From positions 1 to 64,000 of the forward strand of contig JAFPWG010000010.1 of assembly GCA_017395045.1 (NCBI GenBank): a DNA stretch of 64,000 nt, given 5' to 3'. Made by a program: the position numbers and the translations under genes. The notes beneath the pieces are model-generated. The model saw only the letters and a list, made by a program, of their open reading frames with translations. It did no database searches and was not told where the DNA came from. The stretch comes from Bacteroidales bacterium. GTDB lineage: Bacteria; Bacteroidota; Bacteroidia; Bacteroidales; UBA932. Positions 1-64,000 of this stretch are shown in pieces; position 1 is the first letter of the stretch, and every line of letters starts with the position of its first letter.

Positions 1-136
1 ATTCTGGCTGATCTCCCAACTTCATGATGGTACCTTTCCCGTAATCCTTCTCGATCTTGTCGATCGTCGCCTGCAATGCCTTCAGTTTGGCGGCATTGAC
101 TTCCGCACCGGTCTTTTCTTCTACTGCTTTAGCCAT
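1..136 (-). CDS. recA: RecA recombinase, N-terminal fragment
   Basis: Only the first 45 codons lie in the window; the gene runs off the left edge. The minus-strand translation begins MAKAVEEKTG and contains the RecA N-terminal signature IDKIEKDYGKGTIMKLGD, which precedes the ATPase core. RecA forms ATP-dependent filaments on single-stranded DNA for recombinational repair and for induction of LexA-type responses. It is transcribed away from rlmN from a -7 element at 182-189. Its modulator recX lies on the opposite strand 3.5 kb away. Identification is secure although the Walker motifs are outside the window. Confidence 0.95.
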   Translation of the reverse strand, partial: MAKAVEEKTGAEVNAAKLKALQATIDKIEKDYGKGTIMKLGDQPE

Positions 137-181
137 AATGTGTTTTGTTTTTTGTTTCCCGGATTCAGTCACCGGTTGGTA

Positions 182-189
182 CAAAGTTA
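182..189 (-). promoter_or_regulatory. -7 promoter element of recA
   Basis: On the minus strand the bases read TAACTTTG, matching the Bacteroidota TAnnTTTG element. It lies 45 bases upstream of the recA ATG and only 13 bases from the oppositely directed rlmN element, so the two promoters are nested in one short divergent region. Confidence 0.7.
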
Positions 190-202
190 GGAAATAAAAT
201 GT

Positions 203-210
203 TATTTTTG
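203..210 (+). promoter_or_regulatory. -7 promoter element of rlmN
   Basis: TATTTTTG matches TAnnTTTG and ends exactly 8 bases before the rlmN ATG. Transcription would therefore begin within a few bases of the start codon, giving a nearly leaderless mRNA. Confidence 0.7.
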
Positions 211-218
211 CAAAGATT

Positions 219-1244
219 ATGGAAAAGCTCCTCGGGAATAATCCCACCCAGCTCAGGGACATCGCCGTCGCGGCGGGACTGCCGGGATTCACGGGCATGC
301 AAATCGCCCAGTGGATCTACGGAAAGCGTGTCCGGACCCTTTCGGAAATGACCAACCTGTCCAAGGCGGGACGCGAAAAACTGGCGGAAACCTGCGAGGT
401 GGGCATCGCCGAACCCATCGGCCGGGCGGAGTCTTCCGACGGTACCCGGAAATACCTGTTCCCGGTGAACGGAGACCCGGACAACGCCGTGGAAGCCGTG
501 ATGATTCCGGACGGGGACCGCAAGACCCTGTGCGTCTCCTCCCAGGCCGGCTGCAAGATGGGCTGCAAGTTCTGCATGACCGGCCGGCAGGGTTTCCACG
601 GGAACCTTTCCGCGGCCGACATCCTTTCCCAGTTCTTCGGGATCGACGAGGCGGAGGAACTGTCCAATGCCGTTTTCATGGGCATGGGCGAACCGCTGGA
701 CAACTGGGAGGAGGTGAAGCGCGTCATCGAGGTGCTCACCGCCCCCTGGGGGCTCGGCTGGAGTCCCAAGCGCATCACCCTTTCCACCATCGGCGTCCTT
801 CCGAACCTGAAACGCTATCTGGACGAGAGCCGGTGTCACCTGGCCGTGAGTCTCCACGACCCGTTCCCCGCAGAACGCCTCGCCCTGATGCCGGCTGAAA
901 AGGCGTTCCCGATCGAGGAAGTGGTGGCGCTCATCAGGCAATACGACTTTTCCGGGCAGCGCCGGGTGAGCTTCGAATACACGATGTTCGCCGGCCACAA
1001 CGATACGCCGCGCCACGCGGACGCCCTCCTCCGGCTCCTGCACGGCCTGGAGTGCCGCGTGAACCTGATCCGCTTCCACCGGATTCCGGATTTCCCGTAT
1101 GGCACCTCTTCCCAGGCAGCGATGGAGGCTTTCCGCGACCGGTTGTCCCGGGGCGGGATTACCGCCACCATCCGGGCCTCCCGGGGCGAGGACATCCTGG
1201 CAGCCTGCGGCCTGCTGGCCGGTCAGCACAATCACGCGGAATGA
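219..1244 (+). CDS. rlmN: 23S rRNA (adenine2503-C2)-methyltransferase, radical SAM
   Basis: 341 residues, the usual length of RlmN. This enzyme methylates C2 of A2503 in 23S rRNA, and A37 of some tRNAs in several species, by radical SAM chemistry. The iron-sulfur cluster motif CxxxCxxC is at C112, C116 and C119 (CKMGCKFCMTG). The MGMGEP motif and the C-terminal ASRGEDILAACG segment, which carries the resolving cysteine, are also present. The start ATG follows a -7 element by 8 bases. The stop codon overlaps the ATG of the next gene (ATGA), so translation is probably coupled to the patatin gene. Confidence 0.95.
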   Translation: MEKLLGNNPTQLRDIAVAAGLPGFTGMQIAQWIYGKRVRTLSEMTNLSKAGREKLAETCEVGIAEPIGRAESSDGTRKYLFPVNGDPDNAVEAVMIPDGDRKTLCVSSQAGCKMGCKFCMTGRQGFHGNLSAADILSQFFGIDEAEELSNAVFMGMGEPLDNWEEVKRVIEVLTAPWGLGWSPKRITLSTIGVLPNLKRYLDESRCHLAVSLHDPFPAERLALMPAEKAFPIEEVVALIRQYDFSGQRRVSFEYTMFAGHNDTPRHADALLRLLHGLECRVNLIRFHRIPDFPYGTSSQAAMEAFRDRLSRGGITATIRASRGEDILAACGLLAGQHNHAE

Positions 1245-3634
1245 GAAGGCTCCTCTTCATACTGGCTCTGCTGGTTCCGGTGCTCCTGCCGGCACAGGAT
1301 CGCTCTTCCGCCACCTTCGGACTGGACCCGTCCGACGCGGCGGCGGTCCGGGACATCCGTGCCCGGATGGAGAGGATCCGCAAGGAGCGGCCGACGGTCG
1401 CGCTGGTCCTCAGCGGCGGCGGCGCCAAGGGAGCCGCCACCGTGGGTGCGCTCCAGTTCCTGGAACAGTACAAGTTCCCGGTGGACATGGTGGTCGGCAC
1501 CAGCATCGGAGGCCTGATCGGCGGCGTGTATGCGATGGGCTACTCGCCGGAGTTCCTGGACTCGCTGATGCGCAACCTGGACTGGGACCGCACGATGAGC
1601 GACAACATCGACTGGCGCTACATTCCTTATTCGAAACGGAAATACCGCGAAAAGTTCGCCCTTTCCTTCCCGTTCTATTACAGTGTCAAGGATTTCCGCA
1701 ACCAGATGGCCGACGACGTCCGCTACGTGGGCACCGGAGACGGCCACCTGCACCTGTCGGCGGACAACGGCGATGCGGACGGCATGGTCCGCCGCAGCCT
1801 GATGAGCAGCCTGCCGTCGGGCTTCATCTTCGGCCAGAACGTGGAATACCTGATTTCCAGCCTCACGGCCGGCTATGCCGATTCCACCGACTTCTTCCGC
1901 CTTCCGGTGCCGTTCGCCTGCGTCTCCACGGACATCGTTTCCGGACAGGCGAAGGTGTGGCACAGCGGCAGCATGAATACCGCGCTCCGGTCCACGATGT
2001 CCATCCCGGGCCTGTTCGCTCCGGTGCGGACGAAGGGGATGGTGCTGGTGGACGGTGGCATGCGGAACAATTTCCCCGTGGACATCGCCCGGGACATGGG
2101 GGCCGACATCGTCATCGGGATAGACCTGTCCGACGCGAAGTCAGACTATACCGAAATCCATAACATCGCCGATATCCTCTGGCGCGGCATCGACATGTTC
2201 GCGCAGGATTCCTTCACACGGAACGTCCAGAGCGTGGACGTCCGCATCAAGCCCAACCTGGAAGGATACGGGATGATGAGTTTCGAAGAAGAAGCGGTGG
2301 ACACGATGCTGCTGCGCGGATACCGGGCGGCCGCCGAGAAAGCCGGCGAACTCGCGGCTGTCCGGCGATGGATCGGAAGGGATACCCTGAAGTTTGCCGG
2401 TCCGCCCGCCGTGGACCTGGGCCGGACATCCGTGCTCATCGATACCGTGGAGGTGACGGGCGTCTCCGGAAAGGAAGCTGTCTATATCCGGACGAAACTG
2501 AAGATCCATGCCGGCGACCGGGTTTCCCGGAAGGAGATCGAAGATGCGGTGAATACCATCTTCGGCAAGGGCGCCTATGAGTTCGTCAACTATGAAATGC
2601 TCGGGAAGGAGGAGCCTTTCCACCTGAGAATCAATTGCAAGCGCGGCCCCAAGCACCTTCTGGGCGTGGGCTTCCGGATGGATACGGAAGAAATCGTGTC
2701 GCTCCTCCTGAACGTGGGCCTGAACACGACTGCAATGCGGGGCTCCTCGCTGGATATGACGGCGAAGATCGGCGCAAATCCGTATCTGGACCTGCATTAC
2801 GCTTACGAAACGCCCCGCCTGCCTACGGTAAACCTTCGGGCCGACCTGCACTGGACCGACCGCAACAACTTCCTCGTGGGCGAGAACCGTTTCAATATCT
2901 CCTATCTGTCCTCCACGCAGGAACTGTTCCTCTCCAACTTGGAATGGTCCATGTTCGACGTGCAGGGAGGCATCCGGAACACGTACTACGACATGCGTCG
3001 CCTGCTGGGCAGCGACGTGATCGGCGACTATGACCGCAGCATGCGGGAAATGGACTATCCCGGCTTCTTCGTGGACGGGACCGCCTATACGCTGAACAAC
3101 GGGTATTTTCCGCGGGAAGGATTCTCCGCCCATCTGCGTTACGACCTGGTTTCCCGTGTCTATGACGGTCCGGACTATCCCGGTTTCTTCGGCATCGTGA
3201 CGGCCTCCGGCCTGATGCCGGTCCCTCTCGGACGCCGCTTCACCCTGATCCCGCAGGGAAGCCTCCGGTTCGTTTTCGGTGACGATATCCCGATCCCTTT
3301 CGCCAACGTGCTCGGCGGCGAACTGGCCGGCCGGTACGTGGACCATCAGCTTCCGTTCATCGGCCTGGGCAACGCCGTGTTCCGCCGCAACAACCTGGTG
3401 GTCGCCCGTGCCGACCTCCGCTTCGAACTGGCGCACAACCACTACCTGACGGCGATGGCGAACTTCTCGCGCGACTTCTACAGTTTCAATCAGTTCGAGA
3501 CGGGTGAAAACCTGTGGGGTTTCGGCCTCGGCTATGCCTACGACACCATCGTGGGACCGTTGAAGGCAGATTTTTTCTGGTCCACGTTCACCCGGAAAGT
3601 GGGCCTGTACCTTTCTCTCGGCTTCGATTTCTAG
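1241..3634 (+). CDS. Patatin-like phospholipase with C-terminal Omp85/BamA-type barrel
   Basis: 797 residues counted from the ATG that overlaps the rlmN stop; this start gives a clean signal peptide (MRRLLFILALLVPVLLPAQD). The N-terminal half is a patatin domain with the oxyanion loop SGGGAKGAA, nucleophile S88 in GTSIG and the dyad aspartate D271 in DGG. A POTRA-like stretch at about 420-490 leads into a C-terminal half rich in alternating aromatic strands, ending in an aromatic (GFDF) as outer-membrane barrels do. The layout matches the PlpD/type Vd-like or RssA-type outer-membrane phospholipases of Bacteroidota. Substrate and topology are inferred. Only one base separates it from recX. Confidence 0.88.
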   Translation: MRRLLFILALLVPVLLPAQDRSSATFGLDPSDAAAVRDIRARMERIRKERPTVALVLSGGGAKGAATVGALQFLEQYKFPVDMVVGTSIGGLIGGVYAMGYSPEFLDSLMRNLDWDRTMSDNIDWRYIPYSKRKYREKFALSFPFYYSVKDFRNQMADDVRYVGTGDGHLHLSADNGDADGMVRRSLMSSLPSGFIFGQNVEYLISSLTAGYADSTDFFRLPVPFACVSTDIVSGQAKVWHSGSMNTALRSTMSIPGLFAPVRTKGMVLVDGGMRNNFPVDIARDMGADIVIGIDLSDAKSDYTEIHNIADILWRGIDMFAQDSFTRNVQSVDVRIKPNLEGYGMMSFEEEAVDTMLLRGYRAAAEKAGELAAVRRWIGRDTLKFAGPPAVDLGRTSVLIDTVEVTGVSGKEAVYIRTKLKIHAGDRVSRKEIEDAVNTIFGKGAYEFVNYEMLGKEEPFHLRINCKRGPKHLLGVGFRMDTEEIVSLLLNVGLNTTAMRGSSLDMTAKIGANPYLDLHYAYETPRLPTVNLRADLHWTDRNNFLVGENRFNISYLSSTQELFLSNLEWSMFDVQGGIRNTYYDMRRLLGSDVIGDYDRSMREMDYPGFFVDGTAYTLNNGYFPREGFSAHLRYDLVSRVYDGPDYPGFFGIVTASGLMPVPLGRRFTLIPQGSLRFVFGDDIPIPFANVLGGELAGRYVDHQLPFIGLGNAVFRRNNLVVARADLRFELAHNHYLTAMANFSRDFYSFNQFETGENLWGFGLGYAYDTIVGPLKADFFWSTFTRKVGLYLSLGFDF

Positions 3635-3635
3635 G

Positions 3636-4088
3636 ATGGAAAAGAAGGTTCTCGAACGGCTTCAGCGCCAGTGCGCCCGGATGGAATACTGCGCATCCGA
3701 TATCCGCCGGAAGGCACTGAAGGCGCTGGACGGGGATGCGGAGGCGGCGGAACGGATCACGGCCGCCCTCGTGGCGGACCGCTTCGTGGACGACCGCCGC
3801 TATGCCGCGGCCTTCGCCCGGGAGAAGTCCTCGCTTCAAGGCTGGGGCCCCGTCAAAATACGCTTCCAGCTGCGTGGAAAGGGGATTTCGGAGGAAATTA
3901 TCGCCGATGCCCTGCAGGAAATCGATCCTGAAAAAGCAGCTTCGAAACTGGACAAGCTGGCGGCCGACAAGTACCGTCTCCTGAAAGATGACCCGCAGTG
4001 CCGCCTGAAACTGCTCAAGGCGCTGCTTTCCCGCGGTTACGGGTATGATGAGGCGGAAGCCGCCGCCCGCCGCGCCATGCAATCCTGA
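3636..4088 (+). CDS. recX: Regulatory protein RecX
   Basis: 150 residues, a typical RecX length, made of three-helix repeats with the family features YAAAFAREK, WGPVKIRFQLRGKGISEEII and a C-terminal LLSRGYGYDEAEAA motif. RecX binds the RecA filament groove and modulates (usually inhibits) recombination. It is co-transcribed with rlmN and the patatin gene and lies close to recA but on the opposite strand, so it is probably not under the recA promoter. The start ATG is one base after the upstream stop. Confidence 0.9.
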   Translation: MEKKVLERLQRQCARMEYCASDIRRKALKALDGDAEAAERITAALVADRFVDDRRYAAAFAREKSSLQGWGPVKIRFQLRGKGISEEIIADALQEIDPEKAASKLDKLAADKYRLLKDDPQCRLKLLKALLSRGYGYDEAEAAARRAMQS

Positions 4089-4099
4089 CAGACTCCTTT

Positions 4100-5431
4100 A
4101 TGAAACGTTTCCTCCTGACACTCGCGGTCCTTCCGGCGGTATTGCCCGTCTTGGCCGCCCAGGGTTTCGACTCTGATTTCGAGAATGCCACGCTCCGCCT
4201 GGATTATGTCTTCTGCGGCGACGGAAGCCACCAGGCCATCTATTTCCAGCGCGCCGGCCGGACTTCGGAATGGGCCGGACGGCGCAACAACTTGTCGGAG
4301 CCGCTGCTGGAGGGCAACGGCACGATCCGGGTGCTGGATCCGGAAACGGGGGAGTGCCTGTATGCGAATTCCTTCTCGACCCTGTTCCAGGAGTGGCAGG
4401 TGACGGAGGCGGCCCTGCACGTGCAGAAGGCCTTTGAGAACTGCTTCCAGGTCCCTTTCCCCAAGCGTCCCGTTGACGTGGAAGTGTTTCTGATGGACAC
4501 GCACCGGAAAGTGACTTCCCGGGTGAAACACAGGATCGACCCGGCGGACATCCTTATCCGGACGGTTCAGGACAACGGTCTCTCCTCCACTGTGGTCTGG
4601 CAAGGTGGCTCCCTGGCGGAAACCATTGACATCGTGGTGGTTTCGGATGGATATGACACCTCGGAGAAGGCGAAGTTCTACAAGGACGCCGCCCGTGTCG
4701 CGAAGGCCCTCTTCCGCCATGAACCCTTCGCCTCCAACCAGGGCCGGTTCTCCATCCGGGCCGTTTTCGCCCCGTCCCGGGATTCAGGTACGAGCGTCCC
4801 CCGGCTGGGGGACTGGAAAGACACGGCGGCTGAGACCCATTTCGATACGTTCTATACTGAACGGTACCTGACTACCTCATCGATGCAGAAGGTTTACGAC
4901 CTCATTGGTACGGTTCCGTTCGAACACGTCGTCGTGCTTGTGAATACGCCCATCTACGGGGGAGGCGGCATCTACAATTCCGTGACGGTGATGCCCAGCG
5001 ACAATCCTACTTTCAACGCCGTGATGGTTCACGAATTCGGTCATGCATTCGGGGGACTTGCCGACGAGTATGCCTACGGTGACCAGGTGGATACGATGTA
5101 TCCCGCCGACACCGAACCGTGGGAACCGAACGTTACCACGCTCCACGACTTCGCATCCAAGTGGGAGGACCTGCTTCCGGATGGGACTCCGATACCGACG
5201 GAACCGGACGCCCTGGATAGGCAGGACGTCCGGCGGATCTGGCACACGTTCTCGCAGGAGCAGAAGGACTTGCTGAACTTGAAGGTGGGCGTGTATGAAG
5301 GTGCGGGCTATCAGCTGAAAGGCGTCTATCGCCCGGTGCAGGAATGCCGGATGCGCATCAATGAGTGCGAGGAATTTTGCCCCGTCTGCAGCCGTGCCAT
5401 CGTGCGGATGATTGATTACTGCACCAGGTAA
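4100..5431 (+). CDS. Secreted M64-family metallopeptidase (IgA peptidase-like)
   Basis: 443 residues with a signal peptide (MKRFLLTLAVLPAVLPVLAAQ). An N-terminal beta domain of about 130 residues (M64 N-type) is followed by the zinc protease domain. The active site is HEFGHAFGGLADEY, with H311 and H315 as zinc ligands and E312 as the base. The family includes the Clostridium ramosum IgA protease and many Bacteroidota proteins; a host IgA substrate is not implied here. Two conserved cysteine pairs near the C-terminus (ECRMRINECEEFCPVC) may form disulfides. The gene ends base-to-base against the convergent phosphatase gene. Confidence 0.9.
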   Translation: MKRFLLTLAVLPAVLPVLAAQGFDSDFENATLRLDYVFCGDGSHQAIYFQRAGRTSEWAGRRNNLSEPLLEGNGTIRVLDPETGECLYANSFSTLFQEWQVTEAALHVQKAFENCFQVPFPKRPVDVEVFLMDTHRKVTSRVKHRIDPADILIRTVQDNGLSSTVVWQGGSLAETIDIVVVSDGYDTSEKAKFYKDAARVAKALFRHEPFASNQGRFSIRAVFAPSRDSGTSVPRLGDWKDTAAETHFDTFYTERYLTTSSMQKVYDLIGTVPFEHVVVLVNTPIYGGGGIYNSVTVMPSDNPTFNAVMVHEFGHAFGGLADEYAYGDQVDTMYPADTEPWEPNVTTLHDFASKWEDLLPDGTPIPTEPDALDRQDVRRIWHTFSQEQKDLLNLKVGVYEGAGYQLKGVYRPVQECRMRINECEEFCPVCSRAIVRMIDYCTR

Positions 5432-7414
5432 TCACTGGTTGCAAACCTCCCAGAGGAGTTTCCGGGCAAGGGCAGGTTCGTTCGTCGTAATCTGGTCCAG
5501 GCCCAGGTCACGCATCTTCTCGATGTCCTCTTTCCCGTTCACGGTCCAGGCGTTGACGCTCATGCCCAGGTCGTGCGCTTCCTTCACCCACTCGGGGTGC
5601 GCGTAGAAGACGGGATACTCATAGTCGATGCCGTTGATGCCTTCCGCATGCAGGACGGCCGGGGCGATGTCGCCCTCCAGGTACTGGTTGGTGAATCCCG
5701 GGGCAAGTTTCGCGATCTTCCGGCAGATGTGGTGGCTGAAGGAGATGAAGGCGATTCGTTCGGGGTCGTACAGCCTGTGGGACTTCAGCGCGGCCAGGCA
5801 CTTGTCCACGAGGATGTCTTCGCGCTCCTCGGAATAATGTGGCTTGAGTTCGATGACGAGGACGCAGTCCCTGTTCTTGCCTGCCTGGGTAAGGTACTCG
5901 TCCAGCGTGGAGACGGGTTCACCGTTCACCAGCGTCTGGGCGCGCACGTCTTCCGAATTGCTCTTCTGGATGTCAAGACCGCCGATGGCCCCGTCATGGT
6001 TCACGACGACGACGCCGTCGGCCGTCAGGTGCACGTCGCATTCACTGCCCCAGCAGCCGAAGTCCTGGGCTTTCTTGAGCGAGGCGATGGAGTTCTGGGC
6101 ATTGCCGTTCCAATAGCCGCGGTGGGCGACGATCCGGGTGTGGGGAACGCGGTTAGCGCAGTAGGCTTTCACGTCTTCCCAGCGGTAATACGGGCCGGAG
6201 ACGGGTTTCAGGGCCGGAATGGCCGTTTCACGTTCGTTCATGAGGAATTTGACCAGGATTTCGTGGTATTTGGTAAAGCGGTAGAAAACAATCTGCAGGT
6301 TGGTGGCGAAGGGGCAGTACCAGGAGGGGAGCCAGTTCGCGGCCGCTTCGTCCACGGAGAGTTTCTCGCTCACGCCTTCGAGGCCGAAGTAGCACATCAG
6401 GCCCAGGGCCGGCCAGTCGTGGCCGAACGTGAGATCGGCGGCCCGCTGGACCTTTCCGGAAATGACATCGTCCGCCTGGCGGATGAGCACGTCGGCAAGG
6501 GGCTTGTTGAGCGGGAGCCGGAGTTCTCCGTTGAGTTCGGAGTTGCATTGGTTCAGGTAGGCCGACAGGAAGTTGTCCTCATGGAACTTCACCACGTTTT
6601 CGAAGGGAAGGTAGCGGAACATGTCGCCTTCGATGTCGAACGCCTCGCCTACCTTGGCGGTGGCGTACATCGCATACTGGAAGGCGGACGGGTTGGGGAT
6701 GAACTGTTTCGCAGCCTCCGGGTCCGTGAACAGGGTCTTCATGAAAGTGTCGGTATCCAGCGAGGCCATCATCTGTTGCCGGCGGGGGGCGAGAGCTGCG
6801 CTCGTACGGCGCTCGATGGTCCTGTTCGCACCCGTGGCGATGTATTCCGTGAACTTCTCGCCGGTGTCCAGGTCGATGTCGAGGTCGGGCTGCAGCGACT
6901 GGAGACGGGCGGTGAATCCGTTCATCGATACGATGCAGCGCGGGACAGTGCTGGAGACGGCGCGGACGCGCTTGCTGCCCCTCTTGAAGACGGCCGGAAA
7001 GCGGTGATACATCCGCTCCGCGAGGGCTGCGTGCTCGCGGACGCCGCGGGGCGTCAGGCGACCGTCCATCCCGTTGTACAGTTCGTAGATGACGCTTGCT
7101 TCGCGAAGCAGCGACTCGCCTTCGGAAGTCAGGAGATTCTTCTCCTTCGCCCGGGACAGGACGTCCCGGACCGTCGCATACTGGCCGCCACCCCAGTCGG
7201 AGCGGGAACCGTGGCGTCCGTAGTGGCTGATATAGAAAGGCTTATAACCTGCGGGCGCCGGTGTGTCGTGGGTTGGCAAGAACTCATAGGAATGCGTGTT
7301 GAACGCGGCCCGGGCGGGATTCTCGCGGAGGAACTGCACGACCGGCGTATCCGGCTGGGCAGCGACCGAGAGCGATAGGAAGGCCAGCGAGGCCAGGAGA
7401 AAAAGTCTTTTCAT
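5432..7414 (-). CDS. Histidine-type (phytase-like) phosphatase fused to glycerophosphodiester phosphodiesterase
   Basis: 660 residues from the ATG that starts a signal peptide (MKRLFLLASLAFLSLSVAAQ); a longer reading frame upstream lacks a sensible N-terminus. Residues about 25-400 are a histidine acid phosphatase of the MINPP/phytase type, with catalytic RHGSR (R67, H68, R71) and the distal HD pair H332-D333 (TFGHDW). Residues about 425-660 are a GDPD TIM barrel, with H431-R432, E458, D460 and H473. Both active sites look intact, so this is probably a periplasmic enzyme releasing phosphate or glycerol-3-phosphate from organic phosphate esters. Its promoter is divergent from pgi. Confidence 0.9.
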   Translation of the reverse strand: MKRLFLLASLAFLSLSVAAQPDTPVVQFLRENPARAAFNTHSYEFLPTHDTPAPAGYKPFYISHYGRHGSRSDWGGGQYATVRDVLSRAKEKNLLTSEGESLLREASVIYELYNGMDGRLTPRGVREHAALAERMYHRFPAVFKRGSKRVRAVSSTVPRCIVSMNGFTARLQSLQPDLDIDLDTGEKFTEYIATGANRTIERRTSAALAPRRQQMMASLDTDTFMKTLFTDPEAAKQFIPNPSAFQYAMYATAKVGEAFDIEGDMFRYLPFENVVKFHEDNFLSAYLNQCNSELNGELRLPLNKPLADVLIRQADDVISGKVQRAADLTFGHDWPALGLMCYFGLEGVSEKLSVDEAAANWLPSWYCPFATNLQIVFYRFTKYHEILVKFLMNERETAIPALKPVSGPYYRWEDVKAYCANRVPHTRIVAHRGYWNGNAQNSIASLKKAQDFGCWGSECDVHLTADGVVVVNHDGAIGGLDIQKSNSEDVRAQTLVNGEPVSTLDEYLTQAGKNRDCVLVIELKPHYSEEREDILVDKCLAALKSHRLYDPERIAFISFSHHICRKIAKLAPGFTNQYLEGDIAPAVLHAEGINGIDYEYPVFYAHPEWVKEAHDLGMSVNAWTVNGKEDIEKMRDLGLDQITTNEPALARKLLWEVCNQ

Positions 7415-7431
7415 CGTGACGTTGTTTGCAT

Positions 7432-7439
7432 CAAAATTA
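7432..7439 (-). promoter_or_regulatory. -7 promoter element of the phosphatase-GDPD gene
   Basis: Minus strand reads TAATTTTG, 17 bases upstream of the chosen ATG at 7414. This supports the short start over the longer open frame, whose start would lie upstream of the promoter. Confidence 0.6.
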
Positions 7440-7471
7440 GGAAGAATCCATCGCCATTGCAAAGTTTTTCG

Positions 7472-7479
7472 TAAATTTG
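7472..7479 (+). promoter_or_regulatory. -7 promoter element of pgi
   Basis: TAAATTTG, 27 bases before the pgi ATG, with a TTGC upstream that could serve as the -33 element. A purine-rich AAGGAA lies between promoter and start. Confidence 0.65.
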
Positions 7480-7506
7480 TAGAAATCATCTTAAGGAATC
7501 TACATC

Positions 7507-8844
7507 ATGGTAAAAGTTGACGTTAAAGGTTGCAACGGCTTCGTGGACGGGGCCAAGTATCAGGAGTATGTGGGCAAGGCCCTGAAGGCTTTCGACGTGC
7601 TGGTCGCGGGAAACGGCGCCGGGAATGATTTCCTGGGCTGGAAGCATCTGCCTTCCGAAACCCCGGAGTGCCTCATCACGGACTGCGAGGCGGTGCGCGA
7701 CGCCTGGAAGGCGAAGGGCGTGGACCTGGTGGTCGCCATCGGCATCGGCGGCAGCTATCTGGGTGCCAAGTGTGCCATTGAGGCACTGAGCCACAACTTC
7801 TCGAAGCAGCTCTCCAGGAAGCCCGTCGCCGAGGTGGTCTTCGCCGGCAACAACCTGTCCGAGGAATACCTTGCCGAACTCATGGACCTGTGCGCGGAGC
7901 GGAACGTCGCCTGCATCGTGATTTCCAAGTCGGGCACCACCACCGAACCGGCCGTCGCCTTCCGTATCGTCAAGCAGTATCTGGAAGACACTTACGGCAA
8001 GAAGGAAGCGGCCGAGCGCATCGTCGCCATCACCGACGAGCACAAGGGTGCGCTCAAGACGCTCTCCACCCAGGAGGGATACAAGACCTTCATCGTCCCG
8101 GACAACGTGGGCGGCCGTTTCTCCGTCCTTACCCCGGTGGGCATCCTGCCCATCGTCGTGGCCGGCTTTGACATCCGCGCCATCCTCGCCGGTGCCCTGG
8201 AGGCTGAAAAGGTCCTTGCCGTGAAGTCGGAGGAGAATCCTGCCATCGTCTATGCCGCGATGCGCAATCTCCTGTATAAGGAGTATGGCAAGAAGGTGGA
8301 GATCATGGTCAACTACAATCCCAAGTTCACCTACCTCGCCGAATGGTGGAAGCAGCTCTATGGCGAGTCGGAGGGCAAGGACGGCCTGGGCATCTTCCCC
8401 GCTTCCGTGAACAACACGGCCGACCTCCATTCCATGGGCCAGTTCATCCAGGAAGGCGACCGTGTGATGTTCGAGACCGTGGTCCACGTGGAGAAGGCCA
8501 CCCGCAAGGTCGTCATCGGCTCCGATCCCCAGAACCTGGACCAGCTGAACTTCCTCGCCGGCAAGAGCGTCGAGCACTGCAACCATATGGCCGAACTGGG
8601 CACCGTTCTCGCCCATCAGGACGGCGGAGTGCCCCAGCTGCAGGTCGCGGTGGAGAAGGTCGATGCCTTCAACCTCGGCTCCCTGTTCTATTTCTTCGAG
8701 TTCGCGTGCGGCGTGAGCGCCTATACCCTGGGCGTGAACCCGTTCAACCAGCCCGGCGTGGAGGCTTACAAGAAGAACATGTTCGCCCTGCTCGAAAAGC
8801 CTGGTTACGAGGAGGCTACGAAGGCCATCAAGGCCCGCCTGTAG
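7507..8844 (+). CDS. pgi: Glucose-6-phosphate isomerase
   Basis: 445 residues, matching the short bacterial PGI form. It interconverts glucose-6-phosphate and fructose-6-phosphate in the cytoplasm. Diagnostic segments are the sugar-phosphate loop AIGIGGSYLGAK (about 77-88), SKSGTTTEPAVAF (about 139-151) and the C-terminal helix of the active site (NPFNQPGVEAYKKNMF). The gene is monocistronic or leads into the GH43-like gene 35 bases downstream. No anomaly is seen. Confidence 0.95.
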   Translation: MVKVDVKGCNGFVDGAKYQEYVGKALKAFDVLVAGNGAGNDFLGWKHLPSETPECLITDCEAVRDAWKAKGVDLVVAIGIGGSYLGAKCAIEALSHNFSKQLSRKPVAEVVFAGNNLSEEYLAELMDLCAERNVACIVISKSGTTTEPAVAFRIVKQYLEDTYGKKEAAERIVAITDEHKGALKTLSTQEGYKTFIVPDNVGGRFSVLTPVGILPIVVAGFDIRAILAGALEAEKVLAVKSEENPAIVYAAMRNLLYKEYGKKVEIMVNYNPKFTYLAEWWKQLYGESEGKDGLGIFPASVNNTADLHSMGQFIQEGDRVMFETVVHVEKATRKVVIGSDPQNLDQLNFLAGKSVEHCNHMAELGTVLAHQDGGVPQLQVAVEKVDAFNLGSLFYFFEFACGVSAYTLGVNPFNQPGVEAYKKNMFALLEKPGYEEATKAIKARL

Positions 8845-8879
8845 TTTTTTCGGATTCACATACCCTGGCGGCTCCTCAT

Positions 8880-10925
8880 ATGAAGCCTTTCATCGTTTTG
8901 TCGGCCCTGTGTATGGCCGCGATATCCTGCGCCCAAGCCGTTCCCGAGACCACCGGTTTCATCGGCAATCCTTACATGCCCCTCTGGGAGCACGTCCCCG
9001 ACGGGGAACCGCGCGTTTTCGAAGATCCCGACCAGCCCGGAAAGTACCGCGTGTACGTGACGGGTTCGCATGACACCCGCTTCGACAGCTATTGCGGCCA
9101 GGACGACCGCCAGTGGTCGGCGCCGGTGGAGGACCTGAGTGCCTGGCGGGATGAAGGCCCGGTGTTCACTTATTGCGAGAACGGGTACTGGAGCACGATT
9201 TACGCGCCGGACCTGGTCGAAGTGAACCGCCGGGACGACGGTACGCGCAAGTATTACCTGTATCCGCATGCTTTGATGCATACGCCGATGGTGTGCGTGA
9301 GCGACAGGCCGGACGGCCCGTTCACGGTACTGAACGTAAAGGACGGCCAGCTGGCCCCCGGCAGCATCATGGGCTTTGATCCGGGCGTCCTGGTCGAGCC
9401 GGTGGACGATCCGTCCGATCCGGATTACGGGAGGGGATTCCGGGCATTCGGCGCTTGGGGAATCATCCGTTCCTCCGGTACGGAACTGGATCCGGATACG
9501 ATGTATTCGCCGCGCTACGGCTCGCCGGACTGGCCTTTCCTGGCCCCGTCCCAGACGCTGCTGGATTTCATGGACCCGGCGAAAGGGGAGACGGAGCAGC
9601 AGCGTCAGTTCCGCTCCTGGGGAAACGTCCGCGAAGGGGAGTCCATTTCATTCCCGGCCGTCGCGGAAGGCGAATCGCTGGAAGGTTTCAGCTTTTTCGA
9701 GGCCTCTTCCTTCCGCAAGGTCGGAAACAAGTACATCTATCTGTACAGCGGTCATTCCGGCCCGGATTACGGCCTTCCGGTGGCCAATGCGACGCTGCGC
9801 TACGCCTATTCCGACTCGCCGCGCGGCCCTTGGAAGAGCGGCGGCATCCTGGTGGATGCCCGCGGACCGGTCCTGTCCCGTGACGGCTCCCATCTGGAGA
9901 CCGGTTTCGACGGGAACAATACACACGGCTCCCTGGCGGAGATCAACGGCCAGTGGTACGTGTTCTACCACCGCGCCCCGCGCGGATTCGGTTTCGCCCG
10001 TCAGGCGATGGTGGCCCCCGTGGCCGTCGAGGCCGATGAGAAGCCGGTTTCCGAAGGCGGAGCAGTGCGGATTACCGCTTATGATCCGTACAAGGGTCCT
10101 TTCACGGTGAAAGCTGCCGACGGCTGGGAGTACAAGGGAGCCGAAGTCACTTCAGAAGGCTTCTTCATCTACGGCCTGCCACCGTACCGCTACTACTCTG
10201 CGGGTTATGCCTGCTATATGTCCCGCCCCTCCACGATGCAGGACAACTGGGACGTGTGGGACAACCGGATGGACATTGCCGGGGTGCAGTCCGGAGACAT
10301 CCTGGGTTACAAGTATTTCGGTTTTGGCGGCCTGTCTGAGGGTGCCCCCGGTCTTCCGGCCTTCGAGGGCGTCAAAAAGGGCAACCGGACGGTGTTCAAT
10401 CTCTTCTTGGCCGCCCGCTCGGCGCAGGCCTTCAAGGTGGGCGTCTGGATCGACGGACCCTGGGAAGGCGGCGCCTGGGACGGCACGAAGGTCGGGGAAG
10501 TGGAGATTCCCGCCGGCGCTTCCGCCGATGTGACCCGCTATTCGATTCCCGTGGGAGACGCGATAGATGGGCTCACGGGTAAGCACGCTTTGTTCCTCGT
10601 GGCCGAGGGACCTTCCGGGGAACCCCTGTGTGACATCATGGGCTTCGGCTTCACCAAGAAGGGGCGGAAGATGGAGTTTCCCGTCCCTCCGGTCGTGAGG
10701 ATTTCCGTCGGTGGCCAGGCGCTGGAGATGCCTGCGCACCCCGTATGGACAACCGACTTGAACGGTCTGACTGACAATACGTTCTACGAGGTGGCGGTAC
10801 CGGAAGGCGTTTCCGGGAAGATCGCCGTCAAGGCACCGAAGAGCGTAAAGGTTGCCATCGACCAGGATGCCCGCCTCGTCCGGTGTACTTACCGGGGCAA
10901 GACGAAGACTTTCACGTTGAAATAA
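8880..10925 (+). CDS. GH43-like glycoside hydrolase lipoprotein with CBM-like C-terminus
   Basis: 681 residues. The start ATG gives a lipoprotein-type signal (MKPFIVLSALCMAAISC, cysteine at 17); the frame is open further upstream only because it shadows pgi. The N-terminal region begins GNPYMPLWEHVPDGEPRVF and contains repeated YVTGSHD, YAPDLVE and SGHSGPDYG segments, typical of five-bladed beta-propeller GH43-type enzymes (arabinofuranosidase/xylosidase group). Residues about 390-590 resemble a CBM6-like beta-sandwich (YKYFGFGG, FKVGVWIDGPWEGGAWDG). Specificity cannot be read from the sequence. It converges on hutI with a 5-base gap. Confidence 0.8.
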   Translation: MKPFIVLSALCMAAISCAQAVPETTGFIGNPYMPLWEHVPDGEPRVFEDPDQPGKYRVYVTGSHDTRFDSYCGQDDRQWSAPVEDLSAWRDEGPVFTYCENGYWSTIYAPDLVEVNRRDDGTRKYYLYPHALMHTPMVCVSDRPDGPFTVLNVKDGQLAPGSIMGFDPGVLVEPVDDPSDPDYGRGFRAFGAWGIIRSSGTELDPDTMYSPRYGSPDWPFLAPSQTLLDFMDPAKGETEQQRQFRSWGNVREGESISFPAVAEGESLEGFSFFEASSFRKVGNKYIYLYSGHSGPDYGLPVANATLRYAYSDSPRGPWKSGGILVDARGPVLSRDGSHLETGFDGNNTHGSLAEINGQWYVFYHRAPRGFGFARQAMVAPVAVEADEKPVSEGGAVRITAYDPYKGPFTVKAADGWEYKGAEVTSEGFFIYGLPPYRYYSAGYACYMSRPSTMQDNWDVWDNRMDIAGVQSGDILGYKYFGFGGLSEGAPGLPAFEGVKKGNRTVFNLFLAARSAQAFKVGVWIDGPWEGGAWDGTKVGEVEIPAGASADVTRYSIPVGDAIDGLTGKHALFLVAEGPSGEPLCDIMGFGFTKKGRKMEFPVPPVVRISVGGQALEMPAHPVWTTDLNGLTDNTFYEVAVPEGVSGKIAVKAPKSVKVAIDQDARLVRCTYRGKTKTFTLK

Positions 10926-10930
10926 TACGC

Positions 10931-12145
10931 TTACAGCGCCTGGCCGTTCAGGAAGACCTGGCGGATGAAAGGCGTCTGGTAGGTATAGGGGATCTTTGTA
11001 AGGGTCCAGCCGGGATGCGTGAGGATGAAATCCGCACGTTTTCCCGGGGTAATGGATCCGGTGATGTCGCTGATCCCCATCGCATAGGCGCTGTTCAGGG
11101 TGACGGCGTTCAGGGCCTGCACCGGAGTGAGCCGCATGCGGATGCAGCCGAGGGCCATCACGAAGCGCATGTCTCCGGAAGGGGACGAGCCGGGATTGTA
11201 GTCCGATGCAAGGGCGACGCCGAGACCTGCGCCGATAAACTCTTTCGCACGACCGAACGGGATCCCCAGGAAGAAGGAGGATCCGGGCAGCATCGTGGGC
11301 ATGGTCGCCGAACCCTGCAGAACCTCGATCTCCGCATCGGTCGTCCTTTCCAGATGGTCCACGGACAGGGCGCCGTGCTTCACGCCTATCTGTACGCCGC
11401 CGCTGACGGCGAGCTCGTTGGCGTGGATCTTCGGCTTCAGTCCGCAGGCTGCACCGGCGGTCAGGATCCGGTCCGTATCTTCCACGGTAAAGAACCCCTC
11501 GTCACAAAAAACGTCCACGAAATCAGCATATTCCGCGGCTTGGGGCATCATGTCGGCCACGGTCTGCACATACTCTTCGTGCGAATAGCCGCGACCGACG
11601 GCGTGGGCTCCCAGGAAGGTGGACTTCACCACGGCGGGAACGCTCTCCCGGATGCTCCGGATCACCCGGAGCATCTTGAGTTCGTCTTCAGGGTTCAGTC
11701 CGTAGCCGCTCTTGATCTCGAGGGCGCCGGTACCCTTGGCCATCATCTCCCAAACCCGGTCCATCGCCTGGCGGAAAAGCTCCTCCTCCGAAGTCTCGTG
11801 GAGAAGGTCGGAGGAGTTGAGGATGCCGCCGCCACGGGCGGCGATTTCCTCATAGGATAGTCCGTTGATCTTGTCCAGGAACTCCCCGTCACGGCTTCCC
11901 GCGTAAACGATGTGCGTATGGCTGTCACAGAAAGTCGGCATTACCATACCACCCTGGGCGTCAATGACTTCCTCTGCTCCCGCAGGCTCCGTTCCCATGG
12001 GCCCGAACCCGTTGATCAGGCCGTCCTCGATGGCCAGCCAGGCATCTTTCAGTACGCCCGTCTCCGCCATCTCGGCGCCCTGCTTCCGCAGGACGCCTTC
12101 GGGTACGATCCCGACGATTTCGCCGATATTAACAATAAGTTTCAT
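10931..12145 (-). CDS. hutI: Imidazolonepropionase
   Basis: 404 residues, the family length. It hydrolyses 4-imidazolone-5-propanoate to N-formimino-L-glutamate, the third step of histidine degradation. An amidohydrolase fold is shown by the metal-binding SHTH (H76, H78), the KSGYGLNPEDE motif, HANELAVSGG and the ASDYNPGSSP metal/substrate loop. It is the last gene of the hut operon and is separated from hutH by a 140-base spacer containing a large inverted repeat. Confidence 0.95.
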   Translation of the reverse strand: MKLIVNIGEIVGIVPEGVLRKQGAEMAETGVLKDAWLAIEDGLINGFGPMGTEPAGAEEVIDAQGGMVMPTFCDSHTHIVYAGSRDGEFLDKINGLSYEEIAARGGGILNSSDLLHETSEEELFRQAMDRVWEMMAKGTGALEIKSGYGLNPEDELKMLRVIRSIRESVPAVVKSTFLGAHAVGRGYSHEEYVQTVADMMPQAAEYADFVDVFCDEGFFTVEDTDRILTAGAACGLKPKIHANELAVSGGVQIGVKHGALSVDHLERTTDAEIEVLQGSATMPTMLPGSSFFLGIPFGRAKEFIGAGLGVALASDYNPGSSPSGDMRFVMALGCIRMRLTPVQALNAVTLNSAYAMGISDITGSITPGKRADFILTHPGWTLTKIPYTYQTPFIRQVFLNGQAL

Positions 12146-12172
12146 CGTGTAAGATCATTGGAGCGAGCGGGC

Positions 12173-12271
12173 GGTGATATCCCTGAACCTGTGGCCACCC
12201 TCGGCCGCATAAGAGGGAGGGGCCCATCTTTGATGGGAGGGGTCGCGTAGCGACGGTTCAGGGATATTACC
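12173..12271. repeat. Inverted repeat with internal hairpins between hutH and hutI
   Basis: The arms GGTGATATCCCTGAACC (12173-12189) and GGTTCAGGGATATTACC (12255-12271) are reverse complements at 16 of 17 positions. The 65-base interior holds two more perfect hairpins: CCCATC/GATGGG (12223-12237) and GTCGC/GCGAC (12242-12253). It is the only long gap inside an otherwise overlapping operon. It may be a small miniature-element-like insertion or an mRNA processing/attenuation structure; no T-run follows it, so a simple terminator is unlikely. Confidence 0.75.
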
Positions 12272-12285
12272 ACCTGCCTGCATCA

Positions 12286-13773
12286 TTAAAGATACTGCTC
12301 CTGACGGATGAACTGGATGGATTTCTCAATCAGGGGATGCATGTAGGTGTCGTTGTCAATGAAGGGAACGACCTTGCGGTAATCGGTGAAGATACGCTCC
12401 AGGATAGGGGAGGACTTGGCCGGGCGGCGGAATTCCAGAGCCTGGGCGGCGTTGAAGAGTTCGATGCCCAGGACCGTTTCCACGTTGTCCACGACGCGGA
12501 CCAGCTTCGTGGCTGAATTGGAACCCATGCTCACGTGGTCCTCCTGTCCCTGGGAGGACGGGATGGAGTCGCAGGAGGCGGGCCAGCAAAGGCCCTTGTT
12601 CTGGCTCACGATGGAGGCGGCGGTGTACTGGGGAATCATGAAGCCGCTGTTCAGGCCGGGATTGGCCACCAGGTATTTCGGCAGGCCCCGGAGGCCGTGG
12701 ATGAGCTGGTAAGTACGTCTTTCAGAGATACTTGCGAGTTCCGACATCGCGATGGCAAGGGCGTCCATCGGGATGGCGATGGGTTCGCCGTGGAAGTTGC
12801 CTGCGGAGATGACCATGTCCTCGTCCGGGAAGATGTTCGGATTGTCCGTCGCGGAGTTGATTTCGTTCTCAATCACGGACTTGACGTAGTTGATGTTGTC
12901 CTTCACGGCACCGTGGACCTGCGGGATGCAGCGGAAACTGTACGGGTCCTGCACGTGCTCTTTAGGACGGTTGATCAGTTCGCTTCCTTCCAGGGTTTCC
13001 ATGAAACATTTGCCGGTCTCGATCTGGCCGGTGTGCGGACGGAGCAGGTGCGTCAGCGGAAGGAACGGTTCGATGCGGCCGTCGTAGGCGTCCAGGGACA
13101 TCGCACCGATGCGGTCGGCCCACTTGGAGAGCCGCATGCTCTTGAGGAGGGACCACACGGCGTGGGCGCTCATGAACTGCGTGCCGTTCAGGAGGGCAAG
13201 GCCTTCCTTGGACTGGAGCTGGATGGGCTCCCAACCCTTTTCAGCCCACACTTCGGCCGACGGGCGGACGCGGCCGTGGTACAGTACCTCTCCCAGGCCG
13301 ATGAGCGGAAGGCTCATGTGGGCGAGGGGAGCGAGATCGCCGGAGGCGCCGAGCGACCCCTGTTGGTATACGACCGGAAGGATGTCCTCGTTGAACATGT
13401 CCACCAGCCGCTGGACGGTGATGAGCTGCGTACCGGAATGACCGTAAGAGAGGCTCTGCACCTTGAGGAAAAGCATCAGCTTCACGATTTCGGGGCGAAC
13501 CTTCTCCCCGGCGCCGCAGGCGTGCGACATCACCAGGTTGTGCTGGAGCTGCGACAGGTCTTCCGTCGGAATGGTCACGTTGTACAGCGAGCCGAAGCCG
13601 GTCGTGATGCCATACACCGGACGGCCGATGTCTTCCATCTTGCTGTCCAGATACTTCCGGCATTTGATGATGGCTTCCTTCGCTTCATCCGACAGGACGA
13701 TCGTGGCGTGGTTGTCGATGATTTCTTTCAGGCACTCGAGGGTCAGGCGCTCCTTGGAGATGGTATGGATCAT
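12286..13773 (-). CDS. hutH: Histidine ammonia-lyase
   Basis: 495 residues from the ATG at 13773 that overlaps the hutU stop (ATGA). The frame is open further upstream, but only as a shadow of hutU. The enzyme converts L-histidine to trans-urocanate and ammonia. The self-forming MIO cofactor triad A143-S144-G145 sits in GSLGASGDLAPLAH. The family segments YGITTGFG, QEDHVSMG and SATDNPNIF (here with an E-D after P-D) are present. It is translationally coupled to hutU. Confidence 0.95.
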   Translation of the reverse strand: MIHTISKERLTLECLKEIIDNHATIVLSDEAKEAIIKCRKYLDSKMEDIGRPVYGITTGFGSLYNVTIPTEDLSQLQHNLVMSHACGAGEKVRPEIVKLMLFLKVQSLSYGHSGTQLITVQRLVDMFNEDILPVVYQQGSLGASGDLAPLAHMSLPLIGLGEVLYHGRVRPSAEVWAEKGWEPIQLQSKEGLALLNGTQFMSAHAVWSLLKSMRLSKWADRIGAMSLDAYDGRIEPFLPLTHLLRPHTGQIETGKCFMETLEGSELINRPKEHVQDPYSFRCIPQVHGAVKDNINYVKSVIENEINSATDNPNIFPDEDMVISAGNFHGEPIAIPMDALAIAMSELASISERRTYQLIHGLRGLPKYLVANPGLNSGFMIPQYTAASIVSQNKGLCWPASCDSIPSSQGQEDHVSMGSNSATKLVRVVDNVETVLGIELFNAAQALEFRRPAKSSPILERIFTDYRKVVPFIDNDTYMHPLIEKSIQFIRQEQYL

Positions 13774-15791
13774 AGTTCGTTCAGTGTTTTGCAGATCAGG
13801 GTTTCGTCGGCGAGGTTCGGAAGGGTCACCTTCAGGCCGGGGGTGCGGGCCATTTCGCGCTCGATGGCGAAGCGGGCACCGTCGTTCCGGGCCCAGGAAC
13901 GGCGGGCGATGCCGTTGTTCACGTCCCAGAACAGCATCTCGCGGATGTGGCGGGCGCTGTCTTCGGAGCCGTCGATGACCATGCCGAAGCCGCCGTTGAT
14001 GACTTCGCCCCAGCCTACGCCGCCGCCGTTGTGGATGGATACCCATGTGGCGCCGCGGAAGCCGTCGCCGATGACGTTCTGGACGGCCATGTCGGCCGTA
14101 AACTGCGATCCGTCGTAGATGTTGGAAGTCTCACGGAACGGGGAATCCGTGCCGGAAACGTCGTGGTGGTCGCGGCCCAGGACGATGGGCGCGGTGATTT
14201 CACCCTTGCGGATGGCCTCGTTGAAGGCGAGGGCGATCTTCGTGCGGCCTTCGCAGTCGGCATAGAGGATACGGGCCTGGGAGCCCACCACCAGGTGGTT
14301 CCGGCCGGCTTCCTCGATCCAGTGGATGTTGTCGCGCATCTGCCCGGCGATCTCCTCGGGGGCGGTGGCGGCGATCTCGCCGAGGACCTTCACCGCGAGG
14401 GCGTCGGATTTGGCCAGGTCCTCGGGCTTCTCGCTCATGCATACCCAGCGGAACGGACCGAACCCGTAGTCGAAATAGAGCGGGCCCATGATGTCCTGTA
14501 CATAGGAAGGATAGCGGAAGGAACCGTCGGCCTTGAGGACGTCGGCCCCGGCCCGGGAGCTTTCCAGCAGGAAGGCATTGCCGTAGTCGAAGAAATACAT
14601 TCCCTTGTCGGAGAGGCGGTTGACGGCGGCGACATGACGCCGGAGCGAGGCTTTCACGGCCTCCTTGAAGCGCTCCGGTTCCTCCGCCATCATCTTCTTG
14701 GATTCCTCGAGGCTGTAGCCGACCGGATAGTAGCCGCCCGCCCACGGGTTGTGGAGGGAGGTCTGGTCGGAACCGAGGTCCACGTGGACGCCCTCGTCGG
14801 CAAGCCGCTCCCAAAGGTCCACGATATTGCCCACGTATGCGAGGGAGACGACTTCCTTCGCCGCGACGGCCTTGCGGATGCGCGGGATGAGTTCGTCCAG
14901 GTTGTCGTGGAGTTCGTCCACCCAGCCCTGTTCGTAGCGCTTCTCCGCGGCCTTCGGGTTGATTTCGGCGGTGACGCTCACTATGCCGGCGATGTTGCCC
15001 GCCTTCGGCTGGGCGCCGGACATGCCGCCGAGACCGGCGGTCACGAACAGCAGACCGCCCCGGTCGTCGCCGTTCAGGCCCTTGGCCTTGAGCTGCTTCC
15101 GCGCGGCGTTCATCACCGTGATGGTGGTGCCGTGGACGATGCCCTGCGGGCCGATATACATATAGGACCCGGCCGTCATCTGGCCGTACTGGCTCACGCC
15201 CAGGGCGTTGAACTTCTCCCAATGGTCCGGTTTGGAATAGTTGGGGATGACCATGCCGTTGGTGACGATCACCCGCGGCGCATCCTTGTGGGACGGGAAC
15301 AGTCCCAGGGGATGTCCGGAGTACATCACCAGCGTCTGCTCGTCCGTCATCGTGGCGAGGTACTGCATCACGAGACGGTACTGGGCCCAGTTCTGGAAAA
15401 TGGCGCCGTTGCCGCCGTAGATGATGAGTTCGTGGGGATGCTGGGCCACGCGCGGGTCCAGGTTGTTCTGGATCATCGCCATGATGGCCGCCGCCTGCCT
15501 GCTTTTGGCGGGATACTCGTCGATGGGCCGGGCATACAGCTCATAAGACGGACGGAACCGGTACATATAGATGCGTCCGTATCGCTGCAGTTCTTCGGCG
15601 AACTCCTTCGCCAATACAGCGTGATATTTGACCGGGAAGTACCGCAATGCGTTCTTCAGTGCAAGGACCTTTTCCTCGGGCGTGAGGATGTCCTTCCGTT
15701 TGGGCGCATGGTTGATTTCCGGGTCATAGGCTTTCGCCTCCGGCAGCTCCGCAGGAATGCCGGCGAGGATCTCTTCTTGGAACTTATTCAT
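13770..15791 (-). CDS. hutU: Urocanate hydratase
   Basis: 673 residues from MNKFQEEI; an alternative ATG five codons upstream would overlap ftcD by 11 bases. The enzyme uses tightly bound NAD+ to convert urocanate to imidazolonepropionate. Recognisable segments are YGGNGAIFQNWAQYRL, TAGSYMYIGPQGIVHGT, FVTAGLGGMSGAQ, SDQTSLHNPWAGGYYPVG and GDGFRGATWVSIHNGGGVGWG. It is longer than the classical roughly 560-residue enzyme; a long form is common in Bacteroidota. It sits 4 bases after ftcD and overlaps hutH. Confidence 0.95.
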   Translation of the reverse strand: MNKFQEEILAGIPAELPEAKAYDPEINHAPKRKDILTPEEKVLALKNALRYFPVKYHAVLAKEFAEELQRYGRIYMYRFRPSYELYARPIDEYPAKSRQAAAIMAMIQNNLDPRVAQHPHELIIYGGNGAIFQNWAQYRLVMQYLATMTDEQTLVMYSGHPLGLFPSHKDAPRVIVTNGMVIPNYSKPDHWEKFNALGVSQYGQMTAGSYMYIGPQGIVHGTTITVMNAARKQLKAKGLNGDDRGGLLFVTAGLGGMSGAQPKAGNIAGIVSVTAEINPKAAEKRYEQGWVDELHDNLDELIPRIRKAVAAKEVVSLAYVGNIVDLWERLADEGVHVDLGSDQTSLHNPWAGGYYPVGYSLEESKKMMAEEPERFKEAVKASLRRHVAAVNRLSDKGMYFFDYGNAFLLESSRAGADVLKADGSFRYPSYVQDIMGPLYFDYGFGPFRWVCMSEKPEDLAKSDALAVKVLGEIAATAPEEIAGQMRDNIHWIEEAGRNHLVVGSQARILYADCEGRTKIALAFNEAIRKGEITAPIVLGRDHHDVSGTDSPFRETSNIYDGSQFTADMAVQNVIGDGFRGATWVSIHNGGGVGWGEVINGGFGMVIDGSEDSARHIREMLFWDVNNGIARRSWARNDGARFAIEREMARTPGLKVTLPNLADETLICKTLNEL

Positions 15792-15795
15792 AGTG

Positions 15796-17502
15796 TCAGG
15801 CTTCAATATGCTGGTTTACGGCCGCAAGGACTTCGTCCTGGAGGGCGAGGGCCTCGGAGATGATTTCGCCGGCCCGCCTGAGGAGCGGTTCGGCAGGGGC
15901 TTTGTCCGTGAGGCCGGCGGCGTTGATGCGCACGTTCAGGGCGGCGCCGCGGATGCCGGCGACGGCGGCGAGGGCGGCGACACCTGCGTCGGAAGCCGAC
16001 GCCGGGTTGCCCTTCTGCGCCATCTCGAGCGCCAGCGGAAGGGCTTTCAGGGCCGCTTCCATCGTCCGGAGCGGGACGGAGGCGGCGTAGAGGGTGGCTT
16101 CTTCCAGGGCGGCTGCCCGGGCGGCCTTCTCTTCGGCCGTTCCCTTGGGCATCGAGAATACGTCCATGATGCGGTTGAAGGCGGCCGTATCCTCATCGAC
16201 CAGGGCGAGGAGCTCGTCCATCAGGGTCTGGCCTTTTTCGGCGACGTCGGAGAACTCCTTCCAGCGGTCGTCCCAGCCGCGCTTGTGGGCGGAGAGGTTC
16301 GCGACCATCGTGGCGAGGGCGGCGCCGAGCGCGCCCATGCAGGCGGAGATGGAGCCGCCGCCGGGGGCTGCGGATTCGGAGGCGGTCTCGGCCGCAAAAC
16401 CCTTGACGGTCATCCGTACAAGGCGCTCTTTTTCAGCGAGTTCCGCTTCGTCTTCCATCAGGTATTCAATGACTTTCTCCCTCGGGTTGAAGGGTTTCAG
16501 GTCGTCCAGTGACATGGACTTGACGGCAATCTTGATGATTTCCTCCTCAGAGATGCCCATCGACCGCTGCTGCTTCTCCAGGTAGAACTTGCCGGCGTCG
16601 ATGAGCACCCGCTTGGGTACGAGGCCGACGATTTCCACGCCCGTGACCTTGAGTCCGCGGGCGGCCGCGGCGCGGCACACTTCCTCGTAGGCGACGTGGA
16701 GCGGAACCGCGTCGATGTCGGTGATGTTCATGGACACCTGGGCGATGCCGTATTCGTCAATATACCAGCCGATGGCCTTGCAGCCCTTCAGGGTGCCGGG
16801 AATCCAGAGCTGGTTTCCGTCCGCGTCCTTCAGCAGCTTGCCGGTGAGGGATCCGCCTTCGCGGGCCTTGCGGCCCTTTTCGCGCACGTCGAAGGCGACG
16901 GCCATCGCCCGGCGGGTGGAGGTCGTATTCAGATTATAGTTGACTGCGATGAGGAAGTTGCGGGCTCCCACGTTGGTGGCGCCGGCCTTGGCGGCCACTT
17001 CGTCCCACTCCCCGCCGAAGTCCGGCTTCCGGGCAGGATCCGCCATCTTCTCGGGCAGGGCTTCGTATTCGCCCGCCCGGCACACGGCCAGGTTCCGCCG
17101 CTCCGGCGTGAAGGCGGCCGCCTCATAGCAGTAGCAGGGGATGCCGAGTTCCCTGTACAGACGTTCCGCCAGCGTCCGGGCCAGGCCGGCGCACTCTTCC
17201 AGGGTGATGCCGGAGACGGGAATGAGCGGAAGGACGTCGGTCGCGCCGCTGCGCGGATGGGCGCCGTGATGCTGGCGCATGTCAATCAGTTCCTGTGCCT
17301 TGGCGGCTCCCTTGAAAGCCGCGGCCAGCACGGGACCCGGTTCGCCTACGAAGGTGACGACCGTCCGGTTCGTCGCCTCGCCGGGGTCCACGTCCAGTAC
17401 CTTTACGCCTTCGACCGAGGAAATGGCCGCTACGATCTGGTCGATGACCGCACGGTCGCGTCCTTCGCTGAAGTTGGGGACGCATTCGATGATTCTTCTC
17501 AT
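15796..17502 (-). CDS. ftcD: Bifunctional glutamate formimidoyltransferase / formiminotetrahydrofolate cyclodeaminase
   Basis: 568 residues. The N-terminal part (about 1-330) is the formiminotransferase, starting MRRIIECVPNFSEGRD and containing HHGAHPRSGATDVLPLIP. The C-terminal part (about 350-560) is the helical cyclodeaminase, with the folate loop SAAPGGGSISA. The protein moves the formimino group of formiminoglutamate onto tetrahydrofolate, giving glutamate, and then yields methenyl-THF plus ammonia. It is the first gene of the operon, which explains why no hutG or hutF homologue is needed. Its promoter is at 17526-17533. Confidence 0.94.
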   Translation of the reverse strand: MRRIIECVPNFSEGRDRAVIDQIVAAISSVEGVKVLDVDPGEATNRTVVTFVGEPGPVLAAAFKGAAKAQELIDMRQHHGAHPRSGATDVLPLIPVSGITLEECAGLARTLAERLYRELGIPCYCYEAAAFTPERRNLAVCRAGEYEALPEKMADPARKPDFGGEWDEVAAKAGATNVGARNFLIAVNYNLNTTSTRRAMAVAFDVREKGRKAREGGSLTGKLLKDADGNQLWIPGTLKGCKAIGWYIDEYGIAQVSMNITDIDAVPLHVAYEEVCRAAAARGLKVTGVEIVGLVPKRVLIDAGKFYLEKQQRSMGISEEEIIKIAVKSMSLDDLKPFNPREKVIEYLMEDEAELAEKERLVRMTVKGFAAETASESAAPGGGSISACMGALGAALATMVANLSAHKRGWDDRWKEFSDVAEKGQTLMDELLALVDEDTAAFNRIMDVFSMPKGTAEEKAARAAALEEATLYAASVPLRTMEAALKALPLALEMAQKGNPASASDAGVAALAAVAGIRGAALNVRINAAGLTDKAPAEPLLRRAGEIISEALALQDEVLAAVNQHIEA

Positions 17503-17525
17503 AGAGTGGTTATCAGTTTTATCTC

Positions 17526-17533
17526 CAAAGATA
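17526..17533 (-). promoter_or_regulatory. -7 promoter element of the hut operon
   Basis: Minus strand reads TATCTTTG, 23 bases upstream of the ftcD ATG, in the 63-base gap below the flippase gene. It is the only promoter-like element seen upstream of the four hut genes. Confidence 0.65.
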
Positions 17534-17565
17534 GCGAATTGTTTCCAATTTGAAAGCGGAATCGG

Positions 17566-19059
17566 TTATTTTCGTTTAAAATACTTACCGATTACCGGGA
17601 TTTCCGCCAGCGGCAGGTCTTTCTTGACGATGTAGGCGCAGAATACGAGGACAAGGAGGGTATTCACCAGGATGGCGGGCCAGAAGCTCAGATACTTGTT
17701 GGAGAAAGTGATGCCGACGAAGAGAACGGCAGCCAGAAGGGTGTACAGGCCGATTTCCTTCATCGGGTAGTTGATGGGATAGTATTTCCGCTCCATCAGA
17801 TAGGACAGGACCATCGAGATGCCATATCCGGCGAAGCCGCCCCAGGCACAGGCGATATAGCCGTACTTCGGGACCAGCAGGACGTTGATGGCGACGAGGA
17901 CGGCGCAGCCGATGCCGGCGAAGATGGCCCCCCAATAGGTCTTGTCCGTGAGTTTGTACCAGAAGGACAGGTTGAAATAGACCCCCATCATCAGTTCGGC
18001 CGCCATCACGATGGGGACGATCCGCGCATCCCAGTAGTCGCTATGGATGAAGTGGCGCAGGATATTGATGTAACCCATTACGCACAGGTAGGCAAGCAGG
18101 GTGAAGATGATATAATACTTCATGCCCTTGGCATAGGTCTCCTTGCTGTCCTTTTCCCGGGAACTGCCGAACACGAACGGCTCGTAGGCATAGCGGAAGG
18201 CCTGCGTGATGAGCGCCATGATCATGGCGATCTTCACCACGGCCCCGTAGATGCCCAGCTGGACATTGGCGTCCGGTCCGGGATAAACCTTCGGGAAAAG
18301 GATCTTGTCGGCCGTCTGGTTCAATACGCCCGCCACGCTCAGGATCAGGATGGGCCAGCTGTAGGAGAGCATCCGCTTGCACAGATTCTTGTCGAAGCCA
18401 TAGCCGATGCCGCGGAGTTCCTTCCCAAAGAAGAAGGTGACAAGTGACGTGCAGAACAGATTGATATAGAACACATAGCCGACGCCCACCCCAGGGTTGT
18501 AAAACTTTCCCCAGAGGTCGGGATTCTTGCCGTACAGCCAAGGCAGCAGGACAAAGAAGATGAGTGTCAGTCCGATGTTCAGCCCGATGAACAGGAGTTT
18601 GAGCGCGGCGAACTTGAGGGGACGCTTCGAGTAACGCAGATAGGAGAAAAGGACGGCCTGGAAGGCGTCCAGGGCGACCACGATGGCCATGGTCCAGATA
18701 TAGGACGGATACTCCGGGTATCCCATGGCTGAGGAAATGGGGCCGATGAAGCCGATGACCAGCGCCACGAACAGAAGGGAAGTGGTGCCGACCATCCGCA
18801 GAACCGTCGAGAAGACCAGCTTCGGATCCTCGTCCTCCTTGTTGGCGAACCGGAAGAAAGTTGTCTCCATACCGTAGGTCAGGATGGCAAAGAAAAGGCC
18901 CGTGTAGGCGTACAGGTTCGTGATGACACCGTAGCCGCCGCTGGCCACGGCAATCTTGTATGTATAGATAGGAACGAGCAGGTAGTTCAGGAACCGCCCG
19001 ATGATGCTGCTGAGTCCGTAGATGGCCGTATCCTTGGCCAGGGTTTTCATGTCTGCCAT
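17566..19059 (-). CDS. Polysaccharide/oligosaccharide flippase (MOP/Wzx superfamily)
   Basis: 497 residues from MADMKTLAKD; the open frame extends far upstream as a shadow of the GH3 gene and is ignored. Twelve to fourteen hydrophobic helices span the length. The N-terminus (KDTAIYGLSSIIGRFLNYLLVPIYT) is typical of Wzx-like lipid-linked oligosaccharide exporters in Bacteroidota. It probably moves an undecaprenyl-linked glycan across the inner membrane; the substrate is unknown and no glycosyltransferases lie nearby. Its -7 element ends 8 bases before the ATG. Confidence 0.87.
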   Translation of the reverse strand: MADMKTLAKDTAIYGLSSIIGRFLNYLLVPIYTYKIAVASGGYGVITNLYAYTGLFFAILTYGMETTFFRFANKEDEDPKLVFSTVLRMVGTTSLLFVALVIGFIGPISSAMGYPEYPSYIWTMAIVVALDAFQAVLFSYLRYSKRPLKFAALKLLFIGLNIGLTLIFFVLLPWLYGKNPDLWGKFYNPGVGVGYVFYINLFCTSLVTFFFGKELRGIGYGFDKNLCKRMLSYSWPILILSVAGVLNQTADKILFPKVYPGPDANVQLGIYGAVVKIAMIMALITQAFRYAYEPFVFGSSREKDSKETYAKGMKYYIIFTLLAYLCVMGYINILRHFIHSDYWDARIVPIVMAAELMMGVYFNLSFWYKLTDKTYWGAIFAGIGCAVLVAINVLLVPKYGYIACAWGGFAGYGISMVLSYLMERKYYPINYPMKEIGLYTLLAAVLFVGITFSNKYLSFWPAILVNTLLVLVFCAYIVKKDLPLAEIPVIGKYFKRK

Positions 19060-19067
19060 AACAGGTA

Positions 19068-19075
19068 CAAAAATA
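19068..19075 (-). promoter_or_regulatory. -7 promoter element of the flippase gene
   Basis: Minus strand reads TATTTTTG with exactly 8 bases to the ATG at 19059. This fixes MADM as the start and implies a nearly leaderless mRNA. Confidence 0.65.
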
Positions 19076-19125
19076 CGCAGATTCCTGCAATTATCAAACC
19101 GTGCAAAAACCTCCGGAAAAAATGT

Positions 19126-19133
19126 TATATTTG
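19126..19133 (+). promoter_or_regulatory. -7 promoter element of the GH3 gene at 19153
   Basis: TATATTTG, 19 bases before the ATG, divergent from the flippase promoter. Confidence 0.65.
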
Positions 19134-19152
19134 TAGGAAATACATTTTGAAC

Positions 19153-21423
19153 ATGCGGAAACTTCTCACCCTCTGTACCCTGTTTACGGCCGCGCTGGCC
19201 GCCGCCCAGCCTTACAAGGACCGCTCCCTCCCTCCCGAGGAACGTGCGAAAGATCTTGTTTCCCGCCTGACCCTGGAGGAGAAGGCGTCCCTGTCCATGT
19301 ATACGTCCGCTCCGGTGGAGGCCCTGGGCGTCAAGGCGTACAACTGGTGGAACGAGGCCTTGCACGGGGTGGCCCGGAACGGGTCGGCCACCGTGTTCCC
19401 GCAGCCCATAGGCATGGCGGCATCCTTCGATGAACCGCTTCTGTACGAGGTGTTTACGGCTGTCAGTGACGAGGCGCGCGTGAAACATCGCCTGGCGAAG
19501 GAGGCCGGCCATGTGGGCCAATACCAGGGCTTGACGTTCTGGACCCCGAACATCAACATCTTCCGCGATCCGCGCTGGGGACGCGGGATGGAAACCTATG
19601 GTGAGGACCCCTACCTGACCGGACAGTTGGGAATGGCGGTGGTCCGCGGTCTCCAGGGCCCGTCCGACTCCCCGGTCCTGAAGGCCCATGCCTGCGCGAA
19701 GCACTATGCCGTCCATTCCGGACCGGAGTGGAACCGGCACAGCTATGACGCGGATGTGTCCGAACGGGACCTCCGGGAGACATATCTTCCGGCCTTCAAG
19801 GACCTTGTGACCAAGGCCGATGTGCAGGAGGTGATGACGGCCTACAACCGCTTCCGCGGCGTTCCCTGCGGGGCCAGCGACTATCTGATCGATACGGTCC
19901 TCCGCGGCGAGTGGGGCTATGACGGACTGATTACGTCCGACTGCTGGGCTGTCGAGGACTTCTATGTCGAGGGCCGTCACGGGTATTCTCCGGACGTGGC
20001 TTCGGCAGCTGCGGCGGCCGTCCGCGCCGGCGTGGATACGGAGTGCGGCAACGCTTACCGGTATATCCCGGAGGCCGTGGAACGCGGCCTGCTGGACGAA
20101 AAGGACCTGGACCGGAACCTGGTCCGTCTTTTCACCGCCCGCTTCCGCCTGGGCGAAATGGACGACGTCTCCCTGTGGGACGACCTTCCTGAATCCATCC
20201 TGGAAGGTCCGGAGCACCGGGCGCTTTCGCGCAAGATGGCGCAGGAGACGATGGTCCTGCTGCAGAACCGGGATGGTCTCCTCCCGCTGGCTCCCGGCAT
20301 GCGCGTCGCGCTCGTGGGCCCGAACGGCGACGATGCGGAAATGCAGTGGGGCAATTACAACCCCGTCCCTAAGGAAACCGTCACGCTGTACGATGCCCTG
20401 AAGGAACGGATCCCCGGCCTCAAGTATGTCCGCGGCTGCGGCATCGTCGGCGCCGAATATGCTCCTAAACCCAATCCCGATGATCCGCTGTCCCAGGCCC
20501 TCGGCAAGAGCCGGGAGGAACTGGAGGCTATCGCACAGCAGTATGCGATCGGCGTACAGGACATCCTGAACTATGTCCGCAGGCAGGAACGGATGCGGGC
20601 GAGCTTCCTTCCCGAACTGGATGTACAGTCGGTTTTAAAGGAGTTGGAAGATGTGGACGTCGTGATCTTTGCGGGAGGCATCTCCCCGCGTTTCGAAGGC
20701 GAGGAAATGCCTGTGGAACTGCCCGGTTTCAAGGGCGGTGACCGCACCGACATCCAGTTGCCCCAAGTGCAGCGAGACCTGTTGAAAGCCCTGCACGGTG
20801 CCGGAAAGAAAGTGGTGCTGGTGAATTTTTCCGGCTCCGCCGTCGGCCTGGTCCCCGAGACGGAATCCTGCGACGCCATCCTCCAGGCCTGGTATCCCGG
20901 CCAGGAAGGCGGTTTGGCGGTCGTGGACGTCCTCTTCGGAGACGTGGCTCCCTCCGGCAGGCTCCCCGTCACTTTCTATCGCGACGTGGAGCAGCTTCCC
21001 GACTTCGAGGACTACGACATGAAGGGACACACCTATCGGTACATGTCGGAGAAACCGCTCTATCCGTTCGGTTATGGCCTCTCTTATACGAAGTTCCGCT
21101 ACAAGAGGGCGAAAGTGAGGAACAATTCCCTGATCATTCCGGTGAAGAATACGGGCAAACGGGACGCGACCGAGGTGGTTCAGGTGTACGTACGCCGCAA
21201 GGGCGACCCCTCCGGCCCCTCCAAGACGCTCCGCGCCTTCCGCCGCGTAACGATTCCGGCCGGAAAGACCGTCAAGGTATGCATCCCGTTGGAGGACGAG
21301 ACCTTCCTTTGGTGGAGCGAGGAGAAGCAGGACATGGTCCCGCTTCCGGGTAAATATGAATTGCTGTATGGCGGCAGCTCTGATTCAGTGAGAAAGGTCC
21401 GCTACAGGTTTTCTAACAAATAA
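19153..21423 (+). CDS. GH3 beta-xylosidase/beta-glucosidase
   Basis: 756 residues. The ATG at 19153 gives a signal peptide (MRKLLTLCTLFTAALAAAQ); a TTG two codons upstream is less likely. Domain order is the GH3 TIM barrel, the alpha/beta sandwich, then a fibronectin-III-like domain (about 650-750). The nucleophile is D263 in LITSDCW. The NEALHGVARNG and FWTPNINIFRDPRWGRGMET segments resemble bacterial xylan beta-xylosidases (Xyl3A type) more than BglX. It is likely periplasmic. It precedes an SDR gene and a GH31 gene in the same direction, which suggests processing of xylose-containing oligosaccharides. Confidence 0.9.
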   Translation: MRKLLTLCTLFTAALAAAQPYKDRSLPPEERAKDLVSRLTLEEKASLSMYTSAPVEALGVKAYNWWNEALHGVARNGSATVFPQPIGMAASFDEPLLYEVFTAVSDEARVKHRLAKEAGHVGQYQGLTFWTPNINIFRDPRWGRGMETYGEDPYLTGQLGMAVVRGLQGPSDSPVLKAHACAKHYAVHSGPEWNRHSYDADVSERDLRETYLPAFKDLVTKADVQEVMTAYNRFRGVPCGASDYLIDTVLRGEWGYDGLITSDCWAVEDFYVEGRHGYSPDVASAAAAAVRAGVDTECGNAYRYIPEAVERGLLDEKDLDRNLVRLFTARFRLGEMDDVSLWDDLPESILEGPEHRALSRKMAQETMVLLQNRDGLLPLAPGMRVALVGPNGDDAEMQWGNYNPVPKETVTLYDALKERIPGLKYVRGCGIVGAEYAPKPNPDDPLSQALGKSREELEAIAQQYAIGVQDILNYVRRQERMRASFLPELDVQSVLKELEDVDVVIFAGGISPRFEGEEMPVELPGFKGGDRTDIQLPQVQRDLLKALHGAGKKVVLVNFSGSAVGLVPETESCDAILQAWYPGQEGGLAVVDVLFGDVAPSGRLPVTFYRDVEQLPDFEDYDMKGHTYRYMSEKPLYPFGYGLSYTKFRYKRAKVRNNSLIIPVKNTGKRDATEVVQVYVRRKGDPSGPSKTLRAFRRVTIPAGKTVKVCIPLEDETFLWWSEEKQDMVPLPGKYELLYGGSSDSVRKVRYRFSNK

Positions 21424-21427
21424 ACGA

Positions 21428-22255
21428 TTGAGAAAGATTATCCTTGTTACTGGCGCCAGCAGCGGAATCGGTTTCGATGCGGCGCAGACACTGGCCCGGC
21501 AGGGGCACCGCGTGTACGCGGCGGCCCGGCGGGTGGAGCGGATGGAACCCTTGAAGGCCGACGGCATCGTCCCTGTCCGGATGGACGTTACGGACGAGGC
21601 GTCCTTGCAGGAAGGCGTCCGGACCGTCCTGGAAGCGGAGGGCCGGATCGACGTCCTCGTGAACAATGCCGGCTACGGCTATTTCGGGGCCATTGAGAAC
21701 GTCTCCCTGAACGAAGCCCGGAGACAATTGGAGGTCAATGTGTTCGGCCTTGCCCGCCTGTGCCAGCTGGTGCTTCCTGCCATGCGGAAGCAGGGGAGCG
21801 GCCGTATCGTGAACATTTCGTCCGTCGCCGGAAAGGCGGTCCTGTATTTCGGTGGCTGGTATCATGTGTCCAAGTATTCCGTGGAGGCCCTGAGCGATGC
21901 GCTCCGGATGGAGGTGAAACCCTTCGGCATCGACGTATCCCTGATTGAACCGGGCGGCATCAAGACCGACTGGGGGATCATCGCGGCCGACCATCTGGCG
22001 GATTCATCCAAGGGAACCCCTTATGAGAAGGAGGGGTTGCGCGAGTCGGAGACCATACGCAAGGCCTATTCGATCCGCTTGCTTTCCAAACCTGCCGTGG
22101 TGACCCGGGCGATTTCCCGGGCCGTGAACAGCCGGCGGCCGCGCACCCGTTACCGTATCGGTTTCGGGGCCGGTGCGCTCGTCTTTTTCCATTCCCTCCT
22201 GCCCGACCGCTGGTGGGACGCCCTGATGCGCCAGGGCGGCAAGATCAGATTTTAA
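21428..22255 (+). CDS. Short-chain dehydrogenase/reductase
   Basis: 275 residues starting at a TTG four bases after the GH3 stop; the Rossmann strand begins immediately (RKIILVTG), so no later ATG would keep the fold. The cofactor loop TGASSGIG is at 8-15, NNAGYGYFG follows, and the catalytic YxxxK is Y145-K149, with an upstream serine in NISSV. The C-terminal extension (GAGALVFFHSLLPDRWWDAL) is typical of classical SDRs with a hydrophobic tail. The substrate is unknown; the position between GH3 and GH31 suggests co-expression rather than a defined step. Confidence 0.87.
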   Translation: MRKIILVTGASSGIGFDAAQTLARQGHRVYAAARRVERMEPLKADGIVPVRMDVTDEASLQEGVRTVLEAEGRIDVLVNNAGYGYFGAIENVSLNEARRQLEVNVFGLARLCQLVLPAMRKQGSGRIVNISSVAGKAVLYFGGWYHVSKYSVEALSDALRMEVKPFGIDVSLIEPGGIKTDWGIIAADHLADSSKGTPYEKEGLRESETIRKAYSIRLLSKPAVVTRAISRAVNSRRPRTRYRIGFGAGALVFFHSLLPDRWWDALMRQGGKIRF

Positions 22256-22269
22256 AAACATCGACAGAT

Positions 22270-25071
22270 ATGAGAAGAACGTTACTGGCGGGACTCGGTG
22301 TCCTGCTGTTGGTCCAAGGGTGCCAGTCCGGTTACTCGGTAAAAGGGAACCAGGTGGTCATCCCGGTGGAAGGCGAAGCCGCACAGGTCCGTCTCCAAGT
22401 GATGGGGGAAAAGATCGTCCGCGTAAGTGCCACGCCGGACAGGAAATTCCATGACCGGAAGAGCCTGGTGGTGCTTCCTTCCGGGGAGCAGACTCCGTTC
22501 CAGGTTACAAAGGAAGACGGTCTTGTGAAGGTGTCCACATCGGCCCTGACGGCCATCGTGGAACAGGCTACCGGCAAGATGTGCTTCCTGGATTCCGATG
22601 GCAGGATGCTTCTGGCTTCCGGCGAAGGCGGAAGGATGTCTTTCACGCCCATCGAGGTGGAGGGGAAGAAGGCCTATTCCACCCGGGTCGTTTTCGATTC
22701 GCCCGACGACGAGGCTTTCTACGGCCTGGGTCAGCAGCAGACGGGCGAATTCGACCACAAGGGACTCAATGAGGAACTGTATCAGTACAATACGAAGATC
22801 AGCATCCCGTTCATCGTGTCGTCCAAGGGCTACGGCCTCCTGTTCGACGCCTATTCCCTGAGCCGCTGGGGAAATCCCAATCCTTACCAGCACCTCGGGG
22901 ACGTTTTCAAACTCTATGACAAAGACGGTCGGGAAGGCGCCCTTACGGGAACCTATGTCACGATGGGTCAGACCTTCGTCCAGAGGGAGGAAACACTTGA
23001 CTATGAGAATGAAAGGCTGATTGCCGACCTGCCGAAGCTCCCGCTCGCGGGTGCAGTCGTAACCTATGAGGGTGAAATCGAGGCCCCGGAGGAAGGGGAC
23101 TATTATTTCACCCAGTATTATGCCGGTTTCCAGGGTACGGAAATCGGTGGTCAGGAAGTGATGTCCCGCCGCTGGCGTCCGGCCTGGAACCCCAACAGCT
23201 TCCGCTATAAGGTCCATTTCGATGCGGGCGAACGGAAGCCCGTGAAGGTGGTCTGGGAGCCGGACGGGGGCGTATCCTACTTCAGCCTGAAGGTGGAAGT
23301 TCCCCAGAGTGCGGAGGAACAGTCCCGCCTGAGCTTCTGGTCCGAATTCGAGCCGCAGGTGGACTTCTATTTCATGGCCGGCGCCGATTATGACGAGGTC
23401 ATCAGTGGTTACCGCACCCTTACCGGCAAGGCGTCCCTGTACCCGAAGTGGTCCTTCGGCTTCTGGCAGAGCCGGGAGCGTTACAGCACGCAGGACGAAC
23501 TGGTCGGAACCCTCGGGGAAATGCGTCGCCGGGGCATCCCCGTGGACAACATCGTCCAGGACTGGCATTACTGGAAAGAGGACCAGTGGGGAAGCCACGA
23601 GTTCGATGCCGAGCGCTATCCCGACCCGGAGAAGATGCTGGACGACGTGCACGCGATGCACGGCCGTTTCATGATCAGCGTATGGCCCAAGTTCTACACG
23701 AACACGGACCATTACAAGGAACTGAAGGATGCGGGCTTTGCTTACACCCACGCCGAGGATACGGGCCTGGTGGACTGGCTGAACCATCCCCAGTCGTTCT
23801 ATGACGCCTATGCCGAAGGAGGCCGCAAGATGTTCTGGCGCCAGATGGACGAGAGCCTGTACAGCCGCTATGGAAAGGAGATCGACGCCTGGTGGATGGA
23901 CGCCTCGGAGCCGAACCTCCGCGACTGTCTCCCGATGGATTACCTCAAATGGCTCCTCACGCCGACGGCCCTCGGTCCTTCCACCGAGTATCTGAACGCT
24001 TACTCCCTCGTGAATGCCGATGCCATCTACACCGGCCAGCGCGAGGTCAATCCCGATACCCGCGTGTTCCTCCTCACCCGGAACGGTTTTGCCGGCCTGC
24101 AGCGCTATTCCACGGCCTCTTGGAGTGGCGACATCGGCACATCGTGGTACGACATGCGGATGCAGATGGCCGCCGGCCTGAACTATTCGATGGCTGGTCT
24201 GCCCATGTGGGGCATGGACATCGGCGGATTCTCGGTGATGTCCAAGTTCTACGATCCGGCCAATTCGGACGAATGGAAGGAACTCCAGACCCGCTGGCAC
24301 CAGTTCGGCACCTTCGTGCCCCTGTTCCGTACCCACGGGCAGTGGCCCCAGCGCGAGCTTTGGAACATCGCCCCGGAGGGCTCTGAAACCTATGAATCCA
24401 TCCTGTGGTACATGCGCCTGCGCTATCGTCTGATGCCTTACATCTATTCGCTGGCCGGCGCCATCCATTTCGACGACTATACCCTGATGCGCGGCCTTCC
24501 GATGGATTTCCCGGACGATCCGGCGGTCCGCGACCTGTCCGACCAGTGGCTCTTCGGCCCGTCCCTGATGCCGTGCCCGGTGTACGAGTACAAGGCCCGC
24601 AGCCGCAAGGTCTATTTCCCGGCGGGGGGCTGGTATGACTTCTATTCCGGCCGCTACGTCGAAGGTTCCCGCACGATGACGGTTTCCGCTCCGTACGAGC
24701 GTATGCCGCTCTACGTACGCGCCGGTTCCATCATCCCCTTCGGCCCCGACATGCAGTGGTCCGACGAAAAGCCCGCCGACAACATCCGCCTGTACGTCTA
24801 TGCGGGCCGCGACGCCGACTTCACCCTCTACGAGGACGATGGCGTGACTTACGGTTATGAAAAAGGTTCGTTTGCCAAGATTCCGGTGCATTGGGACGAT
24901 GCTTCCCGCACCCTTACCATCGGCGCGCGTGAGGGTTCCTTCCCGGGAATGCTTGATTCCCGTATCTTTACGGTCGTTATCGTGGATCCGACCCACCCGC
25001 ACGCATATGACCCCGATGCGAAGGGCACCGAGGTCAGTTACGATGGTTCGGAAGTGAACCTGACGCTGTAA
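22270..25071 (+). CDS. GH31 alpha-xylosidase-like lipoprotein with PA14-type insert
   Basis: 933 residues from the ATG that begins a lipoprotein signal (MRRTLLAGLGVLLLVQGC). An N-terminal GH31 beta-sandwich is interrupted at about 255-360 by a PA14-like lectin module (EAPEEGDYYFTQYYAG, PVKVVWEPDGG). The TIM barrel follows, with nucleophile D544 in WWMDASEPN and an acid/base aspartate in SWSGDIGTSW. The arrangement matches PA14-containing GH31 alpha-xylosidases that trim xyloglucan oligosaccharides. With the GH3 enzyme upstream this suggests isoprimeverose or xyloglucan oligomer use. The exact specificity is inference. Confidence 0.88.
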   Translation: MRRTLLAGLGVLLLVQGCQSGYSVKGNQVVIPVEGEAAQVRLQVMGEKIVRVSATPDRKFHDRKSLVVLPSGEQTPFQVTKEDGLVKVSTSALTAIVEQATGKMCFLDSDGRMLLASGEGGRMSFTPIEVEGKKAYSTRVVFDSPDDEAFYGLGQQQTGEFDHKGLNEELYQYNTKISIPFIVSSKGYGLLFDAYSLSRWGNPNPYQHLGDVFKLYDKDGREGALTGTYVTMGQTFVQREETLDYENERLIADLPKLPLAGAVVTYEGEIEAPEEGDYYFTQYYAGFQGTEIGGQEVMSRRWRPAWNPNSFRYKVHFDAGERKPVKVVWEPDGGVSYFSLKVEVPQSAEEQSRLSFWSEFEPQVDFYFMAGADYDEVISGYRTLTGKASLYPKWSFGFWQSRERYSTQDELVGTLGEMRRRGIPVDNIVQDWHYWKEDQWGSHEFDAERYPDPEKMLDDVHAMHGRFMISVWPKFYTNTDHYKELKDAGFAYTHAEDTGLVDWLNHPQSFYDAYAEGGRKMFWRQMDESLYSRYGKEIDAWWMDASEPNLRDCLPMDYLKWLLTPTALGPSTEYLNAYSLVNADAIYTGQREVNPDTRVFLLTRNGFAGLQRYSTASWSGDIGTSWYDMRMQMAAGLNYSMAGLPMWGMDIGGFSVMSKFYDPANSDEWKELQTRWHQFGTFVPLFRTHGQWPQRELWNIAPEGSETYESILWYMRLRYRLMPYIYSLAGAIHFDDYTLMRGLPMDFPDDPAVRDLSDQWLFGPSLMPCPVYEYKARSRKVYFPAGGWYDFYSGRYVEGSRTMTVSAPYERMPLYVRAGSIIPFGPDMQWSDEKPADNIRLYVYAGRDADFTLYEDDGVTYGYEKGSFAKIPVHWDDASRTLTIGAREGSFPGMLDSRIFTVVIVDPTHPHAYDPDAKGTEVSYDGSEVNLTL

Positions 25072-25074
25072 GGA

Positions 25075-27957
25075 TTACTTGTAAATATCCTTCTCCTTCA
25101 GATAGACGATGGTCCCGTAGCGGGCGAGTTCGTCCATCGGGAGCGTCTTTTTGTCACCCACGATGATCCTGTGGACGGGCGCCTTGCGGACGACGGACTC
25201 ATAATACTCCTTCAGGCTGCCGGCCGTTACGGACGGAAGGTTCTCCAGGATGGCGCGTTTAGGGTCGTCCTGATACCCGGATTGCTCATATCCGTGGATG
25301 GCGCTGCCTACGGAGCGGAAGGACGGATACCCGTTGTTGGCCCTGGCGACGATGGATCGGGCCGATGCGTCCAGCCGCGTTTCTTTCAGCGGCATCTCCC
25401 GCAGGAGTGAATCCACCAGTTGGAGGGCGGACATGGCCTTGTCGGCCTGGGTGCCCAGGGTCGTGTAGAAGATGGCGGTGTCGTCATTGAGTACGGGCGG
25501 AGGTACGCTGATGGTGCCGGAGGCGCTGTATGCCATGGACCGGAATTCCCGGACCTCCTGGAACATCAGTGAGAACATCCCGCCGCCGACATAGGAGCCC
25601 AGCATCTCGAGATTGGCCCTTTCACGGCCGTCCGAGGGCTTGTCAAATGCCTGGTAGGTCATGATCTGCGTCTGGCGTGAGCCCGGAAGGTCGTAGAAGA
25701 AGACCGTGGGCGTTTCATAGCGCTGGAACGGGACATACCGATGCTGTGCCTTCCGCGTTTTGCTGTCCAGGTCCAGGTGCTTCCGGAGCAGGCCGGCAAC
25801 CTGTCCGGCAGGCAGGGAGCCGCTGTAGAAAATGCTGCACTCCGTGTTCATCAGGGTCTTGAATGCTTCCTGGAGTCCCTTTTCGCCCACGGCATTCAGT
25901 TCCTTGGACGTCATTCCGACAAGCCTGGGCGCCTGGTCACCGTAGATAACGCGCTGCATCGTGGCCTGCATGATGTTGGAGGTCCCTCCGCTCAGGAAGG
26001 TCTTCTTTTCCAGGTCGATCCCGGTCTTGAGTTCCTTGAAGCTGTCCTTGTCGCCCTTCAGGTGGTCGGTGATGTGACGGAGCAGGCGGAGCGAGGGTTC
26101 CAGGTTGCCGTCGAAACCGTTGATGCTGAGGGAGAATTCGTGGCTGTCGCTTCCGGCGGAGAAACTGGTTCCCAGTTCCTGCCAGGCCTTGGCGAGCTGC
26201 TGGATGGACAGGGAGTCCGTACCGACGGTGTTGACATAACCGGCCACGTGCGGGATCTTCGGATCCTCCCGTGAACCTTCGTCTACCTGGAGACTGAGGC
26301 TGAACAGGTCATTGACCGGATTGGCCTTGTAGTACAGGGTGACATGACCGGTCAGGGGAATCCGGGTGACGTCGTCCGCAAAGTCCAGCAGGCGCGGCGG
26401 AATGTCGGCCGCGGGCACCTGCTTCAGGGCTTTGGCGTAGGCCGATTCCTCGCCGGCGTGTTTGGGTACCACCGGGGCGAAGCCGGGTTTGGCGACCTTG
26501 TCCTTGGGGTAGGTGCCCTTCACTTTTTCAAAGCGGATGTAATTGTCATTGAAGTATTTGTTGGCGACCCGGATGATGTCATCCCGGGTGAGGACGCGGA
26601 TGGACTCCACGCTTTTCAGATAGTCTTCCCAGCTGCGGTCCTGGGCCATGACGGACACCATCTGGTCGCCGCGGCCGGAGATCGTTTCGATGCTGGCAAG
26701 GGCGTCGCGGGCCGCTTCCAGTTTGAGCGCCTCCACGGTGGCGTCTGAGAACTCGCCCCGCTTGACCTTCTCGATCTGCTCGCGGCAGATTTTCTCGGCC
26801 TTGGGCAGGGACCCGAAGGGCAGGGAAGGGATGACGGCGTAGCCGACGATGCCCAGTTCATTGAAGATGGGCACGCGCATGGCGCCGGACATCAGCACCT
26901 TGTGATTGGTGGTCAGCGAATCCAGCAGGCCGGAGCCGAAACTGTTCGTCAGGACCGCCGTGGCGAGGTTCAGGGCGGGCGTATCGGCATCCCGGTCGGT
27001 CGGGCCGTTGAAGGCGAAGACTGAAATCTTGATCAGGGGAATGTCGGCCTTGATCTTGACCGTACGCTGACCGGAGTAATCCGGAGTGGGGATCACGGCC
27101 TTGGCGGGTTTCTCGCCCCGGGGAAGGCGGCCGAAGGTGCGCTCCAGCAGCGGCAGGGCCTCTTCGGCATCGAAGTCGCCGGTGAGGATGAGGCCCATGT
27201 TGCTGCCCACGTAATACTTCTTGAAGAAGGCCATCATCTCACCCAGGCGGGGATTCTTGAGATTTTCCGTACTGCCGATGATCGGGTAGGAGTAGGGATT
27301 CTCCTCTCCGAACTGCCTGAACATTTCGAAAAGCGGGGCCTGCATCGTATTGTCGGCGCTCCGGTTCTTCTCCTCGTAGACGGTCTCCAACTCGCCCTGG
27401 AACAGGCGGAAGACCGGATGCAGGAGGCGGTGGCTGTTGAGTTCGGCCCACTGGGCGAGGTACTGCGGGGAGAAGGTATTGTAATAGCACGTATAGTCGT
27501 AGGAAGTGGAGGCGTTGAGCCCGGTTCCGCCAAAAGCGGCCGTCAGGAGGTCGAACTCGTTCGGGATGGCGTAGTCGGCGGCCTTGATACTCAGCCGGTT
27601 GATTTCCTTCTGGAGGGCGGCGCGCTCGGCCGGACCGGCGGTTTCCGCCAGGAGGTCATAGCAGACGGCGATGGAATCCAGCCACACCTTCTCTGCCGCA
27701 TAGTCCACGGTTCCCAGTTCCTCGGTTCCCTTGAACAGGAGGTGCTCCAGATAGTGGGCGAGACCGGTATCGGGGCAGTCCTTGGCCCCGGCTTTCACCA
27801 CGACGGAGCCTTTGACGATGGGCTGGCCGTGGTCTTCATTGAGCCAGACCTCCATCCCGTTGGAGAGGATGGCCTGCTTCACTTCGGAAGGATTCTGCGC
27901 ACTCAGCGCGATGTTCAGCAGTCCGAGGACTGCCGACAAGACAATGCTTTTATTCAT
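25075..27957 (-). CDS. Secreted M16-family zinc metallopeptidase (PqqL-like)
   Basis: 960 residues, a full double-repeat M16 protease. It has a signal peptide (MNKSIVLSAVLGLLNIALSA), the inverted zinc motif HYLEH (H68, E71, H72) and the downstream glutamate in ETVYEEKNRS. The second half lacks a zinc motif, as usual, and contains the structural R/Y-type segment near GSYVGGGMFSLMFQEVRE. It is likely periplasmic and acts on peptides or unfolded proteins. It is 9 bases downstream of the desulfidase-like gene, so the two form an operon. It converges on GH31. Confidence 0.9.
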   Translation of the reverse strand: MNKSIVLSAVLGLLNIALSAQNPSEVKQAILSNGMEVWLNEDHGQPIVKGSVVVKAGAKDCPDTGLAHYLEHLLFKGTEELGTVDYAAEKVWLDSIAVCYDLLAETAGPAERAALQKEINRLSIKAADYAIPNEFDLLTAAFGGTGLNASTSYDYTCYYNTFSPQYLAQWAELNSHRLLHPVFRLFQGELETVYEEKNRSADNTMQAPLFEMFRQFGEENPYSYPIIGSTENLKNPRLGEMMAFFKKYYVGSNMGLILTGDFDAEEALPLLERTFGRLPRGEKPAKAVIPTPDYSGQRTVKIKADIPLIKISVFAFNGPTDRDADTPALNLATAVLTNSFGSGLLDSLTTNHKVLMSGAMRVPIFNELGIVGYAVIPSLPFGSLPKAEKICREQIEKVKRGEFSDATVEALKLEAARDALASIETISGRGDQMVSVMAQDRSWEDYLKSVESIRVLTRDDIIRVANKYFNDNYIRFEKVKGTYPKDKVAKPGFAPVVPKHAGEESAYAKALKQVPAADIPPRLLDFADDVTRIPLTGHVTLYYKANPVNDLFSLSLQVDEGSREDPKIPHVAGYVNTVGTDSLSIQQLAKAWQELGTSFSAGSDSHEFSLSINGFDGNLEPSLRLLRHITDHLKGDKDSFKELKTGIDLEKKTFLSGGTSNIMQATMQRVIYGDQAPRLVGMTSKELNAVGEKGLQEAFKTLMNTECSIFYSGSLPAGQVAGLLRKHLDLDSKTRKAQHRYVPFQRYETPTVFFYDLPGSRQTQIMTYQAFDKPSDGRERANLEMLGSYVGGGMFSLMFQEVREFRSMAYSASGTISVPPPVLNDDTAIFYTTLGTQADKAMSALQLVDSLLREMPLKETRLDASARSIVARANNGYPSFRSVGSAIHGYEQSGYQDDPKRAILENLPSVTAGSLKEYYESVVRKAPVHRIIVGDKKTLPMDELARYGTIVYLKEKDIYK

Positions 27958-27966
27958 GATATTCAG

Positions 27967-29310
27967 TTATTTGCAGAGCATGATGTCCAGGATCATCCGG
28001 TCGGTGGCCTGCATGCCCACGGAGCCGATTGATCCCAGGTTCCGGACGGTCTTTTCGATATCGTCCTCGATGATGCCGTCCGTGGAAGGGATGCAGGTGC
28101 CCCGCAGGGCGAGGACGGCGGACTGGATGGCGCTGGATACGCCGGAGGCGACCTTCATCGCGCAGCCGACCTTGGCCCCGTCGCATACCATGCCGGTGAT
28201 GTTGCCGATCATGTTCTTGATGGCGGCGCACACCTGTTCATAGGTGCCGCCCTGCAGATAGACGATGCCGCAGGCGGATCCGGTGGAGGCTACTACGCAG
28301 CCGCAGAGGGCCGACAGTTTCCCGAGGAATCCCTTGATGTGGATGGCTACGAGGTTCGACAGGATGAGCGCCCTGGCGAGGGGCTCGTCGCCGATGCCGT
28401 ATTTCAGTGCATACGCGATGATGGGCATCGACACGGTGATGCCCTGGTTGCCGCTGCCGCTGTTGCTCATCGCGGGCAGCGTGCAGCCGGCCATGCGGGC
28501 GTCGGAAGCCGCGGCCGTCATTCCCATGGCGTAGCTCATGAGGTCGTCGCCGAAAACTTCCAGCTGGTTTTCGCGGATGGCCTTTCCCACGCGGAGACCG
28601 TAGTCTCCTTCCAGGCCTTCGCGGGCGAGGGCGAGGTTCAGCGTGCGGTCTTCCAGGATGAACGCGATGTCTTCAAAGTCGGCCGCAGAGGCAAAGTCAT
28701 AGATCTCCCGGACGCTCAGTTTATAGTCCAGCGTGGTTCGGTCCTTTGCGGCGGCGCCGGATTCGGAAGTCATCAGGATCCGGTCGGCGAAGCTGGTTTC
28801 CACGATCTTGTCATGATCGTCTTCGATGACGGCGTATGCGTGGGGATGGACCTCTGCCGACGCCTGGAGACCTTCGCCGAGGGAGACGGTCGCCTTTACG
28901 TACAGCAGGTGGTCCGTGTCGGCGACGGAGATGGTGACACGCTTCGTGGCGACCAGTTCCTTGGCCCGGGCCACGGCGCTTTCCGACACTCCGTGCAGGA
29001 CTTCCAGGCCCAGGGCGGGGTCGCCGCAGACGGCGCCGAGGGCCGCGGCGATGGGAAGGCCCACCATGCCGGTACCCGGGATACCCACGCCCATCCCGTT
29101 CTTGAGGATGTTGCCGCTGACGGCGACGGCGATGCGGAAATCGGCCGTCTGCCGCCACAGGAGGCAGTCCCCGCAGCGGGAACAGTTCTCGGAGATGATG
29201 TCTACGGCTTTCGCGACGGCGAGGGCCACGGCGATGGGTTCGGTACATCCCAGGGCAGGCTTCACTTCCTTGCGGATGAGTTCGATGATTTCGGCTTGGC
29301 GTCTGGTCAT
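27967..29310 (-). CDS. L-cysteine desulfidase / serine dehydratase-alpha-like protein (UPF0597 family)
   Basis: 447 residues from MTRRQAEI. The longer frame upstream crosses the promoter and is rejected. The family pattern includes ALGCTEPIAVALA near the N-terminus, a cysteine cluster CSRCGDC at about 43-49 and GNQGITVSMPI. Relatives (CdsB/CyuA and YhaM) carry a 4Fe-4S cluster and break down L-cysteine to pyruvate, ammonia and sulfide; some are annotated as L-serine deaminases. Cytoplasmic. It is co-transcribed with the M16 peptidase, which could link peptide breakdown with amino-acid catabolism, but that is inference. Confidence 0.85.
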   Translation of the reverse strand: MTRRQAEIIELIRKEVKPALGCTEPIAVALAVAKAVDIISENCSRCGDCLLWRQTADFRIAVAVSGNILKNGMGVGIPGTGMVGLPIAAALGAVCGDPALGLEVLHGVSESAVARAKELVATKRVTISVADTDHLLYVKATVSLGEGLQASAEVHPHAYAVIEDDHDKIVETSFADRILMTSESGAAAKDRTTLDYKLSVREIYDFASAADFEDIAFILEDRTLNLALAREGLEGDYGLRVGKAIRENQLEVFGDDLMSYAMGMTAAASDARMAGCTLPAMSNSGSGNQGITVSMPIIAYALKYGIGDEPLARALILSNLVAIHIKGFLGKLSALCGCVVASTGSACGIVYLQGGTYEQVCAAIKNMIGNITGMVCDGAKVGCAMKVASGVSSAIQSAVLALRGTCIPSTDGIIEDDIEKTVRNLGSIGSVGMQATDRMILDIMLCK

Positions 29311-29334
29311 GTCGGTACGGAATGGTTGCAGGTA

Positions 29335-29342
29335 CAAATGTA
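29335..29342 (-). promoter_or_regulatory. -7 promoter element of the desulfidase-like/M16 operon
   Basis: Minus strand reads TACATTTG, 24 bases upstream of the ATG at 29310. Confidence 0.6.
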
Positions 29343-29405
29343 ACCCTTTTCGAAGCAAAATACAAGATTGGATACCGAAGGGGTTGCGAAAACCGCGGAA
29401 ATGAA

Positions 29406-29413
29406 TATCTTTG
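29406..29413 (+). promoter_or_regulatory. -7 promoter element of the DUF4886-GH3-kinase operon
   Basis: TATCTTTG, 22 bases before the ATG at 29436. An in-frame ATG at 29418 lies almost on the expected transcription start and is therefore disfavoured. Confidence 0.65.
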
Positions 29414-29435
29414 CATAATGCAACCACGATTCAGC

Positions 29436-30281
29436 ATGAAAAGAGTCCTTGTCGTCCTAGCGACCATCCTTCTTACCCTCCCTGCCTGGGCCGGCCCGGC
29501 CCGCAGGGACACGCTCCGGATTCTCGCGATCGGCAACAGCTTCTCCCAGGATGCCATCGAGCAGAACCTTTGGGAGCTGTTCCAGCAGGAAGGGAAGGTG
29601 GTTGTCATCGGCAACCTCTATATCGGCGGCTGCACCCTCCAGCGGCACTTTTTCAATGCCAGGAACGATACGCCCGACTACATGTACCGGAAGGTCGTGG
29701 ACGGCATCAGGACCGAATACCCGCATTTTACTTTGGAAAAAGGCCTTGCCGACGAGCCTTGGGATGTGGTGAGCCTCCAGCAGGCAAGCGGAGTGTCGGG
29801 CATGTTCGAAACCTTCCAGCCTTACCTCCTGGAACTCGTCAGGTTTGTGAAGGCGCGTACGCGGGACGATGTCCGGCTGGTGTGGCACCAGACCTGGGCC
29901 TATTCGGCAGACGCACCCCATCCCGAATTCCCGAACTACGGCCGGGACCAGCAGCGGATGTACAAGGCCATCCTCGCCGCCGGAAAGCGTGCGATGCGGG
30001 AAAGCCGCATCCGGACGGTCGTTCCGTCGGGAACCGCCATCCAGAACGCCCGGGGAACCTTCCTGGGCGACAGGATGAACCGCGACGGCTACCATCTGGA
30101 ACTCACTTACGGGCGCTTTACGGCCGCCTGTACCTGGTATGAGGCGCTTACCGGCCGGGACGTGCGGCAGAACGCCTGGCATCCCGCATCCATTACGTCC
30201 GAAACGGCCGCCGCCTGCCGCGCCGCGGCGCACGCGGCCTGCCGGAAACCTTATGGAGTCACTAACAACATTGGAAGATAA
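29436..30281 (+). CDS. DUF4886 (SGNH-hydrolase-like) secreted protein
   Basis: 281 residues with a signal peptide (MKRVLVVLATILLTLPAWAG). The start is chosen because it follows the promoter and begins the signal sequence; 29418 is the alternative. The first SGNH block is AIGNSFSQDA (S35). An LQQASGV segment and a C-terminal HLELTYGRFTAACTWYE stretch follow, as in DUF4886 proteins common in Bacteroidota glycan loci. Activity is presumed esterase/deacetylase-like but unproven for the family. One base separates it from the GH3 gene. Confidence 0.8.
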   Translation: MKRVLVVLATILLTLPAWAGPARRDTLRILAIGNSFSQDAIEQNLWELFQQEGKVVVIGNLYIGGCTLQRHFFNARNDTPDYMYRKVVDGIRTEYPHFTLEKGLADEPWDVVSLQQASGVSGMFETFQPYLLELVRFVKARTRDDVRLVWHQTWAYSADAPHPEFPNYGRDQQRMYKAILAAGKRAMRESRIRTVVPSGTAIQNARGTFLGDRMNRDGYHLELTYGRFTAACTWYEALTGRDVRQNAWHPASITSETAAACRAAAHAACRKPYGVTNNIGR

Positions 30282-30282
30282 C

Positions 30283-32604
30283 ATGATCAGAACTGCATTG
30301 AAAGCGGCATCCGTTTCCGTGGCGGCCCTCGTCCTCGGATGCTGCGGCAACCCCAAAGTCACCCCCGCCATCGCCCCGGACAAGGACGTGGAGGCAAAGG
30401 TCGAGAGCGTTCTCAAGGGCATGACCCTGGAGGAGAAGGCCGGACAGATGGTCCAGCTCTCCATCATGGTCCTCGAGAACCAGACGCGGGACGACGTGGA
30501 CCCGGCGAAGATGGACGTCATTTTCGGAAAGTACAAGGTGGGCTCCATCCTGAACGTGATGCAGGACCGCGCTTTCCCGCGTGAAAAGACGGCGGATTAC
30601 CTGACCAAGATCCAGGAGAGTTCGATGAAGAACATCGGCATCCCCTGCATCTACGGACTGGACATGATCCACGGCGCCAGCTACCTGACGGACGGAACGC
30701 TGTTCCCGCAGGAGATCAATCTGGCCGCCACCTTCAACCGCGACTATGCGAAGGCGATGGGCGAGGCGATGGCCTACGAGACCCGCGCCGCGCAGTGCCC
30801 GTGGGTGTTCTCTCCGGTGATGGACCTGGGCCGTGACCCGCGTTGGCCGCGCCAGTGGGAGAGCTTCGGCGAAGACCCGTACCTGCAGGCCGAGATGGCC
30901 CGGATCGAGACCGTGGCCATCCAGGGCGGGGATCCCAACCATATCGACCTGGAGCATGCGGCCGTGAGCATCAAGCATTTCATGGGGTATGGCGTACCGC
31001 TCTCCGGCAAGGACCGCACCCCGGCCTATATCGCCGAGAACGACCTGCGCGAGAAGTTCTTCCGCCCGTTCAAGGAGTGCTTCCAGGCCGGCGCCCTCAC
31101 GGCGATGGTCAATTCCGCTTCCATCAACGGCGTCCCGACGCATGCGAACGCCATCCTTCTCTCCGGTTGGGTGAAGGAGCAGCTGGGTTGGGACGGCATG
31201 TTCGTGACCGACTGGGCCGATATCGACAACCTCTTCAACCGCGACCACGTAGCCGCGGACAAGCGGGAAGCGGTGGCCCTGGGCATCAACGCGGGTATCG
31301 ACATGATCATGGACCCGTATGATCCCGAGTGCTGCAACGTCATCGTGGACCTGGTGAAGTCCGGCGACATCCCGATGTCCCGTATCGACGACGCCGTCCG
31401 CCGTATCCTGCGCCTGAAGGTCCGCCTGGGCCTGTTCGACAACCCGACCTGGGACCGCGAGTATCCCGAGTTCGCCTCGGAGAAATTCGCCAAGGCTTCC
31501 TATGACGCCGCCGTGGAGTCCGAGGTCCTGCTCAAGAACGAAGGCATCCTTCCGCTCAAGGGAACGGAACGCATCCTCGTGACCGGCCCGAACGCCAACA
31601 GCCTCCGTACCCTGAACGGCGGCTGGTCCTATACCTGGCAGGGGAATGCCGATGCGTTCGTCCCGCAGTTCAATACCATTCTGGAGGCCCTGCAGAACCG
31701 ATTCCCCGGAAAGGTGACCTGGGTGCCGGCCATCGTTTACAACGAGGGTTACGGCGCCTGGGAAGACGAGACCGTCGCCAGCATCCAGCAGGCCGTGAAC
31801 GTCGCCCGCCAGTCGGACGTCGTGATCTGCTGCGTGGGAGAGAATTCGTACTGCGAGACCCCGGGCAACATGAACGACCTGAACCTGTCGCAGAACCAGA
31901 AGGATCTCGTGAAGGCGGTCGCCGCCACCGGGAAGCCGGTCATCCTCGTGCTGAACGAGGGCCGTCCCCGCATCATCGGCGATATCGAGCCGCTGGCGAA
32001 GGCCGTCGTGGACGTGATGCTTCCGTCCAACTATGGCGGCGACGCCCTGGCCGCCCTCCTCTCCGGCGACGAGAATTTCTCCGGCAAACTCCCGTTCACC
32101 TATCCCAAGCACATCAACGCCCTTCATACCTACGATTACAAGGTCTCCGAGCACCGCGAGATGATGGACGGCTCGTACAACTACGAGGCCGTGATGGATG
32201 TCCAGTGGCCGTTCGGTTTCGGACTTGGCTACACGACTTTCGCATACGGCGACTTCGTGCTGGAGAGCCCGGCCGATTTCAAGGCCGGCGACGTCCTGAA
32301 AGTCTCGGTCAAGGTCACCAATACCGGCGACCGCGCCGGCAAGGAAGCCGTCCTGCTGTACAGCTCAGACCTCGTCGCCTCCCTGATTCCGGACGTCAAG
32401 CGTCTCCGCGGCTTCGAGAAGGTGGCCCTGGAGCCGGGGGAGAGCAAGACCGTGACCTTCGAGATTCCGGCCCATGAACTGGCCTTCGTGGGCGCCGACG
32501 GCAAGTGGCGCCTGGAGAAGGGCGAGTTCCGCCTTTCCTGCGGCGGCCTGGGCGTGATGGCCAACTGCACTGAAACCAAAGTTTGGGAAACACCTAACAT
32601 CTGA
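30283..32604 (+). CDS. GH3 beta-glucosidase, lipoprotein
   Basis: 773 residues from MIRTALKA, one base after the upstream stop; this start gives a lipobox (VLGC, cysteine at 22). The domain order is GH3 TIM barrel, alpha/beta sandwich and FnIII-like domain. The nucleophile is D310 in MFVTDWAD. The segments GLDMIHGASYL and SIKHFMGYGVP place it in the BglX/exo-beta-glucanase group. As a lipoprotein it may be surface exposed or periplasmic. It is followed directly by a sugar kinase-like gene and a nucleotidyltransferase, so the released sugar may be activated in the cytoplasm. Confidence 0.9.
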   Translation: MIRTALKAASVSVAALVLGCCGNPKVTPAIAPDKDVEAKVESVLKGMTLEEKAGQMVQLSIMVLENQTRDDVDPAKMDVIFGKYKVGSILNVMQDRAFPREKTADYLTKIQESSMKNIGIPCIYGLDMIHGASYLTDGTLFPQEINLAATFNRDYAKAMGEAMAYETRAAQCPWVFSPVMDLGRDPRWPRQWESFGEDPYLQAEMARIETVAIQGGDPNHIDLEHAAVSIKHFMGYGVPLSGKDRTPAYIAENDLREKFFRPFKECFQAGALTAMVNSASINGVPTHANAILLSGWVKEQLGWDGMFVTDWADIDNLFNRDHVAADKREAVALGINAGIDMIMDPYDPECCNVIVDLVKSGDIPMSRIDDAVRRILRLKVRLGLFDNPTWDREYPEFASEKFAKASYDAAVESEVLLKNEGILPLKGTERILVTGPNANSLRTLNGGWSYTWQGNADAFVPQFNTILEALQNRFPGKVTWVPAIVYNEGYGAWEDETVASIQQAVNVARQSDVVICCVGENSYCETPGNMNDLNLSQNQKDLVKAVAATGKPVILVLNEGRPRIIGDIEPLAKAVVDVMLPSNYGGDALAALLSGDENFSGKLPFTYPKHINALHTYDYKVSEHREMMDGSYNYEAVMDVQWPFGFGLGYTTFAYGDFVLESPADFKAGDVLKVSVKVTNTGDRAGKEAVLLYSSDLVASLIPDVKRLRGFEKVALEPGESKTVTFEIPAHELAFVGADGKWRLEKGEFRLSCGGLGVMANCTETKVWETPNI

Positions 32605-32605
32605 T

Positions 32606-33691
32606 ATGAAGACCCTAGAAGAACTCAAGTCCATTACCGGACAGTTTGCCATCCAGGGCAACATCCTGGAGATCAAGCCGCTTGGCAACGGCCTCATCAA
32701 CGACACCCTCCTGGTCAAGACCGACGGACCGGACAATTACGTGCTCCAGCGCGTGAACAACGCCATCTTCCAGGACGTAGAACTCCTGCAGCATAACATC
32801 GACTGCGCGACGGCCCATATCCGCCGGAAACTCGCCGGAGACCCGGACATCGACCGGAAGGTCCTGACCTTCATCCCCTGCAAGGCGACGGGAAAGACCT
32901 ACTGGACCGACGGGGAAACCTTCTGGCGCGTGTCGGTGTTCATCAAGGACGCCTTTACGTACGAGACGGTGAATCCGGAGTATTCCTACTATGCCGGCAA
33001 GGCCTTCGGCCAGTTCGAGGCCATGCTCTCCGACATTCCGGACACCCTGGGCGAGACCATTCCCGATTTCCACAACATGGAACTCCGTGCCCGCCAGCTG
33101 AAGGAGGCTGTGGCGGCCGACAAGGCCGGCCGCATGGCCGAGCCCGAGGTGCAGGCCATCCTGGCCGACCTGAAACCTTTCGAGGAGGAAATGTGCAAGG
33201 CCGAGCGCCTGTATCGGGAGGGCGTCCTTCCCAAGCGCATCTGCCACTGCGACACGAAGGTGAACAACATGATGTTCGACAAGGATGGAAACATCCTCTG
33301 CGTCATCGACCTGGATACGCTCATGCCGTCCTTCGTCTTCTCCGATTTCGGCGACTTCCTGCGCACCGCCGCGAACACCGTGGCCGAGGATGACCCCGCC
33401 GTGGAGAAGGTCGATTTCCGGATGGACATCTTCGAGGCCTTCGCCAAGGGTTATGTGGAGTCCGCCAAGGTGTTCCTGACCCCGATCGAGAAGGAAAACC
33501 TGCCGTACGCCGCCTGCCTGTTCCCTTATATGCAGGCCGTCCGCTTCTTTGCCGACTACATCAACGGAGATGTCTACTACAAGATCAAGTATCCGGAGCA
33601 TAACCTCGTCCGTACCCGCAACCAGGTGGCCCTCTTCCACGCCGCCTATGCGAAGGTGCCGCAGATGAAGGCGTTCATCGACAGCCTGTAA
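32606..33691 (+). CDS. Aminoglycoside phosphotransferase-fold sugar kinase (N-acetylhexosamine 1-kinase-like)
   Basis: 361 residues, one base after the GH3 stop. The kinase fold is shown by the catalytic loop HCDTKVNNMMFD (H214, D216, N221) and the metal-binding VIDLDT (D235, D237). The N-terminal lobe has LGNGLINDTLLV and YVLQRVN. These segments resemble the NahK-type anomeric kinases that convert GlcNAc/GalNAc or related sugars to 1-phosphates. The next gene makes an NDP-sugar from a 1-phosphate, supporting this role. Substrate is not determined. Confidence 0.75.
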   Translation: MKTLEELKSITGQFAIQGNILEIKPLGNGLINDTLLVKTDGPDNYVLQRVNNAIFQDVELLQHNIDCATAHIRRKLAGDPDIDRKVLTFIPCKATGKTYWTDGETFWRVSVFIKDAFTYETVNPEYSYYAGKAFGQFEAMLSDIPDTLGETIPDFHNMELRARQLKEAVAADKAGRMAEPEVQAILADLKPFEEEMCKAERLYREGVLPKRICHCDTKVNNMMFDKDGNILCVIDLDTLMPSFVFSDFGDFLRTAANTVAEDDPAVEKVDFRMDIFEAFAKGYVESAKVFLTPIEKENLPYAACLFPYMQAVRFFADYINGDVYYKIKYPEHNLVRTRNQVALFHAAYAKVPQMKAFIDSL

Positions 33692-34740
33692 TGAACACCC
33701 ACGTCGTCATCATGGCCGGAGGCATCGGCAGTCGCCTCTGGCCGCTCAGCACGCCCGAAACGCCCAAGCAGTTCATCGACATCCTCGGGGTGGGACAGTC
33801 GCTGCTCCAGCTGACGGTGGAGCGTTTCCTGCCCGTCTGCCCGCCGGACCGGTTCTGGGTCGTCACTTCCGAAAAGTATGTCGACATCGTCCGGCAGCAG
33901 CTTCCCGCGGTGCCCGACGACCAGATCCTGGCCGAGCCGGAAGCCCGCAATACAGCGCCCTGTATCGCTTATGCTTCCTGGAAGATTTCCCGGAAAGACC
34001 CGGATGCGAATATCGTCGTCACCCCGGCGGATGCGCTGGTGCTGAAGACTTTCGCGTTCACGGAGACCATCCGGAAGGCACTCACGTTCACCGAGGTGTA
34101 CGGCGGGATTGTCACCGTGGGCATCGCTCCCACGCGACCGGAGACCGGCTACGGCTACATCCATGCCGCCGAGGCGGTCCAGGGACGGGTCGTAAAGGTG
34201 TCCGAATTCTGGGAGAAACCCGACCTTGCCACCGCGGAGGCCTATCTGGCCGACGGACACTATTTCTGGAATGCCGGTATTTTCGTGTGGAAGGTATCGA
34301 CCATCGTCGAGGAACTCCGCGCCCACGCCCCGCAGATCGCCGGGGTAATGGACCGGCTTGCCCCGTCCTTCTTCACGGAAGGGGAGGCGGCCGCCTTGAA
34401 GGAACTTTTCCCGACCTGCGAAAAGGTGTCCATCGACTATGCCGTCATGGAGAAGTCCGGCAGCATCCACGTGATTGCGGCGGACCTGGGCTGGAGCGAC
34501 CTGGGCAGCTGGGGATCCATCAAGACGCACGTCCAGCCGGACGCGGACGGAAACGCCGTCATCGGCGGCGACGTGCGCCTGTTCGGCTGCAAGGATTGCT
34601 TCGTGCACACGGCAGGGGAAAAGACCGTCGTCGTGGAAGGTCTTGACGGTTATATCGTTGCGGAATCTGCCGGCCGCCTGCTGGTTTGCCGGTTGTCGGA
34701 AGAGCAGCGGATCAAAGAGTTTTCTTCTGAAAAAAATTGA
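33691..34740 (+). CDS. manC: Mannose-1-phosphate guanylyltransferase
   Basis: 349 residues; the ATG shares one base with the upstream stop (TAATG). The nucleotide-binding loop MAGGIGSRLWPLSTPETPKQF, the EPEARNTAPCIA motif, the VTPADAL segment and FWNAGIF are diagnostic of GDP-mannose pyrophosphorylases of the single-domain type (no phosphomannose isomerase domain). It makes GDP-mannose, the precursor of GDP-fucose and mannosylated surface glycans. It is the last gene of the operon, followed by the tRNA promoter. Confidence 0.92.
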   Translation: MNTHVVIMAGGIGSRLWPLSTPETPKQFIDILGVGQSLLQLTVERFLPVCPPDRFWVVTSEKYVDIVRQQLPAVPDDQILAEPEARNTAPCIAYASWKISRKDPDANIVVTPADALVLKTFAFTETIRKALTFTEVYGGIVTVGIAPTRPETGYGYIHAAEAVQGRVVKVSEFWEKPDLATAEAYLADGHYFWNAGIFVWKVSTIVEELRAHAPQIAGVMDRLAPSFFTEGEAAALKELFPTCEKVSIDYAVMEKSGSIHVIAADLGWSDLGSWGSIKTHVQPDADGNAVIGGDVRLFGCKDCFVHTAGEKTVVVEGLDGYIVAESAGRLLVCRLSEEQRIKEFSSEKN

Positions 34741-34770
34741 GAAATCGCTTGCGGATTCAAAAAAAGTAAC

Positions 34771-34778
34771 TACCTTTG
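34771..34778 (+). promoter_or_regulatory. -7 promoter element of the tRNA-Lys pair
   Basis: TACCTTTG, 38 bases upstream of the first tRNA, preceded by an A-rich stretch and a TTG at about 34749. Confidence 0.6.
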
Positions 34779-34816
34779 CAATCCCGTTACGGAAAAAGCC
34801 AAAACGAGGAACGGAA

Positions 34817-34892
34817 GACTCGTTAGCTCAGTTGGTAGAGCACAACACTTTTAATGTTGGGGTCTCGGGTTCGAGCCCCGAACGGGTCACCA
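34817..34892 (+). tRNA. tRNA-Lys (anticodon UUU)
   Basis: The 7-base acceptor stem GACTCGT pairs with ACGGGTC at 34882-34888 (one G-U pair), and CCA is encoded. The D arm TAGCTCAGTTGGTAGAGCA, anticodon stem CAACA/TGTTG with loop CTTTTAA (anticodon at 34850-34852) and T arm CGGGTTCGAGCCCCG are all canonical. Confidence 0.97.
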
Positions 34893-34922
34893 AGGAAGCG
34901 GGTCTTCCACAAAAAGTTACCA

Positions 34923-34995
<73 letters not shown>

Positions 34996-35001
34996 CTTGA
35001 A

Positions 35002-35046
35002 AAAAGGTCTTGATACTCAATTGCTTATGAGTTCAAGACCTTTTCT
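35002..35046 (+). terminator. Rho-independent terminator after the tRNA pair
   Basis: AAAAGGTCTTGA pairs with TCAAGACCTTTT (35033-35044), with ACTCA/TGAGT extending the stem towards the loop, and a T-rich tail follows. The sequence from 35047 to 35178 is an AT-rich spacer with a TAAATTTG promoter-like element at 35101-35108. Confidence 0.8.
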
Positions 35047-35178
35047 TTGTTATTCGAACCTTTTTTGGGGGGCTTTTGGACATTTATTAGAAAATAAACA
35101 TAAATTTGCAATATAAATACACAAATGGTGTTATAAACATATCTTTCATTTGTGAATCTATGAAAAATAATTGAGGTT

Positions 35179-36125
35179 ATGTTTTTATCTAAGAGAGACA
35201 TTCCCAATTTGGGTCGTAACCTATTTACCATCTTAATTATTTTGTTTTCATTAGGTTGCGAATGAACTATGCCGGAATCTCAAGTAAAAGAAAATGAATC
35301 TTTTATTCAGACAAAAAGTGGGATTAATGGGACAGAAAGAGTCGATTATGGGCAATATCCTACGACTTTTTTGAATCTCCCTTACATTATTCTGGAGAAT
35401 GGGATTAAGGTTAATGTTTGTGACGATTCCTTATATGTCTTTGACGGTGACATCTTGCTGAGTGAACGAGATTTAGAGGTGTTGTCAAAGTTAGATACTA
35501 CCGAGATTCAATTATCCCGATCGGCTTCAATTATTACATCATCCTCATCAACATATCGTTGGCCAATGGGATTGTCCCATATTATATGACGATAAGTATG
35601 CCACCGGCATATCGCTCAACTGCAGCTCAGGCGATGAGTACAATCAGCGCTCATTCAGGAGTTACTTTTGTAAATGCCTGGAATTATAGCGATTACGACG
35701 ATTATATTGCTTTTCAGTACTCATCTTCTGGAAACAACTCCTACGTTGGTCGCCAAGGTGGAGGACAACCGATAAATATTCATAACAACCACAAAGGCAT
35801 TATCATCCACGAAATCATGCATGCGTTAGGTTTCTTTCACGAACATTCAAGGGCAAACCGGGATTCATATATCTCGATTAACTGGTCTAACATACGTCCT
35901 GAGAACGAGTACAGTTTTTATCAATATACTTCTGGGGTTGATCTGGGGGGATTTGATTTCGAATCCATTATGTTGTATTCATCTTACATCTATGATCCCA
36001 CATTTGTTTATGATACATCTATTCCCGTAATGCGAAAACTTGATAATACCACTTTTACAGGACAACGGGACTCTTTGTCTACGGGTGATATCAACGGCTT
36101 GGTGAGTATTTATGGAATGCCGTAA
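35179..36125 (+). pseudogene. Astacin-like (M12A) metalloprotease lipoprotein, broken twice
   Basis: The ATG at 35179 starts a lipoprotein signal ending FSLGCE, and the next codon is TGA (35263-35265). The same frame then continues as a protease propeptide to 35562, where the astacin start motif RWP is expected to run into NGIVPYY. That second part is in another frame, so one base is missing near 35563-35565. Downstream, HEIMHALGFFHEHSR is an intact astacin zinc site and SIMLY is the Met-turn. Two lesions argue for a pseudogene; sequencing error or start at 35269 cannot be excluded. Base composition is clearly AT-richer than the neighbours. Confidence 0.8.
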
Positions 36126-36171
36126 CCAAAGTACTATTTGAATCAATTTAGTTTTTTTTCATTATCATTTA

Positions 36172-36684
36172 ATGTTTATGATTATGACAGGAGTTAATGA
36201 CAGGCTATTCCAGATTGTTCTGGTCCTGGTATGCTTCATTTTTGTTTTGTCTTGTGATAATAAGAATAATCAATCAGAAGATGTCACAGAAAAGAGCAAA
36301 GTTTTCTTATATGAAGGCTCCGGCGAGAGTGGATTCCAAATGTTAATATCACTTTATCCTAATAACACCGCTAAAGTCTTGTCTGGATGCCCGCGGTATG
36401 ATAGCGATTCACAACTGATTGATGGAACCGCAGATGTTGAGAATCTGACTTGGTCGAAAACTGTGGACGGATTCATTCTGAAAGATGCCGCTGCCAGTTG
36501 CTTATACACGGCTGTTGTCAGGAAAGGAGAGAATTTGGAAGAAGAGTCAGGAATGCCTTACGGCGTTACCATCAGTTGGTCCCATTCAGCAGGCGTTTGC
36601 TGGGAAACCTATGCCGAAGAAAAAGGATGGAAGAGGGAGGTGAACCTAAACTTGTGGATCAATCTTTGGGGAGATGACCTCTAA
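36172..36684 (+). CDS. Small predicted lipoprotein of unknown function
   Basis: 170 residues. A hydrophobic N-terminal segment ends in a lipobox (FVLSC, cysteine at about 28), followed by a charged linker (DNKNNQSEDVTEKSK) and a compact domain with two cysteines and several tryptophans. Three in-frame ATGs lie in the first five codons; the first is used. I do not recognise the family. It shares the low GC of the astacin pseudogene and lies in the same putative island, so it may be cargo or an inhibitor/partner of the protease; that is speculation. Confidence 0.6.
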   Translation: MFMIMTGVNDRLFQIVLVLVCFIFVLSCDNKNNQSEDVTEKSKVFLYEGSGESGFQMLISLYPNNTAKVLSGCPRYDSDSQLIDGTADVENLTWSKTVDGFILKDAAASCLYTAVVRKGENLEEESGMPYGVTISWSHSAGVCWETYAEEKGWKREVNLNLWINLWGDDL

Positions 36685-36708
36685 ATCGGATATCGGCAAA
36701 CCGTTTAT

Positions 36709-36736
36709 TCCCTGAGAGTGTACTTGAAAAAAGATC
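36709..36736 (+). repeat. Direct repeat, right copy (tRNA-Lys 3' end remnant)
   Basis: TCCCTGAGAGTGTACTTGAA and the following AAAAGATC match the 3' end and flank of tRNA-Lys(CUU) at 34982-35009, with three differences in 28 bases. No other part of a tRNA is present here. Confidence 0.75.
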
Positions 36737-36757
36737 GAAGAAATTCGGTCTTTTTTT
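36727..36757 (+). terminator. Rho-independent terminator at the right edge of the island
   Basis: A-rich lead, GATCGAA (36733-36739), loop GAAA, TTCGGTC (36744-36750, one G-T pair), then seven T. The left half of the stem lies inside the tRNA-derived repeat. Confidence 0.75.
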
Positions 36758-36768
36758 CTTTTTTATGC

Positions 36769-36776
36769 TATATTTG
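36769..36776 (+). promoter_or_regulatory. -7 promoter element upstream of the 36816 gene
   Basis: TATATTTG, 39 bases before the ATG and just after the island terminator. Confidence 0.65.
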
Positions 36777-36815
36777 CCTTTCGGAAACACACAAAACACT
36801 AATACCATAAACATT

Positions 36816-37346
36816 ATGAATCTCAGCGACATCATCCTCCAGCAGGTGACCAAGAACGTGTCTGGCAGCAACCTCCAGATCCCGTCCAATGTCCAGAATC
36901 AGGTCCTGGGCGGCCTTTCCGAATCCATTCTCGGCTCCCTGACCAAGACGGCGGCCGCTCCCGGCGGTATCGACCTGATCAAGAACCTCCTGACCGGCAA
37001 GGCCGATGCGGCTTCCAGCCCGGTGACTGCACTGGCCGGCAACCTGTTCAAGAACAACATCCTGTCCAAACTGAACCTCGGCAGCGTGCTCAGCGGCGGC
37101 CTCCTCGCCCTCATCCCGAAGATCTTCGGCGGCCTGAAGGGTATCATCAAGGACAAGGACGGTGACGGCGATGTGGACCTGAACGACGTCCTCCTGACCC
37201 TGAAGGGCGGCTCCGGCAGCATCCTCGGCAGTGTCCTCGGCGGCGCGCTCGGCGGTGGCACCACCCAGAAGGCCAATACCGGCGGCAGCGTGCTCGGCAA
37301 CATCGCCGGCAGCGTTCTCGGCGGCATCTTCGGCAAGAAGAAATAA
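36816..37346 (+). CDS. Glycine/leucine-rich protein with one EF-hand-like calcium loop
   Basis: 176 residues from MNLSDIILQQ; an upstream in-frame ATG lies before the promoter. There is no signal peptide. The protein is low in complexity, rich in G, L, S and N, with repeated hydrophobic segments (SVLSGGLLALIPKIFGGL, GSVLGNIAGSVLGG). A single dockerin/EF-hand-like loop DKDGDGDVDLND is at about 127-138. The family is not recognised; similar proteins occur in Bacteroidota as hypothetical proteins. It may self-associate in or at a membrane. The codon composition is that of the host genome, so it lies outside the island. Confidence 0.75.
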   Translation: MNLSDIILQQVTKNVSGSNLQIPSNVQNQVLGGLSESILGSLTKTAAAPGGIDLIKNLLTGKADAASSPVTALAGNLFKNNILSKLNLGSVLSGGLLALIPKIFGGLKGIIKDKDGDGDVDLNDVLLTLKGGSGSILGSVLGGALGGGTTQKANTGGSVLGNIAGSVLGGIFGKKK

Positions 37347-37349
37347 GCC

Positions 37350-38456
37350 GTGGAAACCAGTTTTAAAAGGACGGCCTTCGGGACCGTCCTTTTCTTTCTT
37401 CTGCTGTCTGCCGGTCTATCCCTGCAGGCCCAGGTCTTCACTGACGCCTCCTTTTTCCCCGTGTACGGAAAGGCGTCCGAGGCGACGAAAACCCCGTACC
37501 AGCGGCTCCCAGCCGCCCTTGAGGGCGTTTCCCGTGACCCCGTCTGGTCCCTCGGCACCCAAAGTGCCGGACTGTACATCCGGTTCCGGTCCAATTCCAC
37601 GGCCATCCATGCGCGGTGGACATCCACCTATGGGAGTTGGCTTACCAACATGTGCCCGATCGGCGTGAGGGGCCTGGACCTCTATATCCTCGTGGACGGC
37701 CAATGGCGGCCGGCGGGCGTTGGGAGGCCTTCCCAGGAAAAGACGTCCAGGGACTGCCTGGTGAAAAACATGACGCCGGAGTTCCGGGAGTACATGCTGT
37801 ATCTTTCGCTCTACGATGGAATCGATTCCCTCGAGATCGGGGTCGATGAAGGGGCTGTCCTGGAAGTGGCTCAGGCGGATACGCCCCGTCGGGAGCGCCC
37901 GGTGGTGATGTATGGCACCAGCATCCTGCAGGGGTGCAGCGCGAGCCGGCCGGGCATGGCCCATACGAACATCATCTCCCGCGCCCTGGACCGCGAGGTC
38001 ATCAACCTGGGCTTCAGCGGGAACGCCCTCCTGGACCTGGAAATCGCCCGTCTGATGGCCTCTGTGCCCGATCCGGCGGTGTTCGTGCTGGATTATGCCC
38101 CCAATGCCTATGCTCCCATGATCCGGGAGCACGGCGAGGAGTTCTTCCGCATCCTCCGCGATGCGCATCCGGATGTCCCCGTCATCTTCATCGAGGACGT
38201 CATCTTCCCGCATACGCTGTTTGACAGCGCCATCCGGAAGGAAGTGGAAGATAAGAATTTCGAGCAGAGGGCCCTGTTCGAACGCTTGAAGAAGCAAGGG
38301 GAGAAAGGCATCTATTTCATCCCTGCCGCGAAGATGACCGGGCCGGACGGAGAATCCACCGCCGACACGATCCACCTGACGGACCTGGGCATGCAGCGGT
38401 ATGCGGACCTGGTCCTGCCCGTAATCCGGAAAGCGCTGCGCAAAGCGCGCAAATAA
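37350..38456 (+). CDS. SGNH/GDSL-type esterase with N-terminal beta domain
   Basis: 368 residues from a GTG three bases after the upstream stop. Residues about 30-175 form an N-terminal jelly-roll domain (SGNH_hydr_N-like, GLYIRFRSNSTAIHARW). Residues about 180-360 are the hydrolase, with S191 in YGTSI, GFSGN, and D339/H342 in DTIHLTD. It likely removes acyl groups from glycans in the periplasm. No promoter of its own is visible; expression would need read-through from 36776, yet a strong hairpin terminator overlaps its first codons (37365-37393). Confidence 0.85.
   Translation: METSFKRTAFGTVLFFLLLSAGLSLQAQVFTDASFFPVYGKASEATKTPYQRLPAALEGVSRDPVWSLGTQSAGLYIRFRSNSTAIHARWTSTYGSWLTNMCPIGVRGLDLYILVDGQWRPAGVGRPSQEKTSRDCLVKNMTPEFREYMLYLSLYDGIDSLEIGVDEGAVLEVAQADTPRRERPVVMYGTSILQGCSASRPGMAHTNIISRALDREVINLGFSGNALLDLEIARLMASVPDPAVFVLDYAPNAYAPMIREHGEEFFRILRDAHPDVPVIFIEDVIFPHTLFDSAIRKEVEDKNFEQRALFERLKKQGEKGIYFIPAAKMTGPDGESTADTIHLTDLGMQRYADLVLPVIRKALRKARK
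37365..37393 (+). terminator. Strong hairpin terminator inside the SGNH signal-peptide codons
   Basis: AAAAGGACGG and CCGTCCTTTT are perfect complements. CC/GG and a UUCG tetraloop lie between them (one bulged A), and the run CTTTTCTTTCTT follows. In reading frame it encodes residues 6-15 of the SGNH protein. It may act as a partial terminator or attenuator between the two genes. Confidence 0.7.
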
Positions 38457-38460
38457 TTGC

Positions 38461-38468
38461 TATCTTTG
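38461..38468 (+). promoter_or_regulatory. -7 promoter element of the HsdR-N/CCA/xer/hpf operon
   Basis: TATCTTTG ending exactly 8 bases before the ATG at 38477, as for rlmN and the flippase gene. Confidence 0.65.
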
Positions 38469-38476
38469 CAGCGAGA

Positions 38477-38890
38477 ATGCCGATCCACAGCGACAAGGTA
38501 TGGGACCCGCTCCGGAAAAAGAGCGTGACGCTGACCCCCGAAGAGGAGGTCCGCCAGTGGTTCATATCCGTCCTTCACGAAGGGATGAAGGTGCCCGAGC
38601 ACATGATGATGAGCGAGGTGGCCTTCCGGTGGAACGGCCTGGACTACCGGGCCGACATCCTTGTCTATGACCGGCAGGCCCGTCCGCTGATGGTCGTGGA
38701 ATGCAAGCGGCCGGAGGTGGAACTCACCCAGGAGGTGGTGGACCAGGCGCTGCGGTACAACAACGCGCTGGACGTCCGCTACATCGTGGTTACCAACGGG
38801 CCGAAGACGTTCATGTTCGAACGGGGAGCCGACGGCTTTGCGTTCATGGAGAAAGCCCCGCTTTGGGAGGATATGCTATGCCGACGATAA
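38477..38890 (+). CDS. Orphan HsdR N-terminal-type PD-(D/E)XK nuclease domain protein
   Basis: 137 residues made of one domain related to the N-terminus of type I restriction HsdR subunits. The nuclease core is RADILVYD followed by VVECKRP (D...ExK), with a QALRYNNAL helix. There is no helicase, HsdM or HsdS gene around it, so it is not a restriction system. The protein is a widespread stand-alone gene in Bacteroidota, usually beside housekeeping genes; its role is unknown, perhaps DNA repair. It overlaps the CCA-adding enzyme gene by 13 bases. Confidence 0.85.
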   Translation: MPIHSDKVWDPLRKKSVTLTPEEEVRQWFISVLHEGMKVPEHMMMSEVAFRWNGLDYRADILVYDRQARPLMVVECKRPEVELTQEVVDQALRYNNALDVRYIVVTNGPKTFMFERGADGFAFMEKAPLWEDMLCRR

Positions 38891-40314
38891 CCGAGGGATA
38901 CCTGGATGCACCGGTTTTCAAACTGGTGTCGGACGTGGCGGCCGAATTGGGCGTACGCGCCTTTGTCATAGGTGGTTATGTCCGGGATTGTTTCCTGGGA
39001 CGACCCAATACGGACATCGACATCGTGGTGGAGGGGAGCGGCATCGCCCTGGCCGAAGCCGTTGCCGAAAAAGTCCATACGAACGTCAGCGTGTTCAAGA
39101 ACTTCGGCACCGCGATGCTGCATTACAAGGGTATCGAAGTGGAGTTCGTGGGTGCGCGGAAGGAATCCTACAACCGTGACTCCCGGAAACCCATCGTGGA
39201 GGACGGTACGCTCGAAGAGGACCAACTGCGGCGTGACTTTACCATCAATGCGATGGCATTCAGCCTGTGCAAGGAGGACTTCGGCGCCCTGGTGGACCCG
39301 TTCGGCGGCATCCGGGACCTTGCGGCAGGCATCATCCGCACGCCGCTCCAGCCCGAGCAGACCTACAGCGACGACCCGCTCCGCATGCTCCGCGCCATCC
39401 GTTTCGCCGCGCAGCTCTCTACGCCGGACCAGGCCTTCGTCATCGTCCCGGAATCGCTGGCGGCGATGCGGGCGATGAAGGACCGCCTGAAGATCCTCTC
39501 TTCCGAGCGGATCGTGGAAGAGGTGAACAAGATGCTCCTTACCCGCAAACCGTCCATGGCTTTCCGTCTGATGGACGAAACGGGACTGCTGGAGCAGTTC
39601 CTCCCGCAGCTGATTCAGTTGAAAGGAGTGGAAACGGTTGAGGGTAAAGGACATAAGGAAAATTTCTCCCATACGCTGGAGGTGCTGGACCACGTGGCGG
39701 AAAGCGACGGGAACCAGAACCTCTGGCTGCGCTGGGCGGCTCTCCTGCACGATATCGGCAAGCCTGCCACGAAGCGGTACGTCCCCGGTCAGGGATGGAC
39801 CTTCCACGGGCACGAGGTCGTGGGCGAACGGATGGTTCCGAAGATCTTCCGCGACCTGAACATGCCGCAGAACGAGAAGATGAAGTACGTGCAGAAGCTC
39901 GTGGGCCTGCATCTCCGTCCCATCGCCCTGGTGGACGAGGAGGTGACGGATTCCGCCGTGCGGCGGCTCCTGTTCGACGCCGGCGACGACATCGACGACC
40001 TGATGCTCCTGTGCCATGCCGACATCACGTCCAAGAACCCGGCGAAGGTCGCCCGCCTGCACCGCAACTTCGAACTCGTCAAACGCAAGCTGGTGGAGGT
40101 GGAGGAAAAGGACGCCATCCGCAACTGGAAGAATCCCATTACGGGGGACTATGTGATGGAGGTCTTCGGCATCGGCCCGTGCAACCTGATCGGCCAGATC
40201 AAGGAAACGGTGAAGAATGCCATCCTGGACGGCCTCATTCCCAATACCTTCGAGGCTGCAGACGGCCTGATGCGTGAAAAGGCTGCGGAACTGGGGCTTA
40301 CTCCGGTAAAATGA
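38878..40314 (+). CDS. cca: CCA-adding tRNA nucleotidyltransferase with HD domain
   Basis: 478 residues from MPTITEGY, overlapping the upstream gene. The class II nucleotidyltransferase head has GGYVRD (from about 32) and the metal-binding DID (D46, D48). The RRDFTINAMAF motif and the arm DPLRMLRAIRFAAQL follow. A C-terminal HD phosphohydrolase domain has H291-D292 in LLHDIGKP. The enzyme builds or repairs the tRNA CCA end, needed here because tRNA-Lys(CUU) does not encode CCA. Cytoplasmic. Confidence 0.94.
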   Translation: MPTITEGYLDAPVFKLVSDVAAELGVRAFVIGGYVRDCFLGRPNTDIDIVVEGSGIALAEAVAEKVHTNVSVFKNFGTAMLHYKGIEVEFVGARKESYNRDSRKPIVEDGTLEEDQLRRDFTINAMAFSLCKEDFGALVDPFGGIRDLAAGIIRTPLQPEQTYSDDPLRMLRAIRFAAQLSTPDQAFVIVPESLAAMRAMKDRLKILSSERIVEEVNKMLLTRKPSMAFRLMDETGLLEQFLPQLIQLKGVETVEGKGHKENFSHTLEVLDHVAESDGNQNLWLRWAALLHDIGKPATKRYVPGQGWTFHGHEVVGERMVPKIFRDLNMPQNEKMKYVQKLVGLHLRPIALVDEEVTDSAVRRLLFDAGDDIDDLMLLCHADITSKNPAKVARLHRNFELVKRKLVEVEEKDAIRNWKNPITGDYVMEVFGIGPCNLIGQIKETVKNAILDGLIPNTFEAADGLMREKAAELGLTPVK

Positions 40315-40324
40315 TCCCCTCGTC

Positions 40325-41287
40325 ATGATTGACGCCTACCTCGCATACATCCGGGACATCCGGCGGTATTCTCCGCGGACGCAGGACATCTACCGGGATG
40401 TCCTGGAGGATTATGCCCGGTTCTGCGAAGGGAAGGTGGTGGAGTCGATGGTCCCGTCCCTGCTGCGGCGGTACGAGGCGGACTGCATGGGCCGGGGGAT
40501 GAAACCGCGGACGGTGCATCAGCATATGTCGGTACTGAGCGGATTCTGCCGCTTCCTGATGCAGAAAGGGGTGCTGGATGCCAATCCGGCCCGGAACGTG
40601 AAACGGCCCAAGATGGAGAAACGCCTGCCGGAGTTCTATCCGGAAAAGTCGATGGAGGCGTACTTCTCCGCCACCGACCACTGGGCCGGAGAGGATGAAC
40701 TGGCGATTCTCCAGAGCTATGGCCCTTCCCCGGATAGCGAAGCGGCGGTGGATCTTTACCGGAACCGGCTGCGGCGGCTCATCATCAGCCTGCTCTTCGG
40801 GACGGGAATCCGGCGGGCGGAACTCATCGGGCTGAAAGTGAATTCTTTCGACCCGGCCCGCCAGGTGCTCCGTGTGCTGGGGAAAGGGGACAAAATGAGA
40901 GAAATTCCCCTCGTCCCTTCGCTTTGTCACGAAATTTGCTTATATTTGAAAGCAGTTGAGTCGATGAGAGGCAGCCTGCCGCCTGCGGACGGACCGCTCC
41001 TCGTGACGGAAAAAGGCCGGTCCCTGTACCCCGTATATGTGGACCGGACGGTGAAGGAGGAACTCGACGGGTACGGCATCACCGGGAGGAAATCCCCCCA
41101 TGTGCTCAGGCATTCGGTTGCAACGGCCCTCCTGGACGACGGCGCCGACCTGAACTCCATCAAGGAGATGCTCGGACACGCGTCCCTCGCCGCCACGCAG
41201 GTGTACACGCACAACTCCGTCGACCGGCTGAAAAAAGTGTATAACAACGCCCATCCCAGGGCAAAAAACGGAGGCTCAAATGATTAA
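40325..41287 (+). CDS. Tyrosine recombinase XerC/XerD-like
   Basis: 320 residues. The N-terminal SAM-like domain (YSPRTQDIYRDVLEDY) is followed by the catalytic domain with R163, H259-x-x-R262, H285 and the nucleophile Y294 (QVYTHNS). The gene is embedded in a core operon between cca and hpf, the usual place for a housekeeping Xer protein in Bacteroidota rather than an element integrase. It would resolve chromosome dimers at dif with a partner Xer. The XerC versus XerD assignment is left open. The stop overlaps hpf by 8 bases. Confidence 0.88.
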   Translation: MIDAYLAYIRDIRRYSPRTQDIYRDVLEDYARFCEGKVVESMVPSLLRRYEADCMGRGMKPRTVHQHMSVLSGFCRFLMQKGVLDANPARNVKRPKMEKRLPEFYPEKSMEAYFSATDHWAGEDELAILQSYGPSPDSEAAVDLYRNRLRRLIISLLFGTGIRRAELIGLKVNSFDPARQVLRVLGKGDKMREIPLVPSLCHEICLYLKAVESMRGSLPPADGPLLVTEKGRSLYPVYVDRTVKEELDGYGITGRKSPHVLRHSVATALLDDGADLNSIKEMLGHASLAATQVYTHNSVDRLKKVYNNAHPRAKNGGSND

Positions 41288-41570
41288 TGTGAAGTCCCTG
41301 AAGTTCAATGCAGACCAGAAGCTGCTGGACTATGTAGAGAAGAAAGTCGGAAAGCTCGAGAAGTTCTTCGACAACCTCGGCGACATCGATGTCACCCTGT
41401 CTCTGCTCCCGGATCCCGACAACAAGAATGTCCGGCTCCAGACCCGTTTCCCCGGTGAAGACCTCGTTATCGAGCGCAATGCCAAGACCTTTGAGGAAGC
41501 CGTCACCGAGGCGGCCGATGCGATGAAGGAGAGAATCGTACGCGCCAAGGAAAAGAGATTTGACAAATAA
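41280..41570 (+). CDS. hpf: Ribosome hibernation-promoting factor (short HPF/RaiA)
   Basis: 96 residues, the short HPF form with only the beta-alpha-beta-beta-beta-alpha domain. The N-terminus MINVKSLKFNADQKLLDYVEKKVGKL and DLVIERNAKTFEEAVTEAADAMKE are typical. It binds the 30S decoding channel in stationary phase. It overlaps the xer gene, so translation is coupled. A terminator follows. Confidence 0.92.
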   Translation: MINVKSLKFNADQKLLDYVEKKVGKLEKFFDNLGDIDVTLSLLPDPDNKNVRLQTRFPGEDLVIERNAKTFEEAVTEAADAMKERIVRAKEKRFDK

Positions 41571-41587
41571 TCGTTGAATTCCTAGCT

Positions 41588-41614
41588 GGCGGCCTTTCAG
41601 GGCCGCCTTTTTTT
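41588..41614 (+). terminator. Rho-independent terminator after hpf
   Basis: GGCGGCC (41588-41594), loop TTTCAG, GGCCGCC (41601-41607) and seven T. Confidence 0.85.
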
Positions 41615-41891
41615 CGTATCTTTTCGATTCCTGCCAAGAAAGAAGATGGATGGCAGGGAATAAGATGTAGATCAATTTCTTACAGCGCTTCGTTCCGTTT
41701 GTCTCCAAAATGACGGGACAAAAACGGGACAAGAATCAGATTTATCAAATCAAAGAGCCGTCTGTCCGGATGCCCCGCTCAGATTACGTCTGCATCCTTC
41801 AATCACAAAGATAACAATTAGTTCCGTCTTAAGCAAGAGGGTCGGTAAGATTCCTCCCTTCCCCGGTTCTGACGCCTTCCGTCCCGCTGGG

Positions 41892-41930
41892 TCAGAGTAC
41901 CATGAAAACACCCGAGATCGGGTACTCTGA
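41892..41930. repeat. Inverted repeat in the gene-free part of the mobile region
   Basis: TCAGAGTACC (41892-41901) and GGTACTCTGA (41921-41930) are perfect reverse complements with 19 bases between. It could be a recombinase or HTH-protein site of the former element. Confidence 0.6.
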
Positions 41931-42297
41931 TACCCTCGCCGAAAAAAGTTGAAATTTTTTTTTGATGGCACTTTCTTCTCCGACGTTGCCATCTTTCCTG
42001 TCGTGCATTGTACAAGACGGTGCCTTCCATTTTGCCGCCTGTTTTGCCGCATTAGTTATGCCGGGACTGTACAACCGGCGTCTCCGTCACGTCCTCAATC
42101 TCACTTGACTATCCGTTTCGACAGGTGCACCGGATGCCATGTTTCCGGGGCATCCTTTGTACATCCGATTTGCCGTACGGGTCCAGTCGGATTTGCCATG
42201 CCGACTCCGTGAAAGTGTCGGCAAAAGTTGTCTTTGTGTCGCACCTAACACGCTGTGCACCAACATTATACGCTTGTTTATTTAGAGATTTATTCCA

Positions 42298-42305
42298 TAT
42301 CTTTG
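42298..42305 (+). promoter_or_regulatory. -7 promoter element of the HTH gene pair
   Basis: TATCTTTG, 40 bases before the ATG at 42346, the only promoter-like element upstream of the two HTH genes. Confidence 0.6.
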
Positions 42306-42345
42306 CAACGCAAATGAGACACGAAAACTCTAAAATACAGCGAAT

Positions 42346-42693
42346 ATGTCAGAAGTAAACGAAACCAAGAAAAACCAGGCCGTCCATGAGGGCGACCGCA
42401 AGTTCACGGACCTTCAGTCGAGGGTCCAGACCCTGGAGAACCTCTGCTACTCCGCGAAGGAGGTTCTGAATCTTGAGGAAGCCGCCTGTTTCCTGGGCAT
42501 CGCCAAGAGCACGCTCTACAAGATGACCCACGAGAACCGGATTCCATTCTACAAGCCTGCGGGCAAGTTGATCTATTTCGAGAAGAGCGTCCTGCTGGAC
42601 TGGATCCGCAGCAACCGCGTCATGTCCGAGGCGGAGATACAGGAAGCGGCCCGGAAGAAACTCATTGAACTCAATTCACAAACAAGCCGATGA
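42346..42693 (+). CDS. Excisionase/MerR-like helix-turn-helix protein
   Basis: 115 residues. A charged, coiled N-terminal 40 residues is followed by a winged HTH of the AlpA/excisionase type (LNLEEAACFLGIAKSTLYKMTHENRIPFYKPAGKLIYFEKSVLLDWI, quoted in parts: EEAACFLGIAKSTLYKM at about 45-61 and IYFEKSVLLDWI). Such genes regulate or excise Bacteroidota integrative elements. The integrase that would normally accompany it is missing. It overlaps the next gene by 4 bases. Confidence 0.8.
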   Translation: MSEVNETKKNQAVHEGDRKFTDLQSRVQTLENLCYSAKEVLNLEEAACFLGIAKSTLYKMTHENRIPFYKPAGKLIYFEKSVLLDWIRSNRVMSEAEIQEAARKKLIELNSQTSR

Positions 42694-43118
42694 TGGAACA
42701 GACGATTTCCTACAGCCTCATCCTGACCAAGGACCAGGCTGACTATCTCTCCGCGAGCAAGCAAGGGATCAACCGTATGCAGGCCCTGGTGTCCCTGATC
42801 AATCTCACCCGAACCGCCGAAGGGACGTACGAGAAGAAAGGTTTCACTACCACCGTCCATGTCGGCCAGTTCGTCGCCTCCGAGGTGGAACTTTCCCACC
42901 TGTGGAAGTGCGACCGGAAGACGGTTTCCAGAGTACTAGACCAGATGAACCAGGTGGGACTTGTCTCAACCGTCCAGAACAACCGGACGAGCATCCATAC
43001 CCTGCTCTGCGTTGCGAGCTGGTATATCGACGGCCGGTCCGTCAGGAACGGTTTCTACAAGAGACTGTCTGACCGGAGTGTCGGGAATTTGAACGAAGGG
43101 AAAGGAAGGATGGGCTGA
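42690..43118 (+). CDS. HTH protein of mobilizable-element type, function unknown
   Basis: 142 residues. The central part (about 55-100) reads as a winged helix: VASEVELSHLWKCDRKTVSRVLDQMNQVGLV, given in pieces as ELSHLWKCDRKTVSRVL and MNQVGLVSTV. No membrane segment or signal is seen. Genes of this kind follow the excisionase-like gene in Bacteroidota mobilizable elements and may be replication or mobilization regulators. It is translationally coupled to the upstream gene. Confidence 0.65.
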   Translation: MMEQTISYSLILTKDQADYLSASKQGINRMQALVSLINLTRTAEGTYEKKGFTTTVHVGQFVASEVELSHLWKCDRKTVSRVLDQMNQVGLVSTVQNNRTSIHTLLCVASWYIDGRSVRNGFYKRLSDRSVGNLNEGKGRMG

Positions 43119-43348
43119 GGGCGTGCTCCAGGCCTTCCATATCGTCCCTGATAGGATCAAACCACGTCTGCACATGAAACGACGAAACCAAGAAATCGCA
43201 TTCCTCACAACTCCGGCAGTAGTGTCCAACAATGGCCTCTTGCCTGCTCCCTGGCTCGCACCGTTTTCCCTCCTTTTCAACAACCTTTTTTGCCGGATCT
43301 GGCTTGCCGACGGATGGCACATTGGTATGTCGCGTAAAGGGACATGCA

Positions 43349-43600
43349 TATTGAGTTACCAGTTTCCCTTTTTTGATGGCAGAAAAGGGCAAGCCCTAAA
43401 GAACGGGGTGTTGGATTGTGCCGGATTTGAGCCGCCCCGGGAAACCGCCTCATCGGCCCGGCAAAACCTCCGTATTAACCGGCACTCTGCCAACATCAGC
43501 TTGCTGGATTCGTGGCAAATCTCCACCATGCTTATACATAGGTGGGTATTGAGTTACCCCGACGCCTTCGGTGTCGGCAAAACCCGGGCAAGCCCGGTGG
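43349..43600. repeat. Paired 12-base repeats with adjacent hairpins (oriT-like)
   Basis: TATTGAGTTACC occurs at 43349-43360 and 43547-43558. The second copy is followed directly by two hairpins: CCGAC/GTCGG (43559-43577) and CCGGG/CCCGG (43584-43597). The interval 43119-43757 contains no convincing gene. A short conserved site beside hairpins resembles a nicking region, but no relaxase is present. Confidence 0.45.
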
Positions 43601-43727
43601 ACAAGAGAACCACGGGAATGCCAAGCAGGCGATCCGCCGCAGGTTGGGATTCTGAATGGGAAAGCACGGAGGAAATCTTCGGTTCAACAGTTGACCTCTG
43701 GACGGCATTTGTTTCCGAGAAAAACAT

Positions 43728-43735
43728 TAACTTTG
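43728..43735 (+). promoter_or_regulatory. -7 promoter element of the DUF1016 fragment
   Basis: TAACTTTG with a TTTG at 43708-43711 as possible -33 element, 22 bases upstream of the ATG at 43758. Confidence 0.6.
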
Positions 43736-43790
43736 TTCATCTGCAGCTATTCGCGAAATGCAAGACAGTATTCACAGAAATGGTTGCCCT

Positions 43791-44211
43791 ATGGACAAGA
43801 TAGAACCCAAATACATCCAGGCCGTCGAACTAATCAAGAAGGCCATCCTCCAGAGCCAGTACAAAGCCATCCGGCTTGCCAATCAGGAGCAACTCAAGTT
43901 GTACTTCGGCATTGGCCGGTACATTTCCGAGAACTCCAGAAATGGTTTCTGGGGCACGGGAGCGCTGGAAATCATTAGCGCCCAACTCAAAAACGACCTC
44001 CCGGGTTTGATGGGTTTCGGAGTGAGCAGTTTGAAAAATATGCGCATCTTTTACGAAGCCTGGGCAACGCTTGAAGAGAAATCGCCAACTGCGATTGGCG
44101 ATTTACAACTTCTGGAAAATGAGCCGATTACAATTCGCCAACCGCAATTGTCGAATTTGGATGGCTTCCCGATGCAAGAGTTCTTTGCAGTGCCGTTTAC
44201 GCACCACATCC
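43791..44211 (+). pseudogene. DUF1016 (YhcG-like) N-terminal fragment, cut at a deletion scar
   Basis: The frame starting MDKIEPKYIQAVE (an in-frame ATG at 43758 is the alternative) matches the N-terminal domain of DUF1016/YhcG-type proteins (ANQEQLKLYFGIGRYISENS, FWGTGALEIISAQL). The conserved FFAVPFTHHI that leads into the PD-(D/E)XK nuclease domain is reached at about 44208. There the sequence jumps without a stop into rhaD in another frame, so the nuclease half is lost and the frame adds about 25 unrelated residues ending at 44285. Confidence 0.8.
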
Positions 44212-44958
44212 GGATATCTTTGGATGAAAGGTTGGGCCGAGCACAACGGCGGCAACATTACCATCAATATCACGGAATGGATTGATGAGCAAATGCGGGA
44301 ACTTCCGGCCATCAGTGAAAGGATATCCATCGGCAAAACGCTTCCGCACTTGAAGGACTGCTGGTTCTATTGCAAGGGCACGCAGAAACGGATGCGGGAT
44401 TTAGCCCGCGACCCCATGGGAAACGGCTCCGTCATCCGCATTACACCGGACTGCGCCCACTATGAGATTGTAGCAGACGCCCCCGTCGCCCCGACATCGG
44501 AACTACCTTCCCACCTGGCCGTGCATGACTATCTTTTGGCGAAGAACTCGCCCTATCGGGCATCCCTCCATACTCATCCTATCGAACTAGTAGCGCTGAC
44601 CCATAGCAAGAAATAGATGGAAAAGGACGCAGCAACGCATATGCTCTGGTCCATGATTCCGGAGACCAAAGCCTTCTGCCCCAGAGGACTGGGGATGGTT
44701 CCATATATGCTTCCGTCCAGCGTGGAACTGGCCGATGCTACGATAAGTGCTATAGAAGATGACTATGACGTTGTGATGTGGGAAAAGCACGGTGTGTTTG
44801 CTGTTGATACGGATATCATGAGCGCTTTTGACCAAGTGGATGTCTTGAACAAAGCAGCGCTGATTTACATCTCAGCCCGCAATATGGGTTTTGAACCGGA
44901 CGGAATGACTGATTCCCAAATGAAAGAGCTTACTGATGTTTTTAACCTGCCAAAATGA
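44212..44958 (+). pseudogene. rhaD: Rhamnulose-1-phosphate aldolase, 5'-truncated with in-frame stop
   Basis: From GYLWMKGWAEHNGGN onward the translation follows RhaD to its natural end (ALIYISARNMGFEPDGM). It includes the zinc-binding HTH in ASLHTHPIELVALTH and the later histidine in VMWEKHGVFAVD. The first roughly 15-20 codons and the start are replaced by the DUF1016 fragment. A TAG at 44614-44616 interrupts the frame between HSKK and MEKD, where relatives continue without a break. The two lesions make it non-functional. Intact RhaD splits L-rhamnulose-1-phosphate into DHAP and lactaldehyde. Confidence 0.88.
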
Positions 44959-45012
44959 ACAAAACGGCGAGTGAATAGGACAAAAAGTCGCGTCATTCAA
45001 AATAGATAGGAT

Positions 45013-45020
45013 TATTTTTG
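45013..45020 (+). promoter_or_regulatory. -7 promoter element of the rightward esterase operon
   Basis: TATTTTTG, 26 bases before the ATG at 45047. The short interval 44959-45046 separates the mobile scar from the esterase locus. Confidence 0.6.
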
Positions 45021-45046
45021 TGCCGTAAACTGAAACAAAAGACACA

Positions 45047-45952
45047 ATGAAAAGAACACTGATCGTCGCAGTCCTCATTCTTGGCTGCTGCGCCTGCTCG
45101 CAAAAATTCTGGGACAACTTGCAGACCGTATCGGAAGGATATCAGAAAAAGTACGAGTATCAAGGTGTTTTGGAAAAGAAATACGCGATGAACGGCAAGT
45201 ATCAAGTGGAAGAGTATTCCCTTGAGGACAGCGACGAAAAGATAAAAAGCCATGATGTCTACTATCCGTCTGAATTGAAAACGTCTTCCCGCAAGTGGCC
45301 GCTTGTCGTAATCGCCAACGGAACCGGCACCCCTGCCAGGAAGTATAAGGCCATATTCCGTCATCTGGCTTCCTGGGGGTTCATCGTCGTGGGAAACCAG
45401 GAGGAATGGGCCTGGGAAGGGAAGTCGTCCAGTAAATCCCAGGAAGTAGTACTTGGTGAGAACAATAACCCTCAAAGCCCTCTTTATCATAAAGTGGATG
45501 CGGAGCTTATCGGTCTCGCCGGGCATTCTCAAGGCGGCATGGCGGTTTATACGGCCGCTTCCCGCTTCGAGAACAGCAGGCGCTACAAGGCGCTCTGCAC
45601 ACAAAGCGGGACCGCTGTCATGCTTGCAGACAGTCTTGGTTGGGGATTTCTGAAAGACGTAAAAGCCCCCATGCTGATGATGGGCGGTACCGGGGCCTTC
45701 GATGCCAACGGACTTTGCAAATTGGACGATATGGTCAAGACATACGATGCCATCGGCTCCACACAAAAAGTAATGGGGCGGATCAAAAAGACCGACCATG
45801 GTGATATGCTCTCACGCAGCGACGCCTATATGACCGCCTGGATGCTCTACTGGCTGTGCGATGACAAGGAGGCTGGGAAATGCTTCACCGGCTCCAATTC
45901 CGAAATAGTCACCAATACGGGATGGCAAGACGTCAGAAAAGAGGGACTGTGA
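45047..45952 (+). CDS. Chlorophyllase/dienelactone-hydrolase-like lipoprotein (family A, copy 1)
   Basis: 301 residues with lipobox (LILGC, cysteine at 14). Alpha/beta-hydrolase core: VVIANGTGTPARKY oxyanion region, nucleophile S161 in GHSQGG, an acidic residue in the MMGGTGAFDA region and H in KTDHGDM. The protein is a paralogue of the gene at 48435 on the other strand (shared NGTG, SWGFIVVG, FSQGG/HSQGG and the C-terminal ENS/DQR-like tail). It is likely a periplasmic esterase. It heads a three-gene operon. Confidence 0.82.
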   Translation: MKRTLIVAVLILGCCACSQKFWDNLQTVSEGYQKKYEYQGVLEKKYAMNGKYQVEEYSLEDSDEKIKSHDVYYPSELKTSSRKWPLVVIANGTGTPARKYKAIFRHLASWGFIVVGNQEEWAWEGKSSSKSQEVVLGENNNPQSPLYHKVDAELIGLAGHSQGGMAVYTAASRFENSRRYKALCTQSGTAVMLADSLGWGFLKDVKAPMLMMGGTGAFDANGLCKLDDMVKTYDAIGSTQKVMGRIKKTDHGDMLSRSDAYMTAWMLYWLCDDKEAGKCFTGSNSEIVTNTGWQDVRKEGL

Positions 45953-45957
45953 ATTCC

Positions 45958-46371
45958 ATGAGGGGACTGCTGGTCTTTTTGCTTGTCTTCCTTCCGGTGC
46001 TCTCCTTTGCCCAGCGGTCGGCAGATCCCGTGCGTGAAAACTTGTTTCCGGGATTTGGCGTTGGTTCCCTGCATCAAGGCGACACCCTCGGCGCCAGGAA
46101 GTTCAAGACGGCAGACATCGTGGGGGTATCCCTTATCGGAGTCGGCACCCTTGGCATTGCTGCAACCGCCATCGAGAGAGACCTGCTCTGGGCAATGGTC
46201 GGCGAGACCACCAAGGCCGATTATTACATCTGCGGCGGAATCGCCGTGGCGGGGATTGCAACGCTGGTGACTTCCCGCATCCTGGCCGTGAAGAAGGCTA
46301 AGAATTATGACGTGACGCCGGTCGCTTACTCTCAGGGCAGCGGAGGGTTGTCCCTTAAAATCAATTTCTGA
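45958..46371 (+). CDS. Small secreted/membrane protein of unknown function
   Basis: 137 residues from MRGLLVFLLVFLPVLSFAQ, five bases after the upstream stop; the longer frame is a shadow of the esterase gene. After the signal peptide there are two hydrophobic stretches (IVGVSLIGVGTLGIAAT and YYICGGIAVAGIATLVTS), probably a helical hairpin in the membrane. The C-terminal tail ends in an aromatic (SLKINF). No family is recognised. Its stop overlaps the next ATG (TGATG), so it is translated with the esterase that follows. Confidence 0.7.
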   Translation: MRGLLVFLLVFLPVLSFAQRSADPVRENLFPGFGVGSLHQGDTLGARKFKTADIVGVSLIGVGTLGIAATAIERDLLWAMVGETTKADYYICGGIAVAGIATLVTSRILAVKKAKNYDVTPVAYSQGSGGLSLKINF

Positions 46372-47318
46372 TGAAACGCCTGCTTCTGCTCATACTTGCT
46401 GCCGCTTCGCTTATGACTGGCTGCGTCGCCTTCCTGGAATCCCAGGAAAAGTTGAAGGAAACGCAGTCGCTGATTAACGTGGATTTCAAGGGAACCGTCC
46501 AAAGGGACATCGCGTATGCCGACGGGCTCACTTTCGATTTGTATCTGCCCGTGGATTGCGGCAAACCGGCCGCAAATACGCTTTTCTTCTTCATCCACGG
46601 CGGAGGCTGGACCAGCGGTTCAAAGGCCGACGGAGAGGCTTGGAGCCGGTTTTTTGCGGCAAGCGGTTATACGGCAGCGACGCTGGATTATTCCCTGCAG
46701 ACCGGCAAAGCGACGCCTTCCATCGACCAAATGATTGATGAGATTCACCAGTGCATCCGGAAGGTCATCGCGGTCTCTGCCGAAAACGGCGTTTCTCTTA
46801 CTCAGATGGTGGTGAACGGCTATTCTGCCGGAGCCTGCCTTGCGCTGCTGTACAGCTACCGGGAAGAGCCAGAACTTCCGGTTCGTTTTGTCATCACGGA
46901 GTCGGCCCCGGTGAGTTTCGACCCTTCCACATGGGAGGAAGGCGTACACTGGTACGTGAACTTCACCACAGGTGTGGACGGCTCCGACAAGGGCGCTGCA
47001 GCCTGGCTCTCCAAGATGTCCGGCCAGGATGTGACGCCCAGGATGATTGCCGACGGAAGCGCCAGGCCAGTATGGGAAAAGATTTCTCCCGTTGACCAAC
47101 TGAAGGCCGGTGCTCCGCCCACGCTGCTGGGCTACGGCCTTACGGACGGGGTGGTTCCCAGGGGGCATAAAGATTTAATAATGAGTAAACTGAAAGAAAC
47201 AGGGACGCATTATGATTACGTCCCCTTCCCTAATTCCGGCCATGCATTGGCCTATGATATCGATTGTCAGAAAGCGTTCCTGGACTTAGTCGCTCTCTAC
47301 CGCAATCTTTTCCTATAA
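46371..47318 (+). CDS. Alpha/beta-hydrolase lipoprotein, BD-FAE-like
   Basis: 315 residues with lipobox (LMTGC, cysteine at 18). It belongs to the HGGG-type esterases: oxyanion HGGGW, nucleophile S152 in GYSAGA, acid in GLTDGV and H in NSGHAL. The early FDLYLPVD motif is typical of carboxylesterase/feruloyl-type hydrolases of the BD-FAE group. It is likely periplasmic. The 3' end overlaps the convergent esterase gene by 6 bases. Confidence 0.82.
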   Translation: MKRLLLLILAAASLMTGCVAFLESQEKLKETQSLINVDFKGTVQRDIAYADGLTFDLYLPVDCGKPAANTLFFFIHGGGWTSGSKADGEAWSRFFAASGYTAATLDYSLQTGKATPSIDQMIDEIHQCIRKVIAVSAENGVSLTQMVVNGYSAGACLALLYSYREEPELPVRFVITESAPVSFDPSTWEEGVHWYVNFTTGVDGSDKGAAAWLSKMSGQDVTPRMIADGSARPVWEKISPVDQLKAGAPPTLLGYGLTDGVVPRGHKDLIMSKLKETGTHYDYVPFPNSGHALAYDIDCQKAFLDLVALYRNLFL

Positions 47319-48293
47319 CGGCATATACTTGTCCAGATACTCCTCCACGGCTTCCATCCATTGTCTTTGGATGGCGCTGTCGTTCTGCAGTCCATGGCCG
47401 GAGTGAGGCATTTCAAAGTATTTGAAATCCACGCCGTTAGCCTCTAAAGCCGATTTCAGGCGAAGGGATGCCGGAAAGGCCTGTACCCGGTCATGCGTGC
47501 CATATGCAACCACGGTCGGCGGAGCATCCGGCGTAATCCATTCCATGGCCGAGATGGGTTTCATTGTTTCCAAATAAGAACCGTCCTTGATACTGTCGAC
47601 AGAGAGCATTTCTCCGCGCATAGCGCTGAAAATGCCCACGGCGGCGAGATAACTCTCTTCGCTCTCGCCCGTCATCCCATAGCAGCCCCAGTCCTCTTTG
47701 TAAAAGCAGGACGGACCCACGGCGCCGAAAGTAAACACTACGGGGACAGGAGCTTCTTTGGCATCGCGATAGGCGTAAATCATGGCCAGGGCATGCCCCG
47801 CAGATCCGCCGGCAATGGTCATCTTGTCGATGGGGTAACCCGCCGCCTCGGCCGCCTTGATTACTTCCGGGATAGCCGCCTTGATTTCGTTGGACTGGGA
47901 ATAGACGCTTGCACCGTTGGATGCTCCGTTCAGCTCCTTTGCCAGGGTGTAATTGATTCCGGCGGCCACGTAGCCCTTCTTGCAGAGCCAGGCAAGCATC
48001 TTTACATCGCCACTTTTATCGCCGGTAGTGAAGCCGCCGGCATGCAGGTAAACAGCCAGTCCATATGCGGGTCTGGAGTTGTCCTTCGGCAAGTATAGAT
48101 CGAACTTCTGCTCATCGCCTTCTCCATAGGGGAGGTCCGTCTTCAGCGTGCCGATCTCATCGCTCCATTCTACGGCGTAATCCTTCGCCCAGGACGGCTG
48201 GATGGCGAATTTGGAAACGATGCCCACTACAAAAGCGGCGAGAAACACAAGGATTCCAAGCCATACGGGAATGATTCTCTGCCTTTTACTCAT
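47313..48293 (-). CDS. Membrane-anchored alpha/beta-hydrolase (family C, copy 1)
   Basis: 326 residues. An N-terminal helix (about 9-28) without a cleavage site suggests an inner-membrane anchor with the enzyme in the periplasm. Motifs: FDLYLPKD, oxyanion HAGG (84-87, in place of HGGG), nucleophile S164 in GGSAGH, acid in GTHDRV and H in SGHGL. The C-terminus YLDKYMPL is shared with the paralogue at 55887 (YLNRYMPL). Its ATG overlaps the stop of a 44-residue membrane peptide gene (ATGA). Confidence 0.82.
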   Translation of the reverse strand: MSKRQRIIPVWLGILVFLAAFVVGIVSKFAIQPSWAKDYAVEWSDEIGTLKTDLPYGEGDEQKFDLYLPKDNSRPAYGLAVYLHAGGFTTGDKSGDVKMLAWLCKKGYVAAGINYTLAKELNGASNGASVYSQSNEIKAAIPEVIKAAEAAGYPIDKMTIAGGSAGHALAMIYAYRDAKEAPVPVVFTFGAVGPSCFYKEDWGCYGMTGESEESYLAAVGIFSAMRGEMLSVDSIKDGSYLETMKPISAMEWITPDAPPTVVAYGTHDRVQAFPASLRLKSALEANGVDFKYFEMPHSGHGLQNDSAIQRQWMEAVEEYLDKYMPL

Positions 48294-48424
48294 AGTATAT
48301 TCCCTCCGAATAAAGTTCCGCCCAGAAGGGCATTCATAACGGCCCTTACCGCGAGCCGCCCAAGCACGAATGCAACGACGACAATCATTGAAATGACAAG
48401 AGCCCGTTTCGTTTTAAGTTTCAT
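48290..48424 (-). CDS. 44-residue single-helix membrane peptide upstream of family C esterase
   Basis: Minus-strand frame MKLKTKRALVISMIVVVAFV... ending FGGNIL: a basic N-terminus, one hydrophobic helix of about 20 residues and a short GG-containing tail. It starts 10 bases after the upstream esterase stop, and its stop overlaps the downstream ATG, so it is well placed for translational coupling. A similar 40-residue peptide precedes the paralogous esterase at 55887. No family is known to me. It could anchor or chaperone the esterase, or be a coupling leader peptide. Confidence 0.7.
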   Translation of the reverse strand: MKLKTKRALVISMIVVVAFVLGRLAVRAVMNALLGGTLFGGNIL

Positions 48425-48434
48425 ACCTTTCTTG

Positions 48435-49364
48435 TTATAATGCTATTCTCTGATCCTGATACGCAGAATTCCTTAAAAGCTCCGGGGATTCTCCCATGAA
48501 CGCCATAGCCGCGACTTCGTCTCCCTGAAGCTGCCACCGGAACCACGCCATCACATAACCTCCGGCATATGACATCATCATGCCGTGGTCCATTCCAGTG
48601 CGACGGGCCATTACCTTCGGCGAGGAAATCTTGTCATACTGTTTCACAAGTTCTTCCAATGGAATTACAGTCTCTGTTTCGAACTCGCCTTCCGTGCCGC
48701 AGAGAATCATGATGGGGCACTCGACCAGCGAGGAATCGTAGGTGTAATCCGTGACCAGGGAGGTCATATACTCGCTCACCGGAGAAAGTGGTGCGGCGGC
48801 CTTGATCATCTTACCCTCTTCGTATTTGGTGAGCACATTGAATACGCCGGCTCCACCTTGAGAGAAACCCGTAAGGCCGATATTCTCCGTGTCAATCCTG
48901 TTATAGAATACGCTGCCGGAATCCCGGTTCATGTCCAGCATGTTGTTCAGCACCTTGACGGTGGTCTTTCCGGTCCCCGTCCCTTTGTCCTGTGTTCCCA
49001 CCACAATGAATCCCCAGGAGGCATACATCCGGAACACCGGCTCGTATTTGGTGACCTTGCCGCCGGTTCCGTTCATGACCAGAATCATAGGATACTTTTT
49101 GCCGGAAGTCTCCATCTCTTCCGGATAAAAGACAGACACTTTGCTGATGGGCTTCTCTTCTTTGAAGGTGCATCTCTTGACTTTCAAGTCTCCTCCAAGA
49201 AGATACTTGGATTCCAGGTCTCCGCCGGTTTCAATCTTCTGGTTGTACCCTTCTTTGACATCCTTTTTGATGGAGTCCTGGTACACATACACAACCCCAA
49301 GAAGGGCGGCCAATACGAATGGCGTGGCAACAATACCAAGTACAACTTTTTTCCAAGTTTTCAT
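48435..49364 (-). CDS. Chlorophyllase-like alpha/beta-hydrolase (family A, copy 2)
   Basis: 309 residues from MKTWKKVV, two bases after the upstream stop; a start ten codons earlier would overlap that gene. An N-terminal hydrophobic helix (about 7-27) is probably a membrane anchor. Motifs: VMNGTGGKV oxyanion region, nucleophile S168 in GFSQGG, acid near CGTEGEFE and H in GMDHGM. It is a paralogue of the lipoprotein at 45047. Both copies are probably periplasmic esterases acting on related substrates. Confidence 0.82.
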   Translation of the reverse strand: MKTWKKVVLGIVATPFVLAALLGVVYVYQDSIKKDVKEGYNQKIETGGDLESKYLLGGDLKVKRCTFKEEKPISKVSVFYPEEMETSGKKYPMILVMNGTGGKVTKYEPVFRMYASWGFIVVGTQDKGTGTGKTTVKVLNNMLDMNRDSGSVFYNRIDTENIGLTGFSQGGAGVFNVLTKYEEGKMIKAAAPLSPVSEYMTSLVTDYTYDSSLVECPIMILCGTEGEFETETVIPLEELVKQYDKISSPKVMARRTGMDHGMMMSYAGGYVMAWFRWQLQGDEVAAMAFMGESPELLRNSAYQDQRIAL

Positions 49365-49366
49365 GC

Positions 49367-50833
49367 TTATATCCTTTCTTTGATTTCTTTCCACGTTTCA
49401 GACAGAGACGCATCATTGAATGAAGCGACCATCTCGTCGATTTCTTTTACTGAATGATTCCCGGCATATCTGCCCAGTTCTTCCACCACCTCGTCCTGAT
49501 AGACCTTCAGCGATCCATAAGCAGCATCGTCTATACCCTCGTGGGCAGGGAGTTGGACGCTGCGGCCAGCATAACGCTCAAGAAGAAGGCGCACCTTTCC
49601 AGGGCGAAGCAGTTCCGTCGAAGCCAGTGAACGCGTGACCATATCCTTCAGATACGGAATCATATCCACCGTCCCCTGAGGATTGCCGTTGTTGTGGCTG
49701 CTGTAACTTTCGACGGGGCCGTCGTCCGACACGTTGATATTGAAAGGTCTAGCGGCATCGTATGATACCAGGGTTGTTTCTCCCACAGGAACGGGTTTGA
49801 AACTCTCGACGCGGGTAAGCGAAGGATCCAGGAGCTCATCCAGTGCCTTCCCCAGGGTGCCGGGGTTGGAAGCATCCAGCCGGGTGGAGAATTTCTTTGG
49901 CATACTGTCGCTATTTTTCTCGTAAGTATACTTCCGGGTAGTCTGGTCGATGGGGACCAGGAGGTCTGACGTGCAGTGATAGATGATGAACGGATTGGAA
50001 TAACAGTCGGTAAGGCCGATGGGAGAAAGGGCCGCCCAACGAGCGTAGTCTTCCTTGTCCGGGAAGTTGTCCTGGATGGGTTTGAAAGATCCGGAAACCA
50101 ATCCCGCAAAAGGAAGGGGAATTTCCATTATGGCTTCCATCAAAGCCTGCATCTTCTCCTCGTCGGTTCCTTTCGTCAGTTTTCCGGCGTGTTTCAGCAT
50201 AACCTTCATAATAGAGCCTCCGTTCACTTTATCGGCTGCGTTAAAGTGCTGATAAAAATTGAAATACACATTCTCGATAGGGGCGTTGGCCACGCTGGCA
50301 CAGATACCCATCTGCAGGCCGGCGAGCATCATGGACATATAGCCGCCGGCGCTGCCACCAACCATCAGGATACGCAGCGGGTCAAAATCCGGAGTGTGGC
50401 GGACGGTGTACAGGGCAGCGTTGTTGAACACCAGATCGTCATCGGTAAGCTGGCCGTTGTAGGCGTTGTCAAAGTCCGTGGGAGAAACCACCGCCCATCC
50501 TTCGGCAAGATATTGGCGGAGTTCCAGGGCGTCGTCCTTCATCTCGTAGTGGGGAATGTATACAACAGGCATGGGCTTTTTAGCCTTCTGCGGGATAAAC
50601 ATATGCACCGGACGCACGGACACCGTGTCGCCTTTGGTGATGAAGGGGATTTCTACGCGTCGCTGCTCAATGTCCACCAGCGGAGGAAGGGAGTCGGTGA
50701 GCTGGGCCTGCATCGCCAGGAGTTTGGCCATATCGGCGCCTTTTTGCGCATTGGCGTTCTGGGCATTCGAGCCGCCGCCACAAGCGGATAGCAGTGTGGA
50801 GACAAGGGCGAGACTGAGAAGGATTCGTTTCAT
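49367..50833 (-). CDS. Alpha/beta-hydrolase lipoprotein, large form
   Basis: 488 residues with lipobox (LLSAC, cysteine at 18) and a G/N/Q-rich linker. The hydrolase core carries VYIPHYEMKD, nucleophile S161 in GGSAGG, and IYHCTSDLLVP, where the aspartate is the likely acid. A C-terminal region of about 150 residues (from about 340) has no recognised fold. It is the first gene of the leftward operon (esterase D, family A copy 2, small peptide, family C), with a promoter at 50853-50860. Confidence 0.78.
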   Translation of the reverse strand: MKRILLSLALVSTLLSACGGGSNAQNANAQKGADMAKLLAMQAQLTDSLPPLVDIEQRRVEIPFITKGDTVSVRPVHMFIPQKAKKPMPVVYIPHYEMKDDALELRQYLAEGWAVVSPTDFDNAYNGQLTDDDLVFNNAALYTVRHTPDFDPLRILMVGGSAGGYMSMMLAGLQMGICASVANAPIENVYFNFYQHFNAADKVNGGSIMKVMLKHAGKLTKGTDEEKMQALMEAIMEIPLPFAGLVSGSFKPIQDNFPDKEDYARWAALSPIGLTDCYSNPFIIYHCTSDLLVPIDQTTRKYTYEKNSDSMPKKFSTRLDASNPGTLGKALDELLDPSLTRVESFKPVPVGETTLVSYDAARPFNINVSDDGPVESYSSHNNGNPQGTVDMIPYLKDMVTRSLASTELLRPGKVRLLLERYAGRSVQLPAHEGIDDAAYGSLKVYQDEVVEELGRYAGNHSVKEIDEMVASFNDASLSETWKEIKERI

Positions 50834-50852
50834 GGTTTTTGTTTTTCTTTTG

Positions 50853-50860
50853 CAAAGATG
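50853..50860 (-). promoter_or_regulatory. -7 promoter element of the leftward esterase operon
   Basis: Minus strand reads CATCTTTG, one mismatch to TAnnTTTG, 19 bases before the ATG at 50833. A near-consensus element fits an activator-dependent promoter. Confidence 0.5.
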
Positions 50861-50906
50861 GGGATTATTTCCCGCGTGTGCGATTCAATCTGTCCATTTT
50901 CTTCGC

Positions 50907-50939
50907 CGATTCATCCAAAACGCCGGTTTGGACGAATTG
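50907..50939. promoter_or_regulatory. Operator-like dyad between the two divergent operons
   Basis: CGATTCATCCAAA and TTTGGACGAATTG are reverse complements at 11 of 13 positions with a 7-base spacer (ACGCCGG). The centre at 50923 is 63 bases from the inner edge of each divergent -7 element. It is a likely binding site for one regulator acting on both operons; no regulator gene is in the window. Confidence 0.6.
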
Positions 50940-50985
50940 AATACATAATTGTACGACGCGGGGAGTGCATACGCGTGAAGGCAAG

Positions 50986-50993
50986 TATCTTTG
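50986..50993 (+). promoter_or_regulatory. -7 promoter element of the rightward glycosidase operon
   Basis: TATCTTTG, 19 bases before the GH2 ATG. The downstream genes overlap or lie within about 10 bases of each other as far as the right edge, so this may be the only promoter for 13 kb. Confidence 0.65.
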
Positions 50994-51012
50994 CCACAGA
51001 AAACGATAGCCA

Positions 51013-53415
51013 ATGAAAACAAGACTTGCCATATTTGCTTTTCTGATGCTTGCCGCCTGTACACCCAAGGAGGATTATGCGGCCGGATGGAACTTCTGGT
51101 CCGATGCCGCACCGACTCCCGTGACGGTTACTCTCCCCCACGACGCCATGCAGACGGAGATTCGCCGTGCCGATGCGCCAAGCGGCTTTGGCAGTGCCTA
51201 TTTCGAGACCGGTGTCTATCACTACGAAAAGCATTTGCAGGTACCTGCGGCCTGGTTGGACAAGCATGTTGTCCTTCACTTTGGCGGTGTATACCGCAAT
51301 ACTACGGTTTCCGTGAACGGGGTTGAGGCCGGGAAGCATGCATATGGCTTCACGCCCTTCGACGTATGCCTGGACGGACTGCTTGTCAGGGGAGATAATG
51401 TCATCCGGGTGAATGTGGACAATTCCGAGGCCCCGAACATCCGCTGGTACAGCGGAGCCGGAATCTATCGGCCCGTCCATCTGACTGTGCAGGATAAGAT
51501 TCATATTAAGGATGTCAGGATTGAGACGCTGTCTGTTGTTCCTGCAAGAATCTCGGTGAAAACAGCCCACAACGGTGAAACTGTCCGCGTCAGCATCTAT
51601 GATGGGGAACGCTTGATCACCAAGGCCGAAGGTGGCAATGTGGAGATGGATATTCCGGATGCCATGCTTTGGAGCGCCGGGCATCCACACCTCTATACTG
51701 CAAAAGTGGAACTCCTGAGTGGAGGGAAAGTAAAAGACACGGCCCGGCAGGAATTCGGTATCCGAACCCTTGAATGGGACCGTGAAGGCTTCCGCGTTAA
51801 CGGAGAAAACGTGCTTCTGGCAGGATGCGGACTGCATCACGACAACGGTATCCTGGGTGCGGCAGAATATGAGGATGCCGCTTTCAGACGCATCTCAAAA
51901 CTGAAAGAAATGGGCTTCAACGCCATCCGCTCGGCCCATAATCCTCTCTCTGAGGAGATGCTCCGTGCCTGTGACCGGCTGGGAATGTATGTAATGGATG
52001 AACTGTACGACGGCTGGTTCGCCAGTAAAATGAAATATGATTACCACTTGGATTTCCCCAATCATTATCAGGAAGACCTGGAGGCGATGGTCCGAAAAGA
52101 CTGGAACCATCCGTCCGTTATCATGTATTCCATCGGCAATGAACTCACAGAGCCGGCCCTTCCTGGAGGAATGCAGGTTGCCTCTCAGATGATTGACAGA
52201 ATACACGAATTGGACAGTACAAGGCCCGTCACCTGCGGTATCAACCTCAGCATCCTGTCCGATGCCTACCGCAACCAGGATAAGCCGGAGCAATCGGCCG
52301 CCACCATGGACCGTCTTATCCAAATGCTGATGCGGCCGATGGATCCCGGTGTTTCCAGCTTGGATTTCAACGAGGCCAATGCCCAGAACAATGCCTCCGG
52401 GAACGAGGCGCTTAAGAGCGCCGAGGTGGATGGCTTCGTGAGTCCCTTCCTGGATATGCTGGACATTGCGGGGTATAACTACGGAGAACCCCGCTACGCA
52501 CTGGACAAGGAAATGCATCCGGACCGTTTGATAGTGGGAAGCGAAACCATGATTACCAACTTGCATCGCAACTGGAACCTGGAAAAAAGCCTCCCGAACG
52601 TAATCGGCGACTTCTGCTGGACCGGCTGGGACTACATCGGCGAAACCGGCGCCGGCGCCTGGCGCTATGGCGTATCGTCCCGTTTTGCTCAGCCTTACCC
52701 ATGGCTTCTGGGGAACTTCGGCGCCTTTGACATCCTTGGCAATCCCGAAGGGGAGGCCTTCCTGGCCAAAACCGTTTTCTCGGATGAGCCGATGGAACCT
52801 TATATATGCGTCCGTCCGGTGCGGGAGGATGTTCCTTTCCGTTCTTCCTGGCGACTCACCAATTCCATCCCCAGCTGGAGCTGGAAGGGCTGCGAAGGCA
52901 TCAAAGCGACGGTGGAAGTCATCACCAATGCACCAAAGGCGGAGCTATTTGTCAATGGCCGTTCTTTAGGTGTAAAGGAGAGCGAAGGCAATATGGCTAT
53001 TTTTGAACTGTCGTACGAGCCCGGCACGCTGGAAGCGTATGCTATATATGATGATGACGAACGCACCTATGCGCGCATGGAATCGGCCCGCGGCGCCTTG
53101 CAATTGAAACTGCAAACCGAAAAACAGCAGTATATTCCAGGCGAACTCATTTATGTGAATGTCGATATTGTTGGAGAGAACGGAGTAACGGAATCCATGG
53201 CCGATGAGGTGCTTACCTGCACGGTGGAAGGCGGTGAACTCCTAGGCTTTGGAAGCGCCTGTCCCACACCGGACGGCTACTATTTCCGAGATGGCCGCTA
53301 TCCCAGCCATTACGGGAAAGCGCAGGCCATCATAAGGGGCACCCAACAAGGAGTCATTAAAGTGATAATAAATGGAGAAATGCTTGATAGTAAAACAATT
53401 AAGATATTAATATGA
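51013..53415 (+). CDS. GH2 beta-galactosidase/beta-glucuronidase-like lipoprotein
   Basis: 800 residues with lipobox (MLAAC, cysteine at 16). Domain order: GH2 sugar-binding jelly roll (about 25-165), immunoglobulin-like domain, TIM barrel, then DUF4982-type and further beta domains. The acid/base is E377 in YSIGNELTEP and the nucleophile is E511 in VGSETM. The specificity among beta-galactosidase, beta-glucuronidase and beta-mannosidase cannot be fixed; the family has all. The stop overlaps the following GH3 start (ATGA). Confidence 0.88.
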   Translation: MKTRLAIFAFLMLAACTPKEDYAAGWNFWSDAAPTPVTVTLPHDAMQTEIRRADAPSGFGSAYFETGVYHYEKHLQVPAAWLDKHVVLHFGGVYRNTTVSVNGVEAGKHAYGFTPFDVCLDGLLVRGDNVIRVNVDNSEAPNIRWYSGAGIYRPVHLTVQDKIHIKDVRIETLSVVPARISVKTAHNGETVRVSIYDGERLITKAEGGNVEMDIPDAMLWSAGHPHLYTAKVELLSGGKVKDTARQEFGIRTLEWDREGFRVNGENVLLAGCGLHHDNGILGAAEYEDAAFRRISKLKEMGFNAIRSAHNPLSEEMLRACDRLGMYVMDELYDGWFASKMKYDYHLDFPNHYQEDLEAMVRKDWNHPSVIMYSIGNELTEPALPGGMQVASQMIDRIHELDSTRPVTCGINLSILSDAYRNQDKPEQSAATMDRLIQMLMRPMDPGVSSLDFNEANAQNNASGNEALKSAEVDGFVSPFLDMLDIAGYNYGEPRYALDKEMHPDRLIVGSETMITNLHRNWNLEKSLPNVIGDFCWTGWDYIGETGAGAWRYGVSSRFAQPYPWLLGNFGAFDILGNPEGEAFLAKTVFSDEPMEPYICVRPVREDVPFRSSWRLTNSIPSWSWKGCEGIKATVEVITNAPKAELFVNGRSLGVKESEGNMAIFELSYEPGTLEAYAIYDDDERTYARMESARGALQLKLQTEKQQYIPGELIYVNVDIVGENGVTESMADEVLTCTVEGGELLGFGSACPTPDGYYFRDGRYPSHYGKAQAIIRGTQQGVIKVIINGEMLDSKTIKILI

Positions 53416-55754
53416 AAAACGTACTTGTAGCTCTTGCGGCCCTCGCCGCTTGCACTGTGGCATTTGCCCAGCCCCGCCTTAGGGAAGACAACATTGACGA
53501 AATCCTGAAAGCCCTCACCGTAGAGGAAAAGGTGCAGCTTCTGGTGGGCGGCGCCCAGCCCATCATGATTGGCGGTATCCCTACCGGCGTCGCCGCCGAA
53601 GTTCCCGGTGCTGCCGGAAATACCCGCCCGGTGGAGCGGCTGGGCATTCCCGGAACCGTCCTTGCCGACGGCCCTGCAGGCGTGCGCATCAGCCCAACCC
53701 GAGACGGAGACAGCAAGACCTATTATGCGACGGCCTTCCCCGTGGGAACCCTTCTGGCCAGCTCCTGGGATACGGATCTTGTGAAAGATGTGACTTCAGC
53801 TATGGGCAACGAGGTGTTGGAGTATGGGGTTGATGTCCTTCTTGCTCCTGGCATGAACATTCATAGAAACCCGCTTTGCGGCCGGAACTTCGAATATTTT
53901 TCGGAGGATCCGCTGCTTTCCGGAAAGATGGGCGCCGCCTACATCAATGGCATCCAAAGCCAGGGAGTTGGCGTGTCCATGAAGCATTATGCCGGGAACA
54001 ATCAGGAAACCAACCGCAATGAGAATGATGCTCGCGTGAGCCAGAGAGCACTTCGTGAAATCTACCTCAAGAACTATGAGATTGCCGTAAAGGAGGCGCA
54101 TCCTTGGACGGTAATGAGTTCCTACAACAAGGTGAACGGCACCTACAGCCAACAGAGTTACGATCTTCTTACCACCATCCTCCGCGAAGAATGGGGATTT
54201 GATGGCATTGTAATGACGGACTGGGGGAACAAAGACAATACCGTAGCGGCCGTCAAGGCTGGCAACGACCTGATGGAAGGAGGCAGCCCGGAGGAGATAG
54301 ACAAGATTATGACCGGGGTAAAAGATGGCCGGATCAGCCAGGAAGAGCTCGACCGCAATGTGCGCCGTGTGCTGGAATACATTGTTAGGACACCCCGATT
54401 CAAAGGATACAAGTTCTCAAACAGCCCTGACCTCAAGGCCCACGCAGAAGTTGCCCGCAGGGCTGCCGCCGAATCCATTGTCCTGCTCCGCAACGAGGGC
54501 CACACCCTTCCGCTCAAGGGGAATGAGAAAATCGCCCTTTACGGCGTTTCTTCCGTCGATTTCGTGGCCGGCGGTACCGGCAGCGGCTCGGTGAACAAGG
54601 CTTATGTTGTTGAGATGCCCCAGGCGCTGGAAGAAGCCGGTTTTACGCTGGAGGAGAATCTGAAGAACTTCTATGCCCTGCATCGTGACTATGAGCGGGC
54701 AAAGGGGAAACTGTCCTCCACCGGCAATTCCCTCATGGACCTTCTTCTTGCCTTTTTCGGAGGCAGCAAACTCCCTGAGACGGCACTTCCTGAAGGCACT
54801 TTCGGCGGCAACGCCAAGAATACCGATGCGGCCATCGTTGTCCTTGGACGCAATGCCGGCGAAGGCTTTGACCGCAAGTTGAAGGATGATTTCAAGCTTA
54901 CGGCGGTGGAGATGGAACTCCTGCAGAACGTGAGCACCGCCTTCCACCAGGAAGGGAAGAAAGTGATTGTGGTCCTGAACATCGGCGGTGTCATTGAGAC
55001 GGCATCCTGGAAGGATATGGCCGATGCTATCGTCCTCCCCTGGAGCCCCGGACAGGAAGGCGCAAGAGCCGTTGCCGATGTGCTCACCGGTAAAGTGAAT
55101 CCTTCCGGCAAACTGCCGATGACCTTCCCGCTGGACTACTTCGACGTTCCGTCGGCCCGCAATTTCCCCTATGATTATGACGACTCGAAGAAGAATGACG
55201 ATTCTGCAAACGCACTGGCAGCCCTTTTCGGTGGAACAGAGAAGGCGAAGAGAAATGTGGACTTCACGGAATACGAAGAGGATATCTGGGTGGGCTACCG
55301 CCACTACGACACCAAGGGAATTGAGGTCTCCTATCCATTCGGCTTTGGCCTCAGCTATACCACTTTTGTCTATTCCAAACCCGTAGTGAAAGCCGTGAAA
55401 GACGGATTTACGGCCAGCATCACCGTCACCAACACCGGCTCCATGGCAGGTAAAGAAGCCGTACAGCTCTATGTTTCCGCACCTGCCGGCTCCCTGGACA
55501 AGCCCGCCCGTGAACTCAAGGCTTTTGCCAAAACAAAGGAACTGAAGCCCGGGGAGAGCCAGACGCTGACCATGACCATGTCGGCCTATGATTTGGCATC
55601 CTTCAATGAAGCCTTGAGCCAGTGGGAGACCGCGGCAGGCAGTTACAAGGTCCTATTCGGCGCTTCCGTGGAGGATATCCGCTGCACGGCTTCCTACAAG
55701 CAGGCTAAGGCCCTGTCCTGGAGCGTTAACAATGTCCTTGCACCTCAAAAGTAA
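53412..55754 (+). CDS. GH3 beta-glucosidase (tandem copy 1)
   Basis: 780 residues with a signal peptide (MKNVLVALAALAACTVAFAQ). GH3 barrel with nucleophile D270 in VMTDWGNKD, alpha/beta sandwich from about 370, and a FnIII-like C-terminus. A PA14-free layout with an insert around 420-460 is shared with the copy at 56840. The two are clear paralogues over the full length (GAPQ/GAVK after LLVGGA, PGMNIHRNPLCGRNFEYFSE, VEDIRCTA). It is translationally coupled to GH2. It probably acts in the periplasm. Confidence 0.9.
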   Translation: MKNVLVALAALAACTVAFAQPRLREDNIDEILKALTVEEKVQLLVGGAQPIMIGGIPTGVAAEVPGAAGNTRPVERLGIPGTVLADGPAGVRISPTRDGDSKTYYATAFPVGTLLASSWDTDLVKDVTSAMGNEVLEYGVDVLLAPGMNIHRNPLCGRNFEYFSEDPLLSGKMGAAYINGIQSQGVGVSMKHYAGNNQETNRNENDARVSQRALREIYLKNYEIAVKEAHPWTVMSSYNKVNGTYSQQSYDLLTTILREEWGFDGIVMTDWGNKDNTVAAVKAGNDLMEGGSPEEIDKIMTGVKDGRISQEELDRNVRRVLEYIVRTPRFKGYKFSNSPDLKAHAEVARRAAAESIVLLRNEGHTLPLKGNEKIALYGVSSVDFVAGGTGSGSVNKAYVVEMPQALEEAGFTLEENLKNFYALHRDYERAKGKLSSTGNSLMDLLLAFFGGSKLPETALPEGTFGGNAKNTDAAIVVLGRNAGEGFDRKLKDDFKLTAVEMELLQNVSTAFHQEGKKVIVVLNIGGVIETASWKDMADAIVLPWSPGQEGARAVADVLTGKVNPSGKLPMTFPLDYFDVPSARNFPYDYDDSKKNDDSANALAALFGGTEKAKRNVDFTEYEEDIWVGYRHYDTKGIEVSYPFGFGLSYTTFVYSKPVVKAVKDGFTASITVTNTGSMAGKEAVQLYVSAPAGSLDKPARELKAFAKTKELKPGESQTLTMTMSAYDLASFNEALSQWETAAGSYKVLFGASVEDIRCTASYKQAKALSWSVNNVLAPQK

Positions 55755-55760
55755 TTGAGT

Positions 55761-55883
55761 ATGAAAAAAGAAACAAAAAAACGGCTCATAACGATAGCCA
55801 TACTGATTGTCGCCGGAGCCCTTGTAGGGTTCGTCGTGCAAGCATCGGTAATTAATCTCATTGTAGGAGGCAAGTGGTTCTAG
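55761..55883 (+). CDS. 40-residue single-helix membrane peptide upstream of family C esterase
   Basis: The frame MKKETKKRLITIAILIVAGA... ends IVGGKWF: a lysine-rich N-terminus, one hydrophobic helix and a GG-containing tail, as in the 44-residue peptide at 48290. It begins 6 bases after the GH3 stop and ends 3 bases before the next ATG, so it fills the gap exactly. The repeat occurrence next to a paralogous esterase is the main reason to regard it as real. Function unknown. Confidence 0.7.
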   Translation: MKKETKKRLITIAILIVAGALVGFVVQASVINLIVGGKWF

Positions 55884-55886
55884 GGT

Positions 55887-56843
55887 ATGAAAAAGACACT
55901 TTGGGTACTGCTCTATATAGCAGTGTTTATAGGATCGGCCGTCCTCTTCGGGCCGATGATTTACAAAGCCAGGGGTGCTGATGAAAGTTCCCGTGTCAAA
56001 TGGAATGATTCCGTCGGGACCATCATGACAGATTTCTCCTACGGTGAGAAGCCGGGCAATAAGTTTGACTTGTACCTTCCTGCTGACAAGTCCCGGAGCC
56101 ATTACGGCCTTGTGGGTTATTTCCATGGCGGAGGTTTTCACGGAGGAGACAAAGAAGGCGATGCCGGGATTCTCAAATGGCTCGCATCCAGAGGCTATGT
56201 GGGAGCAGGCATCAATTACACCCTGAACGTGGACGGAAACCCATCCACGAGTATCCTCAATATGACGCTGGAGATAAAGGAAGGGATGAATGCTGCCGTG
56301 GAAAAGGCCGAAGAGCTGGGTTATCATATTGATAAAGTGGCAACGGGCGGCGGCTCTGCCGGTTCCACCCTTTCTATGGTTTATGCTTTCCGTGATGCAC
56401 CTGATGCGCCTGTTCCCGTTGCATTTACCTTCCAGGCGGCGGGTCCCACGCTCACCGACCCTCGGGAATTCGGCCAGTGTAAGGGTTTTGAGACACAGGA
56501 AGATAGGAGATCGGCCCTCAAGTTTTTCAATGTTTTCCTGGGACTGGACGTCAAGGAAGAAGACTTGGATTCCGGCGAGTGGATGGAGAAAATCAAACCA
56601 GTATCTCCTGCCTTGCAGATAAATGAGAACACGGTACCCATTCTTTTCTCCCACGGCTGCGACGATCATATCGTCATCTATAAGCAGGCCGAGCACCTTC
56701 TGGAAGCACTGGATAAACATCAAGTTCCCTATACTTTTATCCAGTTTGACCGCAGCGGTCACAATATGGGCTGGCAGCCCAAAAAACAGCAGGAGTTCTT
56801 CGACTCCCTGAAGGTTTATCTTAACCGGTATATGCCCTTATGA
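55887..56843 (+). CDS. Membrane-anchored alpha/beta-hydrolase (family C, copy 2)
   Basis: 318 residues with an N-terminal helix (about 4-22). Motifs: FDLYLPAD, oxyanion HGGG (80-83), nucleophile S157 in GGGSAGS, acid in HGCDDHIV and H in SGHNMG. The C-terminus is YLNRYMPL. It is a paralogue of 47313..48293 and, unlike it, keeps HGGG. It lies between the two GH3 copies and its stop overlaps the next start (ATGA). A role as glycan or glycoside deacylase is inferred from position. Confidence 0.83.
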   Translation: MKKTLWVLLYIAVFIGSAVLFGPMIYKARGADESSRVKWNDSVGTIMTDFSYGEKPGNKFDLYLPADKSRSHYGLVGYFHGGGFHGGDKEGDAGILKWLASRGYVGAGINYTLNVDGNPSTSILNMTLEIKEGMNAAVEKAEELGYHIDKVATGGGSAGSTLSMVYAFRDAPDAPVPVAFTFQAAGPTLTDPREFGQCKGFETQEDRRSALKFFNVFLGLDVKEEDLDSGEWMEKIKPVSPALQINENTVPILFSHGCDDHIVIYKQAEHLLEALDKHQVPYTFIQFDRSGHNMGWQPKKQQEFFDSLKVYLNRYMPL

Positions 56844-59158
56844 AGAGATTATTGATATCCTCAATTCTTATGGCGACAGTCCTGTCACTGTCAGCCCAAC
56901 CTGTTCTGCGTCCGGATAGCATCGATGAAGTCCTCAAGGCGATGACTCTGGAGGAGAAAGTACAGCTGCTTGTCGGCGGCGCCGTGAAAACCTACAAGGA
57001 CGGTGTGCCCACGGGGACATCGGCCAGCGTTCCGGGTGCAGCTGGCTGTACCAAGCCGATTGAAAGGCTGGGCATTCCGGCGGTTATTCTTTCAGACGGT
57101 CCTGCAGGGGTTCATATCGACGCCACCCGCGAAGGAACGGACAAGACTTTCTACGCCACGGGATTCCCGGTGGGAACGCTCCTCGCGAGTTCCTGGGACA
57201 CGGATCTGGTACGTGAGGCGACTGCAGCGATAGGCAGGGAGGCTCGGGAATACGGCATCGACGTAATGCTTTCTCCGGGAATGAACATTCACCGCAACCC
57301 TCTCTGCGGCAGGAACTTCGAGTATTTCTCCGAGGATCCCGTATTGTCCGGTAAAATGGGAGCGGCATACGTGAAAGGCCTTCAGGATGAGAATGTTGGC
57401 ACTTCCGTGAAGCATTTTGCAGCCAACAATCAGGAATCGAACCGATTCCAAGGCGAATCCCGCGTGAGCCAGCGTGCCCTGAGGGAGATATACCTGAGGA
57501 ACTTTGAGATAACTGTCAAGGAAGCACAGCCTTGGACGGTGATGGCTTCCTATAACCGCCTCAACGGTCCTTACACGCAGCAGAACTATGAGCTCCTGAC
57601 CACCGTTCTCCGCGACGAGTGGGGCTTCAAGGGGCTAGTGATGACCGACTGGGGGATGAAGGACGGTACCGTGGAAGCCGTGAAGGCAGGGACAGACCTG
57701 ATGGAGCCGGGTGAAGAGGAAGAGATGAACCGAATCCTCGCTGCCGTAAAGGATGGCCGCATTTCCATGGAAGAAATAGACCGCAATGCCCGTCGCGTTC
57801 TGGAACTTGTGGTGAAAACCAACACCTTCCATGGATACAAGTATTCCGACAATCCGGACCTCAAAGCCAACGCAGCAATTGCCCGCCGGGTGGCCGGTGA
57901 GTCCATCGTGATGCTTAGGAACGAACAGGCCCTGCCGCTTGCCGAAGGTACAAAAGTAGCCCTGTTCGGCATGTCTTCCGTGGATTTCGTGGCTGGCGGA
58001 ACCGGTTCCGGCAATGTGAACAAAGCATATGTGGTGCCGATGGACCAGGCGCTGGAAGAGGACGGTTTCCTTGTAGATGAAGATCTGAAAAACTACTATA
58101 ACGAGTATAAACAGCACCAGGAAGCCACCTGGGCGCTGGCTTTTGCCGGAAATCCTATGGGACTGGCTGTTCTGCGCTTCAAGGGCAGCAAGATTCCGGA
58201 GCCCGTTCTTCCCGAAACCTGTTTCCCCGCCAAGGCAAAGTCCAATGATGTGGCTGTGGTGGTCATCGGCCGAAATGCCGGTGAAGTGCTGGACCGTACG
58301 CTCGCGGACGACTTTGAGCTGACGGAGACTGAACGCAAATTGCTCCGCAGCGTAGCCGATGCCTTCCATGCGGAAGGAAAGAAGGTCGTGGTTGTTCTCA
58401 ACGTTGGAGGGGTCATTGAAACCGCTTCGTGGAAGAGTTATGCCGATGCCATTGTCCTTCCCTGGAGCCCCGGTCAGGAAGGATCCCGCGCCGTTGCCGA
58501 TATACTCTGCGGTAAAATCAACCCGTCCGGCAAGCTGCCGATGAGCTTCCCGGTGAGCTATTTCGATGTGCCCTCCGCTCTAAGTTTCCCTTACGAGTAC
58601 AATAAGGACGGCAAGCTTGGGGTGATGGAAATCCTGAACGGAGTGCAGTCCGATGAAAAGAACGTGGGCTGGACCTCGTACGATGAAGGCATCTATGTGG
58701 GCTATCGGCACTATACGACCATAGGCAAAGAAGTTTCCTTCCCCTTCGGCTTCGGCCTCAGCTATACCACCTTTGCTTACTCCAAGCCTGTTGTCAAGGC
58801 CGGAAAGGATGGTTTCACTGCCAGCATTATGGTGACCAATACCGGCTCCGTAGCCGGAAAAGAAGCCGTACAGCTTTACGTCTCTGCTCCTGCGGGAGGA
58901 ATGGACAAACCCGTCCGTGAGCTCAAGGCCTTTGCCAAGACGAGAGAACTCCTGCCCGGCGAAAGCCAGACGCTCTCTTTCAGCGTCTCCGCCTACGACC
59001 TGGCCTCCTTCAACGAAGCCCAAAGCCGCTGGGAAACCGCGGCCGGAAGCTATCAGATTCTGTTCGGTGCTTCCGTAGAAGACATCCGCTGCACGGCAAA
59101 ATACAAACAGGCCAAGGCACTGTCTTGGGCAGTAAACAATGTGTTGAAATTGCAGTAA
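56840..59158 (+). CDS. GH3 beta-glucosidase (tandem copy 2)
   Basis: 772 residues with a signal peptide (MKRLLISSILMATVLSLSAQ). The nucleophile is D270 in VMTDWGMKD, at the same position as in copy 1. The full-length similarity to copy 1, with the small peptide and esterase between, points to an internal duplication. The largest differences are in the 410-450 insert and around 590-620 (KLGVMEIL against KNDDSANALA). It may act on a different linkage or aglycone. Confidence 0.9.
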   Translation: MKRLLISSILMATVLSLSAQPVLRPDSIDEVLKAMTLEEKVQLLVGGAVKTYKDGVPTGTSASVPGAAGCTKPIERLGIPAVILSDGPAGVHIDATREGTDKTFYATGFPVGTLLASSWDTDLVREATAAIGREAREYGIDVMLSPGMNIHRNPLCGRNFEYFSEDPVLSGKMGAAYVKGLQDENVGTSVKHFAANNQESNRFQGESRVSQRALREIYLRNFEITVKEAQPWTVMASYNRLNGPYTQQNYELLTTVLRDEWGFKGLVMTDWGMKDGTVEAVKAGTDLMEPGEEEEMNRILAAVKDGRISMEEIDRNARRVLELVVKTNTFHGYKYSDNPDLKANAAIARRVAGESIVMLRNEQALPLAEGTKVALFGMSSVDFVAGGTGSGNVNKAYVVPMDQALEEDGFLVDEDLKNYYNEYKQHQEATWALAFAGNPMGLAVLRFKGSKIPEPVLPETCFPAKAKSNDVAVVVIGRNAGEVLDRTLADDFELTETERKLLRSVADAFHAEGKKVVVVLNVGGVIETASWKSYADAIVLPWSPGQEGSRAVADILCGKINPSGKLPMSFPVSYFDVPSALSFPYEYNKDGKLGVMEILNGVQSDEKNVGWTSYDEGIYVGYRHYTTIGKEVSFPFGFGLSYTTFAYSKPVVKAGKDGFTASIMVTNTGSVAGKEAVQLYVSAPAGGMDKPVRELKAFAKTRELLPGESQTLSFSVSAYDLASFNEAQSRWETAAGSYQILFGASVEDIRCTAKYKQAKALSWAVNNVLKLQ

Positions 59159-59167
59159 TCCCAAAAG

Positions 59168-60847
59168 ATGAACAAGATAATCTGCCTATTGCTTGGAATC
59201 CTGCTTCCGCTGAGCGCCAATGCCCAGTGGAGAGACCTTTTGGACAAGGACCTCTCGCAGTGGAGGATCTACCAGAGCTATACTTTTGACGATGCCGCCA
59301 AGGCGGCGCGTGAAAAGGCTGAGGCCGAAGGACATCCGGTGCAGCAGATTGGCTACGATGTGAACGAGGGCAATGCCTTTACCGTGGAAATGGACGGCGA
59401 AAATCCCATCCTCCATATCGACGGCCCAATATACGGCTGTATCATCACCAGGGAAGAATTCGGGAACTACCACCTCAAACTGAAAGTCAAATTCGGTGAG
59501 AAAAAGTATGAGCCGCGCATTGACAACGCCCGGAATACCGGGCTTCTTTACCACTCCACGGGCGAATGCGGCTTCGATACCTTCCATACCTGGGCATCAA
59601 GTCATGAATATGAAATTCTGGAAGGAGGCACGGACGAAGGGAGCTACGGAGACTATTTCAGTGTCCCCGACACCTATATGGACATCCGTTCCGACGTAGT
59701 GAAGCGTCAGGGCCTATTTTCCCTGAAGAAGTACAATCCGGAGGGAGTGCTGAACCGGGTCGGGCCCCTCACCACTTACAATCTTTGCAGCGCCGTCGGG
59801 GACAATTACGGCTCCCCTCACGGGCAGTGGACTCAGCTGGAACTCATCTGTTTTGAAGACAAAGCCATCCATATTGTAAACGGCCACGTGAAAATGGTTC
59901 TTCAGAACTCCACCCGTCGGCTTAACCGGATGGTGGACATTCCGCTGACCAAGGGCAAGCTTCAGCTCCAGAGCGAGGCGGCTGAAGTGTATTACAAAGA
60001 TGTGATGATTCGCCCCATAGACGCCATTCCGGCAGAATATGCCCACTATTTCGAGCCGAAGGCTAGAATCGGTCTCCAGCTATATTCGGTGCGGGACCTT
60101 CTCGGGGACTATACCGAAAAAGGTGACCCCGCCATCCTCAAGGCCATTGCCGATATGGGCTATGACTTTGTGGAGCCCTATGGTTTCTGGAGTGATAAGG
60201 TCATGGGACAGACTCCGGAGAAATTCAAGGCCGATCTGGAGGCCGCGGGGCTCGGCTGCCCCAGCCTTCAGTGCGCAATTGTGATGCTCCCGGACGAAAT
60301 CAAGGCCCGCGATATGGCCCCGGCACTTGAGCGCTGGGACAAGGCCATACCTGTCCTTAAAAGCATCGGCGTTAAGAAAGTGGTTCTGGCCGGCCTGCTG
60401 GAACCAACCAACCTGGAAGAGCTACAGCTTGCCTGCGACTATATGAATGCCGCCGGAGAAAAATGCCGCGAAGCGGGCCTAGCCCTCGGCTACCACAACC
60501 ACGACACGGAATTCAAGGAAGTGGAAGGACAAGTCATCTATGACTATTATCTCCAGCACACACTCTCCGAAATCGTTTTCTTCCAGATGGATACCTGGTG
60601 GGCCGTCTATGCCCACAAGAGCCCGGTGGATTACTTCCGCCGCTTCCCTGGCCGCTTCCGTTCCCTTCACTTGAAAGATAAGGCTGCCGTTGGAGAAAGC
60701 GGCATCATGGCCTTTGAAACCATTCTCCGGGAGATGCCTGAGGGTGGAGTCGAAGACCTCGTTGTCGAAAACGAGTGGTATGACACCAATCCGCTGGACG
60801 TTGCCGTCCGCAGCCTTAACAACCTTAAGCGAATAATCATTAACTAA
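59168..60847 (+). CDS. DUF1080 (3-keto-glycoside hydrolase/hydratase-type) fused to sugar isomerase-like TIM barrel
   Basis: 559 residues with a signal peptide (MNKIICLLLGILLPLSANAQ). Residues about 20-285 are a DUF1080 beta-sandwich (WRDLLDKDLSQWRIY, NTGLLYHSTGE, GQWTQLELICFED). Residues about 290-559 are an AP-endonuclease-2/sugar-isomerase barrel with GLQLYSVRDLL, LGYHNHDTEF and VVENEWYD. Separate proteins of these two families act in 3-keto-glycoside processing in gut Bacteroidota (elimination, then hydration). A single exported polypeptide could join both steps. No Gfo/Idh/MocA oxidoreductase is seen in the window. Confidence 0.82.
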   Translation: MNKIICLLLGILLPLSANAQWRDLLDKDLSQWRIYQSYTFDDAAKAAREKAEAEGHPVQQIGYDVNEGNAFTVEMDGENPILHIDGPIYGCIITREEFGNYHLKLKVKFGEKKYEPRIDNARNTGLLYHSTGECGFDTFHTWASSHEYEILEGGTDEGSYGDYFSVPDTYMDIRSDVVKRQGLFSLKKYNPEGVLNRVGPLTTYNLCSAVGDNYGSPHGQWTQLELICFEDKAIHIVNGHVKMVLQNSTRRLNRMVDIPLTKGKLQLQSEAAEVYYKDVMIRPIDAIPAEYAHYFEPKARIGLQLYSVRDLLGDYTEKGDPAILKAIADMGYDFVEPYGFWSDKVMGQTPEKFKADLEAAGLGCPSLQCAIVMLPDEIKARDMAPALERWDKAIPVLKSIGVKKVVLAGLLEPTNLEELQLACDYMNAAGEKCREAGLALGYHNHDTEFKEVEGQVIYDYYLQHTLSEIVFFQMDTWWAVYAHKSPVDYFRRFPGRFRSLHLKDKAAVGESGIMAFETILREMPEGGVEDLVVENEWYDTNPLDVAVRSLNNLKRIIIN

Positions 60848-60856
60848 AACACAAAT

Positions 60857-63658
60857 ATGAAAAAAACACTGATATTTTTGGCTCTTGCAGCAACTTGTCT
60901 GGCGGCTCAAGCGCAGAACCTCGGCCAGTTCGAATGGAAACTTGTTCCGCCGGCAGAGGCAGGAATGACACAGGCCGATCTGGATGCGCTTCGCGCCAAT
61001 GTCCAAAGCCAGATTGACGCCCACACCATTGCGGGCGCTGTCACAGCCATCGTCAAGGACGGCAATCTCGTCTGGTACGAGGCGCAGGGAGAAAGCGACC
61101 CCACGACCGGAAAGATAATGGAGAAAGACGCCATTTTCACTTTGATGTCTTCTTCAAAAATCATGGCTGGTATTGCTGCGCTGCAACTTGTGGAGCAAGG
61201 GAAAATGGGTCTGGAAGACCCTGTGAGCAAATACATTCCCGAGCTGGCCGACATGAAGGTATATGTCAAGGAGGGCGAGATTATTCCCGCCGATAAGCCG
61301 ATCACCGTCAAGCATCTGCTCACCCATACGGCCGGCCTGATGACGGCAACGAATCTTGGCTTTCTCCGCAACCAGATCCCTTCTGAGGAAGGCGATCGGC
61401 TCCAAGATGCCGTTCCCCGTTTTGCACAGGCTACCCTGGATTTCCAGCCCGGTACCCAGTGGAGCTATTCGCCGCTTCACGGGATTGACGTAGCGGCAAG
61501 AATTATCGAAATCGTTTCAGGAGAGCCCTATCAGCAGTATGTCCAAAAGCATATTTTTGAGCCTCTCGGCATGACGGAAACCTGGTTTACGGTTCCTGAA
61601 AGTGAGCGGGAGAGAGTGGTTCCTCTTGTCAAGTATGAGAATGGTAATTGGGTCAAACAGCCAAAAATGTTCGGTGATTACGGAGAAGCGCAGACAAGCT
61701 ATTTCAGTGCTTCCGGCGGTCTTCTTTCCACGGCGAAGGATTATACGCTCCTGGAGGTTGCCCTCTTGAACGGCGGATTTCTCAATGGGAAGCGCATCCT
61801 CTCGGAAGAGAGCGTCAAGTTGATGGGCTCCAACCTGGTGGGAGACCTTTACGCCAAGTTCATGCCTGTCATTACCGATGGATATGGCTTCGGTATCACT
61901 GTCCGTGTTGCGGAAGACGAATCTAAGTGCCACGGCGTAGGAAAGGGCGCCTTCAACTGGAATGGAGCATACGGAACGGACTCCTGGGCCGATCCGGCAA
62001 ACGGAATCGCCGCCGCCTATTTCATAGCCCATTCCGACGGCCCGCGTGAACCGGTCAACGATTTTCAGGAAACTTTGTATGAATCTATGGTTCAGCAGGC
62101 TTCAGGCATCCCTTCCGATGTCCGCATGACCACCTTGGAATTCAAGGAAAACAGCAATGGGGAAAAGTTGCAGATGGATTATTTCCGTGCTGCTGGCGAC
62201 ACCCAGAAGCGCCCCACCATCATCTTTTCTTTTGGTGGCGGCTGGGCCGGTGGCGACAGGCTTATCTACCGTGAAGTGGCACCCCGATATGTCCGTCACG
62301 GCATCAATGTGGCCGCAATCGACTATACACTCACCCTGAAGGGACAGAAGAACCTTCCGGACTCCACCCTCTTTGGCCCGCAGTACTCTAACGCCATTAT
62401 GACTTCGGTTGCAGATCTCTACGATGCTACGCGCTATCTGCTGGACCACCAGGATGAACTGGGAGTCCGGGAGGATAAAATCATCCTGCAGGGCGGCAGT
62501 GCCGGTGCTACCAATTCTGTTATGGCAGAGTATTGGCTCTGTAACGAAGCATCCCTTGCGACAGCGCGCTTGCCGAAGGGATTCAACTATGCAGGCGTAA
62601 TTCCCGCGGCCGGATCCGTGTGGAAAACCGGCCTGGAAGACCCCGAGTGGAAGAGTATGCCCTGCCCGCATATGTTCATGCACGGCACGGCTGACTGGGT
62701 GGTTCCGTTCTGGGATACACCAATCCCGGCGAGCGACTTCAAGGCCTTCAGCCCCAAAACAGTGGCTGAACTCCTTCGCAAACGTGGCGCATGCGTTGAG
62801 ACTTTCTTTGTAGAAGAAGCCGACCATATGATGGCCGCCGCCCCCATTTTCGATTTCCCTTATGGAGGCTATACAGTGGACCAGACCGAGCATATGCTGG
62901 ACTTCATCGACCGCGTGGTGCTTAAAGGAGAAAAAGTGCAGATAGACTATTATGAGAAAGACTACGATACGCCCCGCAACTTCATGGTTGTGCTGGGAAT
63001 GCTCGCCGCGCAGGAGAATACTCCGGATTTGAACAATCTGAATAACGAAGATCTGCAGGAGGGGCAGCATATGGCCGAGCCAGCGCGCAAATCTCAAGCA
63101 TATACTCTTCCTCAAGTGGGTACGGGCGCTATTGTAACAAAGGTTGTCAAAGGCTATACCATCAGCCGCGATTCTTCCTTCCAAGGGTCCCAGGCGGTTT
63201 ATATTCACAATGGCGCGAAGGAACCTTTCCTGGACGAACTGGTGAAAAAGGGTTACATTACCGTGCTGGTAAATACTTCTGCTTCTGGACTTAAGGCAGT
63301 CGCTACCTATATGGCAAAGAATGCGGCCAAGTGGAATGCCGATGCTTCCCGCATTGCGGTCGGCGGCAAGCAGGCCCTTGCAGCTGCCGCAGGAGCCAAG
63401 AACATTGCCGGTGTCATTTCATCGGCGGAGCCTCTGAAGAATCTCTCCAAAGTAACGGTTCCGGTGCTTTATTATGCCGAAAGTGGGGCCGACCTGTCGG
63501 CCTGGGACAAGCGGGAAGAAAACCAGCAGGTCTTCATAGTTTACTCGGCAAAAGACGCCACACCTGCATCCGCAGAAGCTTCCCGTATCCGCGAAGCTTT
63601 CCTGGACCGGTGCGTCCGCAATGGTGAAGTCTTTGCCGTGAGAATCGACGAAAGATAA
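60857..63658 (+). CDS. Three-part protein: beta-lactamase-family hydrolase, alpha/beta-hydrolase, degenerate alpha/beta-hydrolase
   Basis: 933 residues with a signal peptide (MKKTLIFLALAATCLAAQAQ). Residues about 30-400 are a class C beta-lactamase/esterase-type domain with SxxK at S98-K101 and Y204 in YSP, where YxN is usual. Residues about 430-690 are an alpha/beta-hydrolase with FGGGW, S548 in GGSAG, D in GTADWVV and H in EADHMM. Residues about 750-930 repeat the fold weakly, but the nucleophile elbow reads VGGKQA (K838 for serine) and no histidine motif is evident. It is probably a multifunctional periplasmic esterase. Confidence 0.82.
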   Translation: MKKTLIFLALAATCLAAQAQNLGQFEWKLVPPAEAGMTQADLDALRANVQSQIDAHTIAGAVTAIVKDGNLVWYEAQGESDPTTGKIMEKDAIFTLMSSSKIMAGIAALQLVEQGKMGLEDPVSKYIPELADMKVYVKEGEIIPADKPITVKHLLTHTAGLMTATNLGFLRNQIPSEEGDRLQDAVPRFAQATLDFQPGTQWSYSPLHGIDVAARIIEIVSGEPYQQYVQKHIFEPLGMTETWFTVPESERERVVPLVKYENGNWVKQPKMFGDYGEAQTSYFSASGGLLSTAKDYTLLEVALLNGGFLNGKRILSEESVKLMGSNLVGDLYAKFMPVITDGYGFGITVRVAEDESKCHGVGKGAFNWNGAYGTDSWADPANGIAAAYFIAHSDGPREPVNDFQETLYESMVQQASGIPSDVRMTTLEFKENSNGEKLQMDYFRAAGDTQKRPTIIFSFGGGWAGGDRLIYREVAPRYVRHGINVAAIDYTLTLKGQKNLPDSTLFGPQYSNAIMTSVADLYDATRYLLDHQDELGVREDKIILQGGSAGATNSVMAEYWLCNEASLATARLPKGFNYAGVIPAAGSVWKTGLEDPEWKSMPCPHMFMHGTADWVVPFWDTPIPASDFKAFSPKTVAELLRKRGACVETFFVEEADHMMAAAPIFDFPYGGYTVDQTEHMLDFIDRVVLKGEKVQIDYYEKDYDTPRNFMVVLGMLAAQENTPDLNNLNNEDLQEGQHMAEPARKSQAYTLPQVGTGAIVTKVVKGYTISRDSSFQGSQAVYIHNGAKEPFLDELVKKGYITVLVNTSASGLKAVATYMAKNAAKWNADASRIAVGGKQALAAAAGAKNIAGVISSAEPLKNLSKVTVPVLYYAESGADLSAWDKREENQQVFIVYSAKDATPASAEASRIREAFLDRCVRNGEVFAVRIDER

Positions 63659-63663
63659 TCGCA

Positions 63664-64000
63664 ATGAAAAAAACATTATTATTCGTAGCCCTAGCCTTGT
63701 TTTCGCTATGCTCCTGTTCCCGGTCGAAGCTGATAGTTCCTGTGGAAGGCGGACGGATTCAAGGCGCAACGGAAGCGGAAGGCGTTGCGGTATTCAAGGG
63801 AATCCCTTACGCTGCACCTCCAGTCGGAGAACTTCGTTGGCAGGATCCTCAGCCGGTCATTCCTTGGGAAGGGGTAAGAAAGGCCGACAGTTTCGGCCCT
63901 ATCGCCATGCAAAAGTCGCCGGATTCTTCTAGTATGTACTACAAGGAGTTCTATTCGACAGGTCTTCCCGAGATGAGTGAGGACTGCCTGTATTTGAATG
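63664..64000 (+). CDS. Type B carboxylesterase, N-terminal fragment
   Basis: The first 112 codons; the gene runs off the right edge. A lipobox (LFSLC or CSC near 15-17) is followed by the carboxylesterase start GGRIQGATEAEGVAVFKGIPYAAPPVGELRW and, at the edge, the conserved EDCLYLN motif (given in parts: FKGIPYAAPPVGELRW at about 43-58). It is five bases after the multidomain esterase and continues the same operon. The catalytic serine would lie outside the window. Confidence 0.9.
   Translation, partial: MKKTLLFVALALFSLCSCSRSKLIVPVEGGRIQGATEAEGVAVFKGIPYAAPPVGELRWQDPQPVIPWEGVRKADSFGPIAMQKSPDSSSMYYKEFYSTGLPEMSEDCLYLN

Follow-up and report, generated by a model that had tools for sequence, protein, structure and literature searches.

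Two short open reading frames in a stretch of Bacteroidales DNA (the window, 64,000 nucleotides in all) each lie immediately before an esterase gene. Do these frames encode a protein, and does that protein work with the esterase that follows it? An initial annotation made from the letters alone had proposed a conserved partner of the esterase, serving as its anchor, assembly factor or activity modulator.

Two peptide-esterase pairs in the window

The two pairs and a third esterase in the window are as follows.

48290..48424 (-): micropeptide 1, 44 aa; basic start, one hydrophobic stretch, GRLAVRAVMNALLGGTLFGGNIL end; profile E 1.5e-22
48303..48307 (-): GGAGG in codons 40-41 of micropeptide 1, at the usual ribosome-site distance from the esterase ATG
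47313..48293 (-): esterase 1, 326 aa; BD-FAE alpha/beta hydrolase with an N-terminal hydrophobic anchor; PF20434, E 7.6e-17
55761..55883 (+): micropeptide 2, 40 aa from its ATG; divergent, GGKWF end; BLASTP against peptide 1; profile E 6.5e-18, micropeptide 2 itself being among the seven rows of the profile
55887..56843 (+): esterase 2, 318 aa; BD-FAE alpha/beta hydrolase with an N-terminal hydrophobic anchor; PF20434, E 1.1e-17
46371..47318 (+): third BD-FAE esterase, lipoprotein-like start, without a micropeptide; an internal contrast, by sequence comparison

Both short frames were found exactly where the initial annotation had placed them, overlapping or 3 bases before esterases of the BD-FAE type. 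At the junction of pair 1, the TGA of the peptide overlaps the esterase ATG at 48293 as ATGA. At that of pair 2, the peptide TAG is followed by GGT and the esterase ATG at 55887, so that the genes share a reading frame and are separated by 3 bases. The micropeptides are 40% identical over 40 columns (BLASTP, E 1e-5, single comparison), and the two esterases 39% over 287 columns. The GG tail ascribed to both peptides is shared only in its upstream GG, peptide 1 ending in GGTLFGGNIL and peptide 2 in GGKWF. Likewise, the two esterases exist as described, and they are joined by the third, which is 31% identical to esterase 1 and carries no peptide.

The third esterase is preceded by a 137-aa frame (45958-46371, +) that overlaps it by one base and matches PF05628 (Borrelia_P13; E 7.3e-8, above cut-off). 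Here a relative of the peptide-bearing esterases is coupled to a small membrane-protein-like gene of another kind.

The peptide accompanies one esterase clade

With esterase 1 as query, genome contigs yielded 11 loci; taxon labels of relatives, here and below, were taken from record titles. The same peptide precedes the esterase in the five loci that keep the start region (L008-L011, L014), ending GGT(L/M)FGGN(F/I)L. Four of the other six start at the end of their contig; L015 is missing its N-terminal part, and L018 shows damage. In L018, around 5956-6453, micropeptide and esterase are both partly deleted, the loss in the micropeptide running into the neighbouring TetR-like gene.

A profile built from seven peptides was searched independently of the esterase. 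In the family of a Lachnospiraceae-labelled genome, 16 of 397 genomes matched at E 4.5e-15 or better. The next-best match (6.6e-4) was a frame of 51 codons that overlies one of 720 codons, which leaves a clear gap after the 16. The esterase lies directly behind the peptide in 15 of these matches, and the contig of the other (G696) ends about 100 bases past the peptide. The 345 Bacteroidota genomes searched gave a match below E 1e-4 in the window's own genome only; two further matches near 1e-3 fall in frames of 160 and 516 codons. The proposed conservation across Bacteroidales has therefore shrunk to a single genome in this set, while the expectation of such frames before homologues elsewhere was borne out in the Lachnospiraceae family, in Clostridial loci and on a Priestia plasmid.

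Searching a 397-genome draw of the same family, with agreement in the genome handles listed, an esterase profile returned 23 genomes at 1e-15. The peptide is present in all 15 genomes with an esterase E below 1e-80. Elsewhere in the draw, the G551 esterase (5e-62) has a different 38-residue hydrophobic frame directly upstream, G606 has no N-terminal esterase match, and G776, G895 and G885 are fragments in which the peptide was not scored. No peptide-like frame was seen before the distant enzymes of G598, G827 and G814.

The class of the Oscillibacter-labelled genome has the esterase in 4 of 341 genomes, that genome included. G1125 and G900 carry it with a 44-residue peptide, and the second esterase of G900, resembling that of G551, has a 37-residue hydrophobic frame in front; in G1022, which has two signal-peptide-like enzymes, the peptide is absent. 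L082 and L085 are the two Clostridial loci that repeat the pair here. Closer to the window, 198 genomes of its order gave only one other genome with an esterase relative, and no peptide there. The esterase occurs in 3 of 151 genomes of the window's genus, and the two besides the window's are cut by contig ends. Plasmids yielded one good esterase relative, in Priestia aryabhattai XT37 (46% identity, same layout), whose peptide is annotated as the hypothetical protein WP_289579091.1. No relative was found in viral_contigs by two degenerate patterns, and phages gave one 28% match, so a virus-borne origin finds no support.

The Priestia esterase (L110, 5959-6948) can open at an overlapping ATGA at 5959, 21 bases before its annotated start (5980). 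The annotated start of this alpha/beta hydrolase is probably 21 bases too late, since 5959 agrees with the relatives.

The main family thus amounts here to 24 copies, 21 in alignment A3 plus L082, L085 and L110. Not scored were L006/L012, L007, L013, L016 and L017, whose peptide region lies beyond a contig end, and L015 for its missing N-terminal part. We found no curated family for the micropeptide in Pfam, NCBIfam or PHROGs (21 members; best E 0.025, 0.0061 and 0.025, respectively), nor was any single family listed for more than two of the 21; assignment to a named small-protein family was rejected accordingly. The micropeptides make up a microprotein family that has no name and keeps to one esterase clade; it is spread across Bacillota and seldom occurs in Bacteroidota.

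A second esterase clade (L071 and L083, a 58% identical pair) has hydrophobic frames of 38 and 37 residues directly upstream, ending LDH(I/L)I. These two short variants share about 27% identity (BLASTP E 0.074) and perhaps form a second, divergent micropeptide family. No further relative of the G551-type clade was found in 153 genomes of the family of G900. The distant enzyme of L080 is overlapped by a 38-codon frame of unlike sequence.

Neighbours of the pair vary

Two more hydrolase genes lie beside pair 1.

48435..49364 (-): second hydrolase, PETase/chlorophyllase-like, upstream of pair 1; PF12740, E 2.7e-8
49367..50833 (-): 488-aa hydrolase adjoining pair 1; PF20434, 28.4 bits (cut-off 26.8); cluster c5

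Gene context was counted in 19 sources (the window and L092-L109), several of whose contigs end near the pair. Relatives of the second hydrolase (cluster c2) are near the pair in 9 of the 19, and a relative of the 488-aa hydrolase adjoins it in L098. In 13, the pair has a TetR-like gene beside it; the four members scanned all match TetR_N, three of them above the cut-off. On the Priestia plasmid, a two-component system and a MacB-like transporter precede the pair, and a hydrolase sharing the Pfam matches of the second hydrolase follows it. Across the 19 sources, the constant members are the peptide and the esterase only; the TetR-like gene and the second hydrolase vary.

We consider it probable, from this constancy and the genome searches, that the peptide acts with the adjoining esterase. 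The alternative that survives best, and which still appears unlikely, is an independent small membrane protein carried on the same transcript, such as a sensor, a transport helper or a component that works with the second hydrolase. The recurrence of the TetR-like gene and the second hydrolase does suggest a regulated multi-part set. Moreover, five loci have an intact peptide next to a damaged esterase, with one stop (L035, L082), a frameshift (L033) or an internal deletion (L027, L085). Some of these may be assembly errors, possibly from draft or metagenome assemblies; with the peptide intact beside an interrupted or shortened esterase, strict dependence is not supported. An independent protein is harder to reconcile with the variation of the other neighbours, and with the result that no strong peptide match stood apart from this esterase among the 397 Lachnospiraceae-family and 345 Bacteroidota genomes, the one at a contig end being uninformative.

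The short frame is under protein-level constraint

Homologous frames of 42-46 codons are present in 23 loci besides pair 2. The stop of the peptide and the start of the esterase overlap as ATGA or GTGA in 23 of the 24 copies, the exception being pair 2 of the window. Codon analysis was carried out on 22 copies, leaving out window copy 2 (too short) and the Priestia copy (found later); two extra codons were removed in L040 and L041, and L027 was padded. The aligned copies gave a pS of 0.754, which is saturated, against a pN of 0.237. Mean identity at codon positions 1, 2 and 3 was 0.63, 0.85 and 0.39, respectively. Along the peptide, pN/pS was 0.51 for residues 2-9, 0.41 for 10-22, 0.227 for 22-38 and 0.068 for 39-44. 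R23, R27, N31, G35, G36, F39, G40, G41 and L44 are invariant in the 22 copies; window copy 2 keeps only G22, N31, G35, G36 and F39 of the core, pair 2 lacking R23, R27 and the last tail. Codon-level conservation had been suggested as a check on the short frames, and it revealed strong protein-level constraint with synonymous sites saturated. Together with the frames before homologues elsewhere, this upholds the idea of a conserved protein partner. On this evidence, the micropeptide frame almost certainly specifies a real translated protein.

The conservation of the tail needs a qualification that had gone unnoticed. GGAGG, likely the ribosome site of the esterase, sits in codons 40-41, and codon 40 is GGA in 20 of the 22 aligned copies. 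It may explain part of the conservation of the tail and its GG. It does not account for F39, N42 or L44, nor for the upstream GG, where all four glycine codons occur.

We also scanned 20 sources (the window, L092-L109 and L110) for long frames preceded by a coupled frame of 35-50 codons with a basic start and a hydrophobic stretch. The scan flagged 16 of 232 long frames, 14 of which are relatives of the window esterases, including the one behind the 37-residue variant of L106. The other two cases were an artefact inside the L094 esterase, which is frameshifted, and a small frame that precedes an unrelated gene in L099. The scan is insensitive, having missed the known small frames of pair 2, L093, L094, L100, L103, L105 and L108.

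Could the frame serve only as a regulatory leader? Translation of the small frame, perhaps stalled at the conserved residues that end it, would then control translation of the esterase, and the peptide would have no job afterwards. The last six codons are indeed the most constrained and hold a GGAGG suiting the esterase start, and the stop and start codons overlap. We regard this reading as quite improbable, since the constraint continues through segment 22-38 with free synonymous change, and since pair 2 lacks both tail and overlap yet keeps the helix and the GG. No conserved RNA structure was detected in the peptide gene and overlap, to which the folding was confined (0 consensus pairs, 162 columns, 18 sequences); an RNA switch in this region was rejected on the same result. 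Given the length of the ribosome exit tunnel, a chain this short would probably not let the helix emerge, which would speak against stalling of the insertion-monitoring kind.

Chance frames or by-products of the esterase ribosome-binding region, with no protein made, are scarcely credible: the GGA at codon 40 is what a ribosome site would require, but this idea is rejected by the codon-level constraint and the frame scan, and it conflicts with the homologous frames in 23 loci, the codon-position signature, the annotation as a protein on the Priestia plasmid, and a loose ribosome-site match (GGAG, AGGA, GAGG or AAGG within 25 bases) before the peptide itself in 20 of 21 cases.

The esterase carries its own hydrophobic start

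Esterases 1 and 2 belong to BD-FAE, with PF20434 scores of 62 and 64.8 bits against a cut-off of 26.8. The catalytic motif of BD-FAE alpha/beta hydrolases consists of a G-x-S-x-G nucleophile elbow, an Asp and a His. G162, G163, S164, A165 and G166, D268 and H300 are invariant in 18 aligned rows, and the best profile matches among solved chains are esterases, e.g., 5ao9 and 7bfn. The larger gene of each pair is thus like other BD-FAE members in its catalytic motif residues; the peptide-bearing clade differs from BD-FAE in general in being, to judge from sequence, membrane-anchored. None of the family descriptions consulted mentions a small partner protein.

Peptide-bearing esterases with a readable start have, by eye, a basic, hydrophobic N-terminal stretch of their own. 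This makes the suggested anchor function of the peptide unlikely, and a simple anchor role was rejected. The starts of eight peptide-less relatives, also classified by eye, were lipoprotein-like (two), signal-peptide-like (two), without an N-terminal helix (two), multi-helix (one) and single-helix (one). L075 and L080 have no family peptide, yet show N-terminal hydrophobic stretches; because of these starts, and because the label needs only two changes on the tree, the tie of the peptide to the anchor type of the esterase is weak.

Conservation was compared between peptide and esterase in 17 of the 24 loci. Mean identity was 0.65 for the peptide, 0.62 for the catalytic domain and 0.36 for the esterase anchor. 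For peptide distances, rho was 0.42 against those of the catalytic domain, a value reached by 0 of 2000 permutations, and 0.20 against those of the anchor, reached by 37 of 2000. Since they track the catalytic domain better than the anchor helix, a contact between peptide and anchor is not specifically supported. Conservation on one helical face gave no signal for positions 8-34 (2723 of 5000 shuffles as high) or 22-36 (2424 of 5000); for positions 8-22, 106 of 5000 shuffles were as high. The peptide is shorter than about 50 aa, and its single helix is put forward from hydropathy alone.

Proposed role of the micropeptide

The explanation we favour, with a probability of about 0.55, is that the peptide is a dedicated membrane microprotein with one helix, produced along with an esterase that is itself membrane-anchored. 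The odds are slightly better than even that it would be a physically bound subunit or assembly factor. Within the roles first proposed, the analysis favours that of an assembly factor or activity modulator.

Once translated, the peptide would keep its basic end in the cytoplasm and place its helix in the cytoplasmic membrane, beside the N-terminal helix of the esterase itself. The GRxxxRxxxN..GGTxFGG segment could then touch the enzyme or the adjacent membrane. Coupled translation would supply the two chains in step. As a small subunit, the peptide might aid assembly or stability of the esterase, or its reach to substrate on the outer side of the membrane, which in Bacteroidales would be the periplasmic side of the cytoplasmic membrane.

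A bolder proposal, which we hold to be very doubtful, is an obligate two-chain esterase that moved between phyla as a unit, the R-R-N-GG segment and tail of the peptide acting as a membrane-embedded lid or guide. If it were true, the peptide would be needed for lipid-like or membrane-bound ester substrates, and what databases treat as a single-chain esterase would have two chains.

The favoured one-helix microprotein represents a membrane family without a name, well conserved and with a single constant neighbour, and hence a testable pair. If the peptide is needed, esterase tests made from the large gene alone would mislead. The family also offers a clean system in which to ask why a peptide of 44 residues keeps to the slow evolutionary pace of the enzyme next to it.

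Comparison with known small proteins

CydX, like AcrZ, is a one-helix small protein bound to a larger membrane protein. To our knowledge, the known partners of AcrZ-like one-helix proteins are transporters and oxidases. The peptide resembles this class (AcrZ: PMC7267776) in its size, its one predicted hydrophobic helix and its one dedicated larger partner, the partner being proposed here. What sets it apart is the kind of partner proposed, an extracytoplasmic hydrolase with only one anchor helix, and the overlap of the genes.

The nearest published parallel found is LspU, a small membrane-active helix encoded upstream of a lipase on the same message. According to that report (PMC12607899), LspU has 21 residues, is encoded ahead of sal1, a lipase gene of Staphylococcus aureus, and had been missed by annotation. 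It is a PSM-like amphipathic exported helix whose stop lies 24 bases before the lipase start, and it is conserved in Staphylococcus, mostly with SAL1-type genes (PMC12607899). A premature stop in LspU left lipase reporter levels unchanged, whereas lipases became trapped at the cell surface when it was expressed constitutively (PMC12607899). Compared by description, the family reported here has 40-46 codons (mostly 44 aa), a long hydrophobic stretch and a conserved tail, unlike the 21-aa amphipathic LspU. Its genes overlap, its esterase is predicted to be anchored, and it occurs in Bacillota and rarely Bacteroidota, in contrast to the 24-base gap and staphylococcal range given for LspU. The literature search found no paper on the micropeptide, supplements aside; small-protein catalogues (PMC11364881) may list it as an entry.

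Probably separate histories of the two pairs

The pairing had been thought to have survived a duplication. In a tree of 31 esterases, esterase 1 falls in a 100/100-supported group with five rows (three Lachnospiraceae-labelled, one Oscillibacter-labelled and one unlabelled), nested in one of eight rows with 98/100 support. Esterase 2 forms a long branch of uncertain placement. All 21 peptide-bearing rows fall on one side of a modestly supported branch (88/75). The tree left out L029 (a contig without the esterase), L035, L082 and the partial relatives L013, L015, L018, L072-L074 and L076, and the tree tool issued a long-branch warning. Because esterase 1 groups with the Clostridial pairs and esterase 2 is distant, the window pairs look separately inherited, and local duplication was rejected as their source. 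Pair 1 was probably transferred from Clostridia or is shared with them; GC content shows no contrast. With the family extending across Bacillota, the finding is somewhat larger than first stated.

One locus from the Lachnospiraceae-family search (L098, 3496-9418) contains GH2/GH3 remnants, a 492-aa hydrolase, the micropeptide, the esterase and the second hydrolase, and looks like a counterpart, from a different phylum, of the cluster in the window. With its relatives of the 488-aa and second hydrolases and its GH2/GH3 remnants like the window flanks, it suggests that a larger cluster may have moved. In the window, paralogous GH3 genes (53412-55754 and 56840-59158, +) lie on either side of pair 2, with a GH2 gene before. 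Further along, at 60857-63655 (+), a 933-aa protein joins a beta-lactamase-fold domain (PF00144) to a BD-FAE domain.
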